This document shows, in pieces, positions 1 to 64,000 of a stretch of 64,000 nucleotides of DNA. The stretch is taken from the NCBI RefSeq assembly GCF_021233415.1, contig NZ_CP089466.1:1302001-1366000 (forward strand), in the 5' to 3' direction. A program made the position numbers and the translations under genes. The notes under the pieces were generated by a model that worked only from the letters and a program-made list of their open reading frames with translations, had not been told where the DNA came from and did not search any database. The first letter of the stretch is position 1. The number at the start of each line of letters is the position of its first letter. Source of the stretch: Halobacterium litoreum. Its GTDB lineage: Archaea > Halobacteriota > Halobacteria > Halobacteriales > Halobacteriaceae.

Positions 1-195
1 GAGCGTGGCGCTGCCACCGAAGACGAGCAGGCCGACCTGCGCGACGCCGGTCCACGTTTCGAGGCCGCCGGCGAGGACGAGCGCGGCGAAGATGCCGTCC
101 ACGAGCGGCAGCAACATCACCGTAGCGAGCAGCTTGGTTGCGCCGCCGACCCGCTGCTCGAGGCGGAGCGCGATGGGGTGACGTGAGCTACTCAT
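1..195 (-). CDS. Haloarchaeal membrane protein, DUF5794-like (3' part cut off by window edge)
   Basis: The first 65 codons are visible, from the ATG at 193-195 to the window start, with no stop. The product begins MSSSRHPIALRLEQRV and continues with two hydrophobic stretches (KLLATVMLLPLVDGIFAALV and GVAQVGLLVFGGSATL), so it is an integral membrane protein. From memory the N-terminus resembles the uncharacterised haloarchaeal DUF5794 family. It starts 3 nt after the stop of a small upstream ORF on the same strand, so the two may be cotranscribed. Function is unknown. Confidence 0.65.
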   Translation of the reverse strand, partial: MSSSRHPIALRLEQRVGGATKLLATVMLLPLVDGIFAALVLAGGLETWTGVAQVGLLVFGGSATL

Positions 196-198
196 GGA

Positions 199-402
199 CT
201 ACGCGGTCAACTCGGGTCTGGGCGTGGTCCGGTCGGAGCGGCGATACGCGCGTGCGGACGCCGGCATTCCGAGTGGGAGTCGGGCCATCAGTTTCCCGAT
301 AAATGTGCGTACGCCGGTGGAGAATTCACTGTAGTTGCCGGCGATGCAGTCTGCATCGGGACTGATGGAGTCCATACGCCAAAACACAGGGGTCGGGAGC
401 AT
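199..402 (-). CDS. Small hypothetical protein upstream of the DUF5794-like gene
   Basis: An open frame of 67 codons starting with MLPTPVFWRMDSISPD and ending RTTPRPELTA. A TATA-like tttaaat at 453-459 (read on the minus strand) would place a transcription start near 430, which suits the ATG at 400-402 or the in-frame ATG at 373-375. The stop lies 3 nt before the next gene. No family is recognised. The frame has few other supporting signals, so it may not be coding. Confidence 0.4.
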   Translation of the reverse strand: MLPTPVFWRMDSISPDADCIAGNYSEFSTGVRTFIGKLMARLPLGMPASARAYRRSDRTTPRPELTA

Positions 403-681
403 AAAGATTGCGTGAGAAGGAGCCACATGTGGTGTGACATCCAAGCCAGGGTTTAAATAACGGCTTTCTCACCCTCGGTATTTCTCACCGAACGTCGATA
501 ACACGCCGAGTAGTTGCAGCCAGTTTGCACGTTCGTCGACTCGCGAACCCGAAAGTGGACGACTGTCTACCTCCTCGACCCACATACACGTTCGTGCGTG
601 TGTCGGCGAAGTGTGTCGAGTATTCACACCACGTTCGCCCAATCTCGCAACGCTTTTGCCGCGGGCGCCGCGACGGTTTAC

Positions 682-2178
682 ATGGCGAACGACTCGTCCA
701 CCGACGGCCGATTCTCCGAGAAACTCCGCGTTCCCGAAGCGCTCACGTTCGACGACGTGCTCCTCCGTCCGAGCGAGAGCCGCGTCGAACCCGACGACGC
801 CGACGTCTCCACGAGCGTCTCCACGAACGTCGACCTGAACGTTCCCATCCTCTCGGCGGCGATGGACACCGTCACCGAATCAGGGCTCGCCATCGCGATG
901 GCCCGCGAGGGCGGTCTCGGCGTCCTCCACCGCAACATGGACACCGACGCGGTCACCGCCGAAATCGAGCGCGTGAAACGCGCCGACGAACTCGTCATCC
1001 GTCGCGAGAACGTCGTCACCGCGTCCCCCGACCAGACTATCGACGACGTGGACGCGATGATGAGCGCCGAGGGCGTCTCCGGCGCGCCCGTCGTCGACGG
1101 CGACGACGAAGTGCTCGGCATCATCTCCGCGACGGACATCCGCCCGTACCTCGAAGTCGGCGAGTCCGACACCGTCCGCGAGGCGATGACCGACGAGGTC
1201 GTCACCGCGCCCGAGGACGTCACCGCCCGCGAAGCGCTCGAACTCATGTACGAGCACAAGATCGAGCGCGTCCCCATCGTGGACGACGGCCGCCTCGTCG
1301 GCCTCGTCACGATGCAGGGCATCCTCTCCCGGCGCGAACACGAAAACGCCGCGCGCGACGACAACGGCCGGCTCCGCGTCGGCGTCGCCGTCGGCCCGTT
1401 CGAGGACGACCGCGCGACCGCCGCCGACGAGGCGGGCGCGGACGTGCTGTTCATCGACTGCGCGCACGCGCACAACCGGAACGTCATCGACTCCGCCCGC
1501 GACATCCAGCAGAGCGTCGACGCGGACGTCGTCGTCGGGAACATCGGCACCCGCGAAGCCGCCGAAGCGGTCGTCGACTTCGCTGACGGCGTGAAAGTCG
1601 GCATCGGGCCGGGCTCTATCTGCACGACGCGGGTCGTGACGGGCGCCGGGATGCCCCAGATTACGGCCGTCTCCGAGGTCGCCGACGTGGCCGTCGAGGA
1701 GGACGTGCCGGTCATCGCGGACGGCGGCATCCGGTACTCCGGCGACGCCGCGAAGGCCATCGCCGCGGGCGCCGACGCCGTAATGTTGGGTTCGTACTTC
1801 GCGGGCACCGACGAGGCGCCGGGCCGCGTCATCACGATGAACGGGAAGAAGTACAAGCAGTACCGCGGCATGGGGTCGGTCGGCGCGATGCAGTCCGGCG
1901 GCGGCGACCGCTACCTCAAGGAAGAACAGGAAGACGAGGAGTTCGTCCCCGAGGGCGTGGAGGCGGCGACGCCGTACAAGGGGTCGCTGGCGTCCGAACT
2001 CCACCAACTCGTCGGCGGCATCCAGTCCGGGATGGGGTACGTCGGCGCCGAGACAGTGCCCGCGTTCAAGCAGGAGGCCGAGTTCGTCCGCGTCTCCTCG
2101 GCGGGCCAGACCGAGGGCCACCCCCACGACGTGATGATTACGGACGAGGCGCCGAACTACAGCCCGCAAAACGAGTAG
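682..2178 (+). CDS. guaB: Inosine-5'-monophosphate dehydrogenase
   Basis: Catalyses NAD-dependent oxidation of IMP to XMP, the first committed step of GMP synthesis, in the cytoplasm. The 498 residues match the usual IMPDH length. The TIM barrel ([11 protein letters not shown] near the N-terminus) is interrupted by a CBS pair at about residues 105-225. The catalytic loop [13 protein letters not shown] carries Cys314, and the mobile flap has the Asp-Arg-Tyr motif at 409-411. The open frame extends 168 nt further upstream, but that part reads unlike protein and the ATG at 682 gives the family-typical start. It converges on a tiny zinc-finger gene. The roughly 280 bp upstream (403-681) hold no other gene. 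Confidence 0.97.
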
Positions 2179-2179
2179 G

Positions 2180-2305
2180 TCACGACCAGCCGCTGCCGAC
2201 GGTCTCGCAGCGCGGACTGCAGTAGCCGCTGTCGGCCGCGTTCGCGTCCGGGTGGGCGCGGAACGTTCGCTCGCACTGTCGGCACTCGTAGTTCTCGTAG
2301 GCCAT
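2180..2305 (-). CDS. 41-residue zinc-ribbon micro-protein
   Basis: The frame reads MAYENYECRQCERTF and ends SGYCSPRCETVGSGWS, with two Cys pairs (CxxC and CxxxC) that could bind one zinc ion. Such 40-60 residue zinc-finger proteins are common in haloarchaea and several affect metabolism or biofilm. No specific role can be assigned here. It converges with guaB, whose stop is 2 nt away, and lies 44 nt downstream of the usp gene start on the other side. It is supported by its Cys pattern and codon use rather than by family recognition. Confidence 0.7.
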   Translation of the reverse strand: MAYENYECRQCERTFRAHPDANAADSGYCSPRCETVGSGWS

Positions 2306-2348
2306 ACCCGAACTGTTGGCGAGTAGACGTGAAACCAGTTTCGTCCAG

Positions 2349-2768
2349 TTAGGAGCCGTCGCCGGTGACGACGACCGGGCGGTCGGTGTTCAGGATGACC
2401 GACTGCGTGACGCTCCCGAAGATGGCTTTCCCGGCGGGCGAGCGCTTCCGGCCACCGAGGACGATGGCGTCGACGTCGTACTCCTCGGCGTCGTCGAGGA
2501 TGTCGTCGGTGGTGTCCCCGGAGTCGTCCCGGACCTGCACCTCGACGCCGGCGTCTTCGAGGTGGTCGCGGGCTCGGCGCACCGACTGGATGCGGTCGGC
2601 GGTCTTGAACTGCTGGAGGTCCGACGGCAGGTCCTCGGCGTCCCCCGTGAACACGAACAGCAGTATCGCTTCGACTTCCTCGTCGGCGGCCGGCAGGTCG
2701 GTCACGTAGCGTGCTTGCGCGAGCGCGCGGTCCACGTCGTCGTCGACCGGAACCAGTACGCGGTACAT
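2349..2768 (-). CDS. Universal stress protein (UspA family)
   Basis: A single-domain Usp of 139 residues starting MYRVLVPVDDDVDRAL and ending with GRKRSPAGKAIFGSVTQSV followed by a strand ending in VVVTGDGS. This contains the ATP-binding G-x2-G-x9-G-S/T pattern of the family. The open frame continues upstream, but a strong TATA (gttttata on the minus strand, 2793-2800) lies 28 bp before the ATG at 2768, so the transcript is nearly leaderless. The likely role is nucleotide-dependent stress sensing or chaperoning. The actual target is unknown. Confidence 0.85.
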   Translation of the reverse strand: MYRVLVPVDDDVDRALAQARYVTDLPAADEEVEAILLFVFTGDAEDLPSDLQQFKTADRIQSVRRARDHLEDAGVEVQVRDDSGDTTDDILDDAEEYDVDAIVLGGRKRSPAGKAIFGSVTQSVILNTDRPVVVTGDGS

Positions 2769-2792
2769 GCGCGGGGAGACGCCGGTCTCGCG

Positions 2793-2800
2793 TATAAAAC
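2793..2800 (-). promoter_or_regulatory. TATA box of the usp gene
   Basis: Reads gttttata on the minus strand, centred about 28 bp before the usp ATG at 2768. This is the archaeal spacing for a leaderless transcript, and it decides the start codon. Confidence 0.6.
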
Positions 2801-2927
2801 TACGGCCCGATTCCCTTGGTGTGGCGGGCGACGCGGCCGCCGGACGCCGACGCGGCCCGCGACGGGACAGTACCGCCGCCGCCGTCAAGTATTTGTGAAC
2901 GTGTACCATGGTCTGAGTCGCATCGCC

Positions 2928-3197
2928 ATGCAACCGTGCCAAAACTGTCACGCGGCCATCGACGAGTACATCCTCGACAAGAAACTCGAGCCGTTGCGCG
3001 ACCTCACAGTCGACGACTTCAACGTCTGTGCCGACTGTACGACTGTCGTTGCGGATGCGTGCGTGGAGTGTGGCGGCGCGGTCTACGTCCCCAGAAGCGC
3101 GACCGAAACCCCGGACTACTGTCCGGCGTGCCGGTCCGACCTCATCTCCCGGACGGGAGACGACCCCGGCTGGACCCGCGACCCGGTGACCACCTGA
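2928..3197 (+). CDS. Zinc-ribbon protein, 89 residues
   Basis: Starts MQPCQNCHAAIDEYILDKK and holds four Cys pairs: CQNC, CADC, CVEC and CPAC. This is enough for two zinc sites. It is transcribed divergently from the stress protein and convergently with the Cdc6-like gene (6 nt apart). The longer open frame upstream runs antiparallel through the usp gene and is not coding. The family is uncharacterised; a role in protein or nucleic-acid binding is only a guess from the zinc ribbons. Confidence 0.8.
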   Translation: MQPCQNCHAAIDEYILDKKLEPLRDLTVDDFNVCADCTTVVADACVECGGAVYVPRSATETPDYCPACRSDLISRTGDDPGWTRDPVTT

Positions 3198-3203
3198 CCG
3201 GCG

Positions 3204-4379
3204 TCACTGCGCGCGGTCGTACAGCCGGCGGAACGCGGTCGGCGGGACTCGGAGTTCGACCCGACTCGGCGGCCGGCCCTTCCCGTCTCGCCGTTCGGAC
3301 TGGACGCGTTCGACGATGCCCGCTTCGGCCATCTCGTAGAGGTATCGCTTCACGGTCCCGCGAGTGAGGTCGACGTCCGGGCGGTCGCTAATCGCCTCCG
3401 TGGTCGCGCTCACCGACGCCCGGTCCGCGGCGTCGAGCGCGACGAGGTGGCCCAACACCAACTGCTTGTTCGCCGGGAGCGCGAGCGCGCGAGCGAGCGA
3501 CGCCGACGGCTGCGGAATCTCCGCGACGGCGGCGTCGACGTCCCGCTCGGAGACGTGTGTCCGGTCGGCCCGACTCGCTCGGACGGCCGCGACGAACAGC
3601 GCCGCGAGCGCGTCGTGAGCGTTCCCGTCGGCCCACGCCGCGATGCGTCGCGCGAGTCGGTGGTCGAGGGCCCGCCGGGCGAGCGCCGCCGACGCCCGCG
3701 TCATCAACACGTCCACGAGCATCTGTCGCTGGTAGGCGTCGACCCGAATCGACGTCGCCGTGTACTCGGTGAGTCGCGTCTCCTCGGGGTCGTCGCGCCC
3801 GACGGCGAGCCAACTGACGTTGCTCGGGAGACCGGCGAACAGTTCCACGAGGCCGTCCGTGTCCGCAGTGTCGGGTTCGCTGACGTGGTCCACGGCGACG
3901 ACGACGCCACTCCGGGACGCGCCGAGCAGGTCGTGTAAGCGGTCTCTGAGCGTCTGCGTGCTGACGCCGTGTTCCGGGACGGCGTCCTCGGCGAGCGCGT
4001 CGAGCACGCGGTGGTAGAACGCGAACTCGCTGGTCGTCTCCCGCAGGTCGACGTAGACGAACCCCGGTGACGGCGGGGAGGCCGCGCGCGTGCTCGTGTG
4101 GATGACCGACCCCGTCTCCGAGGACAGCCGCCCGAGGTGCGTGACCAGCGCCGTGACGACGGCGGACTTCCCCGCGCCGAACGGCCCGTGGACGTACGCG
4201 TTCGGCGGGAGCGTGCCGTCGAACACGGGGTCGAGGTGGTCGAGTAACCGCTCGAACACCGGGCCGCGGTCCGACGGTTCGGCGACGTGCGCGACCGGCG
4301 ACAGCGACTCGTCGTCGCGAATCAGTCGTCGCTCGTCGTTCCGGCGTTGCCGTCGTCGTATTCTCGCGTCGAGGTCCAT
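3204..4379 (-). CDS. Orphan Cdc6/Orc1-like AAA+ ATPase
   Basis: 391 residues with a Walker A GPFGAGKS at about residues 65-72, a degenerate Walker B region (VVVAVDHVSE), a sensor-like segment and a C-terminal winged helix. The organisation is that of Orc1/Cdc6, which binds origins and loads MCM. However, the sequence is divergent and the Walker B has one Asp with a His after it instead of the usual acidic pair. Haloarchaea carry many such paralogues, often without an active origin, and no origin repeats were seen nearby. It may be a regulator or a relic initiator. Confidence 0.75.
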   Translation of the reverse strand: MDLDARIRRRQRRNDERRLIRDDESLSPVAHVAEPSDRGPVFERLLDHLDPVFDGTLPPNAYVHGPFGAGKSAVVTALVTHLGRLSSETGSVIHTSTRAASPPSPGFVYVDLRETTSEFAFYHRVLDALAEDAVPEHGVSTQTLRDRLHDLLGASRSGVVVAVDHVSEPDTADTDGLVELFAGLPSNVSWLAVGRDDPEETRLTEYTATSIRVDAYQRQMLVDVLMTRASAALARRALDHRLARRIAAWADGNAHDALAALFVAAVRASRADRTHVSERDVDAAVAEIPQPSASLARALALPANKQLVLGHLVALDAADRASVSATTEAISDRPDVDLTRGTVKRYLYEMAEAGIVERVQSERRDGKGRPPSRVELRVPPTAFRRLYDRAQ

Positions 4380-4478
4380 GTCAGGCCGAGGTGCGCGTGA
4401 CCGCGGTTTCCGACCACACGGGCAAAAGGCGTCCGGTCGCCCCGAGCCGACGCACGCGAGTGCGGGCCATCGGGGCGG

Positions 4479-5555
4479 TCAGAGACCGAGGTAGCCGCTG
4501 TTCGGGATGACGCCGACGAGGTACAGCACGCCGACGCCCACCATCACGACGGTAATCGCCATCGCCGGCGGGTCGACGTGGGTGCCCGAGTGCGAGTAGA
4601 GCACGCGTTGCGTGAACTCGCCGACGAGGCCGCTGATTGCGCCGAGCGCGCCCGCGGCGAGCAACGCGACGAGCGCGCTCTCGGTCATCGGGAGCGCGAC
4701 GATGGCGCCGACCGACCCCATCAGCGTCATGTGGTGGGTGACGGGAATCTTCTCGACGCCGAGTTCGAGGAACAGGAGACTCATCGCGGAGATGGCGTAC
4801 CCCATGAAGATGCTCTCCGTCTGGAGCCAGATGTACCCCGAGAGGACGCCGCCGACCAGACCGATTGCGGCGACCCCCGCCCACTTGTACTGGTGGGGGA
4901 GCCACGGTTCGGTCGCGAGTCGGTCGGCTTGGGCGGTGCCGCCGTCGGTGGCCGCGCGTTTCTCGCCGCGCTCGAACGGCGTCATGTCGAGGTAGCCCGA
5001 CCCGGCGGGCGACCCGACGAGGGGATAGCCGAACGCGAGGCGCGCGAGCAGCGCGGTCAACACGACCGAGAGCGCGATGCCGTCCGTCGGCACGCCGAGG
5101 CCGCCGGAGACGCGCGTGATGAGCATCCCGACTGCGCCGAAGATTGCGCCGACCGCGAGGATGTCGGGCTTGGTGCCGAACGCGTACAGGATGTTCTTCC
5201 CGAAGTGGTAGTCCCAGCCCTCGGGTTCCATCTCGGGGTACTTCTTGCCCGCGTACGCCGACGCCGCGACGCCGCCCGCGAACGCGATGTGCGGGCCGGT
5301 GATGGCGCCGAACCCGATGACGCCGGTGATGCCCGCGGCGAGTTCGCCCTCAGGGACGGCTTCGAGGCCGGCGACCTGCCGCTGGAGAATCGCGACGCCC
5401 TCGCCGAGGAAGACGACGAACCCCGTGAAGATGAACGCGGGGAGCGCGCCGATGGCGGCGCCGAACGCGCCGCCCGCCAGCGCCGTGATGAGGAGGATGA
5501 CGAACGGTTCGAGTTCCATGCCGATGACCGGAATCGTCTGCGCGACGGGGTACAT
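4479..5555 (-). CDS. Multi-TM membrane protein linked to glycerol kinase (candidate glycerol uptake protein)
   Basis: 358 residues with about nine hydrophobic segments and small-residue-rich helices (for example GGAFGAAIGALPAFIF and GVIGFGAITGPHIAFAGG). The ATG at 5553-5555 lies 3 nt after the glpK stop, so it is the second gene of a glpK operon. From general knowledge, haloarchaeal glpK genes are often followed by such a protein, which has been proposed to help glycerol enter the cell. It is not an MIP/aquaporin: no NPA motifs were seen. Transport is an inference from context. Confidence 0.75.
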   Translation of the reverse strand: MYPVAQTIPVIGMELEPFVILLITALAGGAFGAAIGALPAFIFTGFVVFLGEGVAILQRQVAGLEAVPEGELAAGITGVIGFGAITGPHIAFAGGVAASAYAGKKYPEMEPEGWDYHFGKNILYAFGTKPDILAVGAIFGAVGMLITRVSGGLGVPTDGIALSVVLTALLARLAFGYPLVGSPAGSGYLDMTPFERGEKRAATDGGTAQADRLATEPWLPHQYKWAGVAAIGLVGGVLSGYIWLQTESIFMGYAISAMSLLFLELGVEKIPVTHHMTLMGSVGAIVALPMTESALVALLAAGALGAISGLVGEFTQRVLYSHSGTHVDPPAMAITVVMVGVGVLYLVGVIPNSGYLGL

Positions 5556-5558
5556 CGG

Positions 5559-7100
5559 TCACGCCTCCTCGTCCTCGCGCGCCCAGTCGAGCGAGCGCTC
5601 GACGGCGTCGCCCCAACGGCTGTATTTCTTGTCCGCGTCTCGCTCGCTCATCTCGGGGTCGAACTCGCGTTCGACCTGCCAGTTCTCGCGGAGTTCGTCG
5701 AGGCTCTCCCAGTAGCCGACGGCGAGACCGGCGGCGTACGCCGACCCGAGCGCGGTCGTCTCGTCGACCTCCGGGCGGACGATGTCGGTCTGGATGATGT
5801 CGGCCTGGAGTTGGCAGAGGAAGTTGTTCTTCACCGCGCCGCCGTCCACCCGGAGCGTCGTCGTGTCGACGCCGGAGTCGGCCTCCATCGCCTCCGCGAT
5901 GTCCCGCGTCTGGTACGCGATGGATTCGAGGGTCGCCCGTACGATGTGTGGTTTCCGGGTGCCCCGGGTCATGCCGACGAGTGTGCCGCGGGCGCGCCCG
6001 TCCCAGTGTGGCGCGCCGAGGCCCGTGAACGCCGGAACCATGTAGACGCCGTCCGTCGAATCCACGGAGCGAGCGAGTTCGGCCGTCTGCGCCGCGTTGT
6101 TGATGAGGTCGATGTCTTCGAGCCACTCGATGGCGGCGCCCGTGACGAAGATGGAGCCCTCGAGTGCGTACTGAACCGGTTCGTCCGAGAGTTGGAAGCC
6201 GATGGTCGTCAGGAGGCCGTGCTCGGACTCGACGGCGTCGTTGCCCGTGTTCATCAGGTAGAACGACCCGGTGCCGTACGTGTTCTTGGCGTCGCCCGCG
6301 TCGAAACACGTCTGTCCGAACAGCGCCGCCTGCTGGTCGCCGAGCGCGCCCGCCACCGGGACTTCGGCGCCGAGGAAGCCGTCCGGGTCGGTGGTGCCGT
6401 AGAAGTCCTCGTCGGAGGACGGCCGGACTTCCGGGAGCATCTCCTCGGGCACGTCGAACTCCTCTAGGAGGTCGTCGTCCCACGCGAGGTCCCGGATGTT
6501 GTACAGCATCGTCCGGGAGGCGTTCGAGACGTCCGTGACGTGGTTGCCCGTGAGGTTGTAGACGAGCCACGAGTCGATGGTGCCCATCAGGAGTTCGCCG
6601 TTGCGCGCGCGCTCCCGGAGGTCGCGGGTGCGGGAGGTCTCCAGTTTCAGGGGTTCGGCGTTGTCGAGAATCCACTCGGCTTTCGTCGCCGAGAAGTAGG
6701 CGTCACACTCCAGGCCGGTCTTCTCGCGTATCTCCTCGACTTTGCCCGCCTCCTGAAGTTCCTCGACGCGGTCGGTGGTCCGGCGGTCCTGCCAGACGAG
6801 CGCGTTGTGGACGGGTCGGCCGCTGTCGGCGTCCCAGACGACGGTGGTCTCGCGCTGGTTCGTGATGCCGAGTGCTTCGAGTTGGTCGGCGTCGAGGCCG
6901 GCGTCGTCGAGGCCGTCGGTGACGACGGTCTGCGTGTTCTCCCAGATTTCGACCGGGTCGTGTTCGACCCAGCCGGGTTCGGGGTACACCTGTTCGTGTC
7001 GTTCGTAGGCGTTGGCGACGACGCGGCCGTTCCGGTCGAAGACCATGAATCGGGTGCCCGTCGTCCCCTGGTCGATGGCGCCGACGTATGTGTCTGGCAT
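5559..7100 (-). CDS. glpK: Glycerol kinase
   Basis: Phosphorylates glycerol to sn-glycerol-3-phosphate with ATP. The 513 residues are the usual FGGY-kinase length. The N-terminal lobe has GAIDQGTTGTRFMVF and GITNQRETTVVWD. The phosphate/ATP lobe has LGDQQAALFGQ and TYGTGSFYLMN, followed by FTGLGAPHWDGRARG and a GGAVKNNFLCQ segment. The ATG at 7098-7100 gives the family start. The frame continues upstream only into promoter DNA. It is divergent from glpABC and heads an operon with the membrane protein downstream. Confidence 0.97.
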   Translation of the reverse strand: MPDTYVGAIDQGTTGTRFMVFDRNGRVVANAYERHEQVYPEPGWVEHDPVEIWENTQTVVTDGLDDAGLDADQLEALGITNQRETTVVWDADSGRPVHNALVWQDRRTTDRVEELQEAGKVEEIREKTGLECDAYFSATKAEWILDNAEPLKLETSRTRDLRERARNGELLMGTIDSWLVYNLTGNHVTDVSNASRTMLYNIRDLAWDDDLLEEFDVPEEMLPEVRPSSDEDFYGTTDPDGFLGAEVPVAGALGDQQAALFGQTCFDAGDAKNTYGTGSFYLMNTGNDAVESEHGLLTTIGFQLSDEPVQYALEGSIFVTGAAIEWLEDIDLINNAAQTAELARSVDSTDGVYMVPAFTGLGAPHWDGRARGTLVGMTRGTRKPHIVRATLESIAYQTRDIAEAMEADSGVDTTTLRVDGGAVKNNFLCQLQADIIQTDIVRPEVDETTALGSAYAAGLAVGYWESLDELRENWQVEREFDPEMSERDADKKYSRWGDAVERSLDWAREDEEA

Positions 7101-7481
7101 GGGTGTGTGCTCCGTCGGGCGGCGAACGCGTCGTTCCGGCCGCCGTCGTGCTAACTGTTGTCGTAACACACAATAAAAATTACTCGTGGTTCCGGGGTTA
7201 AGGTAAAGATAACCGGTGGCCGGGCTGCGGCCCGCGTCGCCGCCACGTCACCGGATAACACGGAGAGGCGAACGCGAATCACGGTTCGAGCCGCGAGAGA
7301 GCCGAACGCGACGTCGCCGTCTAGTTCGCCGGCCAGCAAACCGTTCGCACGCGCCGCCCCGCAGTCGAACGCCGGTGTCGCGTCGCTACGGGTCGGCCTC
7401 GCGCCCCCGCCCAAATGTTTACCGCGGATTGCTGCTCGCCGATGAAATAAAGTCGGTCGGCCACGAACCACGTTCGTACAG
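7101..7481. promoter_or_regulatory. Divergent glpK / glpA promoter region
   Basis: There is no gene in these 381 bp. A minus-strand TATA (aatttttat, 7174-7182) lies about 75 bp before glpK, giving a leader of roughly 45-50 nt. A plus-strand TATA (aaataaag, 7445-7452) lies about 34 bp before the glpA ATG. The shared region is the natural place for glycerol-responsive control of both arms, but no operator could be recognised with confidence. Confidence 0.6.
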
Positions 7482-9215
7482 ATGGCACCGGCACCACACG
7501 TCCTCGTCGTCGGCGGCGGTTCCACCGGGGTGGGCGTCGCCCGCGACCTCGCGATGCGCGGCGTCGACGTGACCCTCGTCGAGCAGGGGAACCTGACACA
7601 CGGCACGACGGGGCGGATGCACGGCCTGCTGCACAGCGGCGGCCGGTACGCCGTCGCCGACCCCGCGAGCGCCGAGGAGTGCATCACGGAGAACCGCGTG
7701 CTCCGGGACATCGCCGCGCACTGCGTCGAGGAGACCGGCGGCCTGTTCGTGAAACGCCCGGAGGACTCCGAGGCGTACTTCCAGGAGAAGTTGGAGGGCT
7801 GTGCGGACTGCGGTATTCCCGCCGAGGTCCTGTCCGGCGCCGAGGCCCGCGAGGTCGAACCGCACCTCGCGAAGGACGTGGAGAAGGCGATTCGGGTGCC
7901 CGACGGCGCGGTCGACCCGTTCCGCCTCGTCGTGGCGAACGCGGCGAGCGCGCAGGAACACGGCGCGCGCATCGAGACGCACTCGACGGTCACCGACCTG
8001 CTCGTCGAATCGGGTGAGGTCGTCGGCGTCGAGATCGAACACGACTCCGGCGCGGGCAAGCGCGTCCACGGCACGGAGGGCGGCACCGAGGAGATTCGCG
8101 CCGACCACGTCGTGAACGCGACGGGCGCGTGGGCGGGCCGCATCGGCGACATGGCGGGCGTCGACATCGCGGTGCGGCCGTCGAAGGGCGTGATGACCAT
8201 CATGAACACCCGACAGGTCGACACTGTCATCAACCGCTGTCGGCCGAAGGGCGACGCCGACATCGTGGTGCCACACGAGACGACGGCCATCCTCGGGACG
8301 ACCGACGAGGAGGTCGACGACCCCGAGGACTACCCCGAGGAGCAGTGGGAGGTCGACATGATGATAGACACGCTCTCGGAGCTGATTCCGATGCTCGCGG
8401 ACGCCCGCACGATTCGGTCGTTCTGGGGCGTGCGCCCGCTGTACGAACCCCCGGACGTGGGCAGCGAAGACCCCACGGACATCACGCGGGACTACTTCCT
8501 CCTCGACCACGAGGACCGCGACGACCTGCCGGGGATGACGAGCATCGTCGGCGGGAAGTTCACCACCTATCGGATGATGGCCGAGGAAATCAGCGACCAC
8601 GTCTGCGCGAAGTTCGGCGTGCGCGCGGACTGCGAGACGGCCGACGTGCCACTCCCGGGCAGCGAGGAGTTCAGCGTGCTCCGGGAGTACATGGACGAGT
8701 TCGGTCTGCGCTCGCCCATCGGCCGGCGGAGCGTCGAACGACTCGGCTCTCGCGCGGACGAGGTGCTGAAGACCGACCGACCGAACCCCGTGGTTTGCGA
8801 CTGCGAGGGCGTCACGCGCGCCGAAGTCGGGGACGCAATCTCGCAGTCCGGGTCGGACCTGAACGCCGTCCGCATCCGCACGCGAGCGTCGATGGGAAAC
8901 TGTCAGGGCGGCTTCTGTTCGCATCGGCTCGCGAACGAACTCCACGGCGCCGACGACCCGACCGGCGACGGCAACTTCGACGAGGCGACGACGCGGGCGG
9001 CGTGGGACGAACTCCTCCAGGAGCGCTGGAAGGGCCAGCGCCACGCGCTCTGGGGCGAACAGCTCTCGCAGGCGATGTTGAACTACGCGCTCCACGCGAC
9101 CACGCAGAACCGCGACCGAGACCCGGCGGACGGCGAGTCCGTGGACTTCGACGCGTTCGACGCCGGGCCGGAGCGAGACGCCGTCGCGGACGGCGGAGGC
9201 GAGCATGGCGATTGA
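7482..9215 (+). CDS. glpA: Anaerobic-type glycerol-3-phosphate dehydrogenase, subunit A
   Basis: The FAD-containing catalytic subunit oxidising glycerol-3-phosphate to dihydroxyacetone phosphate. 577 residues: an N-terminal dinucleotide fold ([17 protein letters not shown]), a DAO-type FAD domain ([21 protein letters not shown]), and a C-terminal BFD-like [2Fe-2S] segment from about residue 438 ([11 protein letters not shown] ... MGNCQGGFC). It is the first gene of glpABC, and its last 11 nt overlap glpB. The family is usually described for anaerobic metabolism in bacteria; in haloarchaea the same complex serves growth on glycerol in air. Confidence 0.96.
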
Positions 9216-10479
9216 GTCCGAGGTGCTGGTGGTCGGTGGCGGTCTTGCGGGCCTCACGAGCGCGCTCGCCGCCGCACGCGAGGGCGCGGACGTGCGTCTC
9301 GTCTCCTACAAGCAGAGTACGCTCGCCAGCGCGTCGGGGCTCGTGGACGTGCTCGGGTACACGCCCGACGGCGACGGCCCGCTCGTCGACCCGTTCGACG
9401 CGATTCCCGACCTCCCCGAGAGCCACCCGTACCGGACCGTCGGCGTCGACGCGGTGCGGGACGCCCTCGAACTGTTCGACGACGCGGCCGACGACTACCT
9501 CGGCGCCCACACCGACCGGAACGCGCTCGTGCCGACCCACGGCGGCACCGTGAAGCCGACCGCGCGCTACCCCGCGAGCGCGAGCGCCGGCCTCGCGAGC
9601 GCCGACCGGGACGTCCTCTTGGTGGGCTTCGAGTCGCTCGTGGACTTCGACGCGCCGCGGGCCGCCGCGCACCTCGACGCGGCGGGCGTCCCCTTCGACG
9701 CGCGAGGCGTCACGGTTCCGTTCCCCGGCGACCTGCGCGCCGACGCGAAGGTCACGCGGTACGCGAAACTGCTGGATACGAACGCCGACGTGGCCGTCAG
9801 GGGCCGCGACCGCCCGGCGCGGGACGCGCTCGCAGACCGCGTGAACACCGAGCGAGACGGCGAGGCGCGCGTCGGCTTCCCCGCCGTCCTCGGCGACGAC
9901 GACGCGGCGGGCGTGCGCGCTCACCTCGCAGACCGACTCGGCGCGGACGTCTTCGAGGTGCCGATGGGGCCGCCTTCGCTCCCCGGCTTACGCCTCGAAG
10001 ACGCGCTGTTCGACGCGCTCGACGCCGCCGGCGCGAGCATCGAGACCGGGAACCCGGTCGTGGCTTACGACGGCGAGGGACGCGTCGAGCGCGTCTACGT
10101 CGAGAAGAACGGCGCGCGCATCCCGAACAGCGCCGACCAGTACGTCCTCGCGACGGGCGGGCTCGTCGGGAAGGGCGTGGAATCCGACCGGGAGCGCGTC
10201 TACGAACCGGTCTTCGACTGTCACGTGCCCCACGCCGACGACCGCTACGACTGGTTCGACGGCGACGCGTTCGGCGACCACGACTTCGCCCGGTTCGGCG
10301 TGCGGACGGACGGCGACCTGCGACCGACCGATTCGGCAGGAGAACCGGAGTTCGAGAACGTGCGGGCGGCGGGCGCGGTGCTCGGCGGCTACGACTTCGC
10401 GGCCGAAAAATCCGGCAGCGGCGTCTCGCTCGCGACCGGCTACGCGGCCGGCCTGGCGGCGGCGGAGGCCACACGATGA
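9205..10479 (+). CDS. glpB: Glycerol-3-phosphate dehydrogenase, subunit B
   Basis: 424 residues with an N-terminal FAD fold ([21 protein letters not shown]) and a C-terminal flavin motif ending [20 protein letters not shown]. It is the second subunit of the GlpABC complex, thought to pass electrons from GlpA towards the membrane-bound GlpC and the quinone pool. It overlaps glpA by 11 nt and glpC by 4 nt (ATGA), so the three genes are translationally coupled. Confidence 0.93.
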
Positions 10480-11852
10480 GTGACTCAGAACCCCACAGCG
10501 ACTTCGACCCGGTGGCACCGAACGCGGGCGAGGACTTCGACCCGGTCGACGTCTTCCCCGACAGCGACGACTTCGACCTGCGGCCCGGCGCCGACTCCTG
10601 TTACAAGTGCTCGGCCTGCGACACGAACTGTCCGGTCGCGGAGGTCGACGACGACTTCCCCGGCCCGAAGTTCCAGGGGCCGGAGCAGTGGCGCCTGAAA
10701 CAGCAGGACGACGAGGACGACCACGAGATAGACGACTCGGTGATGGACTGCTCGAACTGCATGCGGTGTGACGACGCCTGCCCGTCGGGCGTCCCGCTCT
10801 CCCAGATGCACAACACCGCCCGCGGCGAGTACGTCAGCGAGCAGATGTCGAAGACGTCGGTGGAGTACTGGCGCAATCGCGTGCTCGCGAACTACCGGGC
10901 GTCGGCGTGGCTGGCGAGCAAGGTCCCCCGGGTCGCGAACTTCGCGATGAACTTCGGGCCGGCGCGCTGGGCGATGGAGAAGGCCTTCGGTATCACGAGC
11001 GAGCGCGACTTCCCCGAGTTCGCCACCGAGACGTTCCGCGAGTGGTGGGAGCGACGGGGCGCGGCCGCCGGCTCCCGGGAGCGCGCCCGCGAGCGCCGCG
11101 AGGTCCGGGGGCTCCCCGCGGACGCCGACAAACGAGTGGCGTACTTCCACGGCTGTTACTCGAACTACAACACGCCGGAGGTGGGGAAGGCGATGGTCCG
11201 GGTGTACGAGCACTTCGGCTACGAGGTGGTCGTCCCCGAGCAGAAGTGCTCGGGCACGCCGATGTTCGCCAACGGGATGCTGGACGACGCGCGCCGCCAC
11301 GCAGAGGTGAACGTCTCGTCAATGAGCGACCTCGTCGAGCAAGGCTACGACGCCATCGCGTCCTGTACGTCGTGCTCGATGGCGCTCAGACAGGAGTACC
11401 CCGAACTGTTCGACATCGACGGCATCGAGGACGTGGCGTCGAACACGTTCGAGTCCGTGGAGTACCTCCGCATCCACGAGGACCTCCGGGGCGAGATATC
11501 GGACGCCGACATCGGGGGCGACCTCGCCGACGAGTTCGCGTACCACGCGCCCTGCCACGCCCGGAACCAGGGCCTCGAACGGCAGGCGGTCGAACTGTTC
11601 GGCGACCTCGACGGTGTCGGCGTCACCGACGTGGGCAACTCCTGTTCGGGCATTTCGGGCACCTACGGCTGGAAGGCCGAGAAGTACGACACCTCCATGA
11701 AAATCGGCGACGAGATGTTCGACCACATGGAGGCCGCCGACGGCGAGACGGGGCTGACCGAGTGCCCGACCTGCGCGATGCAGATGGAACACGGCACCGG
11801 CTACGAGATTCGCCACCCGCTCGAACTGCTCGACGCCGCGCTCGTCGAGTGA
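10476..11852 (+). CDS. glpC: Glycerol-3-phosphate dehydrogenase, Fe-S subunit C
   Basis: 458 residues. Two [4Fe-4S] ferredoxin motifs lie near the N-terminus (Cys42-x2-Cys-x2-Cys-x3-Cys and CSNCMRCDDACP). Two CCG (heterodisulfide-reductase-like) domains follow (FHGCYSNYNTPE ... CSGTP and YHAPCHARNQG ... NSCSGISGTYG). The protein anchors the GlpAB dimer at the membrane and hands electrons to the quinone pool. It starts in an ATGA overlap with glpB and is the last gene of the operon. Confidence 0.95.
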   Translation: MSDSEPHSDFDPVAPNAGEDFDPVDVFPDSDDFDLRPGADSCYKCSACDTNCPVAEVDDDFPGPKFQGPEQWRLKQQDDEDDHEIDDSVMDCSNCMRCDDACPSGVPLSQMHNTARGEYVSEQMSKTSVEYWRNRVLANYRASAWLASKVPRVANFAMNFGPARWAMEKAFGITSERDFPEFATETFREWWERRGAAAGSRERARERREVRGLPADADKRVAYFHGCYSNYNTPEVGKAMVRVYEHFGYEVVVPEQKCSGTPMFANGMLDDARRHAEVNVSSMSDLVEQGYDAIASCTSCSMALRQEYPELFDIDGIEDVASNTFESVEYLRIHEDLRGEISDADIGGDLADEFAYHAPCHARNQGLERQAVELFGDLDGVGVTDVGNSCSGISGTYGWKAEKYDTSMKIGDEMFDHMEAADGETGLTECPTCAMQMEHGTGYEIRHPLELLDAALVE

Positions 11853-11983
11853 CCGCCGACCGACCCCGCTGGACCCGTCGTCAGTCGCCCATACCGACGA
11901 ATTCGTGGCTTTCGACTCCCTGAGCGCGTGCAGGCGTTGCCAAAAGACTGACACTGGCGGGCCGCGAACCGCCCGACCGAGAC

Positions 11984-12688
11984 ATGGCCGAATCAACGCG
12001 GACTCGAGACCGCGGGTCGGTGACCGAAGTCGAGTTCTCGCTGTCCGACGAGACGTACCCGTTCGTCGGGGCGTCCGCCGCGGAAAACTGCGTCTTCGAA
12101 CTCGCCGAGATGACGCCCCGGGGTCCCGGTCGCTACGCCGAGTTCTTCAACGTCCGCGGCGGCGACCCGGACCGAATCCTCGCGCTCGCCGACGACCACG
12201 CGACGGTGACCGCCTCGCTGCTCCGAGAGTACGACGACGGCGCGCTCTTCGAGTTCCGCGTCGTCGGCGAGTGTCCCGCCGTCAGCCTCGCCGAACTCGG
12301 CGCGCTCCCCCGAGAGGTGTACGCGGCCGACGGCGACGGCCGCATCGTCGCCGAAATCCCGTCCCAGCGCGACGCCGCGAACGTCGTCGAGTCGTTCCTC
12401 CGCGACATGCCGTCGGCGTCGCTCGAGCGCAAGCACGACCGCGACGCCGTGTCGCCGCTGTTCTCGGCCACCGGCTTCCAGCAGGTCGCGCGAGCCGAGC
12501 TCACCGACCGACAGCGAGACGTGTTGCGCGCCGCCTTCGAAGCCGGCTACTACGAGTGGCCGCGGGAGGCGACGGGCGAGGAGGTCGCCGACGAACTCGG
12601 CATCACGTCCGCGACGTTCTCCGAGCACATCCACGCGGCGGAGCGGAAACTCTGTGCTGTCCTGTTCGCCTCGCAGAACGACCGGTAG
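11984..12688 (+). CDS. HTH_10 (Bat-type) transcription regulator
   Basis: 234 residues. The N-terminal half (about 1-160) is the sensor-like domain typical of bacterio-opsin-activator relatives. The C-terminal half has the conserved HTH_10 region: ELTDRQRDVLRAAFEAGYY, then EVADELGITSATFSEHIHAAERKL. It stands alone 131 bp after glpC in the same direction and might respond to the glycerol state, but nothing in the sequence shows the target genes. Confidence 0.85.
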   Translation: MAESTRTRDRGSVTEVEFSLSDETYPFVGASAAENCVFELAEMTPRGPGRYAEFFNVRGGDPDRILALADDHATVTASLLREYDDGALFEFRVVGECPAVSLAELGALPREVYAADGDGRIVAEIPSQRDAANVVESFLRDMPSASLERKHDRDAVSPLFSATGFQQVARAELTDRQRDVLRAAFEAGYYEWPREATGEEVADELGITSATFSEHIHAAERKLCAVLFASQNDR

Positions 12689-12725
12689 CGGGAACGCGGA
12701 CGGTCGGAACGCGCGACGGGGGGTG

Positions 12726-13028
12726 TCACGCGTTCTCGCCGCCCTGCGGGAGGACGACGATGCGGCCATCGGCGTGTGCCGTCACCGCACACGAATCCAC
12801 CGTGAACGAGATTCTAGCCGTCGGCGTTGGACCGTCCGGGCCGAGGATGGCGTCCAACGCGTCCGGGTCGAGTACCGCCGACAGCGGTCCGACGTCTGTC
12901 GGCGCCTGTCCCGTGGCGTCGCTTATCGCGTCCACGACGGCTTCCGTGGGCGTCCGGTTGTCGCCGAACGCACGCTCGGTGACGAACCGTTCGACCGTCG
13001 CGTCGTCCGTCCCTCGGTCACGTACCAT
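12726..13028 (-). CDS. HalOD1 output-domain protein
   Basis: A 100-residue protein from MVRDRGTDDATVERFV to VVLPQGGENA. It has the HalOD1 pattern: AVVDAISDATGQAPTDVGPL, then a strand pair with ITVDSCAVTAHADGRIVV-like spacing. HalOD1 domains in haloarchaea are often fused to signalling receivers and their role is not settled. It lies convergently after the HTH_10 gene (37 nt) and divergently from the aldo/keto reductase. A longer open frame upstream is antiparallel to that reductase and is not coding. Confidence 0.8.
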   Translation of the reverse strand: MVRDRGTDDATVERFVTERAFGDNRTPTEAVVDAISDATGQAPTDVGPLSAVLDPDALDAILGPDGPTPTARISFTVDSCAVTAHADGRIVVLPQGGENA

Positions 13029-13172
13029 TCTGACACCTGCCTCGCCGCACTCCCCACGTACCGCAGTGTCCCGAACGCCCTTAGTGGGTGTCCCTACACC
13101 TCGGGGGTCGGCCGCGGGCGGTTGCCGGTTGTTGAACGCTTTTTCCCCGGTCGGTCGTAGACGGGGACGACC

Positions 13173-14180
13173 ATGAGCGACAGCGACGACGCCATCGACT
13201 TCGTGCAGTTCGGCGACACCGGCCTGCAGACGAGCGAACTCCAGTTCGGGACGTGGCGCTTCGGGAAGGAGACCGAGGAGGGCAACGTCGAAATCGGCGA
13301 GCAGCGCGCCCACGAACTCCTCGACGCCTACGACGAGGCGGGCGGGCGCTACATCGACACCGCCGACATCTACGGCGGCGGGAAGAGCGAGGAGTGGATC
13401 GGCGACTGGCTCTCGGAGCGCGACCGGGAGCGATACACCATCGCGTCGAAGATATTCTGGCAGATTCGGGACGGCGACCCGAACAGCCGCGGCACGAACC
13501 GGAAGAACGTCCGCGACCGCATCGACGCGCTGCTCGACCGCCTCGGCACCGACTACGTGGACGTCCTGTACATCCACCGGTGGGACGACCAGACGCCCAC
13601 GAAGGAACTGATGAAGACGCTGAACGGTCTCGTGGAGGACGGGAAGGTCCACTACCTCGGCGCGTCGACGCTCCGCCCGAACGCGTGGAAGGTCGCGAAG
13701 GCCAACGAAATCGCCGCCAACGAGGGCTGGGAGCCGTTCACCGTCCTCCAGCCCCGGTACAACCTCGTCGACCGCGAAATCGAAGGAGACTACCTGGAGT
13801 TCGCGCGCTCGGAGGGGCTGGCGGTCTGCCCGTGGAGCCCCCTCGGGCAGGGCTTTCTCACCGGGAAGTACGACCGCGAGGACGGTCTCACCGGGGAGTC
13901 CCGCGCGAGCGAGTCCAGTCGCTGGGCGGACAACTACCTCACGGACGAGAACTTCGACGTCCACGACGAACTCGACGCCGTCGCCGACGAGGTCGACGCG
14001 TCCCCGGCGCAGGTCGCGCTCGCGTGGCTCTGCCACCGCGACGGCGTGACGGCGCCCATCGTCGGCGCGCGCACCGTCGACCAACTCGAAGAGAACCTCG
14101 CGGCCGCGAGCATCGACCTCTCGGACGAACAGGTCGAACGACTCACGGTGTCGAAGGGCGGCCCGTACGCGGGTCTGTAG
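13173..14180 (+). CDS. Aldo/keto reductase
   Basis: 335 residues forming a TIM barrel of the AKR family. Substrates are carbonyls reduced with NADPH. Visible elements: the FIDTADIYGGGKSEEWIGDW-like segment with the catalytic Asp and Tyr, Lys in SKIFWQI, the VLYIHRWDD strand with the catalytic His, and the cofactor-binding C-terminus (ALAWLCHRDGVTAPIVGART). The physiological substrate cannot be told. It is monocistronic, with a short gap to the toxin-antitoxin pair. Confidence 0.9.
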   Translation: MSDSDDAIDFVQFGDTGLQTSELQFGTWRFGKETEEGNVEIGEQRAHELLDAYDEAGGRYIDTADIYGGGKSEEWIGDWLSERDRERYTIASKIFWQIRDGDPNSRGTNRKNVRDRIDALLDRLGTDYVDVLYIHRWDDQTPTKELMKTLNGLVEDGKVHYLGASTLRPNAWKVAKANEIAANEGWEPFTVLQPRYNLVDREIEGDYLEFARSEGLAVCPWSPLGQGFLTGKYDREDGLTGESRASESSRWADNYLTDENFDVHDELDAVADEVDASPAQVALAWLCHRDGVTAPIVGARTVDQLEENLAAASIDLSDEQVERLTVSKGGPYAGL

Positions 14181-14210
14181 CGCGGCCCACCACCCACCAG
14201 TCCGGTGGAA

Positions 14211-14218
14211 ACGTTTAC
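14211..14218 (+). promoter_or_regulatory. TATA box of the vapBC-like pair
   Basis: The sequence gtttactg is centred about 28 bp before the antitoxin ATG at 14243, giving a leaderless transcript. Confidence 0.45.
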
Positions 14219-14242
14219 TGAGTTTCGGACGCAACTGAACGT

Positions 14243-14518
14243 ATGGCGACGGCAGTGAAGGTGGACGAGGCCGCGAAAGACCGCCTCGAAGAGTTGCAGG
14301 CGGAAATTCGCCTGCAGACGGGCGAGTCAGTCACCCAGCAGGAACTCCTCTCTCGACTCATCGAGAACGCGTACGGCTCTCGGGAGGAGGTCATCGAATC
14401 GTTCCGTGGTTCGACCGTTCCGCTCTCCGACGCGGACAAGGAGCGAATGCGGGAGGGACGGTTCTCGTCGGGCGTCGAGACCGACGAGGACGACATCGAC
14501 GACGCGCTGTACGGATGA
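14243..14518 (+). CDS. VapB-type antitoxin
   Basis: 91 residues with a short N-terminal strand (MATAVKVDEAAKDRL) and helices of ribbon-helix-helix type, plus an acidic disordered tail (VETDEDDIDDALYG) that would wrap the toxin. The stop overlaps the next ATG (ATGA), the usual arrangement of an antitoxin-toxin pair, where the antitoxin also represses the operon. It is assigned through the toxin and gene order more than by sequence. Confidence 0.75.
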   Translation: MATAVKVDEAAKDRLEELQAEIRLQTGESVTQQELLSRLIENAYGSREEVIESFRGSTVPLSDADKERMREGRFSSGVETDEDDIDDALYG

Positions 14519-14955
14519 CCGTACTCGTCGACACGGGCGTGCTGTACGCCGACCACGACACCGACGCGACGCGACACGAGACAGCGAGCGCGGCGCTCGA
14601 CGCGGTTTACGACGGCGTCCTCGGCCAGCCGTACGTCAGCGACTTCCTGTACGACGAGGCGGTCACACTCACGATGACGCGGGCCGGAGCCCACCGGCCC
14701 GCTCGGACCCTCGGCAGGCGCCTCCGCGGCGCGGGCGAGTACCCGAGCGTCTACGAACTGGTGAACGTGGACCTGCAGGCGTTCGACGCGGCCGTGGAGT
14801 GCTTCGAGCGGTACGACGACCAGTCGCTGAGTTTCACCGACGCGACGACGGTCGCGCTCTGCGAGCGCCGCGGCATCGACGGCGTGTTGAGTTTCGACGA
14901 CGACTTCGACGGGCTAGTACACCGGTTCGACCCGGCTGACGTCGCGACCGAGTGA
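14515..14955 (+). CDS. PIN-domain ribonuclease toxin (VapC family)
   Basis: 146 residues. The PIN-domain acidic residues are visible: Asp in VLVDTGVLYA, Glu in SDFLYDEAVTL, Asp in SFTDATTVALCERRG and the final SFDDDFDGL. The family cleaves RNA, often tRNA or rRNA, when free of its antitoxin. It is coupled to the antitoxin by a 4-nt overlap. The base composition matches the surrounding chromosome, so a recent transfer is not obvious. Confidence 0.88.
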   Translation: MTVLVDTGVLYADHDTDATRHETASAALDAVYDGVLGQPYVSDFLYDEAVTLTMTRAGAHRPARTLGRRLRGAGEYPSVYELVNVDLQAFDAAVECFERYDDQSLSFTDATTVALCERRGIDGVLSFDDDFDGLVHRFDPADVATE

Positions 14956-14982
14956 GGCGGAGAAAACAGCGGAAGCGGGGCG

Positions 14983-15198
14983 TCAGTTCATCTCGCGCGC
15001 GAGGTCCATCGACATCGCGAACCCGTAGTAGGCGACGACGCCGCTCGCGAGCGCGCCGTAGTAGACCAGTTGTGGCGCGTCCAGCGCGCCGAACACGATG
15101 GTGACGACGGTAACCCAGATGATGGCGAACACGAGGTCGAACAGCATGCCGTCGTGGTGTTCGGCGACGTGGTCGCGCACCGTCTCGGCGAGCGTCAC
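14983..15198 (-). CDS. Small membrane protein with two TM helices
   Basis: 71 residues with helices LVFAIIWVTVVTIVFGAL and VYYGALASGVVAYYGFAM. Its ATG overlaps the stop of the stress-protein gene (ATGA), so it closes the acetate-uptake operon. No function is known. Confidence 0.75.
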   Translation of the reverse strand: MTLAETVRDHVAEHHDGMLFDLVFAIIWVTVVTIVFGALDAPQLVYYGALASGVVAYYGFAMSMDLAREMN

Positions 15199-15671
15199 TC
15201 CTCGTCCACCTCCTCGTCGGCGTGCGCGTCCACGACTAACACGGGGATGCGCGTGCGCCGCAGGACCTTCTCGGCGACGCTCCCGAGGACGACCCGGGAG
15301 AGCCCCGAGCGGCCGTGGCTTCCCATCACGACGAGGTCGACGTCCTCGTCCTCGACGAACTTCCGGATGGCGCGCGCCGGACTGCCCGCGCTGACGTGTT
15401 CCTCGACGGGGACGCCGCGTTCGCCGGCGGCCTCGGCGACGTAGCCGGTCGCCTTCTCGGCCTCGGCCTTCACCTCGGGCATCTCGTCGATGCGCCCCTG
15501 TCGGATGCGGTCTACTTGCTCGGTGCCAAGCGAGAGGTTCGTGGCGTCCACGTCCACGACGTACAGCGCGTGGACGGTCGCCCCGTACTTCGCCGCGAGG
15601 TCGACCGCCTGTTCGACCGCGCTCTCGGCTGCCTCGCTGCCGTCAGTCGGAATCAGGATGTTGTCGTACAT
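15195..15671 (-). CDS. Universal stress protein in the acetate-transport operon
   Basis: 158-residue UspA protein: MYDNILIPTDGSEAAESA at the start, and the ATP-binding motif MGSHGRSGLSRVVLGSVAE near the C-terminus. It starts 5 nt after the symporter stop. Stress proteins are often found next to transporters in haloarchaea, which suggests ATP-dependent tuning of transport, although this is only a contextual inference. Confidence 0.92.
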   Translation of the reverse strand: MYDNILIPTDGSEAAESAVEQAVDLAAKYGATVHALYVVDVDATNLSLGTEQVDRIRQGRIDEMPEVKAEAEKATGYVAEAAGERGVPVEEHVSAGSPARAIRKFVEDEDVDLVVMGSHGRSGLSRVVLGSVAEKVLRRTRIPVLVVDAHADEEVDEE

Positions 15672-15675
15672 TGTC

Positions 15676-17367
15676 TTAGTCGTCCGCGGGCGTGGAGTCG
15701 TCCGTGTTCACGACGTCCTCGGCTGCCTGCTGGCGGTCCATCGGCTCGGGGCTGTGACACTGACGGACCATCTTCTTGGTCTCCATCGGCGGTTCGGAGG
15801 TGGCCAGCGAGACGGCGATTGTCACGGCGAACACGAGGGGCACCGCGATGAGCGCGGAGCCGATTGCGGGCACCCACTGAGCGAGCGTCGCGGAGATGAC
15901 GCCGTCGGAGCCGGCGGCCCCCGAGAGGATGCCGTAACTCGGCACCACCTCGTTGATCATCGGCACCGTCCAGACGACGAGGCCGGTGATCATGCCGGCG
16001 AGCGCGCCCTGCCGGTTCGTGTTCTCCCACCAGAGTCCGAGGAAGAACATCGGGAAGAGGACGGCGCCGGCGAGCGAGAACGCGTAGGAGACGAGCGCGG
16101 CGATGGGCGCTGCGGGGTCGAGCGCCGCGAGCGTCGTGATGACGCCGAGCGCGACGATGCTCGCGCGACCGACGAACACCTGCTGGCGCTGGGTCGCGTC
16201 GGGGTTGATGAGCCCCTTGTAGATGTCGTGGGAGATGGCCGACGACCCCGCGATGAAGAGGCCGGCGGTGGTCGCGATGGCGGCCGCGATGCCGCCCGCG
16301 GCGACGAACCCGACGAACCACGTCGGGAGGTTCGAGAGTTGGGCGGCGAGCACGACGATGACGTCGCCGGCGGCGGTCGTCATGCCGGGGTCGCCGTAGA
16401 CGGCGCCGATTTCGTTCGCGTAGAGGTCAGTGCCGAACGCCGCGAACGCGGGCGCGGAGAGGTACAGCAGGCAGATGAAGAACAGGCCCCACACCGTCGA
16501 CCAGCGCGCGGTGCGCTCGTTCTCGACGGTGTAGAACCGCACGAGGACGTGCGGGAGGCCACACGTCCCGACGACGAGCGAGAACGCGGTGGCGATCCAG
16601 AGGTAGTAGCCCTCGTTGACGAACGGTTCGCTGAACTCGCTGGCCAGTTGGTCGAACATCGCGCCGTACTCGACGTGCGGGAGCACCGTCGAGTAGCCGT
16701 TGACGAACCCGACGACGTAGAGGCCGGCGAGGAACGCGACGATGAGGATGACGTACTGCACGGCCATGTTCTTCGTCGCGCCGAGCATCCCCGAGAGGGT
16801 GAGGTAGCCGACGGTTATCGTCATCATCACGACGACCATCGACTGGTAGCCCGTGAGGCCGAGAATGCCGAGGTCGCCGAAGATGTAGAGGCCGACCAGA
16901 CCCATCCCGCGGGCCTGCCCGATGGCGTACACGAACCCGATGAGGAACGTGGTGATTGCGGCGATGGCGCGCGCGGTGTCGGAGTTGAATCGGTCGCCGA
17001 CGAAGTCGGGCGCGGTGTACTTCCCGAACCGCCGCATCTGGGCGGCCATGAAGATGAGGAGGATGAAGTACCCGGTCGACCAGCCGACGACGAACGCGAG
17101 CCCGTAGAACCCGGAGAGCGCGATGAGCGCCGCCATCCCGAGGTACGAGGCCGCGGACATCCAGTTCGCGCCGATTGCCATGCCGTTCTCGACGTTCCCG
17201 ATGGAGCGCCCGGCGACCCACATGCCCTCGGTGTCGGCGACCTTGAACACGTAGCCGATGGCGAGGAACAGCGCCAGCATCGCCGTGACGAGAATCGCGG
17301 GGAGGAGTTTGAACGAGACGCTCAGCCCCTCGGGGAGCAGGCCGGTCTGCGCGAGGATGGTGTTCAT
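15676..17367 (-). CDS. SSS-family sodium:solute symporter (acetate/monocarboxylate type)
   Basis: 563 residues with about 13 TM segments. Typical SSS signatures are WVAGRSIGNVENGMAIGANWMSAASYLG-type N-terminal sequence (in pieces: GRSIGNVENGMAIGANWMSA), GYQSMVVVMM and the GLFIAGSSAISHDIYKGL segment. The small DUF4212 partner lies upstream with an ATGA overlap, and acs lies just before that. Together these suggest sodium-coupled uptake of acetate or another short acid (ActP-like). The substrate is inferred from context. Confidence 0.92.
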   Translation of the reverse strand: MNTILAQTGLLPEGLSVSFKLLPAILVTAMLALFLAIGYVFKVADTEGMWVAGRSIGNVENGMAIGANWMSAASYLGMAALIALSGFYGLAFVVGWSTGYFILLIFMAAQMRRFGKYTAPDFVGDRFNSDTARAIAAITTFLIGFVYAIGQARGMGLVGLYIFGDLGILGLTGYQSMVVVMMTITVGYLTLSGMLGATKNMAVQYVILIVAFLAGLYVVGFVNGYSTVLPHVEYGAMFDQLASEFSEPFVNEGYYLWIATAFSLVVGTCGLPHVLVRFYTVENERTARWSTVWGLFFICLLYLSAPAFAAFGTDLYANEIGAVYGDPGMTTAAGDVIVVLAAQLSNLPTWFVGFVAAGGIAAAIATTAGLFIAGSSAISHDIYKGLINPDATQRQQVFVGRASIVALGVITTLAALDPAAPIAALVSYAFSLAGAVLFPMFFLGLWWENTNRQGALAGMITGLVVWTVPMINEVVPSYGILSGAAGSDGVISATLAQWVPAIGSALIAVPLVFAVTIAVSLATSEPPMETKKMVRQCHSPEPMDRQQAAEDVVNTDDSTPADD

Positions 17368-17771
17368 TCCGACGCACCTCCGTCAGCGCCGTGTTCGATG
17401 CCGTACTTCTCGTCGAGGGCGTCGCGTTTGCGCGCGTACCAGAACGCGAGAATGAGCGCGCCGGCGGGCGCGCCGATGCCGACGAGGAAGTAGTGCAGCG
17501 GGAAGCCAATCACCGGCATCGTCGTCGTCATCACGTCGGGCGCGACGGCGGTGAGCGTCACCGGACCGAAGACGACGACGGCCCAGATGGCGAACCCCGT
17601 CCAGATGACGCGGAGGTGGTCGCGCATGAACGGCGTGCTGGGTCGGAGGAGGTTCACCTCCGAGTCTAGGTAGTCGGTCTCGCCGTGGCTCTGCCCGGTC
17701 CCGGTGACCGTGCCGCCGTCGGTCTCGGCGGTCGATTCGTCCGTCGTATCGTGCGTGTCGTTGTCTGTCAT
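17364..17771 (-). CDS. DUF4212 small subunit of the SSS symporter
   Basis: 135 residues: an acidic, Thr-rich N-terminal tail of about 40 residues, then two TM helices (LRVIWTGFAIWAVVVFGPV and FPLHYFLVGIGAPAGALIL). DUF4212 proteins occur as small partners of acetate-type SSS symporters. The gene begins 54 nt after the acs stop and overlaps the symporter start by 4 nt, so acs, DUF4212, symporter, usp and the small TM gene may be one transcript. Confidence 0.9.
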   Translation of the reverse strand: MTDNDTHDTTDESTAETDGGTVTGTGQSHGETDYLDSEVNLLRPSTPFMRDHLRVIWTGFAIWAVVVFGPVTLTAVAPDVMTTTMPVIGFPLHYFLVGIGAPAGALILAFWYARKRDALDEKYGIEHGADGGASE

Positions 17772-17825
17772 TGTCGGTGGTGTGTTCGATTGTCGGGTGT
17801 CGTCCTGTGAAAGTCGAGAAGCGGT

Positions 17826-19826
17826 TCAGTCCTCGCTGACCTTCGCCTGGATGTCGTCGACGACGCTGGGGTTGCGGAGCGTGGAGGTGTCACCGAGGTC
17901 CTCGCCGTTGGCGATGTCCTCCAGCAGGCGGCGCATGATTTTCCCGGAGCGGGTCTTCGGGAGTTCCGGCGTGAACACGACGGCTTCCGGGCGCGCGATG
18001 GGGCCGATGGCGTCCTCCACCCCCTCGATGATTTCCTCGCGCAGGTCTTCGTCGCCATCGTGGCCGTCCTCCGTGAGGACGTACGCGTAGACGGCTTCGC
18101 CCTTCAGGTCGTGGTCGCCGCCGACGACGGCGGCCTCGGCGACGCCCTCGACGCCGACGATGGCGGACTCGATTTCCATCGTGCCGAGGCGGTGCCCGGA
18201 GACGTTGATGACGTCGTCCACGCGCCCCAAGACCGTAATGTAGCCGTCGTCGTCTATTTTCGCCCCGTCCTCCGGGAAGTACACCCAGTCCTCGGCGTCA
18301 CTCGACTCCGTATCCGAGTACTCGGTCCAGTACTCGGAGACGAACCGCTCGTCGTTGTTGTACAGCGTGCGCAACATCCCCGGCCACGGCTTGTCTACCG
18401 TGAGGTAGCCCGCGCGTCCGGGTTCTACCTCGTCGCCTTTGGTGTCCACGACGCGCGCGTCCACGCCGGGGAGCGCCGGACCCGCGGAACCGGGTTTCAT
18501 GTCGCCCACGCCGGGGAGTGTGGTGACCATCATGCCGCCGGTCTCGGTCTGCCACCACGTGTCCACGATGGGACAGTCCTCGCCGCCGATATGCTTGTAG
18601 TACCACTTCCACGCCCGCGGATTGATGGGTTCGCCAACCGTGCCGAGCAGGCGCAGCGAAGAGAGGTCGTGTTGCTCGGGGTACTCCGCGCCCCACTTCA
18701 TGAACGCCCGAATCGCCGTCGGCGCCGTGTACAGTTGGGTCGTCTCGTACTCCTCGACGATTTCCCAGAGGCGGTCCTCGTTGGGGTAGTCGGGAGTGCC
18801 CTCGTACATTACGGTGGTCGTGCCGAGCGCGAGCGGGCCGTACACGATGTAGGAGTGGCCGGTAATCCAGCCGATGTCCGCCGAACACCAGTAGGTGTCC
18901 TCGGGCTTGATGTCGAGGACGGCGTGACTCGTCCACGCCGCGTACGAGAGGTAGCCGCCGGTCGTGTGCTTGACGCCCTTCGGCTCCCCGGTGGTGCCGG
19001 ACGTGTACATGAGGAACAGCATGTCCTCGGCGTCCCGCGTCACCGGCTCCACGCTCGCGCCCTCGTGGTCAGCGACGAGGTCGTCGTAGTCGTGGTGGTT
19101 GTCGGCGAGGTCGTGGCCGAAGCCGTCGTCGCCGAGGCGGTCCACGACCACGACGTCGCTCACGTCGTGTTCGACGCCCGCCAGCCCCTCGCTGGCCTTC
19201 TCGAAGTGGTCGAGTGGGTCGCCACGCCGGTAGTAGCCGTCACACGTGACCAGGTGCTCCGAGTCGGCGGCGTTCATGCGCGTGGCGAGCGCGTCCGCGG
19301 AGAAGCCGGCGAAGACGACGGAGTGCGGTGCGCCGATGCGCGCACACGCCAGCATCGCCACCGGCAACTCCGGAATCATCGGCATGTAGAGGGTGACGAC
19401 GTCGTCCTCCTCGACGCCCAACTCCCGCAGCGCCGCCGCGAACTCCTCGACTTCGGTCTGGAGTTCCGCGTACGTGTACGTGCGGTCGTCCTCCTCGGTC
19501 GGTTCACCCACCCACTCGATGGCGGCCTCGTCGCCCCGGCCCTCGGCTACGTGTCGGTCGACGCAGTTGTAACTCGCGTTGAGTTCGCCGCCGGTGAACC
19601 ACTCGTAGAACGGCGGGTTCGAGTCGTCTAGCACCTCGTCGTATCCGGACTCCCAGTCGAGTAGGTCGGCGGCGCGCTCCCACGCCCCCGGCCAGTTCTC
19701 CTCGAACTCCTCGTAGATGCCGGGGTCCGAGACGTTCGCCTGCTCCACGAAGGATTCCGGCGGCTCGAAACTGTCCTGCTCGGTCAGGCGCGCCTCCAGT
19801 TCGCCGGCCGCGTCCTGCTCTGTCAT
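17826..19826 (-). CDS. acs: Acetyl-CoA synthetase (first copy)
   Basis: Activates acetate to acetyl-CoA through acetyl-AMP. 666 residues of the ANL superfamily: the P-loop-like A3 motif YTSGTTGEPKGV at about residue 273, the acetate-pocket and CoA segment TWWQTETGGMMVT, the hinge region VLGRVDDVINVSGHRLGT, and the C-terminal catalytic Lys in KTRSGKIMRRLL (about residue 624), a site of regulatory acylation in relatives. The ATG at 19824-19826 follows a weak TATA near 19851-19860. It is very similar in patches to the second acs gene at 21975-23924. Confidence 0.96.
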   Translation of the reverse strand: MTEQDAAGELEARLTEQDSFEPPESFVEQANVSDPGIYEEFEENWPGAWERAADLLDWESGYDEVLDDSNPPFYEWFTGGELNASYNCVDRHVAEGRGDEAAIEWVGEPTEEDDRTYTYAELQTEVEEFAAALRELGVEEDDVVTLYMPMIPELPVAMLACARIGAPHSVVFAGFSADALATRMNAADSEHLVTCDGYYRRGDPLDHFEKASEGLAGVEHDVSDVVVVDRLGDDGFGHDLADNHHDYDDLVADHEGASVEPVTRDAEDMLFLMYTSGTTGEPKGVKHTTGGYLSYAAWTSHAVLDIKPEDTYWCSADIGWITGHSYIVYGPLALGTTTVMYEGTPDYPNEDRLWEIVEEYETTQLYTAPTAIRAFMKWGAEYPEQHDLSSLRLLGTVGEPINPRAWKWYYKHIGGEDCPIVDTWWQTETGGMMVTTLPGVGDMKPGSAGPALPGVDARVVDTKGDEVEPGRAGYLTVDKPWPGMLRTLYNNDERFVSEYWTEYSDTESSDAEDWVYFPEDGAKIDDDGYITVLGRVDDVINVSGHRLGTMEIESAIVGVEGVAEAAVVGGDHDLKGEAVYAYVLTEDGHDGDEDLREEIIEGVEDAIGPIARPEAVVFTPELPKTRSGKIMRRLLEDIANGEDLGDTSTLRNPSVVDDIQAKVSED

Positions 19827-20033
19827 GATCCATCACTACCCATTGGAACATCCATGTTAAGTGACGCCGCTAATTATGCCAACCGTCGGCACGGACGAAT
19901 AGAAACGCCCGTAGAACGGTGCAATCGGCGGATAGCGCGCACCTCGCGTGGCGCCGACGGCCCACAGGTCGGTGCCGCCACGGCGCCCCGGCGTCCCGCG
20001 AGCCGCTCGCGCGCCGCGGGGAACACTAAACAG

Positions 20034-21845
20034 TTAGCGGTCGGGCCACGGCGACTCCGCGTCGAGCGTCGGGTCGTCGTCCTCGAAGAACGCGGTGAGG
20101 AGTTTCTGCTGGGCGCGCCGCAGGTGGTTGTGGAGCGTCGGCGACGTGATGCCGATGGCGTCGGCCAACTCCTCTGCGGTGCTCCCGCGCGGCCACTCGA
20201 AGTAGCCGGCGTGGTAGGCCGCCTGCAGCACCGCCGCCTGCTTGTCGGTCAGCGACTCGTGGAGCGACGCCCGGAACGCGCCCCGCGTCTCCCCGGAGCG
20301 CTCCCGCTCGCGTTTCGACACCAGCTCGACGCCGGGGAACGCCCCCGCCAAGTCGTCCGCGAGCGCCCGCACGTCGGCGTCCGCGGGCACCTCGCCGACG
20401 ACGCGCTGACCGTCCGCGTCGGCCACCAACTCCCGCACGGTCGCGCCGCGTTCGGTCAGCGCCTTCGCCACGTCCGGCCCCGACAACACGACTTCGAGGA
20501 GCGCCTCGTCCCCGTAGTCTCGGACGAGGCGGGCGTCGTCGACCGCCGACTCGTCGGTCGCCCACGACAACACGTCGCCCGCGGCCGCCCCTCGAAGCGT
20601 CACGAAGTACAGCAGCGACTGGTCCTCGCCCGGCACCACGCCGTCGAGTTCGAGTTCGCAGCCGTGCTCGGCCGCCGCTCGCGCGAAAAACGAACGCCCG
20701 GCGTCGGTCTCGAACGCGACCTCCACGACGGTGTCCGCGAGCAGGAGCTTGCGCTGTTCGACGACCGTCAGCGCGCGCCCGACGCGACGCCCGAGGTCCG
20801 CGAGCAGCGCGCGCTCGCGCTCCCCGAACTCGCCGACGTCGGCGCCGACGCCGAGGACGCCGTACGTCGTCTCGCCGTCCACCACCGGAACCGCGGCCGC
20901 GGCGCGGTACCCCGCTCGCTCGGCGTGCTCGCGCCACGCCGCGAACTCGGCGTCGGCGCCGACGTCCCCCGTCGTGTGGACGCGCTCGGTCCGCAGCGCC
21001 GCCGCGACCGCGCCGTCCCCGACTCCGTCGGGCGCACCGGCGTCCGCGGCCGCCGCGACGTCGACGGCCTCCCCGCGCGACGCGCCGACCCACGCCGCCG
21101 CGTACGCGCCGTCCTCGACCAGCGTCTCGCAGACTCGGGATTCGACCTCCTCGCGGGTCGACGCCGCGTCGAGCGCGTCGGCGACCGCCCGAGCGCGGTC
21201 GAACACCGCTTCGAATCGCGGCCCGGAGGACGTGGCCGTCGCCGCCGTCGCGTCCGGCGGTGCGAGCGCCGTCGGCGCGAACGCGTCAGCGACGGCCTCC
21301 GGCTCCGGGTCGGTGTCGCCGAGGTACTGGTCGAGGCTCGCGAGACTCGACCACCCGCCCACGGACGCGACGACGCGCGGGTCGACGCCCTCGTCGACGA
21401 GCAGTCGGCGCGCGAAGAACGCGCGGAGCGTCTGCGAGGACGCCTCGCGGAGTCGCGGGTCGCCCGCTCGGTCGGCGGCGCGGTCGGCGACCTCCGAGAC
21501 GAGCATCTGCACGCGTCGCGCGGAGACGTCGACGAGCGGGTCGTCGGCCGCGACGCCGGCGGTGCGGGCGTACTGGCGCAGGTCGTGTTCGACGTCCGCC
21601 GGGAGGTACGCGCGCCGCGCGGTGTCGCCGTCGCCGTTTGGAACGCAGAGGAGGTGGTGGTCGACGCCGTTCCGGCGGTGGGTCGTCGCGTCCGACGGGC
21701 GGACGCGCACGACTTCGGCCGGCCGGAGGCCGACTTCGCCCGCGAGGCGTACGACGAGTTCCTCGCGGTGGGTCTCGGTGGCGCGCCGGAGTCGCCGGTA
21801 GTCGTCCGTCGACAGCGACACCGCGGACTGCGGCGACTCGGACAT
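20034..21845 (-). CDS. Bat-like regulator with an N-terminal integrase-like fold, GAF and HTH_10 domains
   Basis: 603 residues. About 10-165 resemble a tyrosine-recombinase core: ELVVRLAGEVGLRPAEVV keeps an Arg and GGWSSLASLDQYLG keeps a Tyr, but the HxxR position reads SSQTLRAF, so catalysis is unlikely. A GAF-type sensor follows (about 190-340), then the bacterio-opsin-activator domain and a C-terminal HTH_10 (SLTDKQAAVLQAAYHAGYF, then LADAIGITSPTLHNHL). The ATG at 21843-21845 is 30-35 bp after a TATA-like caatattcat. It lies head to tail 129 bp after the second acs and may regulate it. Confidence 0.85.
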   Translation of the reverse strand: MSESPQSAVSLSTDDYRRLRRATETHREELVVRLAGEVGLRPAEVVRVRPSDATTHRRNGVDHHLLCVPNGDGDTARRAYLPADVEHDLRQYARTAGVAADDPLVDVSARRVQMLVSEVADRAADRAGDPRLREASSQTLRAFFARRLLVDEGVDPRVVASVGGWSSLASLDQYLGDTDPEPEAVADAFAPTALAPPDATAATATSSGPRFEAVFDRARAVADALDAASTREEVESRVCETLVEDGAYAAAWVGASRGEAVDVAAAADAGAPDGVGDGAVAAALRTERVHTTGDVGADAEFAAWREHAERAGYRAAAAVPVVDGETTYGVLGVGADVGEFGERERALLADLGRRVGRALTVVEQRKLLLADTVVEVAFETDAGRSFFARAAAEHGCELELDGVVPGEDQSLLYFVTLRGAAAGDVLSWATDESAVDDARLVRDYGDEALLEVVLSGPDVAKALTERGATVRELVADADGQRVVGEVPADADVRALADDLAGAFPGVELVSKRERERSGETRGAFRASLHESLTDKQAAVLQAAYHAGYFEWPRGSTAEELADAIGITSPTLHNHLRRAQQKLLTAFFEDDDPTLDAESPWPDR

Positions 21846-21867
21846 CTTTCGTCTGCGTACATCGACG

Positions 21868-21968
21868 CGAAACATGAATATTGCGCTCCGGCGCGAAACG
21901 GAGTTTTTCAGCAGAAATTGCAGCCGACAGCCCGAATTCCGTTTCGTGATACGAAACGTCCGCGAAAC
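21868..21968. promoter_or_regulatory. Cluster of five CGAAAC half-sites between acs2 and the Bat-like gene
   Basis: CGAAAC occurs at 21868-21873, 21894-21899, 21952-21957 and 21963-21968 on the plus strand, and as GTTTCG at 21941-21946. The pair at 21941-21957 forms the dyad GTTTCGTGATACGAAAC. The first two sites flank the TATA-like element of the regulator gene. A binding site for the adjacent HTH_10 protein is an inference. Confidence 0.5.
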
Positions 21969-21974
21969 GTAGGG

Positions 21975-23924
21975 TCAGGACGACCGGTCGAGCGAGGACT
22001 CGATTTCGCCGACGACCTCGGGGTTCCGGAGCGCGCTCGTGTCCCCGAGGTCGTCGCCGTGGGTCACCGCCTCCAGCAGGCGACGCATCACCTTCCCGGA
22101 GCGCGTCTTCGGCAACTCGGGCGTGAACACGACCGCGTCCGGGACGGCGATGGGGCCGATGGCCGCCTCCACGGCGTCCGTCACCTGCGCTCTGAGTTCG
22201 TCGGCGTCGGCGCCCTCGGCGGCGCTGACGTACGCGTAGACGGCTTCGCCCTTCAAGTCGTGGGGGCCGCTGACGACCGCGGCCTCCGCGACGCCCGCCA
22301 CGTCGGCGAGCACGCTCTCTATCTCCATCGTCCCGAACCGGTGGCCGGAGACGTTGATGACGTCGTCCACGCGCCCGAGCAGCGTGACGTAGCCGTCCTC
22401 GTCGACCGTCGCGCCGTCCTCAGTGAAGTACGCCCAGTCGTAGCCGTCCAGGGACGGCCGCACGGAACTGCGCTCCGCGAACCATCCCTCGTTCTCCGCC
22501 ATCGACACCGGCATCCCCGGCCACGGCTCGGTCAACACGAGGTAGCCGGTCTCGCCCGGTTCCACCGGATTCCCGCGCGCGTCCACGACCGCCGCGCCGA
22601 CGCCCGGCAACGGCGGCCCCGCCGCGCCCGGCTTCATGTCGTCCACGCCGGGGAGCGTCGTCACCATCGTCCCGCCGGTCTCGGTCTGCCACCACGTGTC
22701 CACGATGGGGCACTCGCCGTTCCCGATGTGCTCGTGGTACCACTTCCACGCCCGCGGATTGATGGGTTCGCCAACCGTACCGAGCAGGCGCAGCGAAGAG
22801 AGGTCGTGTCGCTCCGGATGCTCCTCCCCCCACTTCATGAACGCCCGGATGGCGGTCGGCGCCGTGTAGAACACGTCCACGGCGTTCCGCTCGATGAGTT
22901 CCCACACGCGGTCTTTCTCCGGGTGGTCCGGCGTCCCCTCGTACAGCATCGTCGTCGTCCCGAGCGCGAGCGGCCCGTACACCGTGTACGTGTGCCCCGT
23001 AATCCAGCCGATGTCCGCCGAACACCAGTGCGTGTCCGCGGGCTCGATGTCGAGGACGGCGTGACTCGTCCACGCCGCGTACGACAAATACCCGCCCGTC
23101 GTGTGCCGCACGCCGGTCGGCTCGCCCGTCGTCCCCGACGTGTAGATGAGGAACAACTGGTCGCTCGCGTCCCGCGGCACCGGCTCGACCGTCTCGCCCC
23201 TGTGGGCCGTCACCAACTCGCAGTAGTCGTACTCGTTCTCGGCCAGCGGCGTGTCGTCCCCGAGGCGGTCCACGACGACGGTCGCCTCCACGTCGCCGTC
23301 CACCGCGATGGCCGCGTTGTCCGCCTTGTTCTTCTGGTGGACGGGCGCCCCGCGCCGATAGTAGCCGTCGCAGGTCACGAGATACTCGGAGTCCGCCGCC
23401 TCCATGCGCGTCGCGAGCGCGTCCGCGGAGAACCCCGCGAACACCACGGAGTGGGGCGCGCCGATGCGCGCACACGCCAGCATTGCAATCGGCAACTCCG
23501 GCACGACGGGCAGATAGAGTGTGACGACGTCGTCCTCCTCGACGCCCAACTCCCGCAGCGCCGCCGCGAACTCGTTGACCTCCCGGTACAGCTCCAGATA
23601 CGAGTACGTCCGCGACTCCCCGAGGCGGCCCTCCCACGTCAACGCCACCTGATTCTTCCGCTCGTCGAGGTGGCGGTCCACGCAGTTGTAACTCGCGTTC
23701 AGTTCGCCGCCCTCGAACCACCGGAACGGCGGCCCGTCGCCGCCCAACACGGTGTCGTACTCCGTCTCCCAGTCCAGCAGGTCGGCGGCGCGCTCCCACG
23801 CCCCCGGCCAGTTATCCGCGAACTCGGCCCGGACGCACCCATCGCTCACGTTCGCCTGCGCCACGAACGACGCCGGCGGCTCGACGCGCTCGCCGTCGCT
23901 CGGCACCCGCTCCTCGCCAACCAT
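21975..23924 (-). CDS. Acetyl-CoA synthetase, second copy
   Basis: 649 residues with the same architecture as the first acs, including TWWQTETGGTMVTTLPGV and the C-terminal KTRSGKVMRRLL Lys. In the A3 motif (about residue 266) the usual Lys is replaced: YTSGTTGEPTGVRHT instead of the EPKGV form, so activity or substrate preference may differ. The ATG at 23922-23924 follows a TATA-like cgtttattcg near 23947-23956. A further open stretch upstream is not coding. Several DNA patches are almost identical to the first copy. Confidence 0.93.
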   Translation of the reverse strand: MVGEERVPSDGERVEPPASFVAQANVSDGCVRAEFADNWPGAWERAADLLDWETEYDTVLGGDGPPFRWFEGGELNASYNCVDRHLDERKNQVALTWEGRLGESRTYSYLELYREVNEFAAALRELGVEEDDVVTLYLPVVPELPIAMLACARIGAPHSVVFAGFSADALATRMEAADSEYLVTCDGYYRRGAPVHQKNKADNAAIAVDGDVEATVVVDRLGDDTPLAENEYDYCELVTAHRGETVEPVPRDASDQLFLIYTSGTTGEPTGVRHTTGGYLSYAAWTSHAVLDIEPADTHWCSADIGWITGHTYTVYGPLALGTTTMLYEGTPDHPEKDRVWELIERNAVDVFYTAPTAIRAFMKWGEEHPERHDLSSLRLLGTVGEPINPRAWKWYHEHIGNGECPIVDTWWQTETGGTMVTTLPGVDDMKPGAAGPPLPGVGAAVVDARGNPVEPGETGYLVLTEPWPGMPVSMAENEGWFAERSSVRPSLDGYDWAYFTEDGATVDEDGYVTLLGRVDDVINVSGHRFGTMEIESVLADVAGVAEAAVVSGPHDLKGEAVYAYVSAAEGADADELRAQVTDAVEAAIGPIAVPDAVVFTPELPKTRSGKVMRRLLEAVTHGDDLGDTSALRNPEVVGEIESSLDRSS

Positions 23925-24092
23925 TCGCCTCCCACTACGTCCGCCCGCGAATAAACGTTCGGCCTCGGGGCAAACGACACACCAGCACCCCCGCCGTCGA
24001 CCGACGACCGACAGCCAACTACCGCGCCCCAAACGCGAACCGACGACCCGACACCCACGCTACGCGGTGCTCGCCGAGGAGTTCGTCAGCGA

Positions 24093-24178
24093 AGCGGACC
24101 GAACGAGATATCGAACCACGCCGAGGCGTTCCTGCTCGCTACGCTGTGCGGACTGGGACTCGTCTCGTCCAAATCGCT
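24093..24178. repeat. Older tRNA-end scar, degenerate copy
   Basis: The 25 bp at 24093-24117 match 24247-24271 at 20 positions. A second part at 24161-24178 (cgtctcgtccaaatcgct) matches 24305-24327. The pair forms an imperfect inverted unit of about 85 bp like the next copy, only more decayed. Confidence 0.5.
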
Positions 24179-24246
24179 TGCCAACGTCACACCGCGACCG
24201 CTCGGAGAGCGACACACGCGGCACTCTCCGTCGCGAGCCACTGAAA

Positions 24247-24327
24247 AGCGGGCCGGGCGCGATATTGAACCGAAGACAGACGGTCGCTCACGCCGTTCGC
24301 GCTGCGTCTGTCCGGGTTCAAATCGCT
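24247..24327. repeat. tRNA-Lys 3'-end scar with inverted T-arm-like sequence
   Basis: The 17 bp at 24247-24263 are identical to 52389-52405 (the tRNA 3' end and its flank), followed by attgaac against ttgaac in the gene. At 24305-24327 the opposite strand carries the related sequence gcgatttgaacccggacag, so the unit has inverted T-arm-like ends. It is a likely remnant of an earlier integration at this tRNA. Confidence 0.6.
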
Positions 24328-24361
24328 ACCCGCTCCGCTCGTCACCTACGTTCCTCGCAGA

Positions 24362-24376
24362 AGCGGGCCGGGCGCG
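24362..24376. repeat. attL core of the integrated element
   Basis: The sequence agcgggccgggcgcg is identical to 52389-52403 at the 3' end of the tRNA-Lys gene. It lies 57 bp from the end of the recombinase gene, the usual place for attL in tRNA-integrating elements. Confidence 0.7.
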
Positions 24377-24432
24377 CGTAGAAACATCGCGCTGTCGTGT
24401 GGTTTCGGGTGCTGTTCGCCGGGTTCTGAGTG

Positions 24433-25509
24433 TTAGTCTTCATTGGTGTCCTCCGTGATGTCGAGGTCGTCGAGAAGTGGGCGGCGGCGCTGCTCCATCC
24501 GCTGGCGGAGCCGCCGACGCCGCTCGTCGAGGTCAGCCTTGTCGTAGTGTGTCTCAATGGTGTCCACAGTCGCGTTCACGCGCTCGGCCACGTCCTCAGG
24601 CGGCCACCCGCGGTTCAGCATCCACGTAATAGCGCCCGTCCGGACGTGGTGGGGCGCGCGACTCGACGGGCACTTCGAACTTTCGTGGTAGTTCGTCCAC
24701 TCGCATCCCTCGCGGTCCTTCCCGTGCGGACACTCGGAGTGAAGGCACGGCTGCGTGGCGAGGTAACTCCAGTTCCGGAGCGTGTTCTCTCGCGGGCGGC
24801 CACTTCGGGACGCGAGGAACGGCTGGCGACCGTGATCATCGTGAACGTCGTGGCGGTACACCTGGAGGTACGTCCGAAGGACGTCGGCAACCTCCTCGGG
24901 AAGCGCAACCGGACGCTCGCCCGCGAGCTTGTTCTTCAGACCGGTGTCGGTGTCCGGTCGGTGGCGGAAGTCGACCCACGGCTCGTCGTCGAGATGAACG
25001 TCCCGCATGTCGAGTGCGCGGAGTCCGCTCTGACGAGCACCAGTTATCCACGCGAGTTCGAGGAAGGCGTGGCCGCGACTTCCGTACTGGTCGCTGTTCC
25101 GGTAGTAGTTCAGGAGCGCCAGCGCGTCGTCGGTGGCGAGCTTCGTGTCCGAGCTACGTTCGCTCGGGTCGAGGTCGGGAATGCGGACGGCGTCAGAGAG
25201 GCCGTCGTCGACGGCGTCGATGTCTTCGAGGAACTCCAGGAACATCGAGAGCGTCCACATCTCGCCCTCCAAGGTGACGGGCGCGATTTCCGCGGAGCGG
25301 AGTTCGTAGTACTCGTCGAGGTCGTAGGCCTGGAGTTGGCCGACACGGAAGATGTCGACGCCCTCGCACCACTCCGCGAAGAGTTTTAGCCGGTACCGCC
25401 AGCCCTCGATGCTCTTGTCGGTGGCATCGGGCTTTCGACGCCGGAGGTATCGGCGGATGGCATCGCGAATCTCCATCTCGGACGGCTCCGGCCGCCGGTC
25501 GCGGCTCAC
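24433..25509 (-). CDS. Tyrosine recombinase (element integrase)
   Basis: 358 residues. A SAM-like core-binding domain (about 15-110) precedes the catalytic domain. Arg159 is in WITGARQSGLRALD, His287/His288-x-Arg290 in APHHVRTGAITW, and Tyr322 in ETHYDKADLDERR. Between them sits an extra segment with four Cys (255, 260, 269, 280) that could bind zinc. It is last in the left operon, starts in an ATGA overlap with the preceding gene, and ends next to attL. It would catalyse integration and excision at the tRNA-Lys site. Confidence 0.92.
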   Translation of the reverse strand: MSRDRRPEPSEMEIRDAIRRYLRRRKPDATDKSIEGWRYRLKLFAEWCEGVDIFRVGQLQAYDLDEYYELRSAEIAPVTLEGEMWTLSMFLEFLEDIDAVDDGLSDAVRIPDLDPSERSSDTKLATDDALALLNYYRNSDQYGSRGHAFLELAWITGARQSGLRALDMRDVHLDDEPWVDFRHRPDTDTGLKNKLAGERPVALPEEVADVLRTYLQVYRHDVHDDHGRQPFLASRSGRPRENTLRNWSYLATQPCLHSECPHGKDREGCEWTNYHESSKCPSSRAPHHVRTGAITWMLNRGWPPEDVAERVNATVDTIETHYDKADLDERRRRLRQRMEQRRRPLLDDLDITEDTNED

Positions 25510-25685
25510 CGCTCGTACACCTCCTCGACGCGCCGCCGTGGGATGCCCTGCGTCTCGCCAAGGTCCTCGACGATGACCCAGCCGTGGTGAACGCGAACGG
25601 TGACGTCCTCGTGTCGAGTCGTTACCCCCTCGTCGTCGAGGACGACCGTCGCGTTCTCACTCTTCCAGATAGGTGTTCGTGACAT
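25506..25685 (-). CDS. 59-residue protein upstream of the integrase
   Basis: The frame reads MSRTPIWKSENATVVLDDEG and ends RRRVEEVYER. It is mostly beta-like with no Cys. The TGA overlaps the integrase ATG (ATGA) and the start lies 2 nt after the preceding gene, so the unbroken coupling supports it. It may be a small partner of the integrase, perhaps a directionality factor by position, but the sequence gives no proof. Confidence 0.65.
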   Translation of the reverse strand: MSRTPIWKSENATVVLDDEGVTTRHEDVTVRVHHGWVIVEDLGETQGIPRRRVEEVYER

Positions 25686-25687
25686 GG

Positions 25688-25960
25688 TCAGACCCTCACG
25701 AACGCTTCTGGCTTGATGCCGGGCTCAACCTCGGCGTGCTCGTCGCGCTCGTCAGTTCCAGTGAGCTTGAGGTTGCAACCGGGACAGAGGAACTCGGGCG
25801 TCTCCTCGGCGACCTCGACGTCCACCTCGTGTTCGAGCGCGCCCTCGTGGAAGCCAGCGCGACGCTCGGCTTTCGGGCGCGTGAACAGGCCGTCCGAAGT
25901 CATGTCCGACTCGATGACGCCGCACTCGTCGCAGACGAGCCGGTAGCGGCGCTTACTCAT
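25688..25960 (-). CDS. Zinc-ribbon protein of the left operon
   Basis: 90 residues: CDECGVIES near the N-terminus and CPGCNLKLTG near the C-terminus form a four-Cys zinc site, with a charged middle (EGALEHEVDVEVAEETPEF). It overlaps the J-domain gene end by 8 nt. Function is unknown. Confidence 0.75.
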   Translation of the reverse strand: MSKRRYRLVCDECGVIESDMTSDGLFTRPKAERRAGFHEGALEHEVDVEVAEETPEFLCPGCNLKLTGTDERDEHAEVEPGIKPEAFVRV

Positions 25961-26546
25961 CGAGCATCGCCTCCTTCGCGTTCCGGATTCGGTGTACCTC
26001 GGCGCTACTCCCGCCCTGGTCTGGGTGGGCGTCCTTCAGCTTCTCTCGGTACGCCGCCTTGACGACGCCGTCGTCGGCGTCGGGAGCGACTTCGAGGACT
26101 TCGTGGGCGGGCTCAGCGGCCGCGACGACCGCCTCACTGTCTTCGTCGGCTGGCGGGAGGCGTGCGGCGGCGAACTCGCTCTCGCCGGTCTCGACGGGAC
26201 GCTGGCTCCGCATCCGGGTCTCGTGAACCCAGAGGTAGACCGACCGGAGGTTGTCCCGAAGCTTCGCGTAGGCGTCGCAGGCGACGGCGAACTGCTCGCC
26301 GTCCTTCGTCCACCGGAGCACGACGCCGGGGTCGCTCGGGTTCGCGGAGTGCTTCGGAAGCCCGCTCCGCTTCGTGTGCGCCCCACCGCTGCCGGTCGAG
26401 ACCTTCCAGTTGCTCGGGTCGAGGCGACCCATCTCCGTCTCGATGGCGCTCGTCGTCGACGCGATCGACGCCTGGAACTTCGTCGTGCGCTCCCGGTTTA
26501 CGGGCTCCGTACGCTCGAAGCCGGTCGGCCAGTCGAGCCCGGTCAT
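25953..26546 (-). CDS. J-domain protein
   Basis: 197 residues. The C-terminus is a short J domain with the HPD signature (KLKDAHPDQGGSSAEVHRIRNAKEAM); the N-terminal 130 residues are of unknown fold. J proteins recruit Hsp70 (DnaK), and small ones occur on haloarchaeal viruses and plasmids, where they may tie element replication or assembly to host chaperones. The ATG at 26544-26546 overlaps the previous stop (ATGA). The open frame continues upstream but the overlap decides the start. Confidence 0.8.
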   Translation of the reverse strand: MTGLDWPTGFERTEPVNRERTTKFQASIASTTSAIETEMGRLDPSNWKVSTGSGGAHTKRSGLPKHSANPSDPGVVLRWTKDGEQFAVACDAYAKLRDNLRSVYLWVHETRMRSQRPVETGESEFAAARLPPADEDSEAVVAAAEPAHEVLEVAPDADDGVVKAAYREKLKDAHPDQGGSSAEVHRIRNAKEAMLDE

Positions 26547-26809
26547 ACGCCGAACACCACCGAGCAACCGTTGAATCGGAAGTCGTGCGGATTCCCGCAC
26601 TCCGGACAGTGACTCGGTCGACCCGGAACGACGATCTTCTGACCGTCGCGGTACGCGGGCTCATCGAGTTCGATTTCCTCCGGCTCGTGGTCGCAGAACT
26701 CGGGGTCGTCCTCGTCGAACTCGGGGTTCGCCGCGACGCCACACTGCCACGTCACCATCTTCTCTCCGAGGAGCCGGCGTTCGTACTGGTCTTGGTAGGA
26801 CTCGCTCAT
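26543..26809 (-). CDS. Cys-containing small protein
   Basis: 88 residues. CGVAANPEF and FCDHEPEE near the middle plus SHCPECGNPHDF and NGCSVVF near the end suggest a zinc site. Acidic throughout. Coupled by ATGA overlaps on both sides. No family is recognised. Confidence 0.7.
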   Translation of the reverse strand: MSESYQDQYERRLLGEKMVTWQCGVAANPEFDEDDPEFCDHEPEEIELDEPAYRDGQKIVVPGRPSHCPECGNPHDFRFNGCSVVFGV

Positions 26810-26952
26810 GCTTCCACCTCGCGGACTACGTTGGCGCGGAGGTCGTCCTCGCAGTCGTCGCAGACCGTGACGGTGCCGTCCGGGTTCTCCACGAGTAGTT
26901 CGCGGACGGACCCGTCGCGGAGTCCGCAGCCGTCACACTGGTCGTCGGTCAT
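26806..26952 (-). CDS. 48-residue zinc-finger protein
   Basis: MTDDQCDGCGLRDGSV followed by VTVCDDCEDDLRANVV: two CxxC pairs, one zinc site. Overlaps its neighbours by ATGA on both sides. Confidence 0.7.
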   Translation of the reverse strand: MTDDQCDGCGLRDGSVRELLVENPDGTVTVCDDCEDDLRANVVREVEA

Positions 26953-27239
26953 GCGGCCACCTCCACGGCGACCGCCTCGCCCGCGTCGGTGAGCCCGTAG
27001 ATGCGTCCCTTCGTGCGCTCTTCGGGCACAAGCAGTTCGACAATCGACTCCTCGCTGAGGTCACGAAGCGTCCGGGAGACGTGCGTCACGTCGAGACCGG
27101 TGCGCTCGCTGAGCGTCGTGGGCGTCGCCGGCCCTTCGGAGTGGAGCGCGTCGACGACCCGAGTGCGGTGGTCGGAAGCTTCGACGTAGCCGTACTGCGC
27201 CCAGTCAACACCCTCGGATTCGGAAGCGTCAGCCGACAT
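26949..27239 (-). CDS. Winged-helix DNA-binding protein
   Basis: 96 residues with a MarR/ArsR-type wing: TRVVDALHSEGPATPTTLSE, TGLDVTHVSRTLRDLSEESIV, then a beta wing ERTKGRIYGLTDAG. It is probably a transcription factor of the element. The ATG at 27237-27239 overlaps the stop of the upstream gene, which settles the start against a longer open frame. Confidence 0.82.
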   Translation of the reverse strand: MSADASESEGVDWAQYGYVEASDHRTRVVDALHSEGPATPTTLSERTGLDVTHVSRTLRDLSEESIVELLVPEERTKGRIYGLTDAGEAVAVEVAA

Positions 27240-27640
27240 CACTCCATCACCTCGCCACCGTCGGCCATCGCCGGGTCCGGGTCCTCGTCGATGACGCGCT
27301 GGTAGCCGAACCGGCGGCGGCACTCCCAGCACATCGCGACCACGTTATCCTCTTCGTCGAGGACGATCTGGACCGAGCCGCAGTGTTCGTCGACCTCCGG
27401 CACCTCGCACTCGACTTCGCCGCCATCAGCGCGAGCACGCTCGTCGCGGGCTCGCGGGAAGTCACGAGCGAGGGTCTGCGAGACGCTGTGCCCGCAGGGC
27501 TGAATCACGACATCCGTCGGCCCGCAGCGAGTGACCGCCTGAATCGGGCCGCCGCACTTCGGACAGCCATCGTCGTCGTGTCGGTGGTCGCGGCGCTGTG
27601 CAACAGAAAACTCTTCCCTGTCGTCGTTGGATTCGAACAT
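27239..27640 (-). CDS. First gene of the left operon, zinc-ribbon protein
   Basis: 133 residues: CPKCGGPIQAVTRCGPTDV and PCGHSVSQTLARDFPRA in the first half, MCWECRRRFGYQ near the end. It opens an eight-gene run of overlapping genes down to the integrase. Its upstream DNA holds dyad operators shared with the divergent repressor gene. The open frame extends upstream, but that part runs across the operators and the repressor and is not coding. Confidence 0.75.
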   Translation of the reverse strand: MFESNDDREEFSVAQRRDHRHDDDGCPKCGGPIQAVTRCGPTDVVIQPCGHSVSQTLARDFPRARDERARADGGEVECEVPEVDEHCGSVQIVLDEEDNVVAMCWECRRRFGYQRVIDEDPDPAMADGGEVME

Positions 27641-27755
27641 GAGTCTCGTACCTGATCTACGAGGCTCCATGCGGGCCCGCTGTCCCAGCAGCGGGGTCCG
27701 CGACTTCTCTCGAAGGACCCATCGGGGAGCGACGGGTCCGCAAGTCACCTCGTTA

Positions 27756-27833
27756 CAAACCACACAGTTTGTCGCCCACTTAGTCTTTACCAACTGTCCA
27801 GTTTGTTGCATTGACTGAATGGTTTGCCAAACC
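27756..27833. promoter_or_regulatory. Three operator-like dyads between repressor and left operon
   Basis: The dyads are CAAAC-(6)-GTTTG at 27756-27771, AACTGTCCAGTT at 27792-27803 and GGTTTGCCAAACC at 27821-27833. They share AAAC/GTTT arms and lie in the roughly 240-bp divergent gap. A TATA for the repressor (aaatagtaata, 27844-27854) follows directly. Binding by the adjacent repressor is inferred. Confidence 0.65.
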
Positions 27834-27879
27834 GGCGGCATGAAAATAGTAATACGGCTCCCGGTTGGTCGGTACTCAC

Positions 27880-28158
27880 ATGGCGATGCCCCGGTTGGCT
27901 GATTGGATGACTCCCGTCGACAGAGACATCCTCGAACGCCTCTGGAACGAAGGCAACCGGGAACTGCGACTGACTCCCGCGATGATAGCCGAGAACGTCG
28001 ATTGGGGCCACCAAGCAGTTCGTGAGCACGTTCTGACGCTCCGGGAACACGACCTGATTGAACACGCGGACGAAACTCGCGGTGTCTACCAGCTCTCGGA
28101 GCGCGGTCGTGCGTGGTTGGAGGGCGACCTGCCGACGGACGCCCTCGAAGACGACTGA
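27880..28158 (+). CDS. PhiH1-like repressor (winged helix)
   Basis: 92 residues beginning MAMPRLADWMTPVDRDILE, with the winged helix RLTPAMIAENVDWGHQAVREHV and wing HADETRGVYQLSERGRAWLEG. This pattern is known from the repressor family named after halovirus PhiH1. It is divergent from the left operon across three dyads, the classic layout of a lysogeny switch. The ATG at 27880 is 28-30 bp after the TATA; in-frame alternatives upstream lack that spacing. Confidence 0.85.
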   Translation: MAMPRLADWMTPVDRDILERLWNEGNRELRLTPAMIAENVDWGHQAVREHVLTLREHDLIEHADETRGVYQLSERGRAWLEGDLPTDALEDD

Positions 28159-28223
28159 TTGTTGCTGCTACGAGCATCACGTCGAGAGCGAAGAACGCCC
28201 TGGTAAAAGCGCAGACGCGGGAA

Positions 28224-28318
28224 CGAACGGAAACACCCCGAACCGGCTCTACCTCTCGAAGGGTGGTGCGTCAGAGGCGCTACCTGCGAACGGAAGTGCG
28301 AACGGAAAGCGAACGGAA
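28224..28318. repeat. Direct repeats gcgaacggaa upstream of the lipoprotein gene
   Basis: Three copies at 28286-28295, 28298-28307 and 28309-28318, plus a nine-base copy (cgaacggaa) at 28224-28232. They lie 24-56 bp before the TATA at 28342-28348, the right place for an activator or repressor site. Confidence 0.55.
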
Positions 28319-28371
28319 GCGCGATTGGTCCGGTCCGGAAGAATATTGCATCTGCCAGATAAGCGGCATCT

Positions 28372-30009
28372 ATGAAGGTGCGGAACAATCTGGAAAAGGG
28401 GAAGAATCGGCTTGGGACGCCGCGTGCGAAGCTCGTGCTCGCGCTCGTGGCAATTGGCGCGCTCGTCGCGCTCGCGGGGTGTAGCGGCATCATGGGGTCG
28501 GGCGGACCCTCGGTGTCCGACCCCGCGATTCAGATGTCAGAAGACGACGAGCCCGTACTGGCGTTCAACTACTCGGTGAACGACTACTCGAAGGTGCTAC
28601 TGGAAGGGCCAAGTGGCACGGTTCTGAACTCTGGCGAGGTATCGCCGGAGAACAACCGCACTGGCTTCTATCTCTACGACCCGAAGGGTGGCGAGTACAC
28701 GGTCGTCCTCCAGCAGGGCGGCGACACAAAGGCCACGAAGTCAGTCACGTTCGACGGCCCGAACGCGGAGGTCCAGTCGGTCGAGGCGAACTGGTCGGGG
28801 AACAAAGTGCAGAACGTGAAGGTCACGGTCGAGAACTCCGGTGACGTGCCGGTGCAGTTGATGAACGCGACTGCCACGGCTCGGGGCGATGGCGTGAGCG
28901 AAACGATGCTCTACGAGTGGGTTCCCGCAGGAACGACTGAGACGGTGAACATCACGTCGTCCTACGGGGCTTCGATGGCGATCGAGAAGCCGGGCGACGT
29001 CCGCGGGTCCGTCGAGGTGAACACCACGGACTCGACTCTCACCGGGTCGTTCGAGAAGACCTTCGAGGGCCCGAAACTCTCCATCGTCGACGTGACCGAC
29101 AACTGGAACGGGAACACGTTCGAGACGGCCGACGTGACCGTGAAGAACACCGGTGACCTCCCGACGAGCGCTGAGGTGCTGGTCAACTACGGCGACGAGA
29201 CAGTCGGTTCCTCGTACGACAAAGACCTTCCTGCGGGTGCGACGGTGAACTTCGAAGCGAGCGCCCTCGGGTACATCTATCAGGCGGAGTCCGGCGGGAA
29301 CCTGACGTTCGACGTTGTTCTCAACTCCTCGTCTGGCTTCAAGACTGAGCAGATTACCCACGAGGTCGAGGGAGCGAGCGTCCAGCTTCAGTCGATGAAG
29401 ACGGCGTGGCAAGAGGGTGAACTCACGGGTGTGCCGTTCTCCGCGAGGAACAACGGTGCCGTCGAGTCGGAGTTCGACGCAAAAGTGCTGGTGAACGGCG
29501 AACAGGTCGCGACCGAAACCTTCTGGTTGGATCCGAAGACGTCCTCTGAGTTCAGTATTGAAGCGGGCTACTTCTCGGACCCGCTCTACGCACCGAGTGG
29601 TGACGGCGGAACGTACAACGTCACGCTCCAGATTTCGGGAGACGGCTGGACTGATTCGGAATCCACCGAAGCGACGTTCACCGGAGTCGAAGGCGAGATT
29701 CTCGACGTGTCTACGATGTCGTTCTCGAACTACGACTCGAACACGTCTGACCTGTCGAGCGTGGACTTCACGCTCCGGAACACTGGTGACGTGCCTATGG
29801 ACTACGACAGCGTTCGACTCAAGGTCGACGGGGTGAGCAACACGCTTTCCGAGAGCCCGATTTCCAGTCTGTCGCCGGGCTCATCCAACACGGTCTACCT
29901 CAGCCCGGACATCACGATTGAAGACGGGTCACACCAACTCACCGTCGAAGTGCTCGACGGCGGCGAAGTCGTCGCCTCTACGTCGACGACCATCAGCACG
30001 GACGGCTAA
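28372..30009 (+). CDS. Surface lipoprotein with tandem beta-sandwich repeats
   Basis: 545 residues. A hydrophobic signal with lipobox LVALAGC (Cys37) predicts export and lipid anchoring. The remainder holds about five related units of 85-100 residues. Each has a W-x-x-N or similar opening and a V-x-V-x-N-T/S-G-D-x-P strand (VTVENSGDVPVQL, VTVKNTGDLPTSA, FTLRNTGDVPMDY), as in CARDB/NEAT-type beta-sandwich domains. It carries many N-x-S/T sites for glycosylation. TATA gaatatt lies at 28342-28348. It may be an adhesin, receptor mask or cell-surface marker of the element. Confidence 0.8.
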   Translation: MKVRNNLEKGKNRLGTPRAKLVLALVAIGALVALAGCSGIMGSGGPSVSDPAIQMSEDDEPVLAFNYSVNDYSKVLLEGPSGTVLNSGEVSPENNRTGFYLYDPKGGEYTVVLQQGGDTKATKSVTFDGPNAEVQSVEANWSGNKVQNVKVTVENSGDVPVQLMNATATARGDGVSETMLYEWVPAGTTETVNITSSYGASMAIEKPGDVRGSVEVNTTDSTLTGSFEKTFEGPKLSIVDVTDNWNGNTFETADVTVKNTGDLPTSAEVLVNYGDETVGSSYDKDLPAGATVNFEASALGYIYQAESGGNLTFDVVLNSSSGFKTEQITHEVEGASVQLQSMKTAWQEGELTGVPFSARNNGAVESEFDAKVLVNGEQVATETFWLDPKTSSEFSIEAGYFSDPLYAPSGDGGTYNVTLQISGDGWTDSESTEATFTGVEGEILDVSTMSFSNYDSNTSDLSSVDFTLRNTGDVPMDYDSVRLKVDGVSNTLSESPISSLSPGSSNTVYLSPDITIEDGSHQLTVEVLDGGEVVASTSTTISTDG

Positions 30010-30017
30010 CTCCGCTT

Positions 30018-31022
30018 CTACTGGTGCGGGTAGGCGTACGTCTTCCCGCGGCCGTTGCCCTCTGAGGCGATGAGGTCGTATTCTTCGAGGCGCGCGAGGT
30101 ACTTCCGTCGGGTGCCGCGAGCCACGGGGTCCTGGGCGCGATCCTCGTAGCGCGCGTGGAGCGTGCCGCCGTCGAGGTCGCCCGCGTCGCGAATAATTTC
30201 ATAGAGCAGGCGCTTGTCCGTCCCGAGCCGTCGGACGCGACTCTGCCGGACGGCACCACGCGCTGATTCTTTCGCGGCCTCGACCACGTCGGCAGTAATC
30301 TCGTCGCGTTCGTCGTCGACGGCGTGCTCGACCGAAGCCCGGAGTAGGGCGATGCCGCGGCGGGCGTCGCCGGCCGCGAGGTCCGCGATGTACCGGAGCG
30401 TGTCGTCGCGGATGACACCCGGCTGGAGGCCGGCCTTCACGCGCCCTCGCAGGATGGCGGTCATCTCCTCGATGCTGTACCGGTCGAGCCGTATCGTTCG
30501 CGCGGACCCGAATCGGCTCTGGAGTTGGCCGTCGAACTCGGCGAACAGTCGGTCCTCGTCGAGACAGACCATCAGGAGGGTGAGGTTCCGCATCTCCCAG
30601 AGCGACTGGAGGGTCCGGTAGTCGTCGAGGACGTGGACTTCGTCCACGATAGCGATGACCTGCCCGTCGATCTCCCGGAGCCGGTCGGCGAACGCGGAGG
30701 CCGGCGTCCCGTCCCGGCGGAGGTCGTTGGCGACGCCCGCGTCGTTCGCCAACGCCCGGAACGCGTCGGCGCGACTGGAGTTGCTCATCGCGTTCAGGTA
30801 CGTGGAGGTGAGCGTGAGGTTCTCGCGCTGGAGTAGTTCGACGACGTGGCGTGCGAGCGTCGTCTTTCCGGTTCCTGAGGGTCCGAAGATGAAGGCGTCG
30901 CCACCGGCTACGCCGTCGGCGAGCGGCTGGAGTGTAGACGTGAGTGCGTCGATTTCACCGTCTCGATGGTAGAGCTCCTGCGGGACGAACTCCTGCTGGA
31001 AGGCGCGGGCGTCGGTAATCAT
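30018..31022 (-). CDS. Orc1/Cdc6-type replication initiator
   Basis: 334 residues: Walker A GPSGTGKTTLARHV near residue 48, Walker B AIVDEVHVL near residue 125, sensor 2-like region and a C-terminal winged helix (GTRRKYLARLEEYDLIASEG). It is shorter than chromosomal Orc1. It would bind an origin of the element, and the 115-bp AT-richer gap just upstream (31023-31137) is the obvious place to look. It converges with the lipoprotein gene, 8 nt apart. Confidence 0.88.
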   Translation of the reverse strand: MITDARAFQQEFVPQELYHRDGEIDALTSTLQPLADGVAGGDAFIFGPSGTGKTTLARHVVELLQRENLTLTSTYLNAMSNSSRADAFRALANDAGVANDLRRDGTPASAFADRLREIDGQVIAIVDEVHVLDDYRTLQSLWEMRNLTLLMVCLDEDRLFAEFDGQLQSRFGSARTIRLDRYSIEEMTAILRGRVKAGLQPGVIRDDTLRYIADLAAGDARRGIALLRASVEHAVDDERDEITADVVEAAKESARGAVRQSRVRRLGTDKRLLYEIIRDAGDLDGGTLHARYEDRAQDPVARGTRRKYLARLEEYDLIASEGNGRGKTYAYPHQ

Positions 31023-31137
31023 GGCAGAGCGTAGACGCGTCTGCGGGATGAACGCCAGCCGTCCGTGGTGAAAGTGGAACTACTCTCTAACTGTAGTTTT
31101 GAAAATCATTAAATCACTGCCGTGTTGACTGTAGAAT
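31023..31137. other. Gap upstream of cdc6: divergent promoter and candidate origin
   Basis: It contains the palindrome agacgcgtct (within gtagacgcgtctgc, about 31031-31044), an inverted pair aactac/gtagtt around 31079-31099, and the AT-rich stretch ttttgaaaatcattaaatc at about 31096-31114. The last part includes a TATA for the plus-strand gene at 31138. Haloarchaeal origins often lie next to orc genes, but no clear ORB repeat was seen. Confidence 0.4.
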
Positions 31138-31731
31138 ATGCCGGGAGAAGGCGATGAAGACGAGTCGGATAGTAGCTCCAGTTTTACTGCGGCGGTCATA
31201 GGTGGCGGAGCAGGCTTTGCTATCGGTGGACCGGCCGGTGCGGCCGCAGGAGCCGCCATCGCATCGTGGCTCGACAGTCAGCAGGAAGCCGCAGAGGACG
31301 GTCTCAGTGAACACCACAGTGCGCTTCTTCGAGCGGCGCAAGCGACCAACGAAATTGCCGACGAACGCGGTGGTAAGAGCGCGAGCCTCTACCTCGCTCA
31401 CATCGACGGTGATGAATACGGTGTCGATGCGGAAGACGGGAACACGCGCAACGTCCTATCCGCAATCGACGGGGACCCGGACCTGATTTACTCGGATGTC
31501 GGCGGACCGACCGGGAGCATGATCGTCGAGGTCGAGACCGCCGAGGCGCTGACGACACAGAAGAGTCACGTCCTGGAGCAACTGGAGGACTACCGGCTTA
31601 GCGGTTACCAGACCGTGCTGGCGATGCCCGCGGGCCAGAAGGAAGTCGCTGAAGAATTCGTCGAGGAGAACGACGTTCGCGATCCAATCTATGTGGTTGA
31701 GGCACGAGCAATTGGCGAATTCCTCTACTGA
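31138..31731 (+). CDS. Orphan protein with glycine-zipper membrane segment
   Basis: 197 residues. After an acidic, Ser-rich start comes a Gly/Ala-rich helix pair (VIGGGAGFAIGGPAGAAAG) of glycine-zipper type, able to insert in membranes, then a soluble C-terminal domain of about 140 residues. It lies at the edge of the AT-richer cargo block, next to the CBASS genes. No family is recognised. A pore-forming or membrane-associated defence role is possible but unproven. Confidence 0.65.
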   Translation: MPGEGDEDESDSSSSFTAAVIGGGAGFAIGGPAGAAAGAAIASWLDSQQEAAEDGLSEHHSALLRAAQATNEIADERGGKSASLYLAHIDGDEYGVDAEDGNTRNVLSAIDGDPDLIYSDVGGPTGSMIVEVETAEALTTQKSHVLEQLEDYRLSGYQTVLAMPAGQKEVAEEFVEENDVRDPIYVVEARAIGEFLY

Positions 31732-31752
31732 AGACTGACGTGCCGGTTCGCG

Positions 31753-32412
31753 CTAATCTAAAATCTGTTGTCCCAAGCTTCGCTCGTCCTGTTTGAAGCG
31801 AACTTGGCCATGGTTGTTGCGATGCTCATCTGTGTAGTATTTCCCCTCAAGGAATCTCTCATCACCCTGTTGTCGTAGATGAAGGTCGTTGGTACCCTCG
31901 TGGATGGTCATCGATTCCTGTGAATCACCCGTCGGTCGGTTTTGATATGTGAGTCTAAGAACGGGTGTCGTCATATCGTGCATTATAGACGCAGTTTGAC
32001 TCGAGGACACAGAGTTCTTGAATTCTATTGTCACCTGAATACTGGTCCAGGTCTGATCAATCGTCATTTTTGGCCCGTGTTTTTCCGTTCCTCCATCAGC
32101 TTGGAAGTCGCCCATTGTGGTTTGTTCATACGAGGATTGCAATCCTCCATACCATTCTCCGTTTAAATCAGGCATAGAAGTAAATTTCCGAATGACTGGG
32201 AATCGCCAGAGATACCGGTCCCAGATAATGTATGTTAATGTGAATATAGATAGTGTAGGAAGGCCCGGCGGTAGGGTGTCTTCTGACAGTAATGGCAATT
32301 TTTCGAAAAGGCCTACCAAACTAGCCTGGTAGAACCAAGTGAAGAGGACAGCAAATAGCATCAAATAGCCCACCTTTCTCCACCTCGAACCCGGACTTGA
32401 ATACGGATGCAT
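31753..32412 (-). CDS. cap15: Cap15-like CBASS membrane effector
   Basis: 219 residues: two TM helices (about 14-36, VGYLMLFAVLFTWFYQ; and 50-70, FTLTYIIWDRYLW) followed by a C-terminal beta-strand-rich domain opening with LNGEWYGGLQSS. This is the layout of Cap15, whose beta-barrel senses a cyclic nucleotide and whose TM part then disrupts the inner membrane, causing abortive infection. The start is taken at the ATG overlapping the CD-NTase stop as TGATG (32410-32414); an ATG 15 nt earlier exists. The composition is clearly AT-richer than the neighbours. Confidence 0.8.
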   Translation of the reverse strand: MHPYSSPGSRWRKVGYLMLFAVLFTWFYQASLVGLFEKLPLLSEDTLPPGLPTLSIFTLTYIIWDRYLWRFPVIRKFTSMPDLNGEWYGGLQSSYEQTTMGDFQADGGTEKHGPKMTIDQTWTSIQVTIEFKNSVSSSQTASIMHDMTTPVLRLTYQNRPTGDSQESMTIHEGTNDLHLRQQGDERFLEGKYYTDEHRNNHGQVRFKQDERSLGQQILD

Positions 32413-33341
32413 CAGTATGAATCCCACACCTCTTGGAATGCCTCAATTGTAGCATTGGCGTCTTCAACGGTCCAACGGTCAGGATCGCCATCGACACAGA
32501 GAGAGTACATCCCAGATTGCTCACTGAAAGAGCTGACATCAGCGTCATCCAACCAATCTACGATGTCCAAATATCGAGTCGGTAAGTCCGTCTCGGTGAA
32601 ATAATCATCTGGGACATTGTAAAGAAGCCCCTCAAGGTAATACGATGAAGCGGTTTCGCCGTCTAAAATACCGTATTCTACAGCACGATTGCGCGCATTC
32701 TTGAACATCCGGATTGTTCTTTTGTATTCTCCGTCAGTATTCTCTTCCTGATTCTTCTCTTCACCGTTTCTCTTGTGCTCTTTGGAATAATTTACAATCT
32801 CCCTACTTAGCCAATTTTTAGTTTTAAAGTACATACCTGACGTATACTCTTCCTCACCATCTGCTGTGAACTTGTGATATTTCCTGTATTCTGCACAGGC
32901 TACGACATCTGCATCAATCGGAATGGGTGTTTCATCGTTTGAGTCCACTTTTATTGCTTTCTCTCCGATTTCCAAATTATCTCGCCCATAGTAGCCTCGG
33001 AGAGCCCTAACAACCTCTTTGTGGAAATCTTCCCATTCGTAACCAAGATCGGTATACTCATCCCAAAATCGCTCTTTTTCGGCAGAAGACAGGTCAGAAA
33101 GATCCTCCTCGAATGGCATAGTAATCCGCACTACAATATCTACATCGCTGTTTCCATAGACGTTCGTATGATTCGCATAGGAGCCTTGCAAGTAAACCTC
33201 ATAGGAGTGGGAGAACCCATCACGACCTAGTCCGTACCGATCCTGGTCTATCGCATTCTTTACTGAGCTGTATGTGGTGCTGGAGGATTGAATAGCACCC
33301 TGGGAAGTCCAAGTTTCCAACTGTGAGGACGGAATCGCCAT
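32412..33341 (-). CDS. CD-NTase (cGAS/DncV-like nucleotidyltransferase) of CBASS
   Basis: 309 residues. The nucleotidyltransferase core is plain: QGSYANHTN (Gly53-Ser54), NSDVDIVV with Asp66 and Asp68, and a third acidic residue in PIDADVVA (Asp143/145). The N-terminus SQLETWTSQGAIQ is typical of the bacterial CD-NTase family. The enzyme makes a cyclic di- or trinucleotide on phage infection. A TATA-like cattatctc at 33368-33376 is 28 bp before this ATG, which favours it over two upstream ATGs. There is no Cap2/Cap3 gene, hence a type I CBASS. Confidence 0.88.
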   Translation of the reverse strand: MAIPSSQLETWTSQGAIQSSSTTYSSVKNAIDQDRYGLGRDGFSHSYEVYLQGSYANHTNVYGNSDVDIVVRITMPFEEDLSDLSSAEKERFWDEYTDLGYEWEDFHKEVVRALRGYYGRDNLEIGEKAIKVDSNDETPIPIDADVVACAEYRKYHKFTADGEEEYTSGMYFKTKNWLSREIVNYSKEHKRNGEEKNQEENTDGEYKRTIRMFKNARNRAVEYGILDGETASSYYLEGLLYNVPDDYFTETDLPTRYLDIVDWLDDADVSSFSEQSGMYSLCVDGDPDRWTVEDANATIEAFQEVWDSY

Positions 33342-33426
33342 GAGGTATTCAACAGGGCATTGCGTCATGAGATAATGAATGTTCTGTCTATTGAGAGAAG
33401 AACGAACTCCTAACTCCTCATGACAT

Positions 33427-33482
33427 TGTCGCACTCCCTCAGAGAGTGCGACACATTCGCGCCGATTCACGCCCGAATCGGC
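33427..33482. repeat. Two perfect hairpin dyads between CBASS and the second recombinase
   Basis: Arms tgtcgcactc/gagtgcgaca (33427-33436 and 33444-33453, 7-nt loop) and gccgattc/gaatcggc (33461-33468 and 33475-33482, 6-nt loop). Both are perfect and they stand 7 nt apart. They could be regulatory, a terminator or a recombination site. Confidence 0.6.
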
Positions 33483-33535
33483 CCCGTCAGGGGGAAGATT
33501 CTAGGAGTTCCGTCGCACTTCTCGAAAAGAACGAC

Positions 33536-34117
33536 ATGCAGATGGAAGACCACAACGAGGACGACGGGCGCAAAGTCTGGCTCACCGAGGAGGAAGCCGA
33601 CCAGTTCCTCGACGCCGCCGACGACACCCAGCAGTGCATCGCGTTCGGCCTCGGCCTCCGCTGCGGCCTGCGCTGCAAGGAAATCGTCGACGCCACCCCG
33701 CGCGACGTGACCGACGGCCCCGCCGGGACGTTCCTGCGCGTGGAGCACGGCAAGGGCGGCAAGTATCGCGAGACGCCACTCCCTCAGGACCTCGCGACGA
33801 CCATCCAGACGGTCGGCGACCTCCGCGACGAGCCCGACGACGTCCCACTCGTCGATGTCTCGACGCGCACGGTCGAGCGGTGGGTCGAAAGCGCCCGTGA
33901 CGACCTCGCCGAGCACGAGGACGACGGCTGGACGTATCTCACGCCCCACGACCTCCGGCGGACGTGGGGCACGCTCCTCTGCGAGCGCGAGGTCGAGCCC
34001 GGACTCGTGATGGAGTACGGCGGCTGGGAGGACTGGGACACGTTCCGTGAGCACTACCTCGGTCAGTACAGCGTGAAGGCTCAGCAGCGAGCACGCGAGA
34101 AAGTGCCGTGGCTCTGA
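33536..34117 (+). CDS. Second, minimal tyrosine recombinase
   Basis: 193 residues that hold only the catalytic domain, without a usual SAM-like N-terminal domain. A full catalytic set is visible: Arg46 (GLRCKEIVD), Lys76 (GKGGKYRET), His138-x-x-Arg141 (TPHDLRRTWG), Trp/His around 163-173 and Tyr174 (FREHYLGQY). The ATG at 33536 is chosen over an open extension into the hairpins. It is not near either att site, so it may invert or move the cargo block, resolve multimers, or be the relic of a second element. Confidence 0.85.
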   Translation: MQMEDHNEDDGRKVWLTEEEADQFLDAADDTQQCIAFGLGLRCGLRCKEIVDATPRDVTDGPAGTFLRVEHGKGGKYRETPLPQDLATTIQTVGDLRDEPDDVPLVDVSTRTVERWVESARDDLAEHEDDGWTYLTPHDLRRTWGTLLCEREVEPGLVMEYGGWEDWDTFREHYLGQYSVKAQQRAREKVPWL

Positions 34118-34247
34118 CTACGAACTACTGGATCTATCATCAATTGAGGGTTCAACAAGCCCATAGAACGCCTATTTGACGTACCTATCGTTATTATTCG
34201 AGAGGATTTGCAAAACACCTAATGAGTTCCTCGTTGTCAGATAGTGT

Positions 34248-34964
34248 ATGCCGCTGGGGGAGATATTATCGGTACTGGGCGTGGGATCACTTCTGGGAAC
34301 CATTGGAGGATATGAGTATCGGCGGCGGCGTGAAGAATCTCGGGAGAGAGCCAATGCTCTGGAAACTTGGTTTGACGAGTCGCTTGGGCTAATTGGCCGT
34401 GGCGTACACGCGATCCAAACAGCACAGCACCGTAGCGATCCGGACTATGAGGGGATTCTAGACGATTTGGCCGTGTACTCAGAGGGACTTCACGTAAAGG
34501 CAAAGAATCCCCCGGATGGTGTATCGGATTCGGCTGTAAGTCACGTTCAGCGAGTCTCTACAGTGTATGCGAAGGCAAGTAAGGTAGCGGAGGTCGAGGG
34601 TGAAAAGCAAGGTGTTGAGTTGCTGCAAGAGTTATTTGAGATGGCTCAGAAAGAACCCCAGGAGCGAGTAGATTTTGAGGAGGCAATAACTCAAGCAGCA
34701 GGTGAATCGCCCGCGTTCGGTAATCTAATCGGAGCAGTTGAACAGAACATCTCCGGAGGGCGTGGTGAGTTTGCGGAGGAAGTTGAGGAGATAATAACTG
34801 AGTGGGATTCGAGTGAATTTAAGCAGTTGATGTTGGGCGCAGCGAACCGTGGCGGGGGTGTAGAGTCAATAACGGAGCAAGCTATGGATCTGTTTTTCAC
34901 AATTGCTCAAGATGTATCGGTCAACTCAATGGATATGCTGAAATCCGAGAAACGCAGCAGATGA
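34248..34964 (+). CDS. Orphan membrane-anchored protein in the cargo block
   Basis: 238 residues. A short N-terminal hydrophobic stretch (ILSVLGVGSLLGTIGG) precedes an RRRREESRERA basic patch and a helical, acidic remainder. Base composition is AT-richer than the chromosome, like CBASS. It is a single gene with 100-plus bp of non-coding DNA on both sides. No family is recognised. Its position among defence cargo makes a defence-related role worth testing. Confidence 0.6.
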   Translation: MPLGEILSVLGVGSLLGTIGGYEYRRRREESRERANALETWFDESLGLIGRGVHAIQTAQHRSDPDYEGILDDLAVYSEGLHVKAKNPPDGVSDSAVSHVQRVSTVYAKASKVAEVEGEKQGVELLQELFEMAQKEPQERVDFEEAITQAAGESPAFGNLIGAVEQNISGGRGEFAEEVEEIITEWDSSEFKQLMLGAANRGGGVESITEQAMDLFFTIAQDVSVNSMDMLKSEKRSR

Positions 34965-35083
34965 GTTGACTTAGTGTACTCCAGCCCCCGTACTTAGCAA
35001 TTCAACGCTGGCATTCGACGGATAAGGAGTCTGTAGCTGTCCGGTCGGTTCTCCCAGTCCCAAGATAATTCAACAAATCCGAA

Positions 35084-35305
35084 CTACTCGGTCTGAAGGT
35101 CGATGACGACGCGTCCGTCGCGGTAGGTTACGAGCAGCACTTCTTGTTCGGTTTCGACGCCGTCCTCGTCGAGGAGTCCGAGCTTCCGCATCGAGTCCTT
35201 CGGGAGACTGATGCCGGGCTGGTCGTTCCCGAGGTCGCGGAGTTCTCGGTGGCCCTTGTCGAGGATGTCGGGAATCGTGCTCGGTCGTTCTGAACCGGTT
35301 GCCAT
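35084..35305 (-). CDS. SpoVT/AbrB-like DNA-binding protein
   Basis: 73 residues: PGISLPKDSMRKLGLLDEDG followed by a strand pair ending VVIDLQTE, the swapped-hairpin AbrB fold. The TATA on the minus strand (35332-35341, attatattaa) is about 30 bp before the ATG at 35303-35305. It is divergent from the long membrane/ATPase gene chain and may regulate it. Confidence 0.8.
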   Translation of the reverse strand: MATGSERPSTIPDILDKGHRELRDLGNDQPGISLPKDSMRKLGLLDEDGVETEQEVLLVTYRDGRVVIDLQTE

Positions 35306-35456
35306 ACTCCGGAAGGGGCGCTCTCTGGACTTAATATAATAGCAGAGTGCGGTCATTTTGCGATTAATTTTCGCCCACTAAGGCCGGGACTCGCCAATTC
35401 GAGGGTAGCGTCGCGCTGTACCTCGTGGTCCGAGCCAGCAGCCGACGCCCGAACCC
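35306..35456. promoter_or_regulatory. Divergent promoter region before the long gene chain
   Basis: Minus-strand TATA at 35332-35341 for the AbrB-like gene; plus-strand TATA-like gattaatttt near 35362-35371 for the chain that begins at 35457. A natural operator site for the AbrB-like protein, though no specific site is visible. Confidence 0.4.
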
Positions 35457-35609
35457 ATGGCCACATCGCAATCGGGGCCACCGACGGGTGGTCCACACGA
35501 CGTTTCTGAAACGGGCGCTCGCAGCGAGATAGCGACGCGCCTCCAGCTTCGTGACGTCGCCGCGCTCGGTGACGACCTGCGGCGGCTTCTCGGAGGTGAC
35601 GCACAGTGA
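35457..35609 (+). CDS. 50-residue protein, first gene of the membrane/ATPase chain
   Basis: MATSQSGPPTGGPHDVSE to LLGGDAQ, a soluble helical peptide. Its TGA overlaps the next GTG (GTGA). Confidence 0.55.
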   Translation: MATSQSGPPTGGPHDVSETGARSEIATRLQLRDVAALGDDLRRLLGGDAQ

Positions 35610-36031
35610 ACGCGGGCGACGCCTTCGTCCGTGTTCTGGACACCGACCACCGCCACGACACGGTAACGCTCACTGTCGAAACCGCGGACGGCGACTCGTT
35701 CGGCATCCAGTACGCCACCGCGTTCGGCGAGAGCATCCCACCGCTCTGGAACCTCTGCTACGACCCACCCATTCAGGAGGTCGACTGGCTGGAGGAACGC
35801 CACAGCGGTGAGAAGTTCGTCGAGTACCGCGCGGAGACGACGGACTCGCTGGCCGCAGTGCGTATCGCCCACCAAATCAAGCAGGAGGTCGGCGGCGACG
35901 ACGCCGTCTTCGCCGACGCCTCGACGTACCAGCGCGGCAAGCCCATGCCCGCGTACTTCGAGGAGGCAGGCCGGCGATTCGCTGACGCTGCACGGGAAGC
36001 GTGGGGCGCGGTCGCGGGGGCTGTTCGATGA
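35606..36031 (+). CDS. Soluble 141-residue protein of the chain
   Basis: GTG start inside the previous stop. The first half is beta-rich (FVRVLDTDHRHDTVTLTVET); the end is helical (YFEEAGRRFADAAREAWGAVAGAVR). No TM segment, no known family. Coupled on both sides. Confidence 0.7.
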   Translation: MNAGDAFVRVLDTDHRHDTVTLTVETADGDSFGIQYATAFGESIPPLWNLCYDPPIQEVDWLEERHSGEKFVEYRAETTDSLAAVRIAHQIKQEVGGDDAVFADASTYQRGKPMPAYFEEAGRRFADAAREAWGAVAGAVR

Positions 36032-36144
36032 CCTCCGGGAAGTCGAGTCAGCACGAGCGCGCCGCCCACATGCGGCACTCCGGCCGCATCCGCGGTCGCG
36101 CGAAAGCCGCTCTCGCCCGTCTCCTGCGGAGGATCAAGCCGTGA
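36028..36144 (+). CDS. 38-residue basic peptide
   Basis: MTSGKSSQHERAAHM and a basic helix ending LARLLRRIKP. Starts in ATGA with the gene before, and its stop overlaps a GTG. Confidence 0.5.
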   Translation: MTSGKSSQHERAAHMRHSGRIRGRAKAALARLLRRIKP

Positions 36145-36194
36145 CGCGCCACGGAGTCGCATCGCTCGCTAACCGATTTTCATCCAACACATGA
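36141..36194 (+). CDS. 17-residue mini-ORF bridging two genes
   Basis: GTG start in the previous stop; its TGA overlaps the ATG at 36191. It may serve only to carry ribosomes across the gap. Confidence 0.35.
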   Translation: MTRHGVASLANRFSSNT

Positions 36195-37657
36195 ACACGA
36201 ACGCACTCACGAAGGTCGGCGTCGCGCTCGCGGCCATCTTCCTGATGGTCTCGGCAGCCGCGACGCCAGCCGTAGCCGCATCGACACTCAACTACGACGA
36301 CGGACAGGCACCGAACCCACAGTTCTCCACGGACGTCACGGTCGACTCCTGGGACAACGGCGAGTTCAACAGCCCGCTGGAGTATTACGACGACAGTGGT
36401 GACGCCGCCACGCTCGGCGGTGAACTGAACCGCTCGACCGACGTCGACGACCTCGGCACCGGGACGGTGAACCCAATCTCGCTGACGGCGACCGACATCA
36501 GTATCGCCGAGTTCGGCGAGTTCCCTCGGAAAGACGAGGGCGACAACGTGGCGTCGTTCCTCGACGCCTCCGAGTGGACGACCTCGGGCGCGAGCACGAG
36601 TGAAGTGACGACCGCGCCGAACGTCGAGGCCATCCGGTACACGGGCTCGGCGACCTCGGACGCCGCCACCTACGGGAACTTCAGCATCTCGTCGTCGGCG
36701 GAGAAGCGGTACATCCAGATTGCCGCGGACGTCACCTCGGCGTCTGGCACTCCGGAACTTCGCGTGGAGGACCAGGACGGCGACTACGTCGCTGTTGAAC
36801 TGTACAACTCGTCGGCCAACCAGAGCGCGGACGGCGTGCTCGCCAACCAGACCGGCGAGGGCCACGTCATGCAGGTTCAGGTCGGCTCCCTCGCGGTGCA
36901 GGGCTCCGGCGACGGCACCATCACGGACATCGCGGCGCTGAACGTGACGGGGCAGGCGACGGTCGACTTCTCGCTCGTGAACGTCGAGCGCACCTCGCCG
37001 TACACGTTCGGCGAGCGGTACGTCCAGACGGACGACGACGAGGAACTGGAGACGGAGACCATCCGCGAGCCGCACGGCGAGTACAGCGTCCACAGCGTGG
37101 ACACGCTCGGCGCGATGTTCGACGACGCGGTCGTGAAGGGTCTGAGTTACCCCGCGCACGTCGAGGCGGCGATGCTACCGGCGGAGGACGTGGATGCGAC
37201 GTTCAAGGGCGACAACGCGTACCCGCAGTGGGATTCGGTGGCGGACATCTACTACCGGATGACGCTCCCGGACGCGTACGACCTCTCCTACAGTAACGTC
37301 GAGCTCTCGCAGACGAGCGAGTGGCCGGGCACGCGGTACGTCTCGGTCGAGATGGTCGAGGGCGCCGGCGACACGGACTTCGAGGACATCGAGTCGTGGA
37401 CGTCGCTCACGTCCTCGTTCGACGCGCAGGACAAGGACATCACGCTGGACTCGACGGTGTCGCCGGGCACGGAGTACGCGCTCCACTACGAAATCAAGCT
37501 CACGGGCGACGAGGCGTCCGCGATGCAGTCCGCGGGCGGCCCCGGCGTCATGGAGGGCGAGGGCGGCGGCTTCTGGTCGATGCTCTTCAGCCCCATCGGC
37601 GCCATCGGCACGGCTATAGCTGGACTCCTCACCGGTCGCAAGTTCGAGGTGATTTGA
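36191..37657 (+). CDS. Exported protein with C-terminal hydrophobic anchor
   Basis: 488 residues. Sec signal peptide at 1-30 (VGVALAAIFLMVSAAATPAVA), a long beta-rich, acidic ectodomain with several N-x-S/T sites, and a C-terminal hydrophobic segment FWSMLFSPIGAIGTAIAGLLTG followed by a positive RK. So it is a type-I-like surface protein held in the membrane at its C-terminus, such as a coat or spike component. No known family is recognised. Coupled to the next gene by TGATG. Confidence 0.78.
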   Translation: MNTNALTKVGVALAAIFLMVSAAATPAVAASTLNYDDGQAPNPQFSTDVTVDSWDNGEFNSPLEYYDDSGDAATLGGELNRSTDVDDLGTGTVNPISLTATDISIAEFGEFPRKDEGDNVASFLDASEWTTSGASTSEVTTAPNVEAIRYTGSATSDAATYGNFSISSSAEKRYIQIAADVTSASGTPELRVEDQDGDYVAVELYNSSANQSADGVLANQTGEGHVMQVQVGSLAVQGSGDGTITDIAALNVTGQATVDFSLVNVERTSPYTFGERYVQTDDDEELETETIREPHGEYSVHSVDTLGAMFDDAVVKGLSYPAHVEAAMLPAEDVDATFKGDNAYPQWDSVADIYYRMTLPDAYDLSYSNVELSQTSEWPGTRYVSVEMVEGAGDTDFEDIESWTSLTSSFDAQDKDITLDSTVSPGTEYALHYEIKLTGDEASAMQSAGGPGVMEGEGGGFWSMLFSPIGAIGTAIAGLLTGRKFEVI

Positions 37658-38127
37658 TGGCCCAGCTAAGTCTGGGGGATGGTTCGCCGACCGCAGTCCT
37701 GTCGGGAGTGACATCGTTCATTTCCGCTGGCGGGAAGCTGGGGAATCTCCTGTCGGGCTTCGTGTTCGGCATGGGAGCATCCCTCTACATCGGCGTCGGC
37801 CGCATCATCAACGCGGTCGTCACGTTCATCACGACTCCCTTCGAGTCCGGCGCGAACGCCATCGGAACGCTCATCTCCGGGATTCTGGCATCCCCCGCAG
37901 AAATCCTCGAAATCACGGCGCAAACGACTGGCGTCCGGATTTCCGAGGAGTTCGGCTGGCTCGCGTTCGCCGTTGGTGTCGCCGTCGTACTGGGCTCGCT
38001 GTACATGGTGACCCAGTACCTCGAACAGGAGGAGACCGGGGACACGTTCGTCGGGCTGCCATTCGACACGCCGGACCTCGGCCCGTTCGAGATCGGCGTG
38101 ACCGAGGAGGGAGAAGACGAGCAATGA
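37657..38127 (+). CDS. Membrane protein of the chain (156 residues)
   Basis: Hydrophobic segments near 28-60 (LLSGFVFGMGASLYIGVGRII and INAVVTFITTPF) and 110-130 (LAFAVGVAVVLGSLYMV), with an acidic soluble tail (FDTPDLGPFEIGVTEEGEDEQ in two pieces). Unknown family. Start in the TGATG of the previous stop. Confidence 0.75.
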   Translation: MAQLSLGDGSPTAVLSGVTSFISAGGKLGNLLSGFVFGMGASLYIGVGRIINAVVTFITTPFESGANAIGTLISGILASPAEILEITAQTTGVRISEEFGWLAFAVGVAVVLGSLYMVTQYLEQEETGDTFVGLPFDTPDLGPFEIGVTEEGEDEQ

Positions 38128-38177
38128 CGCTGGTGCTCACCGCTCCTTCGACCGTTCAGCGGGGTGGTGAGCCGTGA
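38124..38177 (+). CDS. 17-residue mini-ORF bridging two genes
   Basis: ATGA start in the previous stop, and its TGA overlaps the GTG at 38174. Reads MTLVLTAPSTVQRGGEP. Probably a coupling device. Confidence 0.35.
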   Translation: MTLVLTAPSTVQRGGEP

Positions 38178-38611
38178 GTATCCTCGACCGGTTCCTCAAC
38201 ACGACCAGTGACTCCGGCGTCGGGTTCGAACTCGTCAACGTCGCGAACCCTGTCAACTGGACGGGCCTGACGAAGGCACTCGTCTCGTCGTTCCTCGGGA
38301 CGATTGTTCTCGGCCTCCAGTACGGCATCGACGCTGTCGTCGGCTCGATTGTCGGCATCTTCCGAGGGCTGAGAGAGTGGCTCTACGACCCGCGAATTGT
38401 CTTCCGGTATCCCGGTGGAAAGCGCACGCTGGAGCCGCTCACCGGACTCATTCCACAAATCGAGGGCAGGCTTCTCGACATCATCGACGCCACGTTCACC
38501 GCGTACGCGGGGTTCGGCTGGCTGAGCTACCCGCTCGCAGTCGCCAGCATCCTCATCGCGCTGTACGTGCCGATTCGAGCGCTGGCGTACGCCCGCGAGG
38601 AGGTGCTGTAG
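38174..38611 (+). CDS. Membrane protein of the chain (145 residues)
   Basis: GTG start. TM-like segments are LVSSFLGTIVLGLQYGIDAVVG and LSYPLAVASILIALYVPI. The family is unknown. It precedes a similar-sized protein with 1 nt between them. Confidence 0.72.
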   Translation: MSILDRFLNTTSDSGVGFELVNVANPVNWTGLTKALVSSFLGTIVLGLQYGIDAVVGSIVGIFRGLREWLYDPRIVFRYPGGKRTLEPLTGLIPQIEGRLLDIIDATFTAYAGFGWLSYPLAVASILIALYVPIRALAYAREEVL

Positions 38612-38612
38612 C

Positions 38613-39080
38613 GTGCCTCCGTGGGTTCCCAGCCAGGTGCCGGATGTCAAAATCAAGTGGAAGAGCATCGTCAACGTCCCGACCCCGCTCAAGCGGTTCA
38701 TCGCGGCACCGGTCGCGTTCATGTTCGGGGCGTTCCTGAGCGTGTTTTTCGACGGCCTGGAAGTCGTCGTCACAGCGACGCTCGACGCGGTGCTCTTCGT
38801 CGTTGAGGGGGACGCCGTCGGCTCGACGGCCGGGATGCTCGGAATCGTCGACATTCCACGGCTGGCGGCAAACCTCCTCACGGGCGCCGGAGGCTGGGTC
38901 GGGACCAGCCTCATCACCGCCGTCGGTGACTTGCTCCTGACGCTTCGGGGCGTCGTCGCGGCGGCTGGGCCTGCGGCGCCGGTCCTTCTCGGGGTGATTC
39001 TCGCAGGGTTCATCGTCGGGTCAGCGCTCGCGGCGCGCTGGCTGTACAATCGGCTTGCAGACGTGATCGTACCACTATGA
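38613..39080 (+). CDS. Membrane protein of the chain (155 residues)
   Basis: GTG start. About four hydrophobic segments (VAFMFGAFLSVFFDGL, ATLDAVLFVVEG, GDLLLTLRGVVAAAG, VLLGVILAGFIVGSALAA). Overlaps the next gene by 4 nt. Confidence 0.72.
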   Translation: MPPWVPSQVPDVKIKWKSIVNVPTPLKRFIAAPVAFMFGAFLSVFFDGLEVVVTATLDAVLFVVEGDAVGSTAGMLGIVDIPRLAANLLTGAGGWVGTSLITAVGDLLLTLRGVVAAAGPAAPVLLGVILAGFIVGSALAARWLYNRLADVIVPL

Positions 39081-39373
39081 TAAGCAAATTCGAAGACATC
39101 GTCACGCATCCCGTCACGGTGGCGAGCGCGGCGCTCACGAGCGCCAGCCAACTGTTCACCGTGCCGTTTCTCGACGCGATGCTCGCGGTCGTCTACGCTA
39201 ACATCTCGACGTTGTTCACGGCCAGTTCTGTCGGCGCGTTCACCATCGTGCCGCGGCTGCCCGTGCCAGCGTGGCTCGGAGAGACAGCGCAGGTGACCGC
39301 GATTCTGCTCGGGCTCGGGTACGCGGGGAAGCTCGTGTACGGTGTCGCCAAAGACGCACAAGAGAGACTCTAA
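39077..39373 (+). CDS. Small membrane protein (98 residues)
   Basis: Hydrophobic middle (FLDAMLAVVYANISTLFTA) and C-terminal TM (AILLGLGYAGKLVYGVA). ATGA start. No family recognised. Confidence 0.7.
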   Translation: MISKFEDIVTHPVTVASAALTSASQLFTVPFLDAMLAVVYANISTLFTASSVGAFTIVPRLPVPAWLGETAQVTAILLGLGYAGKLVYGVAKDAQERL

Positions 39374-39375
39374 CA

Positions 39376-39726
39376 ATGCCAGACACACTCACCATCGTAC
39401 TCGGAATCGGCCTCGTGGCAGTTGTCGTGTACGCCCTCGGTTTCGGGCGGACCGCACGAGGCGCGAAGACAGGCGCATCGAAAGCGAAAGGACTCGCCAC
39501 CAGCACCGGCACCATGCTCGCTGGCGGCGCGATGAGCGGGCTCGTCGCGGGCGACGCACTCGCGCAGTACCTCGCGAGTGACCCCGCGGTCGCCATCGCG
39601 GGCGTCACCGGCCTGCTCGGCACGCTCGGCCTCGCCGGGCGCGTGTCGCTCACGCCACTCCAGTACGCGCTCATCGTGCTGGTGATGCTCATCGGGTACG
39701 CGGCCCTCACGAACGGAGGCGACTGA
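39376..39726 (+). CDS. Small membrane protein (116 residues)
   Basis: N-terminal TM (LTIVLGIGLVAVVVYALGFG), a Gly/Ala-rich helix and a C-terminal TM (YALIVLVMLIGYAAL). The pattern resembles small structural proteins of membrane-bearing viruses, but no match can be claimed. The start ATG lies 2 nt after the previous stop; a longer open frame upstream overlaps the previous gene and is discarded. Confidence 0.7.
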   Translation: MPDTLTIVLGIGLVAVVVYALGFGRTARGAKTGASKAKGLATSTGTMLAGGAMSGLVAGDALAQYLASDPAVAIAGVTGLLGTLGLAGRVSLTPLQYALIVLVMLIGYAALTNGGD

Positions 39727-39728
39727 CC

Positions 39729-39761
39729 ATGTCGGTCCTCGAACCGAGGTGGTCCCGATGA
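39729..39761 (+). CDS. 10-residue mini-ORF bridging two genes
   Basis: MSVLEPRWSR; its TGA overlaps the ATG at 39758. Starts 2 nt after the previous stop. Confidence 0.3.
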   Translation: MSVLEPRWSR

Positions 39762-39970
39762 CCCTCTCGTTCCAAGACGACATCCGGCTCCGAGATGTCC
39801 GTCGCCTCGACCCGGTGAATCAGGGGAACTTCGTCATGGGTCTCGTGACGCTGGCGCTGGCAGGCCAGGAGATTGCAACCGGCGGTCTCGCGTTCGCGGC
39901 GGCCTTCCTCGTCCTCGGACTGGTGAACCTCTGGGTCGTCGACCGGAAGCTCCGCGAGGTGTCGCCGTGA
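39758..39970 (+). CDS. Small membrane protein (70 residues)
   Basis: Soluble start (MTLSFQDDIRLRDVRRLD), then two short TM segments (GLVTLALAGQEIATGG and AFLVLGLVNLWVV). The next GTG overlaps its stop. Confidence 0.65.
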   Translation: MTLSFQDDIRLRDVRRLDPVNQGNFVMGLVTLALAGQEIATGGLAFAAAFLVLGLVNLWVVDRKLREVSP

Positions 39971-40284
39971 CGGAGGTCGAACGCTTCCAGCGTGCGGCGG
40001 CGTGGGTCGGCGCGCATCCGTACGCGGCGGCCGCGTCGGCGGCGTCGATGGTCGGCTTCTCGGTGACGCGCGGCGAGGTCGTCGAGTGGGTCGAGGGCGT
40101 CGTCGCGAACGCGGGCGACTACTACGCGCTCGTCGACCTCGGCGTCGAGGCTCTCGAATCGTTCCCGCTGCTCGGCGAGCCGCTCGCGATGATCGGGTCG
40201 CCCGCTGCGGGCACGCTCGGCCTCATCGTCCTCTGGAAGCGCGTTCGCGGCCAGAACGCCAGCGGCGGCGGAGGTGGCGCATGA
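39967..40284 (+). CDS. Small protein with membrane segments (105 residues)
   Basis: GTG start. Ala-rich helix (AAAASAASMVGFSV), a C-terminal hydrophobic stretch (IGSPAAGTLGLIVLW) and a Gly-rich tail. Coupled by ATGA to the 580-residue protein. Confidence 0.65.
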   Translation: MTEVERFQRAAAWVGAHPYAAAASAASMVGFSVTRGEVVEWVEGVVANAGDYYALVDLGVEALESFPLLGEPLAMIGSPAAGTLGLIVLWKRVRGQNASGGGGGA

Positions 40285-42023
40285 CCTCGCGTCGTGCGGC
40301 TATCGGCGTCTCGGTGCTCGTCTTGCTCTCGGTGCTGGCGGGCGTCGGCGCTGTCGCCGCTCAGGAGAGCCCGGAGGGCTGGGAGCCGCCGGGTCAGTTC
40401 CCCATCGAGGACCTCCGGCAGGGCGGCGCACAAGACCCGGACGCGCCCGACTCTGCGCGGATGCTCGGAAACCCGGTTCGCGGGTCGGCGGCGTGGCGGT
40501 ACACGCCCGTCAGTCCGCTCAAGCAGAGCACGCAGTACCTCGACTCTGGGCAACTGCTCCAGTCGGACAGGATGGAGTTCTACTCGACTGCCTTCGGCGA
40601 CGCCGCGGGCGAGTACACGCTCGTACTCGTCTACTGGAACGAGGAATCGAAGCGCGTGAACGGAACGCAGGTGACGTACGCGGCCGACCAGTCCGTCCAG
40701 CGCATCACGCTCGACGTCGAGGAGGGCTACGCCACCCAAGAGGTCGAACTGCGGTCGCACTACGACTCGAAGAAGCAGGTGACGGCGTGGCTGGAACGCG
40801 ACGGCGAAGAGGTTGAGGGCGCACGCTGGCGGTTCCAACACCGCAGTAACCCGCTCACCGCCTCACCTGGGTACCCCATCAACTCGAAGAGCGACATCTG
40901 GCGGTGGGCCGCCATCAACATCTTCCTGCCCGGCGTTCCGGGCATCCTCATCGGCCGGCGTGCGGCGGGCCACGTTCTCGACCGGACGATTGTCGGGCCG
41001 CAGAAAGGCGGGTTCTGGTGGGCGATCGTGCTCGCCGGCCTCCTGTTGGTCGCGCTCGCGGTCGGCACGTGGCAGACCGCCGCTGTCCTCTCGCGAGCCC
41101 CGTACGTCGCGGGCCTGTTCGTCGCGATGTTCTCGTTCGCGGCGTTCCTCGGGTTCCGCGACCAGGAGGTCGAGCGCGCCGAGTTCAACCAGAAGGACCT
41201 CGAAACGGTCACCTCGGTTTCCGGCGAGGACTCGAAGCGCGCCCGCCACGAGGACATCCAACTTCTCGACATCATCCGGCGGGACGGTAAAATCTACACG
41301 CCAGCGCCGGGTCTTCGGCCGTTCTTCGCGCGGTACTGGGCGGACCCTGCGCACGTCGACGAGACGGACCTGAAGACGGTGAACAACACGAGCGGTGACG
41401 TCTCGAAGAAGTACGAACTCGACCCGCAGGCCGACGACCCGCTCGTGCGGACGCCGGCCCGCCTCGCGTTCGAGCCGGCGTTGACGACCGACGAGGAGCC
41501 GGAGCCAGTCTTCGAGCCGGAAGACGACACGGAGTCGCTGTCGACGCCGCACCAGGTGGTGAACTCCATCGCGGGCGGGCTCGGTACGTTGAACCTCGGG
41601 TTCCTCGGGCCGGCCATCCTCGGTGGGGCGCTCGTCTACTTCGGGGTGAAGGCGTGGCTCGGTGTCCCGTCGATTGCAGCGCTGGCCGGCATCATGCCGG
41701 CAGTCGTGACGGGCTACACGGCCCACGACGGCTCGCTGGACATCGTCGAGGCCCCGTACCACTTCTCTGAGGCGAGAGCGATTCTCGCCGACGAGCGCGC
41801 GCAGTACGACGAGGCGTCGACGTTCGAGCAACTCCAGAAGCAGGTCGCCAAGATGGACATGGACGGCCACGAGCGCGTGCTCGACGTGCTGGAGTCCCAC
41901 TGGCAGAACAGCAGCAAACTCCTCGACGACATGCTCGGCGTCGAGGACCCAACCGACGGCGACGAGACCAGTCGGGAGCGGCCACGGCGGCCGCAGCGGA
42001 GCCGGGAGGCGGGTGACGACTGA
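40281..42023 (+). CDS. Polytopic exported protein of the chain (580 residues)
   Basis: A signal peptide (IGVSVLVLLSVLAGVGAVAA) is followed by a roughly 200-residue extracellular domain with an Asn-linked site. Three TM segments lie around residues 225-310 (one reads AIVLAGLLLVALAVGTW). A cytoplasmic part of about 130 residues, more TM helices at about 445-495 (LGFLGPAILGGALVYFG) and an acidic, helical C-terminal tail complete it. It could be the channel or scaffold of the putative assembly system, with the ATPase two genes downstream as motor. No known family. Confidence 0.75.
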   Translation: MTSRRAAIGVSVLVLLSVLAGVGAVAAQESPEGWEPPGQFPIEDLRQGGAQDPDAPDSARMLGNPVRGSAAWRYTPVSPLKQSTQYLDSGQLLQSDRMEFYSTAFGDAAGEYTLVLVYWNEESKRVNGTQVTYAADQSVQRITLDVEEGYATQEVELRSHYDSKKQVTAWLERDGEEVEGARWRFQHRSNPLTASPGYPINSKSDIWRWAAINIFLPGVPGILIGRRAAGHVLDRTIVGPQKGGFWWAIVLAGLLLVALAVGTWQTAAVLSRAPYVAGLFVAMFSFAAFLGFRDQEVERAEFNQKDLETVTSVSGEDSKRARHEDIQLLDIIRRDGKIYTPAPGLRPFFARYWADPAHVDETDLKTVNNTSGDVSKKYELDPQADDPLVRTPARLAFEPALTTDEEPEPVFEPEDDTESLSTPHQVVNSIAGGLGTLNLGFLGPAILGGALVYFGVKAWLGVPSIAALAGIMPAVVTGYTAHDGSLDIVEAPYHFSEARAILADERAQYDEASTFEQLQKQVAKMDMDGHERVLDVLESHWQNSSKLLDDMLGVEDPTDGDETSRERPRRPQRSREAGDD

Positions 42024-42814
42024 TGCCGGACTCCGCACTCGCCGATCTCCTCGAACCCCACGGCGACGACGCTGGCCACGACTCCCAGCACGCGTGGGTG
42101 CCGGGGCTCCCGACGCTTCGCGCCCAGCAGAACGAGCTGGTGAATCGACTCCGGAGCGGCTTCGAGACCCGTGAGGACGTGTTCCTCTGGACGCACGCGG
42201 TCGCCGCGCTCTCGTTCGGGCACGTTCCCGACGCGTGGTTCTTCGAGTTGCTGAGCGACCGGTTCCGCGTCGCCGCGCTCCTCGACGACCAGAACACACG
42301 CGAGCGGATGGCGACGCATCCGCCGAACGACAGCCAAGCCGACTTCGTGCGGGACAGCATCCAGCAGGCGACGCTCTCGGAGGCGTTCCGCGCGAGCCGG
42401 GCGGACATCCGGGCGACCGCCGCGGACTTCACGGACGGCGAAGGCGGCGTGGGCGACCCGGAGAGCCAACGCTTCCTCGGGATGCGGCCACGCCTCCACC
42501 AAATCGCCGTCGAGCAACACCGCGCGCTCAGGAGCGCGTTCACCGCCTTTCAGTCGCGGCGGGCGGTCCTCGACTGGGTCGACCACCTCGACTACGCCAC
42601 GCTCGGATTCCTGCCGGCGGGCTTCCCGTCGACGGTGACGAACCCGTCCTCGGACTGGTGGGCGGTGCTTCGGCAGTCGGAGAGCAGCGTCTGGCTCCAA
42701 CTACGGCTGGCGCAGACGGTGCTGCCGGCGATGAACGAGGCGCTGCGGGAGGCGATGGAGACCGGCACGGAGGAACCGGACAAGCTGAGCGAGATGGAGG
42801 TGCCATCCGGATGA
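42023..42814 (+). CDS. Soluble helical protein next to the ATPase
   Basis: 263 residues, no TM or Cys motif, rich in helices and charged residues (AVEQHRAL-type repeats, ALREAMETGTEEPDKL). Starts in TGATG and overlaps the ATPase start by ATGA. The location suggests an ATPase cofactor or adaptor. Confidence 0.7.
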   Translation: MPDSALADLLEPHGDDAGHDSQHAWVPGLPTLRAQQNELVNRLRSGFETREDVFLWTHAVAALSFGHVPDAWFFELLSDRFRVAALLDDQNTRERMATHPPNDSQADFVRDSIQQATLSEAFRASRADIRATAADFTDGEGGVGDPESQRFLGMRPRLHQIAVEQHRALRSAFTAFQSRRAVLDWVDHLDYATLGFLPAGFPSTVTNPSSDWWAVLRQSESSVWLQLRLAQTVLPAMNEALREAMETGTEEPDKLSEMEVPSG

Positions 42815-44379
42815 GCACACAGGAACACGAACCTACTGACACCGACGACGACCGAGCGTACTGGACGCCCCCAGGCGACTACGACTGGGGCGAAGGAACC
42901 CGGCAGGCCCGCCGCCAGCGCGGCGAAGCCCTCGATGAGGACGACGCCGTCTTCGAGGACGGCACCGTCTGGACGGACGCTCACGAGATTCGCCTCGCGT
43001 CCGAACTCTTCGAGGCGGTGCCGGGCGAGTTCGACATGGACGACTACAACTGGGACGTCTACCCGGACACGCTCGTTCACGAGAAGCCCGCCGAGGAGAC
43101 CTCGTCGGCGGGCGGGACGGACTGGCTGGCGCTCGGGAAGCGCGGCGCCGGGAAGACGACACACAACCGCTTCTGGGCGCTCCGCGTGATGGAAGCGAAC
43201 CCGGACGAAATCGTCGTCTGGCGCGGTAGCCCGTCCCGCTCCGGGTGGGCGGGCCTCCGCGAGTGGGCGACTGTCTGGCTTCCGGAGAACGCGAGCGTCG
43301 ACGCGACGTGGCGCGCGGAACGCCGCGGCGTCGCCCCGGAGGACGTCAACCTCGACGACGTTGTTCGGCAGGTGCGGCGGTACGAGGACCCGGTGGACCT
43401 GCTCGACCAGCTCGGCGAGCAGCCCGGCGGGACGTTCCACGTCGTCTACCCGGACCCGTCGTTCACGCGCTGCGAGGAACTGACGGCGGACTCCGACCGC
43501 GTCTCCGAGTCCCTCCCGTTCACGGCCGCGTGGGAGACGATGGGCGAGGAGACGGCGACGCCGCTCCAGCACTGGTGGTTCGCGTTCGCGCTCGCGGCCG
43601 TCGACTACCGGAGCGCGCAGTACTGGCTGTCCCTCATCTTCGACGAAGCCGGCGACCTCGCGCCCGAAGACGCTGAGGAAGACGACCATCGGACGTGGGC
43701 GAAGGTGTCGATGCTCCGCTCCATCTACGCCGATAGCCGGAAGTTCCGGTTCTCGATGTACTGGAGCGCCCACTACGAGGCGAACCTCCATCCGAAGTTC
43801 CGGCGCGAGGTCGAGCGCTACATCTCGATGCCGGACGGAAGCCCGAATCCGACCACGAACCGCTCGCGGTCGGTGCCGCTCGGCTTCGACACGGTCCCGA
43901 TGATTAGCGACCTGATGGGCGGCCGCGACGTCGGGACGGCGCTCATGTTCGACGAGAGCGAGTTCCAGCTCTACCGCTGGCCCGACCTCTCGCGGCGGGA
44001 CGGCGACGACCGATGGCTGAAGATTCGCCTCGACGAGCCGACCGGCACCGAGGAGGAGTCCGGGCCGACGCTGGAGTACGACTCGTCGGTGTTCAAGCGC
44101 TGGAGCGCGGGCGACGAGGACCGCTTGTACGTGCGCGACCCAGGCGCGGGCTACGTGGACGCCGTCACCGGCGCCGAGGTCGAGGCGCTCGAATCGCCGA
44201 AGGAAGGCCTGGAGTTCACGGGCATCCGAGAGGTCGGCGACGAGCGTCTCGTGTCGATGCGAACGCGGGCTGACGAGGAGGAAATCGTCGTGGCTCGCAT
44301 CCCGATGCACGATGCCGGCCTCGACGGCGCCGAGTCGGGGAGTGGTTCGGTCGAAATCGAGGGAGGTGGCGGCCGATGA
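42811..44379 (+). CDS. P-loop ATPase of the membrane-protein chain
   Basis: 522 residues. Walker A LGKRGAGKTTHN at about residue 108-119 and a Walker B LIFDEAGDLAP at about 275-285. The order and spacing resemble FtsK/HerA-type or packaging/transfer ATPases (DNA pumps), but it is too divergent to place. No TM segment. Being the only NTPase in the chain, it is the likely motor for DNA packaging, transfer or membrane assembly. Confidence 0.8.
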   Translation: MSTQEHEPTDTDDDRAYWTPPGDYDWGEGTRQARRQRGEALDEDDAVFEDGTVWTDAHEIRLASELFEAVPGEFDMDDYNWDVYPDTLVHEKPAEETSSAGGTDWLALGKRGAGKTTHNRFWALRVMEANPDEIVVWRGSPSRSGWAGLREWATVWLPENASVDATWRAERRGVAPEDVNLDDVVRQVRRYEDPVDLLDQLGEQPGGTFHVVYPDPSFTRCEELTADSDRVSESLPFTAAWETMGEETATPLQHWWFAFALAAVDYRSAQYWLSLIFDEAGDLAPEDAEEDDHRTWAKVSMLRSIYADSRKFRFSMYWSAHYEANLHPKFRREVERYISMPDGSPNPTTNRSRSVPLGFDTVPMISDLMGGRDVGTALMFDESEFQLYRWPDLSRRDGDDRWLKIRLDEPTGTEEESGPTLEYDSSVFKRWSAGDEDRLYVRDPGAGYVDAVTGAEVEALESPKEGLEFTGIREVGDERLVSMRTRADEEEIVVARIPMHDAGLDGAESGSGSVEIEGGGGR

Positions 44380-44495
44380 CCGGGGTCCCGGTCGTTCGCG
44401 GCGGGTTCACTCGGCGGCGACCGACACGTACACGCGCGCGTAGATTTGCGATTCAGCCCCACCCCCCTCGCTCAGGAGGTGATTCCGCGTGGTGA
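44376..44495 (+). CDS. 39-residue Arg-rich ORF bridging two genes
   Basis: Starts in ATGA with the ATPase stop and ends in a TGA overlapping the next start region. Reads MTGVPVVRGGF then an Arg-rich run. It may be a coupling device rather than a functional protein; a strong ribosome-binding site follows inside it. Confidence 0.35.
   Translation: MTGVPVVRGGFTRRRPTRTRARRFAIQPHPPRSGGDSAW
44473..44483 (+). promoter_or_regulatory. Near-perfect Shine-Dalgarno before the 1031-residue gene
   Basis: The sequence caggaggtgatt fits the 3' end of archaeal 16S rRNA and lies about 6-8 nt before the GTG at 44489. Such SD sites are rare in haloarchaea, where leaderless or coupled starts dominate. Confidence 0.7.
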
Positions 44496-47400
44496 AACTG
44501 AGCCGCGACCAACTCTCGGTCGTCGTGCTCGCGGTGGTGCTCGTGCTGTCGGCGGTGGTCATCACGCCGGGCATGGTGTTCCCGACGGGCGGCGACGACA
44601 CGGACGCGTCCGCGGGCCGCACGTACGACGGGACCGAGTCGGGGCTGATGGCGGTGCCGGACGACCACACGCGGACGGCGAGTGAGGAGACGGCGGGCCT
44701 CGGGTCGCAGGTGCGCGCGAGTCAGGGCGCCCAAACGATGCAGGTGACCGTCACCGAGCGCGACGGCGACGTGGCGCTCGAACTGACGGACGACCGGATT
44801 CACGACGGGCGCTGGGTGTCGGTGCCCGCGAAGTGGTTCCGCGAGGCGCTCGGGAACGTGCCCGAGGTCGCGTACATCGAGCACGAGTCCGGCCGCGAGT
44901 ACGAGTCCCAGATTAGCGTCAGGGGCGGCGACGCCGCGTTCTACGTCCAGGGATTCAGTACGAACACGGTCACGTTCAGCGGCGAGGTCTCCGTCGGCGG
45001 GACGTACAGCAACGGCTCGTCTGTCCAGTACGAACTCTCGAATTTGGACTCGGCGTCTGACCCGCTGCTCAATGTGACCGGCGTGGAAACCGGAGAGAAC
45101 GACACCGAATCCGGGTCTATCTCGGGGTCGGGCACGGTGTCGTTGAGTCTCGCGTCGGATTCAACGGTTACGGGGCACAACGGGACGGGAACGAGTCCGC
45201 TTGTCTCGGTGACGCCGTATCGGTCTGATACGCCAACGCGAGCCCATGAAGGCGGATATTCACAGGACACAAGCCGGGCTGTTCTCGGCGGCGACCACCG
45301 GCGAACCGAGATAGTCCTGCAAGACGTGGGGCAGTCGGTTGATAGCGTCACGCTCAACCTACGGAGCGCGCCCACAGACGCCGGAGGATGGCGATACGAT
45401 GCCTACGTTGAGTGCGGAGTATCGGACGGCGATTACACCGGAGGCACGCAGGTCGTTGATGGCCTCAAACCCGTGGACGGCTATACCGGGAATTGGACGA
45501 TAGACGGCTTCTCGGTGGACACTTCCGGGTGTACGAACGCGCATTTCTCGCTCGTCAGTCAATCCGTGAGTTCGGTGGACACGTCGAAAACGTGGGAGAT
45601 TGGCGAGGACAGCGGCACGGTCGCGGACTTCGGTGCGCCGACCTTCGAGTATGAGGAAGGCGCTGACTCGGGGTCTGCGTATACGGTGTTCGGCGTGTGG
45701 TACAGTCCGGGCGAGGCACCGGACTCGGTGTCCGTGAGTGACGGCTACGGTAATTCCCACGATTTCACGAGCCTCACGGCGGGAGAGACGGTTTCCGCGC
45801 GGATGCCCATTAATCTCAACTCGTCGGGTCTCTCGGTATCCACGTCACCGAGCGCACCCGCCGACGTGACCGCCGAGTACCGGGAGTATACGGAAACGTT
45901 CGACCCCGCCATCGAACTTAACGGCCACACCGAATCCGTCTCCGGCACGCTCGCGGAGGGCGAGACGGTGTCGCGGAATTTCTCGAAGGACGTGCTCCGC
46001 GAGGGGACGAACTACGTGAACATCTCCGTGGGCGACGGGACGCTGTCGGCTGACGCGCCAGCGCCGGCAGTCGCGGTGAACCTTACGCACGACGCGACGA
46101 ACAAGCAGTCGGTCACCTACGACGGCGGCCAGTGGCGCGAGACGTACAACGTCAGCGAGACGTACGCGAGCGCCCGCAGTGAGGCGAGCCTGACAATTCC
46201 GTTCCAGACGGACGTCGTCGCCATCCAGTCCATCGAGGCGCAAGTGAACGGGTCGGGCTGGTCGTCGGTCGAACCCGAGAACTACAGCCTCTCGAACACG
46301 ACACTCGCAGTCGACCTCGACGACGTGAACGGCGGCGACATCCCGTCCGGAACGACGGTCGACGTTCGAACGACCGGCATCTCCGTCGACGCCATCAACT
46401 CCTCGATTACGGTCACCCAGCCGACGGCGCCGGGGCAGGCGTTGAACTCCACGGTCTCGCTCGACTCGTGGGGGCCGGACGCGGCGCTCGCGCTCTCCGG
46501 GACGCCGCGGGGCTCGCGGCTTCACTACACGACGAACGAGTCGTGGGACGCCAGCGAGCACGCCGTCCTCGACGCCAGCGGCGCGAACCAACTCTACTTC
46601 CCGGCGGCCACCTCGGGCGACTCGTTCCGCGTCCACACGCTCCCTGTCGACCTCTCGCCGGAGGCCGGCGAGATTCGGGCGCGTATTCCGGACGGACAGG
46701 TCAACCGGACCGCGCCCGTGTTCGCGGTGCAACCGGGCGAGACCGTGGGGAACGCGTACGACGCGACGTTCCTGAACGCGGAGGATGGCGAGGACTACAT
46801 CCTCTGGAGCAAGACGAACAACGTCGTCCTCGACTCCGCGACCGCCGGAAGTCCGGTGACGCTGACCGACGACGAGGACAACGTCGAGACGCTCCAGATT
46901 CGCCTCGACACGACCGGCGGCAGTAGCGGCGGCGGTGGCGACTCGGATGGGAGTGGTCCGGGTATCATCGCGGAGCCGACGACCGGCGGGAGCACGAACC
47001 TCGTCGCGCTCATCGGCTTGTCCATCCTCGCGGGCCTCGTCATCGTGGCGTCCCGAAACGACGGGCTCGTCGCCTCCGCGGGCGAAGACGCGGCAGACGG
47101 CATCGAGGAGACCCTCGGCGGCATCCCCGTCGCCGGCCCGCTTCTCGGGAAGAGCATCGGCGGCGTCGTCGAATCGACCGCGGGGCTCGCGGAGGGCATC
47201 GCGGGGAATCGGACGGTCGCGATGTCGATCGTGACGGCCATCCTCATCGGCGCCGTCCAGGGCGGCATCATCGAGGTGCCGCAGTCGAGCCTGACGCTCA
47301 TCGTCGTCGCGGGCATCGGCATCTACTCGCTGGTGGCGCTCCGGGAGTTCGGGGAGTTCACGACGGAGCGCTGGGCGGTCATCATGGTCGCGACGACGCT

Positions 47401-47584
47401 GGTGACGCTCCAGACGATGAGCGAGGAGTCGCTGCTCACGGCCATCGTCCAGAGTCGCGTCTGGCCGATTCTCGCCTTCGGCGGGCTCTACCTCGCGTAC
47501 AAGTTCGTGCAGGGCGTCCGCCAGCCGGACAACCCGACGAACGTCACGCTCGACCTCAGCAACGAGGGAGGTGACAGTCAGTGA
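44489..47584 (+). CDS. Giant surface protein with C-terminal TM bundle (1031 residues)
   Basis: An N-terminal TM (LSVVVLAVVLVLSAVVI) leads into an ectodomain of about 780 residues. It is rich in beta strands and N-x-S/T sites. The part at about residues 170-470 uses more AT-rich codons. A Gly/Ser linker (SSGGGGDSDGSGPG) near residue 815 precedes five TM segments (for example LVALIGLSILAGLVIV and LTLIVVAGIGIYSLVAL). GTG start. Candidate host-recognition or fusion protein of the element. No recognised family, and it differs from pleolipovirus spikes in size. Confidence 0.78.
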   Translation: MVKLSRDQLSVVVLAVVLVLSAVVITPGMVFPTGGDDTDASAGRTYDGTESGLMAVPDDHTRTASEETAGLGSQVRASQGAQTMQVTVTERDGDVALELTDDRIHDGRWVSVPAKWFREALGNVPEVAYIEHESGREYESQISVRGGDAAFYVQGFSTNTVTFSGEVSVGGTYSNGSSVQYELSNLDSASDPLLNVTGVETGENDTESGSISGSGTVSLSLASDSTVTGHNGTGTSPLVSVTPYRSDTPTRAHEGGYSQDTSRAVLGGDHRRTEIVLQDVGQSVDSVTLNLRSAPTDAGGWRYDAYVECGVSDGDYTGGTQVVDGLKPVDGYTGNWTIDGFSVDTSGCTNAHFSLVSQSVSSVDTSKTWEIGEDSGTVADFGAPTFEYEEGADSGSAYTVFGVWYSPGEAPDSVSVSDGYGNSHDFTSLTAGETVSARMPINLNSSGLSVSTSPSAPADVTAEYREYTETFDPAIELNGHTESVSGTLAEGETVSRNFSKDVLREGTNYVNISVGDGTLSADAPAPAVAVNLTHDATNKQSVTYDGGQWRETYNVSETYASARSEASLTIPFQTDVVAIQSIEAQVNGSGWSSVEPENYSLSNTTLAVDLDDVNGGDIPSGTTVDVRTTGISVDAINSSITVTQPTAPGQALNSTVSLDSWGPDAALALSGTPRGSRLHYTTNESWDASEHAVLDASGANQLYFPAATSGDSFRVHTLPVDLSPEAGEIRARIPDGQVNRTAPVFAVQPGETVGNAYDATFLNAEDGEDYILWSKTNNVVLDSATAGSPVTLTDDEDNVETLQIRLDTTGGSSGGGGDSDGSGPGIIAEPTTGGSTNLVALIGLSILAGLVIVASRNDGLVASAGEDAADGIEETLGGIPVAGPLLGKSIGGVVESTAGLAEGIAGNRTVAMSIVTAILIGAVQGGIIEVPQSSLTLIVVAGIGIYSLVALREFGEFTTERWAVIMVATTLVTLQTMSEESLLTAIVQSRVWPILAFGGLYLAYKFVQGVRQPDNPTNVTLDLSNEGGDSQ

Positions 47585-47880
47585 TTTGGGGACTCCTCTC
47601 TGGGCTCGGGCTCGGCGAGCAGTTGTTCGCGGCGGGCCTGATGCTCGTCGTCGCGTGGTATCTACTGCGCGCGCTTTCGATGGCGGGCACGCTCGGCGTG
47701 GCCGTGTCCTCGGGCATCATGTACGCGGTCGTGACCGCAGTCGTGCTGGCGGTGGCGCTCGCGGCTGGCTGGCTCGACCCGCAGATGGGCGCTATCATGA
47801 ACGCCGTCTCGAAGGCCGAACACGTCTTTCGGACGTTCGTCGTGGACGTCGTCGAGTCGGCGCTGGAGGGCGCGACGTGA
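47581..47880 (+). CDS. Small membrane protein (99 residues)
   Basis: Three TM-like segments: LFAAGLMLVVAWYLLRAL, LGVAVSSGIMYAVVTAVVL and ALAAGWL. GTG start coupled by GTGA to the previous stop. Unknown family. Confidence 0.7.
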   Translation: MIWGLLSGLGLGEQLFAAGLMLVVAWYLLRALSMAGTLGVAVSSGIMYAVVTAVVLAVALAAGWLDPQMGAIMNAVSKAEHVFRTFVVDVVESALEGAT

Positions 47881-48005
47881 GTTCCCCGCCAGTCCGTCTC
47901 TCGACGGTGCCGCCTGTGGCCTGTGTTCGGTGCGCGGTCGCCGCAGCGCATCCGTACGGTCACCACGCGGGGCGTTGTCTGAATTGCGGGCGGCTACGTG
48001 ATTGA
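47877..48005 (+). CDS. 42-residue zinc-finger micro-protein, last gene of the chain
   Basis: GTG start in the preceding stop. Two CxxC pairs (CVRC and CLNC) form one zinc site. Ends the 12.5-kb coupled chain. Confidence 0.6.
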   Translation: MSSPPVRLSTVPPVACVRCAVAAAHPYGHHAGRCLNCGRLRD

Positions 48006-48046
48006 CCGTTTGTACTACTATAGAAGCGAAAGCGACCTACCCGGTG

Positions 48047-48700
48047 TTAATGAAACTCCGGAAATTCGGCGCGTTCCATATTCTCTCGTTTCTTTTTGAG
48101 GTCTCGGTTCCATCGGTACAGGATGGCACTGACGCCGAGAATCTCGAAGAAAACGAATAGAACCGCTTCTGGAGTCTTTGGGAACAAGAAGAGAACTACA
48201 GTAAACGATAGCAGTGCGGTACCAATGCCGACGAACAACTGCACAAACTGAATTCTATTCATCAGGACACGAATTGCCGCAGAGTTCTTACTGATATGTG
48301 AACCAGATATCAGGGAGATTCGGCCGTTTACTTCTGATTTCGAATAGCCGTCTTCAATGGCGTCTCGATACAGTTTATCGCTCGCGCCGATACCGTGGGC
48401 ATAATTTCGGGTGAACAGCCCCAAGAGGGCTCCGAGAAGCAGGAATGCGGTTGAGAAGAATAGCAAACCCAGTTTTATGGTGGTGAACTCTATTCCTGCT
48501 CCAGACTTGGTGAGAGTTAGTCCAGAAACGACCAACCCGATCATAACCAAAGCCGTCCGAGTTAGCTGAGACAACGCTCGGTTGAGCGATTGAATCGTGT
48601 TGGCTTGCTGGCCAAGAATCGGTCTCGCGAGTTCAGATAATCGGGCGACACCTTCGGGATTGTCTGGATTCTTCGCGGCTTCGTATATGTCGTCGGTCAT
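48047..48700 (-). CDS. Orphan four-TM protein
   Basis: 217 residues with two pairs of TM helices (ALVMIGLVVSGLTLT with LGLLFFSTAFLLLGALLGL; VQLFVGIGTALLSFTVVLFLF with VLFVFFEILGVSAILY) and a soluble loop between. It is AT-richer than the chain. A TATA-like cttatgcc about 28 bp upstream supports the ATG at 48698-48700. Converges with the chain. No family is assigned; the two-pair layout resembles small defence or signalling membrane proteins only superficially. Confidence 0.68.
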   Translation of the reverse strand: MTDDIYEAAKNPDNPEGVARLSELARPILGQQANTIQSLNRALSQLTRTALVMIGLVVSGLTLTKSGAGIEFTTIKLGLLFFSTAFLLLGALLGLFTRNYAHGIGASDKLYRDAIEDGYSKSEVNGRISLISGSHISKNSAAIRVLMNRIQFVQLFVGIGTALLSFTVVLFLFPKTPEAVLFVFFEILGVSAILYRWNRDLKKKRENMERAEFPEFH

Positions 48701-49206
48701 AGGCTGACATGGTATAGGGTTGGCATAAGGACAGCGACGGTTTGGGGTGGGTAAGACCCTTCGGCGGTTTGGAACGCCGAAGTACCTTCTAACCCCTATC
48801 TGTACGTACAGCGTTTCTCCGCCCGCCGGACAGCCGGTAGCAGTGGCTGGGGCTGTGCGGTGAGGGCCGGCGCGGTTTGCGCCGGCCCGGTTTACCCCGA
48901 CCCCCTTAGGGGCACTATGGCTGAGGGGTGGCGGCGGACCCCCGTGCCGGCCGAGCCGCCGTGAGGCGCGCTCTGGGCCCGTCGAGACCGCCTCGACCGT
49001 GCCGACATGGGGTGTTGTTTCGCGCGAAACTGGCACGGATAGAAGGGGAACCGTGCCGTTTACACCTATGTGAAAGTGAAGCGGCCGCGTCGACGGCGCC
49101 GCGACGAGTGGGGAGCGTGGAGAACAGCGCGTGAATCAACGAATTGAGCGAGAAGAGCGCAGCGTCGCCACTACACCGCACCGCGAACCCGGCCGCGAGC
49201 GCGTGC
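48701..49206. other. Gene-free 506-bp stretch with hairpins and palindromes
   Basis: No credible gene. Strong dyads: cttcggcg/cgccgaag at 48759-48766 and 48775-48782; gggccggcgc/gcgccggccc at 48864-48873 and 48879-48888; and the 14-bp palindrome gtttcgcgcgaaac at 49017-49030 framed by ccgtgcc (48996-49002) and ggcacgg (49032-49038). Repeated ggttt motifs accompany them. Possibly an origin, transfer or packaging site. Confidence 0.6.
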
Positions 49207-51135
49207 TCAGTCGGTCAGTCTCGGGTACGGGTCGACGCGAACGCGAACGTGCTCGGCGTCGATGGCGTCCTCGTCGAGCGCGTAGCCGAGTGCCTGTCCG
49301 TCGATCGGCACCTCGTCGAACGGTTCCCAGTTCGCGACGTCGTCAGCGTCGGGCTCGTCGGCCCGATCGTCGGAGTCCTCGTCGCTGGTCGTGGACAGGT
49401 CGACGTCGAGGCCGAGGTCGTCGACGATTCCCTCCAGGTCGTCGGGCTCGTCGGCGTCGCGAAGGTCGTCGCGCGTGTAGACGGCGTCCTCGCGGACGGC
49501 CTCGACGAGCGTGTCGGCGTCATCATCGGAGAGGCCAAGGTCGGTGAGGTGGTCGTGGACGCGGTCGTCGGCGCGGTCGCTGCGGTCCTCGGCCAACTCT
49601 TCGCGGTCGGCCTGAATCGCGTCGATCGCGTCGGCGCCGAGGTCCTCCAGGTAGCGACTGGAGAACGCGACCAGCGTCTTCGCGCCGCGGGTCCGTGAGA
49701 GGAGGCCGGGGGCGTCGTCGCCGCCGACGCCGTCGGCGAGCCGGCGGACGTGCTCGCGGATGGTTCGCTTCGCGGCGCCGGTCTCCGCGACGAGATCCTC
49801 GTAGGTCACCTGACCGCGGCGACGGACGACGTCAAGGATGTCGAGCACGAGGTCGGTGCGCGTCCGCGTGGCCTCGCGGTAGAGGGCGGGCTGGAGGCTT
49901 TCGTAGTGCTTGCGGAGCCAGTAGCGGCGGCCCTCGGGGTGGTTCCACTGGACGCGTGGGTTCTCGGGGCCGTCGCTGTAGTCGTCGGCGACGAGGTCCG
50001 CCTCGGTCACGTCGGCCCACTGGAGGTGCGAGAGGAGAATCTCGTCGAGGATAGCCATGACTTCGTCCCAGCGCTCCCAGGGAATCATCTTCTCGGAGCG
50101 CTGGCCGGTCTCCTCGTCGACGACCGTCTCCTTCCCGTTGAGCGCGACCTCCAGTTTCGGCTGGTCGAGCGGGTAGTCGACGCGGTCGGGGTCTTTCGGG
50201 TAGTAGAGCTTGATGAGAATCTCGGCGTCGAGGCGCGGGAAGCCGAGTTGCTCCCACTCGCTCGTGCGAATCTTCGCTTCGAGCCATTTCGAGTCCTCGT
50301 GCACGCCAGTGGTCTCGACGTCGGCGTCGTGTTTCGCGAGGAGTTCCGCACTCTGGCGAATCGTGTGCACGATGTCGCCTTCGACAGTCTCGTCGGCGCG
50401 GTGATGCACTTCGGCCTTCCCGAAGCCGGCCGATTCGGTGACGACGTCTTTCTGACGAACGCCGTAGTTGAGGGTGTGGCCGAGGAGGTGGGCGGCGCGT
50501 TCGAGGAACTCCTCGGTCTGGTCGACCCAGGTACTCTGGACGCGCACGAGCGTACCCTCGCCGTGTGGGAGTCGGAAGTCGTTGCCGTCCGGGTAGACGA
50601 GAGCTTCGTCCTGTGGTTCCAGTTTCAGCGAGAGGGAGCGCGGTGGCGTGCGCTTCCACGCGATGCTCCCGTCGTCGTTGATTGGCTGGACGGTGAGGTC
50701 GTAGCTGTACCAGGGACTGTAGTCGTCGCTGGTGCCGGTGCCTGCCTTCCACGGGCTCGACCGGAGCGTGACGGCGTACTCGTCGTCTTCGTCCTCGGCG
50801 GGATGCTCGTAGGAGCGCGTGAGTACCGCGTAGTCGCGCCCCGTGTGGGGGTTGGTGATGAAGTCGTCTTCGTGGGCGTACCACGCCGCACGGGCGTGCT
50901 GGTAGACGCTCCCGTTGGGGATGCGGCGACCGTCGTCACCGAGGTCGAACTTCGAGGTAACGCCGTCGCCGGCGCGGTCGGTGTCGGCGAGGACGAACTT
51001 GCCGCCGCCACCATGGCGCGCGCCCTGCGGGAGTACGCAGCGTGTCGTGGTGATGCCCTCGGCGCGGTCGAGGTCGAGGCTCTCGTAGGGGTTTCGAACG
51101 CGCGAGACCGCGGGAGGCGTGTCCGAGCGGCTCAC
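49207..51135 (-). CDS. Large protein of the right operon with winged helix and acidic tail
   Basis: 642 residues from a GTG start (MSRSDTPPAVSRVRNPYE). The first 420 residues are of unknown fold, with His/Asp-rich segments. At about 440-500 there is a winged helix (VRRRGQVTYEDLVAETGAA, then TIREHVRRLADG). The last 150 residues are very acidic and probably extended. Its stop ends the right operon. Replication initiation or regulation of the element is possible by position, but nothing diagnostic is visible. Confidence 0.7.
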   Translation of the reverse strand: MSRSDTPPAVSRVRNPYESLDLDRAEGITTTRCVLPQGARHGGGGKFVLADTDRAGDGVTSKFDLGDDGRRIPNGSVYQHARAAWYAHEDDFITNPHTGRDYAVLTRSYEHPAEDEDDEYAVTLRSSPWKAGTGTSDDYSPWYSYDLTVQPINDDGSIAWKRTPPRSLSLKLEPQDEALVYPDGNDFRLPHGEGTLVRVQSTWVDQTEEFLERAAHLLGHTLNYGVRQKDVVTESAGFGKAEVHHRADETVEGDIVHTIRQSAELLAKHDADVETTGVHEDSKWLEAKIRTSEWEQLGFPRLDAEILIKLYYPKDPDRVDYPLDQPKLEVALNGKETVVDEETGQRSEKMIPWERWDEVMAILDEILLSHLQWADVTEADLVADDYSDGPENPRVQWNHPEGRRYWLRKHYESLQPALYREATRTRTDLVLDILDVVRRRGQVTYEDLVAETGAAKRTIREHVRRLADGVGGDDAPGLLSRTRGAKTLVAFSSRYLEDLGADAIDAIQADREELAEDRSDRADDRVHDHLTDLGLSDDDADTLVEAVREDAVYTRDDLRDADEPDDLEGIVDDLGLDVDLSTTSDEDSDDRADEPDADDVANWEPFDEVPIDGQALGYALDEDAIDAEHVRVRVDPYPRLTD

Positions 51136-51254
51136 TGTGACCGCCTCCAGTAGTCGCGGCGGTCGAGAACCGGGTCGGCGTCGAGGCGCGCGACCTCGCG
51201 ACCCGTGAGGAACTCCACCGCGTGCTCGATACCACGACCAGACTCGTCGTTCAC
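51132..51254 (-). CDS. 40-residue protein of the right operon
   Basis: GTG start, MNDESGRGIEHAVEFLTG to DYWRRSQ. Coupled by GTGA overlaps at both ends. Confidence 0.55.
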   Translation of the reverse strand: MNDESGRGIEHAVEFLTGREVARLDADPVLDRRDYWRRSQ

Positions 51255-51796
51255 GCAGACCACCCCGCGGTAAGCGTGGCCTGATAGTCCTCGGCAATCG
51301 CCTCGTAACCGCGGACTTCCAGCACAGTGTCGTTCCGGTGGAAGAGCTTCCTGATGGCGCCGTCCTGGTAGACGAGTTCCTTGATGTTCGCCCCCTGGTA
51401 GTTCTTCGGAAGGCCGTCGGCCCGCGCCTCGTCTCCGGGGTCACCGAGCGCGACCGTGTACGCAGGGATGCCGTAGTAACGGCGCTCACGCACCCGGAAA
51501 ACCTTTCGAACGCGGCCTTCGTGGTGGTGACTCGCGTGAACCAAGCTTCCGGCGTTGAGGACATCGTCGACGGACGGCTGTTCGGGCGGGTTCAGTCGAA
51601 GGAGCACGCCGTCGGGGAGGACCGCGAGGCGGTAGGTGACGCGTTCGGCGACATCGTCTTCGTCGCCATACGGCCAGTCGTGGCCGTCGCGGCGGTAGGA
51701 GTTGTGTGGTGGCGTGTACGTGTGCCCGGCCTCGTCGCGGAGGGCTGCCGGCGCGAGCGGCCGGTCGTAGTACTCCGTCGGGTCGTCACTCGTCAT
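51251..51796 (-). CDS. 181-residue protein of the right operon
   Basis: MTSDDPTEYYDRPLAPAAL onward, with His-rich stretches (LVHASHHHEGRVRKVFR) and aromatic residues; no TM or Cys pairs. The ATG lies inside the end of the upstream gene (11-nt overlap). Unknown family. Confidence 0.65.
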   Translation of the reverse strand: MTSDDPTEYYDRPLAPAALRDEAGHTYTPPHNSYRRDGHDWPYGDEDDVAERVTYRLAVLPDGVLLRLNPPEQPSVDDVLNAGSLVHASHHHEGRVRKVFRVRERRYYGIPAYTVALGDPGDEARADGLPKNYQGANIKELVYQDGAIRKLFHRNDTVLEVRGYEAIAEDYQATLTAGWSA

Positions 51797-51995
51797 CGGT
51801 CCACCCCCGCGAGATAGTGTACTCCTCGCTTCTCCACTGGTGCGTGAACTCGTGAGCGCCGACAACCGACTCGGCAATCTCCAAGTTGACCTCGCGCGGG
51901 AGGTTCGCGCGGTCAGCGTCGCGCTCGACGACGACCTCGCCGCACGAGCACGTCGCCCGAAAGACTTCAACCGTGTTCTCGTCGGTGTCCGTCAC
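51786..51995 (-). CDS. 69-residue protein with CxC motif
   Basis: A small beta-rich protein with FRATCSCGEVVVERDADR and a C-terminal SEEYTISRGWTDDE. The CSC pair alone is not a full zinc site. Coupled to its neighbours. Confidence 0.6.
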   Translation of the reverse strand: MTDTDENTVEVFRATCSCGEVVVERDADRANLPREVNLEIAESVVGAHEFTHQWRSEEYTISRGWTDDE

Positions 51996-52336
51996 GCGCC
52001 GTCACCTCCGAGGCAGTCGCCACAGCGAGCGCCCGCGGGCTTCGTCTCCTGCCCGCAGTCGGGACACGGACCGGACTCGTACTCGGGCGCGCCGTGCTCG
52101 ACGCTACAGGTCGAGCAGCGCGCGCCGCGACAGTTGCGGCCGCAGTCGAGACAAGTGCCGCCGTCGGCGGCGAGGCGCGGCGAGAGCCCGAAGTCTGCGG
52201 GCGTGTGGTCGTCGAGGAAGTGCTGGCTACGGGACTCGCCGTCGTCGAACTCGTGACCGCACGGGCACGTCTCCAACCGGACCTGCACGACAGGCTGTCC
52301 CGGATAGGAGATACGCTCCAGGGTCACACCGACCAC
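51992..52336 (-). CDS. Multi-zinc-ribbon protein, first gene of the right operon
   Basis: 114 residues (GTG start at 52336; a second GTG at 52327 is possible). Six Cys pairs or singles: CPCGHEFDD, CLDCGRNCRGARCSTC, CPDCGQE and CGDCLGG, so up to three zinc sites. A TATA-like element next to the attR (about 52379-52386, ctaattac on the minus strand) can drive it. Nucleic-acid binding is plausible. Confidence 0.68.
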   Translation of the reverse strand: MVGVTLERISYPGQPVVQVRLETCPCGHEFDDGESRSQHFLDDHTPADFGLSPRLAADGGTCLDCGRNCRGARCSTCSVEHGAPEYESGPCPDCGQETKPAGARCGDCLGGDGA

Positions 52337-52388
52337 CCCGAGATACCGCTGTTCGTGTCAGAGAACCCTGGAAAAGGGTAATTAGGGT

Positions 52389-52403
52389 AGCGGGCCGGGC
52401 GCG
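52389..52403. repeat. attR core inside the tRNA-Lys 3' end
   Basis: Identical to 24362-24376. Its last 12 bp are the final nucleotides of the tRNA acceptor and T stem, so integration keeps the gene intact. Confidence 0.7.
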
Positions 52404-52464
52404 ATTTGAACACGCGACCGACGGATTAAGAGTCCGTCGCTCTGCCGAACTGAGCTACCGGCCC
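52392..52464 (-). tRNA. tRNA-Lys (anticodon CTT)
   Basis: 73 nt that fold fully: acceptor GGGCCGG/CCGGCCC (7 bp), D stem GCTC/GAGC, anticodon stem ACGGA/TCCGT with loop CTCTTAA (anticodon CTT), 5-nt variable region, T stem GCGTG/CGCGC with TTCAAAT. No CCA is encoded. No intron. It is the integration target of the 28-kb element. Confidence 0.97.
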
Positions 52465-52559
52465 AACGCATCCTTTTCTTGCGGGGTGGCACTAAAATAC
52501 GTTCTGATTCGGACCGGGTGACGGGACGGCTTAAGGCGCGGCGGGTACACGCTGTACCC

Positions 52560-53402
52560 ATGTCAGTGGAGCCGCCGACACTCGAGCGAGAGGACGTACA
52601 CGAGATTGCCGACGAGCGGTTCACCGGGGAGAGCGTGGCGCTGGTGACGGGGGCGGCGTCGGGCATCGGGCGCGCGACGGCGCTCGCGCTCGCTGTGAAC
52701 GGCGTGACCGTGGCGGCGCTGGACGTGGACGAGGACGGGCTCGCGGAGACCGTCGCGGACGCCGACGACCTCGGCGCGGAGGGCGACGTACACGCGACGC
52801 CCGCGGACTTGACGGACGACGACGAGGTCATCGCGGCGGTAGAGGCCGCCGCGGAACTCGGCGACCTGCGGTGGGTGGCGAACGTCGCGGGCCTCCAGCA
52901 CGTCGCGCCCCTCGAGGAGTTCCCGATGGACGTCTACGACACGATGCAGGCGGTGATGGTGCGCGCGCCGACGCTGATTGCGAAACACGCGCTCCCGCAC
53001 ATCCGAGCGTCGGGCGGGGGCGCAGTCGGGAACATGGCGTCCGTACACGGGCACTACGTCACGTCGGACAAGGTCGCGTACAACGTCGCAAAGTTCGGGC
53101 TCCGGGGGCTGACGCAGTCCATCGCGGCGGAGGGCGACGGGGACGTGCGCTCCTTTTCGGTGTCGACGGGGTACGTGAAGACGCCGCTGGTCGTCGACCA
53201 GATTCCGGACACCGCCGAGGAGCGCGGCATCAGCGAGCGCGAGGTCGTCGAGGACGTGATGCTCGGGCAGTCGCGGGCGACCGAGATGATGGAGCCGGTG
53301 GACGTCGCGAACCTCTTCGTGCTCGGGTTCTCCGAGTTGGGGAGCCACCTGAACGGCGGCGACCTGCGGTTCGACGACGGGATGACGCTGACGTACGAGT
53401 GA
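52560..53402 (+). CDS. Short-chain dehydrogenase (3-hydroxybutyrate dehydrogenase-like)
   Basis: 280 residues. Nucleotide-binding TGAASGIGRATALA, NVAGLQHVAPLEEFP, and the catalytic Ser-Tyr-Lys in MASVHGHYVTSDKVAYNVAKFG. The NVAGLQHVAP segment is typical of 3-hydroxybutyrate dehydrogenases, which link PHB or acetoacetate to NADH, but the exact substrate cannot be fixed. The ATG at 52560 is about 30 bp after a TATA-like ggcttaagg; a longer frame upstream is discarded. Confidence 0.88.
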   Translation: MSVEPPTLEREDVHEIADERFTGESVALVTGAASGIGRATALALAVNGVTVAALDVDEDGLAETVADADDLGAEGDVHATPADLTDDDEVIAAVEAAAELGDLRWVANVAGLQHVAPLEEFPMDVYDTMQAVMVRAPTLIAKHALPHIRASGGGAVGNMASVHGHYVTSDKVAYNVAKFGLRGLTQSIAAEGDGDVRSFSVSTGYVKTPLVVDQIPDTAEERGISEREVVEDVMLGQSRATEMMEPVDVANLFVLGFSELGSHLNGGDLRFDDGMTLTYE

Positions 53403-53468
53403 GGCGCTGAGCCGCCGCGAGGACAGGTCGGGAAGGTTAAGTAACGGCCCCCGTTATCCGGGCACATC

Positions 53469-54920
53469 ATGAGCAGCCGGGCCACCATCTCCTCGATGTC
53501 CACGTACGCCATTCTGGGCTGTGGGAGCGTCGGGCACGCCGTCGCCGAGGAGTTGGTCGAACGTGGGAAAGACGTCCTCATCGTAGACCGAGACGAATCC
53601 CGCGTGGAGGCACTCAGGGACCAGGACCTGAACGCGCAGGTCGCGGACATCCGCGACGAGGAGGTCGCCGGCCTCGTCGACGACCGAGACGTTGTCCTCA
53701 TCATGGCGTCGGACGTGGACGCCAACGAGGCCGCGGTGGAGAATATCCGGTCGCGCAACGACGACCAGTTCGTCGTCGTGCGCGCGAGCGACCCGGTGAC
53801 CAGCGACGAACTCACGGAACTCGGAGCGGACGTGGTCATCAATCCGTCGTCGGTCATCTCCGACGCGGCGCTGCGCGCGCTGGAGTCCGGCGAACTGGAG
53901 TACAAGGCCCGCCAACTCGCGGACGTCATCGAGGGGACGAGCGACCGCCTCGCCATCGTCACGCACGACAACCCCGACCCGGACTCCATCGCGGCGGCGG
54001 CCGCGCTGCAGTCCATCGCCGACCACCTCGGCGTCGAGGCGGACATCCTCTACTTCGGGGACATCGGCCACCAGGAGAACCGCGCGTTCGTGAACCTCCT
54101 CGACATCGAACTGACGGCGTACGACGAGGTCGACATCCACGACTACGAGACGGTCGCGCTCATCGACCCGGCGAAGGCCGGCGAGGTGAACATCGACCAC
54201 GACGTCGACATCTTCATCGACCACTACGAGGTCGAGGACACGTTCGACGCGGAGTTCGCTGACGTCCGCCCGAACGTCTCCGCCACCTCCACCATCCTCA
54301 CGAAGTACATCCAGGAGTTCGACCTCTCGGTGAGCCAGGAGGTCGCGACCGCGCTCCTCTACGGCATCCGCGCGGAGACGCTGGACTTCCGCCGGGACAC
54401 GACGCCGGCTGACCTCACGGCGGCGGCGTACCTCTACCCGTTCGCGGACCACGACACGCTCGAACAGGTCGAGTCCCCGAACATGAGTCCGGAGACCCTG
54501 GACGTGCTCGCGGAAGCCATCACCAGCCGCGAGGTCCAAGGCAGCCACCTCGTGTCGAACGCGGGGTTCATCAGCGACCGCGACGCGCTCTCGCAGGCAG
54601 CCTCCCAACTCCTGAATCTGGAGGGCATCACGACGACGGCCGTCTTCGGCATCGTCGACGACACCATCTACCTCGCGGCGCGCTCGAAGGACATCCGCCT
54701 GAACATCGGGCGCGTGCTCGCCGACGCCTTCGCGGACATCGGTGAGGCCGCCGGCCACTCGACGCAGGCGTCCGCCGAAATCCCCCTCGGCATCTTCACC
54801 GGCATCGAGACCACCGAGGACAACCGAGAGACCCTCCTCTCCTTGACCGGCGAAGCGGTCACCCGCAAACTCTTCGACGCGATGGGCGTCGAGAGCGAGA
54901 GCGGGAGTAACGGGAACTGA
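53469..54920 (+). CDS. RCK_N-DHH-DHHA1 fusion protein
   Basis: 483 residues. An N-terminal nucleotide-binding RCK/TrkA-N fold (AILGCGSVGHAVAEELV), then a DHH phosphoesterase domain (THDNPDPDSIAAAAALQ at about 165; FIDHYEVED in place of the classic DHH) and a DHHA1 domain (GHSTQASAEIPLG). DHH-DHHA1 proteins hydrolyse oligonucleotides or c-di-AMP, and RCK domains sense nucleotides and control K+ channels. TATA ggttaagtaac is about 30 bp upstream of the ATG. Confidence 0.88.
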   Translation: MSSRATISSMSTYAILGCGSVGHAVAEELVERGKDVLIVDRDESRVEALRDQDLNAQVADIRDEEVAGLVDDRDVVLIMASDVDANEAAVENIRSRNDDQFVVVRASDPVTSDELTELGADVVINPSSVISDAALRALESGELEYKARQLADVIEGTSDRLAIVTHDNPDPDSIAAAAALQSIADHLGVEADILYFGDIGHQENRAFVNLLDIELTAYDEVDIHDYETVALIDPAKAGEVNIDHDVDIFIDHYEVEDTFDAEFADVRPNVSATSTILTKYIQEFDLSVSQEVATALLYGIRAETLDFRRDTTPADLTAAAYLYPFADHDTLEQVESPNMSPETLDVLAEAITSREVQGSHLVSNAGFISDRDALSQAASQLLNLEGITTTAVFGIVDDTIYLAARSKDIRLNIGRVLADAFADIGEAAGHSTQASAEIPLGIFTGIETTEDNRETLLSLTGEAVTRKLFDAMGVESESGSNGN

Positions 54921-54983
54921 CCGGGCGCCGACGGCGGGCGCCGACTCGACTGCATCGAGACCGCGAAAACTACGCCCTGGAGA

Positions 54984-55274
54984 TTAGGCCGCGATTTCTT
55001 CGTCCGCTTCGGGGTTCTCGTAGCGCTCCACGACGTCGTTGATGAGGACGACGTCGCCGACCGCACGCACCCAGCGATAGGGGACGATGACGCCCTTCTC
55101 GCCGGTCATGCTCTGGGAGAACAGTTGTGGGTTGAGTTCGCTGAGCGCGAGGCCGTTCACGGTCTCGGTGTCGAGGTTCAGGCGGACGTCCTCGACTTCG
55201 CCGACGAAGACGCCGTTGTTGGAGTAGACCTCGCGCCCGACGAGCGAGGTGATTTCGTCTGCTTCGGAGTCCAT
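54984..55274 (-). CDS. PRC-barrel protein
   Basis: 96 residues: LVGREVYSNNGVFVGEVEDV, then VIVPYRWVRAVGDVVLI. PRC-barrel proteins in archaea link to RNA processing or cell division. The gene converges with the fusion gene. A TATA (minus-strand acttaagg, about 55295-55305) fits the ATG at 55272-55274. Confidence 0.85.
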   Translation of the reverse strand: MDSEADEITSLVGREVYSNNGVFVGEVEDVRLNLDTETVNGLALSELNPQLFSQSMTGEKGVIVPYRWVRAVGDVVLINDVVERYENPEADEEIAA

Positions 55275-55387
55275 GTCTCCCCGATGTGCGCGGGGAACCT
55301 TAAGTGTTGAAGGCCGGCGTCAGACGCGCGTCTCGGCGCGATTGCGCGGCGGCGAGAACGGTGGGGCGGCACGCGCGCTCGCGTGGG

Positions 55388-56500
55388 CTACTGGCGGCCG
55401 AGGACGGCGCCGAGCGCGTCGAGTGCGGCCGCCATCTGGTCGGGGTCGCGACCGAGGCTGACGCGCACGCGCTCGGGGTCGTCGAAGAAGCGACCGGGGA
55501 CGACGAGCACGCCCTCCTCCCACGCGGCGGCCGCGAGTTCGTCGCCGTCGACGTTCGCGGGGTCGAGGAACGCGTACGTGCTCCCCTCCGGCACGACGCC
55601 GTCCACGTCGTCGCGAGCGTCCACGAACTCCGCGAGCAGGGCGTGGTTCTCGGCAATCAGGTCCCGAGAGCGCTTCGCGAGCGCGTCGCGGTTGTGGAGC
55701 GCGCGCATCCCGAGCGCGCGGCCCGGTCCGGACATCCCGGGGACGTGGTAGGCGACCGAGCGCGCTCGGTCGACGAACTCGCGGTCGGCGACCAGCCAGC
55801 CGACGCGAACGTCCCCGAGGCCGTGGAACTTCGTGAGCGACCCCGTGATTGCGGTGGCGTCGAGACCTGCGGCGGTCGGGCCGCCGAACGCGCCGTCGAC
55901 GGATTCGGTGCCGAACGGCGCGTACACCTCGTCCACGAGCAGGCGCGCGCCGGCGTCGTCGACGCGCTCGGCGAGGTCCGCGAGCGTCTCGCGGTCGGCG
56001 AGTCGGCCGCTGGGGTTGTGACGGTTCGTCACCGTGACGAGCCGGGTGGTGTCGGTGAGCGCGTTCTCCGCGCGCTCCGGGTCGAGGCGGTAGTCGTCCT
56101 CGCGGAGGAACCGGTCGACGTCAGCGCCGACGGCGGCGGGCGCCTTCACGAGCGGCTCGTAGCCGGGTTTCTCCACGAGCGCGGTCGGCTGGCTCGCTTC
56201 CGACTCCGCGTCGGTCCAGTCCTCGTCGGGGTCGGGGTAGAGCGCGGCGGCCGCCGCGACGAAGTTCGCCGTCGACGCGCCCGGCGTCACCAGCACTTGC
56301 TCGGGGTGGACGCCGTACTCGCCCGCGATCTGGGTTTCGAGTGAGGCGCCGGTCGGCGGGTCGGAGAGCCCGTCGAGGCGCTCGGGGACGACCACGGGGT
56401 CGTGGTCGCGGTCGCCGCGAAGGTCGCTCGAACCGAGGTCGTACAGCGCCACCTCGGGCCGTCCGGAAATCCACTCTAAGTACTCCAGCCGCGGGAACAT
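55388..56500 (-). CDS. PLP-dependent aminotransferase (class I/II)
   Basis: 370 residues. The PLP Lys is in ITGSLTKFHGLGDVRVG; other class I features are VTNRHNPSGRL, VDEVYAPF and RVSLGRDPDQ. It transfers an amino group between an amino acid and a 2-oxo acid; the substrate is not deducible. The ATG at 56498-56500 replaces a far longer open frame that runs antiparallel through the helicase gene and its promoter. Confidence 0.88.
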   Translation of the reverse strand: MFPRLEYLEWISGRPEVALYDLGSSDLRGDRDHDPVVVPERLDGLSDPPTGASLETQIAGEYGVHPEQVLVTPGASTANFVAAAAALYPDPDEDWTDAESEASQPTALVEKPGYEPLVKAPAAVGADVDRFLREDDYRLDPERAENALTDTTRLVTVTNRHNPSGRLADRETLADLAERVDDAGARLLVDEVYAPFGTESVDGAFGGPTAAGLDATAITGSLTKFHGLGDVRVGWLVADREFVDRARSVAYHVPGMSGPGRALGMRALHNRDALAKRSRDLIAENHALLAEFVDARDDVDGVVPEGSTYAFLDPANVDGDELAAAAWEEGVLVVPGRFFDDPERVRVSLGRDPDQMAAALDALGAVLGRQ

Positions 56501-56584
56501 GCTTCCGGATGGGTCGGCTGGCGGGAAAGTAGTTACCGCTTCGGCGCGCCCACCGGAAGCAGTTAGGTCGCCGCGTCCCCACGT

Positions 56585-58888
56585 GTGGGCGTGGACGACC
56601 TCGCCGACTGGCTCCGCGGCCGCCACCACTACGACGACCAGATAGCCGACGAGCGCACGCGCCCCGGCCGGGAGGGCGAGACGCGGGACGTGGCCCTCGA
56701 ATCGCGGCTGGAGTCGGCGCTCGCGGACCGGGGCATCGACTCGCTTTTCGCTCACCAGGCCGACGCCGTCGAGGCGGTGCGGGACGGCGACGACGTGGTG
56801 GTGGCGACGCCGACGGCCAGCGGCAAGAGCCTCACCTACACGGTGCCGGCGTTCGAGCGCGCGATGGACCACGGCGGCCGGACGCTGTACGTCGCGCCCC
56901 AGAACGCGCTCGTCGCCGACCAGCAGGACACGCTCTCCGAACTCGCGCGCGACCTCGGGTTCGGGAGTCGCGTGCACGTCGACACGTACACGGGACGCCT
57001 CTCGAAGTCCGAGAAGCGAGGCGTCAGGGACCGCCAGCCGACGGTCCTGCTCACGAACCCCGATATGCTCCACTACGCCCTGCTCCCGCACGCCCACCGG
57101 CTCTGGGAGTGGTTCTTCTCGGGCCTCGAAACGGTCGTCTTGGACGAGGTCCACGAGTACCGGGGCGTGTTCGGCGGGCACGTCTCCCTGCTCCTCCGAC
57201 GCCTCCGCCGGGTCTGCGAGCGCTGGGACGCCGACCCGCAGTTCGTCTGCTGCTCGGCGACCATCGGGAATCCGGTCGAGCACGCGTCCCGGGTCACGGG
57301 CCGGCCCGAGGACGGCTTCGCGCTCGTGGACGACGACCGGAGCGCCACCGGAGACACGCACTGGGCGCTCTGGAATCCGCCCGAGCAGGGCGGCGGCGAG
57401 GGCCGGCGGCGCTCCTCACACGTGGAGACGCGCCACCTGATGGCCGACCTCGTGGCGGACGACCACCAGACGCTGGCGTTCACGCGCTCCCGGCAGGGCG
57501 CCGAACGCAACGCCACCGAGACCGCCGACTACCTACGGGAGCGCGGAAACGCCGACCTCGCGGACTCGATTGCGGCGTACCAGGCGTCGCTCACCGACGA
57601 CCGCCGACGCGACCTCGAAGCCGACCTCCACGACGGCGACGCGCGCGGCGTCTGGTCGACGAGCGCGCTCGAACTCGGCGTCGACGTGGGCGGCCTCGAC
57701 GCCGTCCTGCTCGACGGCTATCCGGGCACCCGGATGAACACGTTCCAGCGCGCCGGGCGCGCGGGACGCGGCACCGACGACGCCGCCGTCGTCCTCGTCG
57801 CGGGCGAGGACCAACTCGACCAGTACGTGATGGACCACCCCGAAGAACTGTTCGACGGCGACCCCGAGCGCGCTATCGTCGACCCCGCGAACGAACACCT
57901 GCTCGACGACCACCTGCGCTGTGCCGCCAGCGAGAACTGGCTGAACCCCGACGACGACGCGTACTTCCCGCGGTTCGACGAGCGCGTCGAAGCACTCGAA
58001 GACCGAGGGTTGTTGGAGCGCCGCGACACCGACTACGGCACGCGCTGGGTGGACGGTGGCGACGGCAGCCCCCAACACGAGATGAGCCTGCGCACCATCG
58101 ACGACCGGGAGGTACGGTTGCTGGACTCGTCGAACGACACGCTCGCGACGCTCGAACTGGACGACGCCCTGCGGGACGCCCACCCGGGCGCAATCTACCA
58201 CCACCAGGGCCAGCGCTACGAGGTGTCGGACCTCGACGTGGACCGCCTGACGGCGCGCCTCCAGCCGACGTGGGCCGACTACTACACGCGCGTCCTCACG
58301 GACAAGACAATCGACGTGGAGGCCGACCACGAGGAGCGCTGGCCGTTCGCCGGCGACGTGCCCGTTCGGTTCGCGGACATCACGCTCACGACCGCCGTCA
58401 CCGGCTACCAGCGACGGGACGCCGAGCGCGGCGAGACGATGGACACGCTCTCGCTGGACCTGCCCGAGCAGACCCTCGACACGCGAGCGCTCTACTACAC
58501 CGTCCCGCCCGACGTGGAGACCGAACTGCGCGAGGCGGGCGACCTGCCGGGCGCGATTCACGCCGCCGAGCACGCGATGATTTCGATGTTCCCGACCGAG
58601 TTCCTCTGTGACCGCGGCGACATCGGCGGCCTGTCGACCCCCGTCCACCCGCACACGGGACGCCCGACAATATTCATCTACGACGGCTACCCGGGCGGCG
58701 TCGGCCTCGTGCGCGAGGGGTTCGACGCCATCGGGAGTCTCGCCGAGACGACGCTCTCGATGCTCCGGTCGTGTGACTGCGAGGCGGGCTGTCCGGCGTG
58801 CGTGCAGTCCCCGCAGTGCGGGAACGCAAACGACCCGCTGGACAAGGGCCTCGCGATAACCCTGCTCGCCGCGCTCACCGGAGACTGA
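56585..58888 (+). CDS. Hrq1/MrfA-type DEAD/DEAH helicase with C-terminal zinc domain
   Basis: 767 residues, GTG start. Motif I TPTASGKSLTYT, motif II DEVHEY, motif III SATIGNPVEH, motif V/VI STSALELGVDVGG and QRAGRAGR. The end has four Cys (CDCEAGCPACVQSPQCGN), the MrfA/Hrq1 zinc domain, known to repair mitomycin-type crosslinks or act as RecQ4-like helicase. The upstream end is 84 bp from the divergent aminotransferase start. Confidence 0.93.
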   Translation: MGVDDLADWLRGRHHYDDQIADERTRPGREGETRDVALESRLESALADRGIDSLFAHQADAVEAVRDGDDVVVATPTASGKSLTYTVPAFERAMDHGGRTLYVAPQNALVADQQDTLSELARDLGFGSRVHVDTYTGRLSKSEKRGVRDRQPTVLLTNPDMLHYALLPHAHRLWEWFFSGLETVVLDEVHEYRGVFGGHVSLLLRRLRRVCERWDADPQFVCCSATIGNPVEHASRVTGRPEDGFALVDDDRSATGDTHWALWNPPEQGGGEGRRRSSHVETRHLMADLVADDHQTLAFTRSRQGAERNATETADYLRERGNADLADSIAAYQASLTDDRRRDLEADLHDGDARGVWSTSALELGVDVGGLDAVLLDGYPGTRMNTFQRAGRAGRGTDDAAVVLVAGEDQLDQYVMDHPEELFDGDPERAIVDPANEHLLDDHLRCAASENWLNPDDDAYFPRFDERVEALEDRGLLERRDTDYGTRWVDGGDGSPQHEMSLRTIDDREVRLLDSSNDTLATLELDDALRDAHPGAIYHHQGQRYEVSDLDVDRLTARLQPTWADYYTRVLTDKTIDVEADHEERWPFAGDVPVRFADITLTTAVTGYQRRDAERGETMDTLSLDLPEQTLDTRALYYTVPPDVETELREAGDLPGAIHAAEHAMISMFPTEFLCDRGDIGGLSTPVHPHTGRPTIFIYDGYPGGVGLVREGFDAIGSLAETTLSMLRSCDCEAGCPACVQSPQCGNANDPLDKGLAITLLAALTGD

Positions 58889-59780
58889 ACGGCACCTCGG
58901 CGGCGTCGAGCGTACACAGCGAGTGGTATCGGAGGAACGTCACGACGGGAACGCTCACCGCGCCGACGACCACCAGTCCGACAACGGCGGCGACCGCGAC
59001 GGCTACCAGCGCCGCGCCCGACAGCGCGCCGGCGAGAATGCCGAACAGGCCGAGTGGCACCGCGACGACGGCGACGGCGAACCCGAAGACGACGCTCGCC
59101 GCGAACAGCAACACCGCCTTCACGAGCGCGTAGACCGCGAACTGCTTCCAGTCGGCGCGTACCTGCGGCCAGAACTCGCGCCACGTCGCGACGATGCCGC
59201 CGCCTTCCTCGGCGACGAGCGGGACGACGAACGCCGTCGTGAACTCCGAAACGAGAGCGGCCACGAACCCGACGACGAGGAGCAACGGGAGCGTCACGAG
59301 CAACGCGAGCAGCGCCAGCGGCGCGTCGAACGCGACGGCGAGACCGACGGGCGCGAGGACGCCGGCGACGGCGACGAGCACCGCGAGAATCACCGCGAGG
59401 CGGAATCCGAACAGTCGCAGGCCGACGCCGAGTCGCTCCCGGAACGGCCCGAGAATGCGGACATCCCGCGAGCGCACGGCGTCCACGAGCACGAACTCCA
59501 TCACGGCGCCGATGACCGCCACGACCAAGCCGACGAGGAGGACGGCGACAGCGACGACGGCGAACACCGCGAGGAACTCCGAGAACGACACCTCTCGGGC
59601 CGTCTCGACGGCCGCGTTCGGCGACGACTCCCACGAGAACGTCGGCGTCTGGGGCGCCGAGAGCCCGGCGAACGCGGTGATGACTGCGAGCCGTACCCAC
59701 GTCCCGAGGTCGAAGGGCAACAGCAACTCCTTGGTCTCCGAGAGGGCGCGGTCCAGCGCGTCGACGGCGTACCAACTCAT
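58875..59780 (-). CDS. Multi-TM haloarchaeal membrane protein
   Basis: 301 residues with about six TM helices (for example LAVFAVVAVAVLLVGLVVAVI, in pieces AVVAVAVLLVGLVV, and LALLVTLPLLLVVGF). No catalytic motif. It converges with the helicase and overlaps it by 14 nt. Similar proteins are widespread but uncharacterised in haloarchaea. Confidence 0.8.
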   Translation of the reverse strand: MSWYAVDALDRALSETKELLLPFDLGTWVRLAVITAFAGLSAPQTPTFSWESSPNAAVETAREVSFSEFLAVFAVVAVAVLLVGLVVAVIGAVMEFVLVDAVRSRDVRILGPFRERLGVGLRLFGFRLAVILAVLVAVAGVLAPVGLAVAFDAPLALLALLVTLPLLLVVGFVAALVSEFTTAFVVPLVAEEGGGIVATWREFWPQVRADWKQFAVYALVKAVLLFAASVVFGFAVAVVAVPLGLFGILAGALSGAALVAVAVAAVVGLVVVGAVSVPVVTFLRYHSLCTLDAAEVPFSLR

Positions 59781-59844
59781 GGTCGACTGTTCGACACGAC
59801 GCGCGATAAAAACAGGGTGTGGCGTGTCTGCCCGCGGAATCGGG

Positions 59845-61329
59845 TCAGGCGCCGCGGCTCGCCGCCTTCACGAGCGCTTCGAGGTCGAGGTGGCCGGCGC
59901 CGTGGTACCGCTCTCCCTCCTCGGGCTGGCTCGCGGTTTCGCGAATCAGGTCCTCGACTTCCGCGGCGCTGGCGTCCGGGCGGAGCGACCGCACGAGCGC
60001 GACCGCGCCCGACACCTGCGGCGCCGCCATCGACGTCCCCGCCTTCCAGCCGTAGGACGGCTCTGTGTCGACGATTTCGCTGGGCTTGTCGCCCGTGTCG
60101 TCCTCGTCCGGGCCGTCCTCGTAGTACGTCGTGACGGTCGTCGAGAACACGAGGTCGTAGTACCACTTCGCCTGCCCCGACGCCAGCGCCTCGGGGTCGT
60201 AGTTCCCGCCGCCCGCGCTCACGTCCACGGCCGACCCGTAGTTCGTGTAGTTCGCTGGCTGCGTGGTCGGCTCTTCGAGTCGGTTGCCGGTCAGCCACTT
60301 CTCCTCGTTGTCGTCGTGCTTGTCGCCCCAGCCGTACCCGATAGGACCGGTGGCGCTCACGCCGAAGATGCCCTCGACCTCCGTCGGGAGGCTGAGCACG
60401 CCCTCGCGGTCCATGTCGAGTGCGCCGTTGCCCGCGGAGTTCACGATGACCATGTCGTTCTCGCGCGCGTACTCAGCGGCGCGCCGGTACATCTCGCGAA
60501 CGAGCAACAGCCACGGGTACTCCGCCGGGTCGATGTACGGTCGCGGGTAGCCGAGACTGATGTTCGCCGCGTCACAGCCCTTGTTCGCCGCGTCGACGAG
60601 CGCGGCGATGGTGTCGCCGGTCGCTCCGCTCACGCCGGAGAACACGCGGAGCGCGACGATTTCGGTCTTCGGCGCGGTGCCGAGGACGCCGCCGGCCTCG
60701 CCGTCGTTGTCGTTCGTCGCGGCGATGGTGCCGGCGACGTGCGTGCCGTGGCTCCCCGCGCCGTTCGGCCGGAAGTCGTAGCCGTCGGTGGTGAAGTTCT
60801 CGGAGAGGTCCTCGTTCACGACGGCTTCGAGGTCCGGGTGGGCGTCGTAGACGCCGGAGTCCACGACCGCGATTCGCGTCCCCTCGCCCTCCGTGGTGTC
60901 GTGGACGACGCGGCCGTTGCCGGGCTTGTCGGTGAGGTTCTCGACGTCCTGAACGCGCTTGTCCCACTGGAGTTCGGCGTTGGACGCCGGCCCGTCGAAG
61001 TTGTGGTTGTCCGCGCCGTTCGCGCTCGGACCGGCGTGTTCGGCCGCCGGCCCGGCGTCGTCTTGGAACACCGCCACGTCGGGGACCACCGCTGTTCCAC
61101 TCGGCACCGCGTCCGGGTCGCCGCGCACGACGAGCGCGTCGATCTCCGAGATGTCGTGGACGACCGTCGCGTCGTCCGGGAGCGCACTCCGGTCGACCTG
61201 TCGCAGGTCGACGAGGAACCGCTCGGCGTCCCCCGACGCCGACGCGACTCCGGCCCCCGTGCCGAATGCCAGTCCCCCGAGCGCCGCACCTGTACCCTTC
61301 AGAAACGTCCGCCTGTCGAATCTCGCCAT
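59845..61329 (-). CDS. Tat-exported subtilisin-like (S8) serine protease
   Basis: 494 residues. Twin-arginine signal MARFDRRTFLKGTGAALG then a hydrophobic core predict export in folded form. The catalytic triad is visible: Asp157 (IAVVDSGV), His194 (SHGTHVAGT) and Ser about 438 (GTSMAAPQVSG). The propeptide lies at about 35-130. This is the halolysin type of haloarchaeal protease. A TATA (aaatatgtg on the minus strand, about 61357-61366) is about 30 bp before the ATG at 61327-61329, which is 10 codons inside the longer frame. Confidence 0.93.
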   Translation of the reverse strand: MARFDRRTFLKGTGAALGGLAFGTGAGVASASGDAERFLVDLRQVDRSALPDDATVVHDISEIDALVVRGDPDAVPSGTAVVPDVAVFQDDAGPAAEHAGPSANGADNHNFDGPASNAELQWDKRVQDVENLTDKPGNGRVVHDTTEGEGTRIAVVDSGVYDAHPDLEAVVNEDLSENFTTDGYDFRPNGAGSHGTHVAGTIAATNDNDGEAGGVLGTAPKTEIVALRVFSGVSGATGDTIAALVDAANKGCDAANISLGYPRPYIDPAEYPWLLLVREMYRRAAEYARENDMVIVNSAGNGALDMDREGVLSLPTEVEGIFGVSATGPIGYGWGDKHDDNEEKWLTGNRLEEPTTQPANYTNYGSAVDVSAGGGNYDPEALASGQAKWYYDLVFSTTVTTYYEDGPDEDDTGDKPSEIVDTEPSYGWKAGTSMAAPQVSGAVALVRSLRPDASAAEVEDLIRETASQPEEGERYHGAGHLDLEALVKAASRGA

Positions 61330-61476
61330 GGCGTGGTACCACACACCACTCGTGCGCACATATTTCTTTCCAACTGGATTCTACTTGTAGATACACTGTT
61401 TGTCGGCTGTCGATAGCGTGGAAGCCGCCCGAACCGCCGCGATAGACTTTAGAACGGGGCCGGCGAACGGGCGACC

Positions 61477-62109
61477 ATGAGCGGCGACGGGAGCCAGGAC
61501 GGCGACGAGCGCGTTCTCTCTCCGGACGAACTCGACATCGAGGACGAGGAGGACGTGGCGTCCATCGGCGACGGCCGGTACGTCATCGGCTCCGACGGCC
61601 CCCCAGCGGCCAGCGAGTCGAACGAATCGGGCGACGCGCCGCCCGAACCCGAACAGCCCGACCCCACGCGCAAACCGGCAGCCGACCCCGGTCCAGCCCC
61701 CGAAGCCGAGCCCGCGGCCGAACCCGAACCGGAGCCCGAACCGACCGTGACGGGCCGCGACGTCAAGGAGTGGCTCGGCGAGGAACTGGCGAGCCACGAC
61801 AGCGAGTACGCCTACCACATCGCCGCGAAGTACGGCGACGACGTCACCCATCAGCAACTCGCGACAGACGACGTCGGCGCCGCGTTCGACGGCCTGCTCG
61901 TCTGGTACGCGCGCCAACTCGCGGGCAACACGCCCGTCGACGAAGCCCTCGGCATCCTCCTCGGCGAGTCCAGCGTGCAGGTGCGGTACCCGACCTCGCG
62001 GCTCGTCGCGTATCTCGAAGCCCACGACCTCGGCCCCGACGACTCGATTTCGGACCTCGTGTCGGCGGTCTCCGAGGAGGACGGCCTCGCGTTCCCGCGC
62101 CGGCGGTAG
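61477..62109 (+). CDS. Acidic Pro/Glu-rich protein upstream of the chemotaxis genes (DUF7500-like)
   Basis: 210 residues: an N-terminal motif VLSPDELDIEDEEDVASIG, a disordered PE-rich stretch (about 45-95) and a conserved helical C-terminal domain (VKEWLGEELASHDSEYAY onward). It recalls a haloarchaeal family (DUF7500) of unknown function. It lies 44 nt before cheW in the same direction and may take part in taxis signalling, though nothing in its sequence proves it. Confidence 0.7.
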   Translation: MSGDGSQDGDERVLSPDELDIEDEEDVASIGDGRYVIGSDGPPAASESNESGDAPPEPEQPDPTRKPAADPGPAPEAEPAAEPEPEPEPTVTGRDVKEWLGEELASHDSEYAYHIAAKYGDDVTHQQLATDDVGAAFDGLLVWYARQLAGNTPVDEALGILLGESSVQVRYPTSRLVAYLEAHDLGPDDSISDLVSAVSEEDGLAFPRRR

Positions 62110-62153
62110 CCGCGAAACAGTTTTAGTCGTGGTCGTCCGTGGTTCCGGCAGTG

Positions 62154-62684
62154 ATGAACCTCGAAGACGCGGACCGCGTGGCCGAGAACGCCGCGCACGT
62201 CGTCGAGTTCCAACTCGGCGACGAGGTCTGCGCCATCGACATCGACGCCGTTGACAGCATCGTCGAGTCGAAGCAAGTGACTCGCGTTCCGCGCGCCCCC
62301 GAGGCCGTCGAGGGCGTGATGGACCTGCGCGGCGAGACGACCGCCATCGTCGACCCGCGGGAGTTCCTCGCCATCGGCGGCGACCACGACTCGGACAACA
62401 TCCTCGTGTTGGACCGCGCCGACGACAAACAGAAGATCGGCCTCCGAGTCGCCGAAGTGACGGAAGTGTCGGGCTACGCGGACCACCAGATCGACCGCGG
62501 TGACCGCGTGTCTCGCATCGGCACGTCGGCCATCGAGCGCGAACTCGTCGAGGGCGTCATCCGGAAGGGCGCGACCGAGGACGACGAGGACGAAGACCAC
62601 GACGTCGAGTTGGTGTTGTGGCTCGACATCGACCGGCTCATCGAGTCGGTGTCTGCGGGCGAAAACGGCGACAATCAGCGCTGA
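62154..62684 (+). CDS. cheW: Chemotaxis coupling protein CheW
   Basis: 176 residues of the CheW fold: VVEFQLGDEVCAIDIDAVDS, IVESKQVTRVPRAPEAVEG, MDLRGETTAIVDPREFL, and a C-terminal WLDIDRL. It bridges receptors and CheA in the signalling array. The ATG at 62154 is about 30 bp after a TATA-like agttttag (62118-62125); an in-frame GTG 15 nt earlier is discarded. Confidence 0.95.
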   Translation: MNLEDADRVAENAAHVVEFQLGDEVCAIDIDAVDSIVESKQVTRVPRAPEAVEGVMDLRGETTAIVDPREFLAIGGDHDSDNILVLDRADDKQKIGLRVAEVTEVSGYADHQIDRGDRVSRIGTSAIERELVEGVIRKGATEDDEDEDHDVELVLWLDIDRLIESVSAGENGDNQR

Positions 62685-62696
62685 TAATCGGTCAGG

Positions 62697-62710
62697 AGAC
62701 TTTATTAGCC
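62697..62710 (+). promoter_or_regulatory. TATA box of cheY
   Basis: The sequence gagactttattagc contains tttatta, about 28 bp before the cheY ATG at 62732. It indicates that cheY has its own promoter after cheW. Confidence 0.5.
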
Positions 62711-62731
62711 CCTTTGCCAAAGACGCTTAGC

Positions 62732-63094
62732 ATGGCGAAGCAGGTCCTACTGGTGGACGACTCCGAGTTTATGCGGAACTTGCTCCGCGAGATTCTCGAA
62801 GAGGAGTTCGAGATCGCGGACGAAGCCGAGAACGGAGTCGAAGCCGTAGAGATGTACAAGGAGTACGAGCCGGACCTCGTGATGATGGACATCGTGATGC
62901 CGATTCGGGACGGCATCGAAGCGACCTCCGAAATCAAGGAGTACGACGGCAGCGCCCACATCATCATGTGTACGAGCATCGGGCAGGAGGAGAAGATGAA
63001 GAAGGCGGTGAAGGCTGGCGCCGACGGCTACATCACGAAGCCGTTCCAGAAGCCCAGCGTCATGGACGCCATCTCGGACGTGCTCACGGCATGA
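62732..63094 (+). CDS. cheY: Chemotaxis response regulator CheY
   Basis: 120 residues, a single receiver domain: LLVDDSEFMRN with the acidic pair, phospho-acceptor Asp53 in MMDIVMP, the Thr in IMCTSIGQ and Lys in ITKPFQ. It receives phosphate from CheA and, in haloarchaea, acts on the archaellum through CheF adaptors. Coupled to cheB by ATGA. Confidence 0.97.
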   Translation: MAKQVLLVDDSEFMRNLLREILEEEFEIADEAENGVEAVEMYKEYEPDLVMMDIVMPIRDGIEATSEIKEYDGSAHIIMCTSIGQEEKMKKAVKAGADGYITKPFQKPSVMDAISDVLTA

Positions 63095-64000
63095 CGCGTG
63101 CGCTGGTGGTCGACGACTCGCATTTCATGCGAACGGTCATCAGCGACATCTTGGAGACCGGAGGCATCGACGTCGTCGACACCGCGTCGAACGGCGCGAA
63201 GGCGGTCGACAAAGTCGCCGACGTGGACCCGGACGTGGTGACGATGGACGTGGAGATGCCGGAGATGAACGGCATCGAAGCGGTCGAAGCCATCATGGAC
63301 GACCACCCGGTGCCGATTCTGATGCTGTCCGCGCTCACCACCGAGGACGCGGACGCCACCCTCGAAGCGATGGAGAAGGGCGCCGTGGACACGTTCGCGA
63401 AGCCCGGCGGCACCATCTCGACGGAGCTCTCCGGCCACAGCGAGGAACTCGTGGCGGCCGTCGAGGACGTCGCCGCCGCGGACCCGACGGCGGGCCACGA
63501 CGTCCAACAGACGACGTCCACGGCCGGCGGGGACGATTTCGTGGACGACCCGACGCTGCTCGTCGGCGCGTCCACGGGCGGGCCGAACGTCGTGGAGTCG
63601 ATTCTGGCGTCGCTCCCGCGGGAGGCGGACTTCCGGATTCTCGTCGTCCAGCACATGCCCGACCAGTTCACGTCGCGGTTCGCGAAGCGACTGGACGAGT
63701 CCAGCGACTACGACATCAAGGAAGCGGCGGACGGCGCGCGCATCGGCGGCGGCGAGGGGTTGGTCGCGCGCGGCGACTACCACATGCGCGTCTCGGGCTA
63801 CTCGAACGGCCGCCTGCGCGTGCGCCTCGACCAGAGCGAGCGACGCCACAGCGTGCGACCCGCCATCGACGTGACGATGGAGAGCGCGGCCGAGCGCGTG
63901 ACCGACCCGACGGTCGCGGCCGTCCTCACCGGGATGGGGACGGACGGCGCCGCGGGCGTTCGCGCAATCAAGGACGCGGGCGGCCACACGTTCGCACAGG
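63091..64000 (+). CDS. cheB: Protein-glutamate methylesterase CheB (runs off the window end)
   Basis: The first 303 residues are visible, with no stop before the end. A receiver domain (ALVVDDSHFMRT, Asp53 in TMDVEMPEMNG) is followed by the methylesterase: Ser in GASTGGPNVVES, His in VQHMPDQF, Asp in GMGTDGAAG. It removes methyl groups from receptors for adaptation. Start in ATGA with cheY. Confidence 0.96.
   Translation, partial: MTRALVVDDSHFMRTVISDILETGGIDVVDTASNGAKAVDKVADVDPDVVTMDVEMPEMNGIEAVEAIMDDHPVPILMLSALTTEDADATLEAMEKGAVDTFAKPGGTISTELSGHSEELVAAVEDVAAADPTAGHDVQQTTSTAGGDDFVDDPTLLVGASTGGPNVVESILASLPREADFRILVVQHMPDQFTSRFAKRLDESSDYDIKEAADGARIGGGEGLVARGDYHMRVSGYSNGRLRVRLDQSERRHSVRPAIDVTMESAAERVTDPTVAAVLTGMGTDGAAGVRAIKDAGGHTFAQ

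Follow-up and report, generated by a model that had tools for sequence, protein, structure and literature searches.

The window analysed here is a stretch of 64,000 nucleotides from a haloarchaeal genome of 2.7 Mb, in which it occupies positions 1,302,001-1,366,000 on the main contig. Its plus strand contains a chain of 15 supported genes that form a single run from 35457 to 47880, in which neighbours mostly overlap by 1-4 nt and gaps are found before g3 (160 nt), g5 (47 nt), g9 (23 nt) and g14 (110 nt). A previous sequence-only reading of this DNA had described 17 genes and four mini-ORFs on one strand, all overlapping or within 2 nt of each other. The single strand and the overlapping genes were recovered, whereas the gene count is revised to 15, the mini-ORFs lack support and the four gaps contradict the proposed spacing. 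The end of the chain also moves inward from 48005, since the 99-aa frame at 47581-47880, conserved as g15 in 15 of 21 relatives, was taken as the last gene instead of the 144-aa frame at 47571-48005.

The chain opens with two leader genes that are not conserved, g1 (50 aa; 35457-35609) and g2 (141 aa; 35606-36031). These are followed by g3 (36191-37657), encoding an exported surface protein predicted to fold into two beta-sandwich domains, with a signal peptide and a C-terminal hydrophobic helix, and by five genes for small membrane proteins: g4 (37657-38127), with a C-terminal transmembrane (TM) segment, its paralog g5 (38174-38611; hhalign 99.4%), g6 (38613-39080), g7 (39077-39373) and g8 (39376-39726). 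Relatives of g4, g7 and g8 were identified in 21 of 21 related loci and of g6 in 20. Two small, variable genes come next, g9 (73 aa; 39749-39970), with relatives in two loci, and g10 (105 aa; 39967-40284), which, like g1 and g2, has no relative at the module in the first 21 loci compared. The second half of the chain encodes a 580-aa membrane protein, g11 (40281-42023), for which alignment and TM profile predict a signal peptide, an N-terminal domain, several TM helices and a cytosolic part; a soluble protein of 263 aa, g12 (42023-42814), conserved in its position between g11 and the ATPase; the P-loop ATPase g13 (42811-44379), with a predicted FtsK/HerA-type fold; a 1031-aa exported surface protein, g14 (44489-47584), bearing a signal at its N-terminus and TM helices at its C-terminus; and g15, whose relatives nearly always present two TM helices. 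The protein types read previously from the letters (several small membrane proteins, an anchored signal-peptide protein, a 580-residue membrane protein, one P-loop ATPase and a 1031-residue surface protein) thus correspond to g4-g8, g3, g11, g13 and g14, respectively.

The chain lies in the middle of an integrated element of approximately 28.1 kb. At its right end (52389-52464, minus strand), the attachment repeat falls within the 3' end of a tRNA-Lys(CTT) gene, located by ARAGORN at 52390-52464. A 17-bp copy of this 3' end at 24247-24263, an exact repeat of 52389-52405, constitutes the left end, and a further partial copy is found at 24362-24376. The gene for a 358-aa tyrosine recombinase (24433-25509, minus strand; Pfam Phage_integrase, E 2e-8) begins 170 bp inward of the left repeat, so that the element presents both a tRNA-derived direct repeat and an integrase at its end, as integrative elements in tRNA genes do. 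Moreover, 66 bp including the left end are 89% identical to the sequence just beyond tRNA-Lys in a related genome (G292), which has no module beside that tRNA-Lys within the stretch fetched. The repeat, the adjacent integrase and the G292 match therefore support an insertion of about 28.1 kb at tRNA-Lys, placing the chain, as previously proposed, within a mobile element. Because flanking gene order is rearranged in same-genus relatives, the evidence for insertion comes from the tRNA side and not from a strict empty site.

Beyond the chain, the element encodes an Orc1/Cdc6-like replication initiator (30018-31022, minus strand; Pfam Cdc6_lid, 3.5e-14), a small tyrosine recombinase of 223 aa that is often found beside the module (33446-34117, plus strand; Pfam Phage_integrase, 1e-16) and a 785-aa DUF7845/wHTH protein (49207-51564, minus strand; Pfam DUF7845, 5.5e-15). 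A J-domain protein, a CARDB protein with a lipoprotein-like signal and a CBASS pair are also present. In a search for CRISPR-spacer targeting, the best short match was 37 nt at 97% identity (44429-44465) in a same-genus genome; it does not lie in a repeat array there, the motif does not recur elsewhere in the 40 relatives searched, and targeting was discarded.

Conservation, distribution and exchange of the module

Comparison across the Halobacteria delimited a core module composed of g3-g8, g11-g14 and usually g15, maintained in the same order. A protein search identified g13 homologs in 52 of 292 Halobacteria genomes (about 18%), distributed over 19 of 77 genera, so that g13 outnumbers the pR1SE-type ATPase (23 of 292 in the same sample) by more than two to one. 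Carriers include Halorhabdus, Halobellus, Halorubrum, Haloferax, Natronomonas, Haloplanus, Haloarcula, Halobaculum, Halorussus and Halomicrobium. 

We examined 41 neighbourhoods of g13 homologs, comprising a first set of 21 and 20 more distant loci, and found most of the module in 40 of them. In the first set, g3, g13 and g14 are present in all 21 loci, and iterative profiles detected g4-g8 in 20 or 21. Most of the module is likewise present in 19 of the 20 distant loci, the remaining one (L101) harboring a lone g13; five distant loci lack g3 (L102, L104, L108, L110 and L113), and in several others g14 is located between g8 and g11 (L097, L098, L112 and L114). A scan of named genomes, which shares genomes with the neighbourhood set, yielded 39 loci with the module in order in all, three of them on truncated contigs. 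These results provide the conserved gene order that the initial reading had proposed to look for, and show that the genes do occur together in other genomes.

The module is found on plasmids as well as in integrated elements. It is arrayed around the circle of pNG300 (NC_006391), a native circular 39.5-kb plasmid of Haloarcula marismortui, and is also carried by a 163-kb Halosegnis plasmid. The pNG300 copy is a true relative, encoding g4-g7, g11-g14 and, weakly, g15, together with an AAA/MCM-like ATPase and ParA; it differs from the element described here in being a circular plasmid and in having no g3 homolog. Different tRNAs lie near other copies of the module, consistent with independent insertions. 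Within about 20 kb of the module, we identified MCM-like proteins in 17 of the 41 loci, a recombinase like that at 33446 in 13, DUF7845 in 12 and Orc1/Cdc6 relatives in five. Different replication genes thus accompany the module in different loci, and the position of the MCM-like gene itself varies among relatives: it separates g12 from g13 in some and g13 from g14 in others, or it follows g15.

Among closely related pairs, dN/dS is below 1 for all core genes, with values mostly of 0.04-0.3 in the closest, and the core genes are therefore under purifying selection. Together with the conservation of gene order in dozens of genomes, this places the chain far beyond chance and identifies it as a real, functional-looking set of genes. 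Divergence is uneven along the module: between loci L039 and L048, g3-g8 are 83-97% identical and g12-g13 only 40-48%, whereas between L048 and L049 the pattern is reversed (26-36% for g4-g7, about 81% for g12-g13). Recombination therefore takes place between the surface/small-membrane block and the ATPase block, as is to be expected when mobile elements draw on one pool.

Predicted properties of the ATPase and the surface proteins

Alignment of g13 homologs revealed invariant Walker A (Gly114-Lys115) and Walker B (Asp278-Glu279) residues. For 20 homologs, Pfam returned only generic P-loop matches, with no VirB4/VirD4-type family profile among them, while all 20 members scanned against PHROGs matched PHROG 22963, a viral family of unassigned function. 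By sequence, neither the ATPase nor its neighbours gave a specific profile match to a conjugation or packaging system. The AlphaFold model of g13 (mean pLDDT 74, with a core of about 90) was matched by Foldseek to HerA, the STIV2 genome-packaging ATPase B204 (TM-score to target about 0.57), VirB4/TrwK and TcpA. These fold matches place g13 in the FtsK/HerA superfamily and are in line with a DNA pump, so that its predicted fold would make g13 an ATPase of the DNA-pumping type.

The g3 model (AF2, pLDDT 80.6) consists of beta-sandwich domains with partial fold matches to carbohydrate-binding modules, a tailspike and the turret of Haloferax tailed virus 1 (HFTV1), so a role of g3 in surface recognition appears plausible. 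In g14, a long variable ectodomain is predicted between the signal and the C-terminal TM helices, and the length of its relatives ranges from about 890 to 1430 aa. No solved or named match to g11, g12 or g14 was obtained in Pfam, PHROG or PDB. The C-terminal TM helices of g14 suggested a likeness to the fusexin Fsx1 (PMC9259645), which was set aside as g14 gave no PDB profile match at E<=1.

Comparison with known transfer systems

The initial reading had compared the chain to haloarchaeal plasmids that spread in vesicles, such as pR1SE, and to pleomorphic viruses. The apHPV group of haloarchaeal plasmids and integrated elements is a proven vesicle plasmid family (PMC10818511), which we represented by pHTUR05 (NC_013748) and 20 relatives of its ATPase neighbourhood. 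The layout agrees with that comparison: both systems encode exported and membrane proteins in two syntenic blocks beside a HerA/VirB4-type ATPase, associate with MCM or Orc1/Cdc6, and lack capsid and conjugation genes. A direct relationship to pR1SE, however, was not supported by profile-profile comparison of 11 module families with the pHTUR05 core, which recovered signal-peptide similarity only. The apHPV marker set, at least five of ORF6, ORF8, ORF17, ORF21, ORF23 and ORF24, is accordingly absent from the module by hmmsearch and hhalign; the one stronger hit, of g11 to protein RS24955 (hmmsearch E 1.6e-4, hhalign 84%), aligned residues 1-25, the signal peptide, and was rejected. Pfam detected no peptidase family in g2, g3 or g11-g14 that could correspond to the S8 serine protease ORF7, and g13 aligned with the ORF25 ATPase family at an hhalign value of 0.5%, the HerA/FtsK superfamily being shared by fold only (PMC10818511).

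A similar relationship was observed with the pT26-2 family of integrative plasmids from Thermococcales and Methanococcales, whose transmembrane module of about 12 genes has been proposed to translocate DNA (PMC6972569). Both modules include a HerA/VirB4/B204-like ATPase, integrate at tRNAs and are accompanied by MCM in some members. Nevertheless, profile comparison of the module with pMEFER01 proteins reached at most 2.2% for the pT26-2 core (t26-5p, 6p, 7p, 11p, 13p, 14p and 15p), and the Pfam domains of T26-6p are absent from g14.

Among the rival explanations, the one that best survives is a contact-dependent, conjugation-like channel, a minimal archaeal T4SS-like system in which g13 would stand in for VirB4/VirD4, g11 would form the pore together with the small membrane proteins, and g3 and g14 would act as adhesins. 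The Foldseek matches of g13 to VirB4 (TrwK) and to the coupling ATPase TcpA, and the many proteins with one or two TM helices, agree with such a channel. Neither a relaxase nor a coupling protein nor a VirB component was detected in the scanned proteins of the element; the previous reading had likewise recognised no relaxase or VirB-like gene. The missing relaxase is nonetheless compatible with conjugation because archaeal conjugative plasmids can lack a recognisable one, as illustrated by the euryarchaeal pT33-3, whose conjugation involves VirB4/VirD4-like proteins only, with no relaxase known (PMC12857230). On the other hand, the module has a single ATPase and no VirD4, VirB3, VirB6 or VirB8 family was found; a PrgI/VirB3 partner was indicated by a weak match of g11 (E 0.005) that recurs in only 1 of 19 homologs and was dismissed. 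The VirB4 fold match is furthermore not specific, given that HerA and the virus packaging ATPase score no lower against g13. We consider the channel rather unlikely.

A diverged, pleolipovirus-like branch of proviruses is clearly less probable. Here g4-g8 would be VP3-like, g14 or g3 the spike, g11 and g12 the equivalents of ORF6 and ORF7, and g13 the virion ATPase. Pleolipoviruses present the order VP3 - spike - ORF6 - ORF7 - ATPase (PMC10599561), which is paralleled by g4..g8 - g14 - g11 - g12 - g13 in the variant loci where g14 precedes g11. The hhalign value for g13 against the pleolipovirus ATPase was 90% with 6 viral sequences, in an alignment spanning the Walker B strand to the C-terminus, and 43% with 36, making this sequence similarity a lead and not evidence of homology. 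The uniform matches of g13 members to PHROG 22963 also point towards viruses, but this family matches only one of six pleolipovirus records, marginally (0.001), and was rejected as the pleolipovirus ATPase family. In comparisons with pleolipovirus proteins, g3, g4-g8, g11, g12 and g14 aligned over signal-peptide or noise-level stretches only: g3 and g14 reached at most 2% against the VP4-type spike profile, no pleolipovirus spike appeared among the PDB fold matches listed for the g3 model, and g4-g8 gave no VP3 match among the matches listed. The elements, at 28-40 kb or more against 7-16 kb, and a module several times larger than the pleolipovirus core likewise speak against this explanation. 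Capsid, portal, terminase and tail proteins were absent from the PHROGs and Pfam scans, bearing out the initial impression.

It is highly improbable that the module is a secretion or cell-surface (adhesion or antagonism) system carried as cargo instead of the transfer machinery of the element: the carbohydrate-binding-like beta-sandwich of g3, the large, length-variable g14 and the richness of archaeal dark-matter islands in secretory systems (PMC4158269) would fit such cargo, but occurrence on plasmids and integrated elements with differing replication genes and tRNA sites is what a transfer backbone predicts, and g13 appears to be a DNA-pumping ATPase.

Proposed function of the module

Taken together, these comparisons suggest that the module is most likely a DNA-transfer apparatus encoded by the element, analogous to the modules of pR1SE, pT26-2 and pleolipoviruses without being a member of any of them. 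Within this proposal, a membrane-bounded particle, in the form of a plasmid vesicle or a pleomorphic virion-like body, appears somewhat more likely than the contact-dependent channel, because the module has one pump only, its anchored proteins are coat-like, and it parallels the modules of plasmid vesicles and pleomorphic viruses. Both the transfer of DNA and the particle route are inferred from these observations. For the full proposal, in which the element belongs to a family of plasmids and integrated elements widespread among haloarchaea, uses the chain for its own transfer and releases a particle without lysis, we judge the chances to be about even.

According to this particle model, the tyrosine recombinase would excise the element, which would be replicated through Orc1/Cdc6 here and often through MCM in its relatives. 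The membrane proteins g11, g4-g8 and g15, together with g12, might then assemble a patch in the cell membrane, and g13 would pump element DNA across or into it, while the exported, anchored g3 and g14 would coat the outside and bind the recipient cell. Several observations weigh against a particle. The module ATPase was found neither in IMG/VR viral contigs nor in phage records, which is unexpected for an abundant released particle, and a viral origin sought through these collections was set aside; in addition, the module has no homology to the proven vesicle plasmid family, and the similarity to the pleolipovirus ATPase weakened with deeper sampling. A bolder reading, which we advance tentatively, is that the module represents a fourth independent archaeal lineage of DNA transfer by membrane particles, distinct by sequence from pleolipoviruses and from the pR1SE and pT26-2 plasmids. 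On this reading, its eleven genes would enclose element DNA in a membrane particle of their own making, loaded by a HerA-type packaging pump, and the module, in about one haloarchaeal genome in six, would have escaped recognition for want of family annotation of its proteins.

Haloarchaea of different species and genera exchange DNA with one another, and to our knowledge few DNA-transfer machines have been recognised in them. We found no description of the module in the open-access literature on haloarchaeal plasmids, vesicles, archaeal T4SS and integrated elements, although it may be described elsewhere, and by their titles and abstracts the publications naming pNG300 do not have the module as their subject. 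We file it among the archaeal elements with a membrane-protein/HerA-ATPase transfer module, as a member of no named family. If the module does produce infectious membrane particles, vesicle-like DNA transfer would have arisen or diverged more than once, and the module would help to place such plasmids between viruses and plasmids. Its function is directly testable, because culturable strains carry the module, among them strains with native plasmids such as pNG300.

The tRNA-Lys insertion site

A tandem pair of copies of the tRNA-Lys 3' end was identified at the left end of the element (24247-24376), and in relatives fragments of tRNA-Lys adjoin the tRNA itself. Together, these sequence features suggest that the tRNA-Lys site has been hit by repeated insertions. 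Close by on the left of the element lie two neighboring acetyl-CoA-synthetase-like genes (17847-19768 and 21999-23884), which share 76% DNA identity.

Other genes of the element

The element encodes a second tyrosine recombinase (33446-34117), distinct from that at its end and, at 223 aa, the size of a catalytic domain. Relatives of this protein adjoin the conserved module in 13 of the 41 neighborhoods read, and the recombinase may therefore be part of the biology of the module. Another protein of the element (28372-30009), 545 aa long, combines a CARDB domain with a lipoprotein-like signal; its relatives occur near the module at three other loci (L050, L100 and L115). The element further carries a CBASS pair on the minus strand (31753-33470), in a region of lowered G+C content (about 50%). 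The gene at 32412-33470 encodes the CD-NTase of this pair, which matches PADLOC cyclase at E 2.5e-104, and the gene at 31753-32427 its Cap15-type 2TM effector (Pfam Cap15, 3.9e-23).

Related sequences outside the element

ATPases of the g13 type, the P-loop ATPase of the module, are found without the rest of the module on Haloarcula plasmids, at positions 18012-19499 of pNG400 (L160), 19902-21389 of pHsi55 (L163) and on L161. Each has a small integrase nearby, and pHsi55 additionally encodes a T4SS DNA-binding (VirD4-like) protein near the ATPase. The profile of the pleolipovirus-type ATPase found matches in 183 of the 292 sampled Halobacteria genomes; in the H. litoreum genome (G000), a separate pleolipovirus-like provirus encodes such an ATPase (contig C1, 1760170-1761321; E 4.8e-132).

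The haloarchaeal module was also detected on a contig titled Rhizobium sp. S152 (L131, NZ_JAUDRZ010000015.1), probably a contaminated assembly.

A 37-nt stretch between g13 and the surface-protein gene g14 (44429-44465) has a match of 97% identity in one genome of the same genus (G067:C1:1108554), upstream of a reading frame resembling a GIY-YIG nuclease. The matching site is not a CRISPR array.
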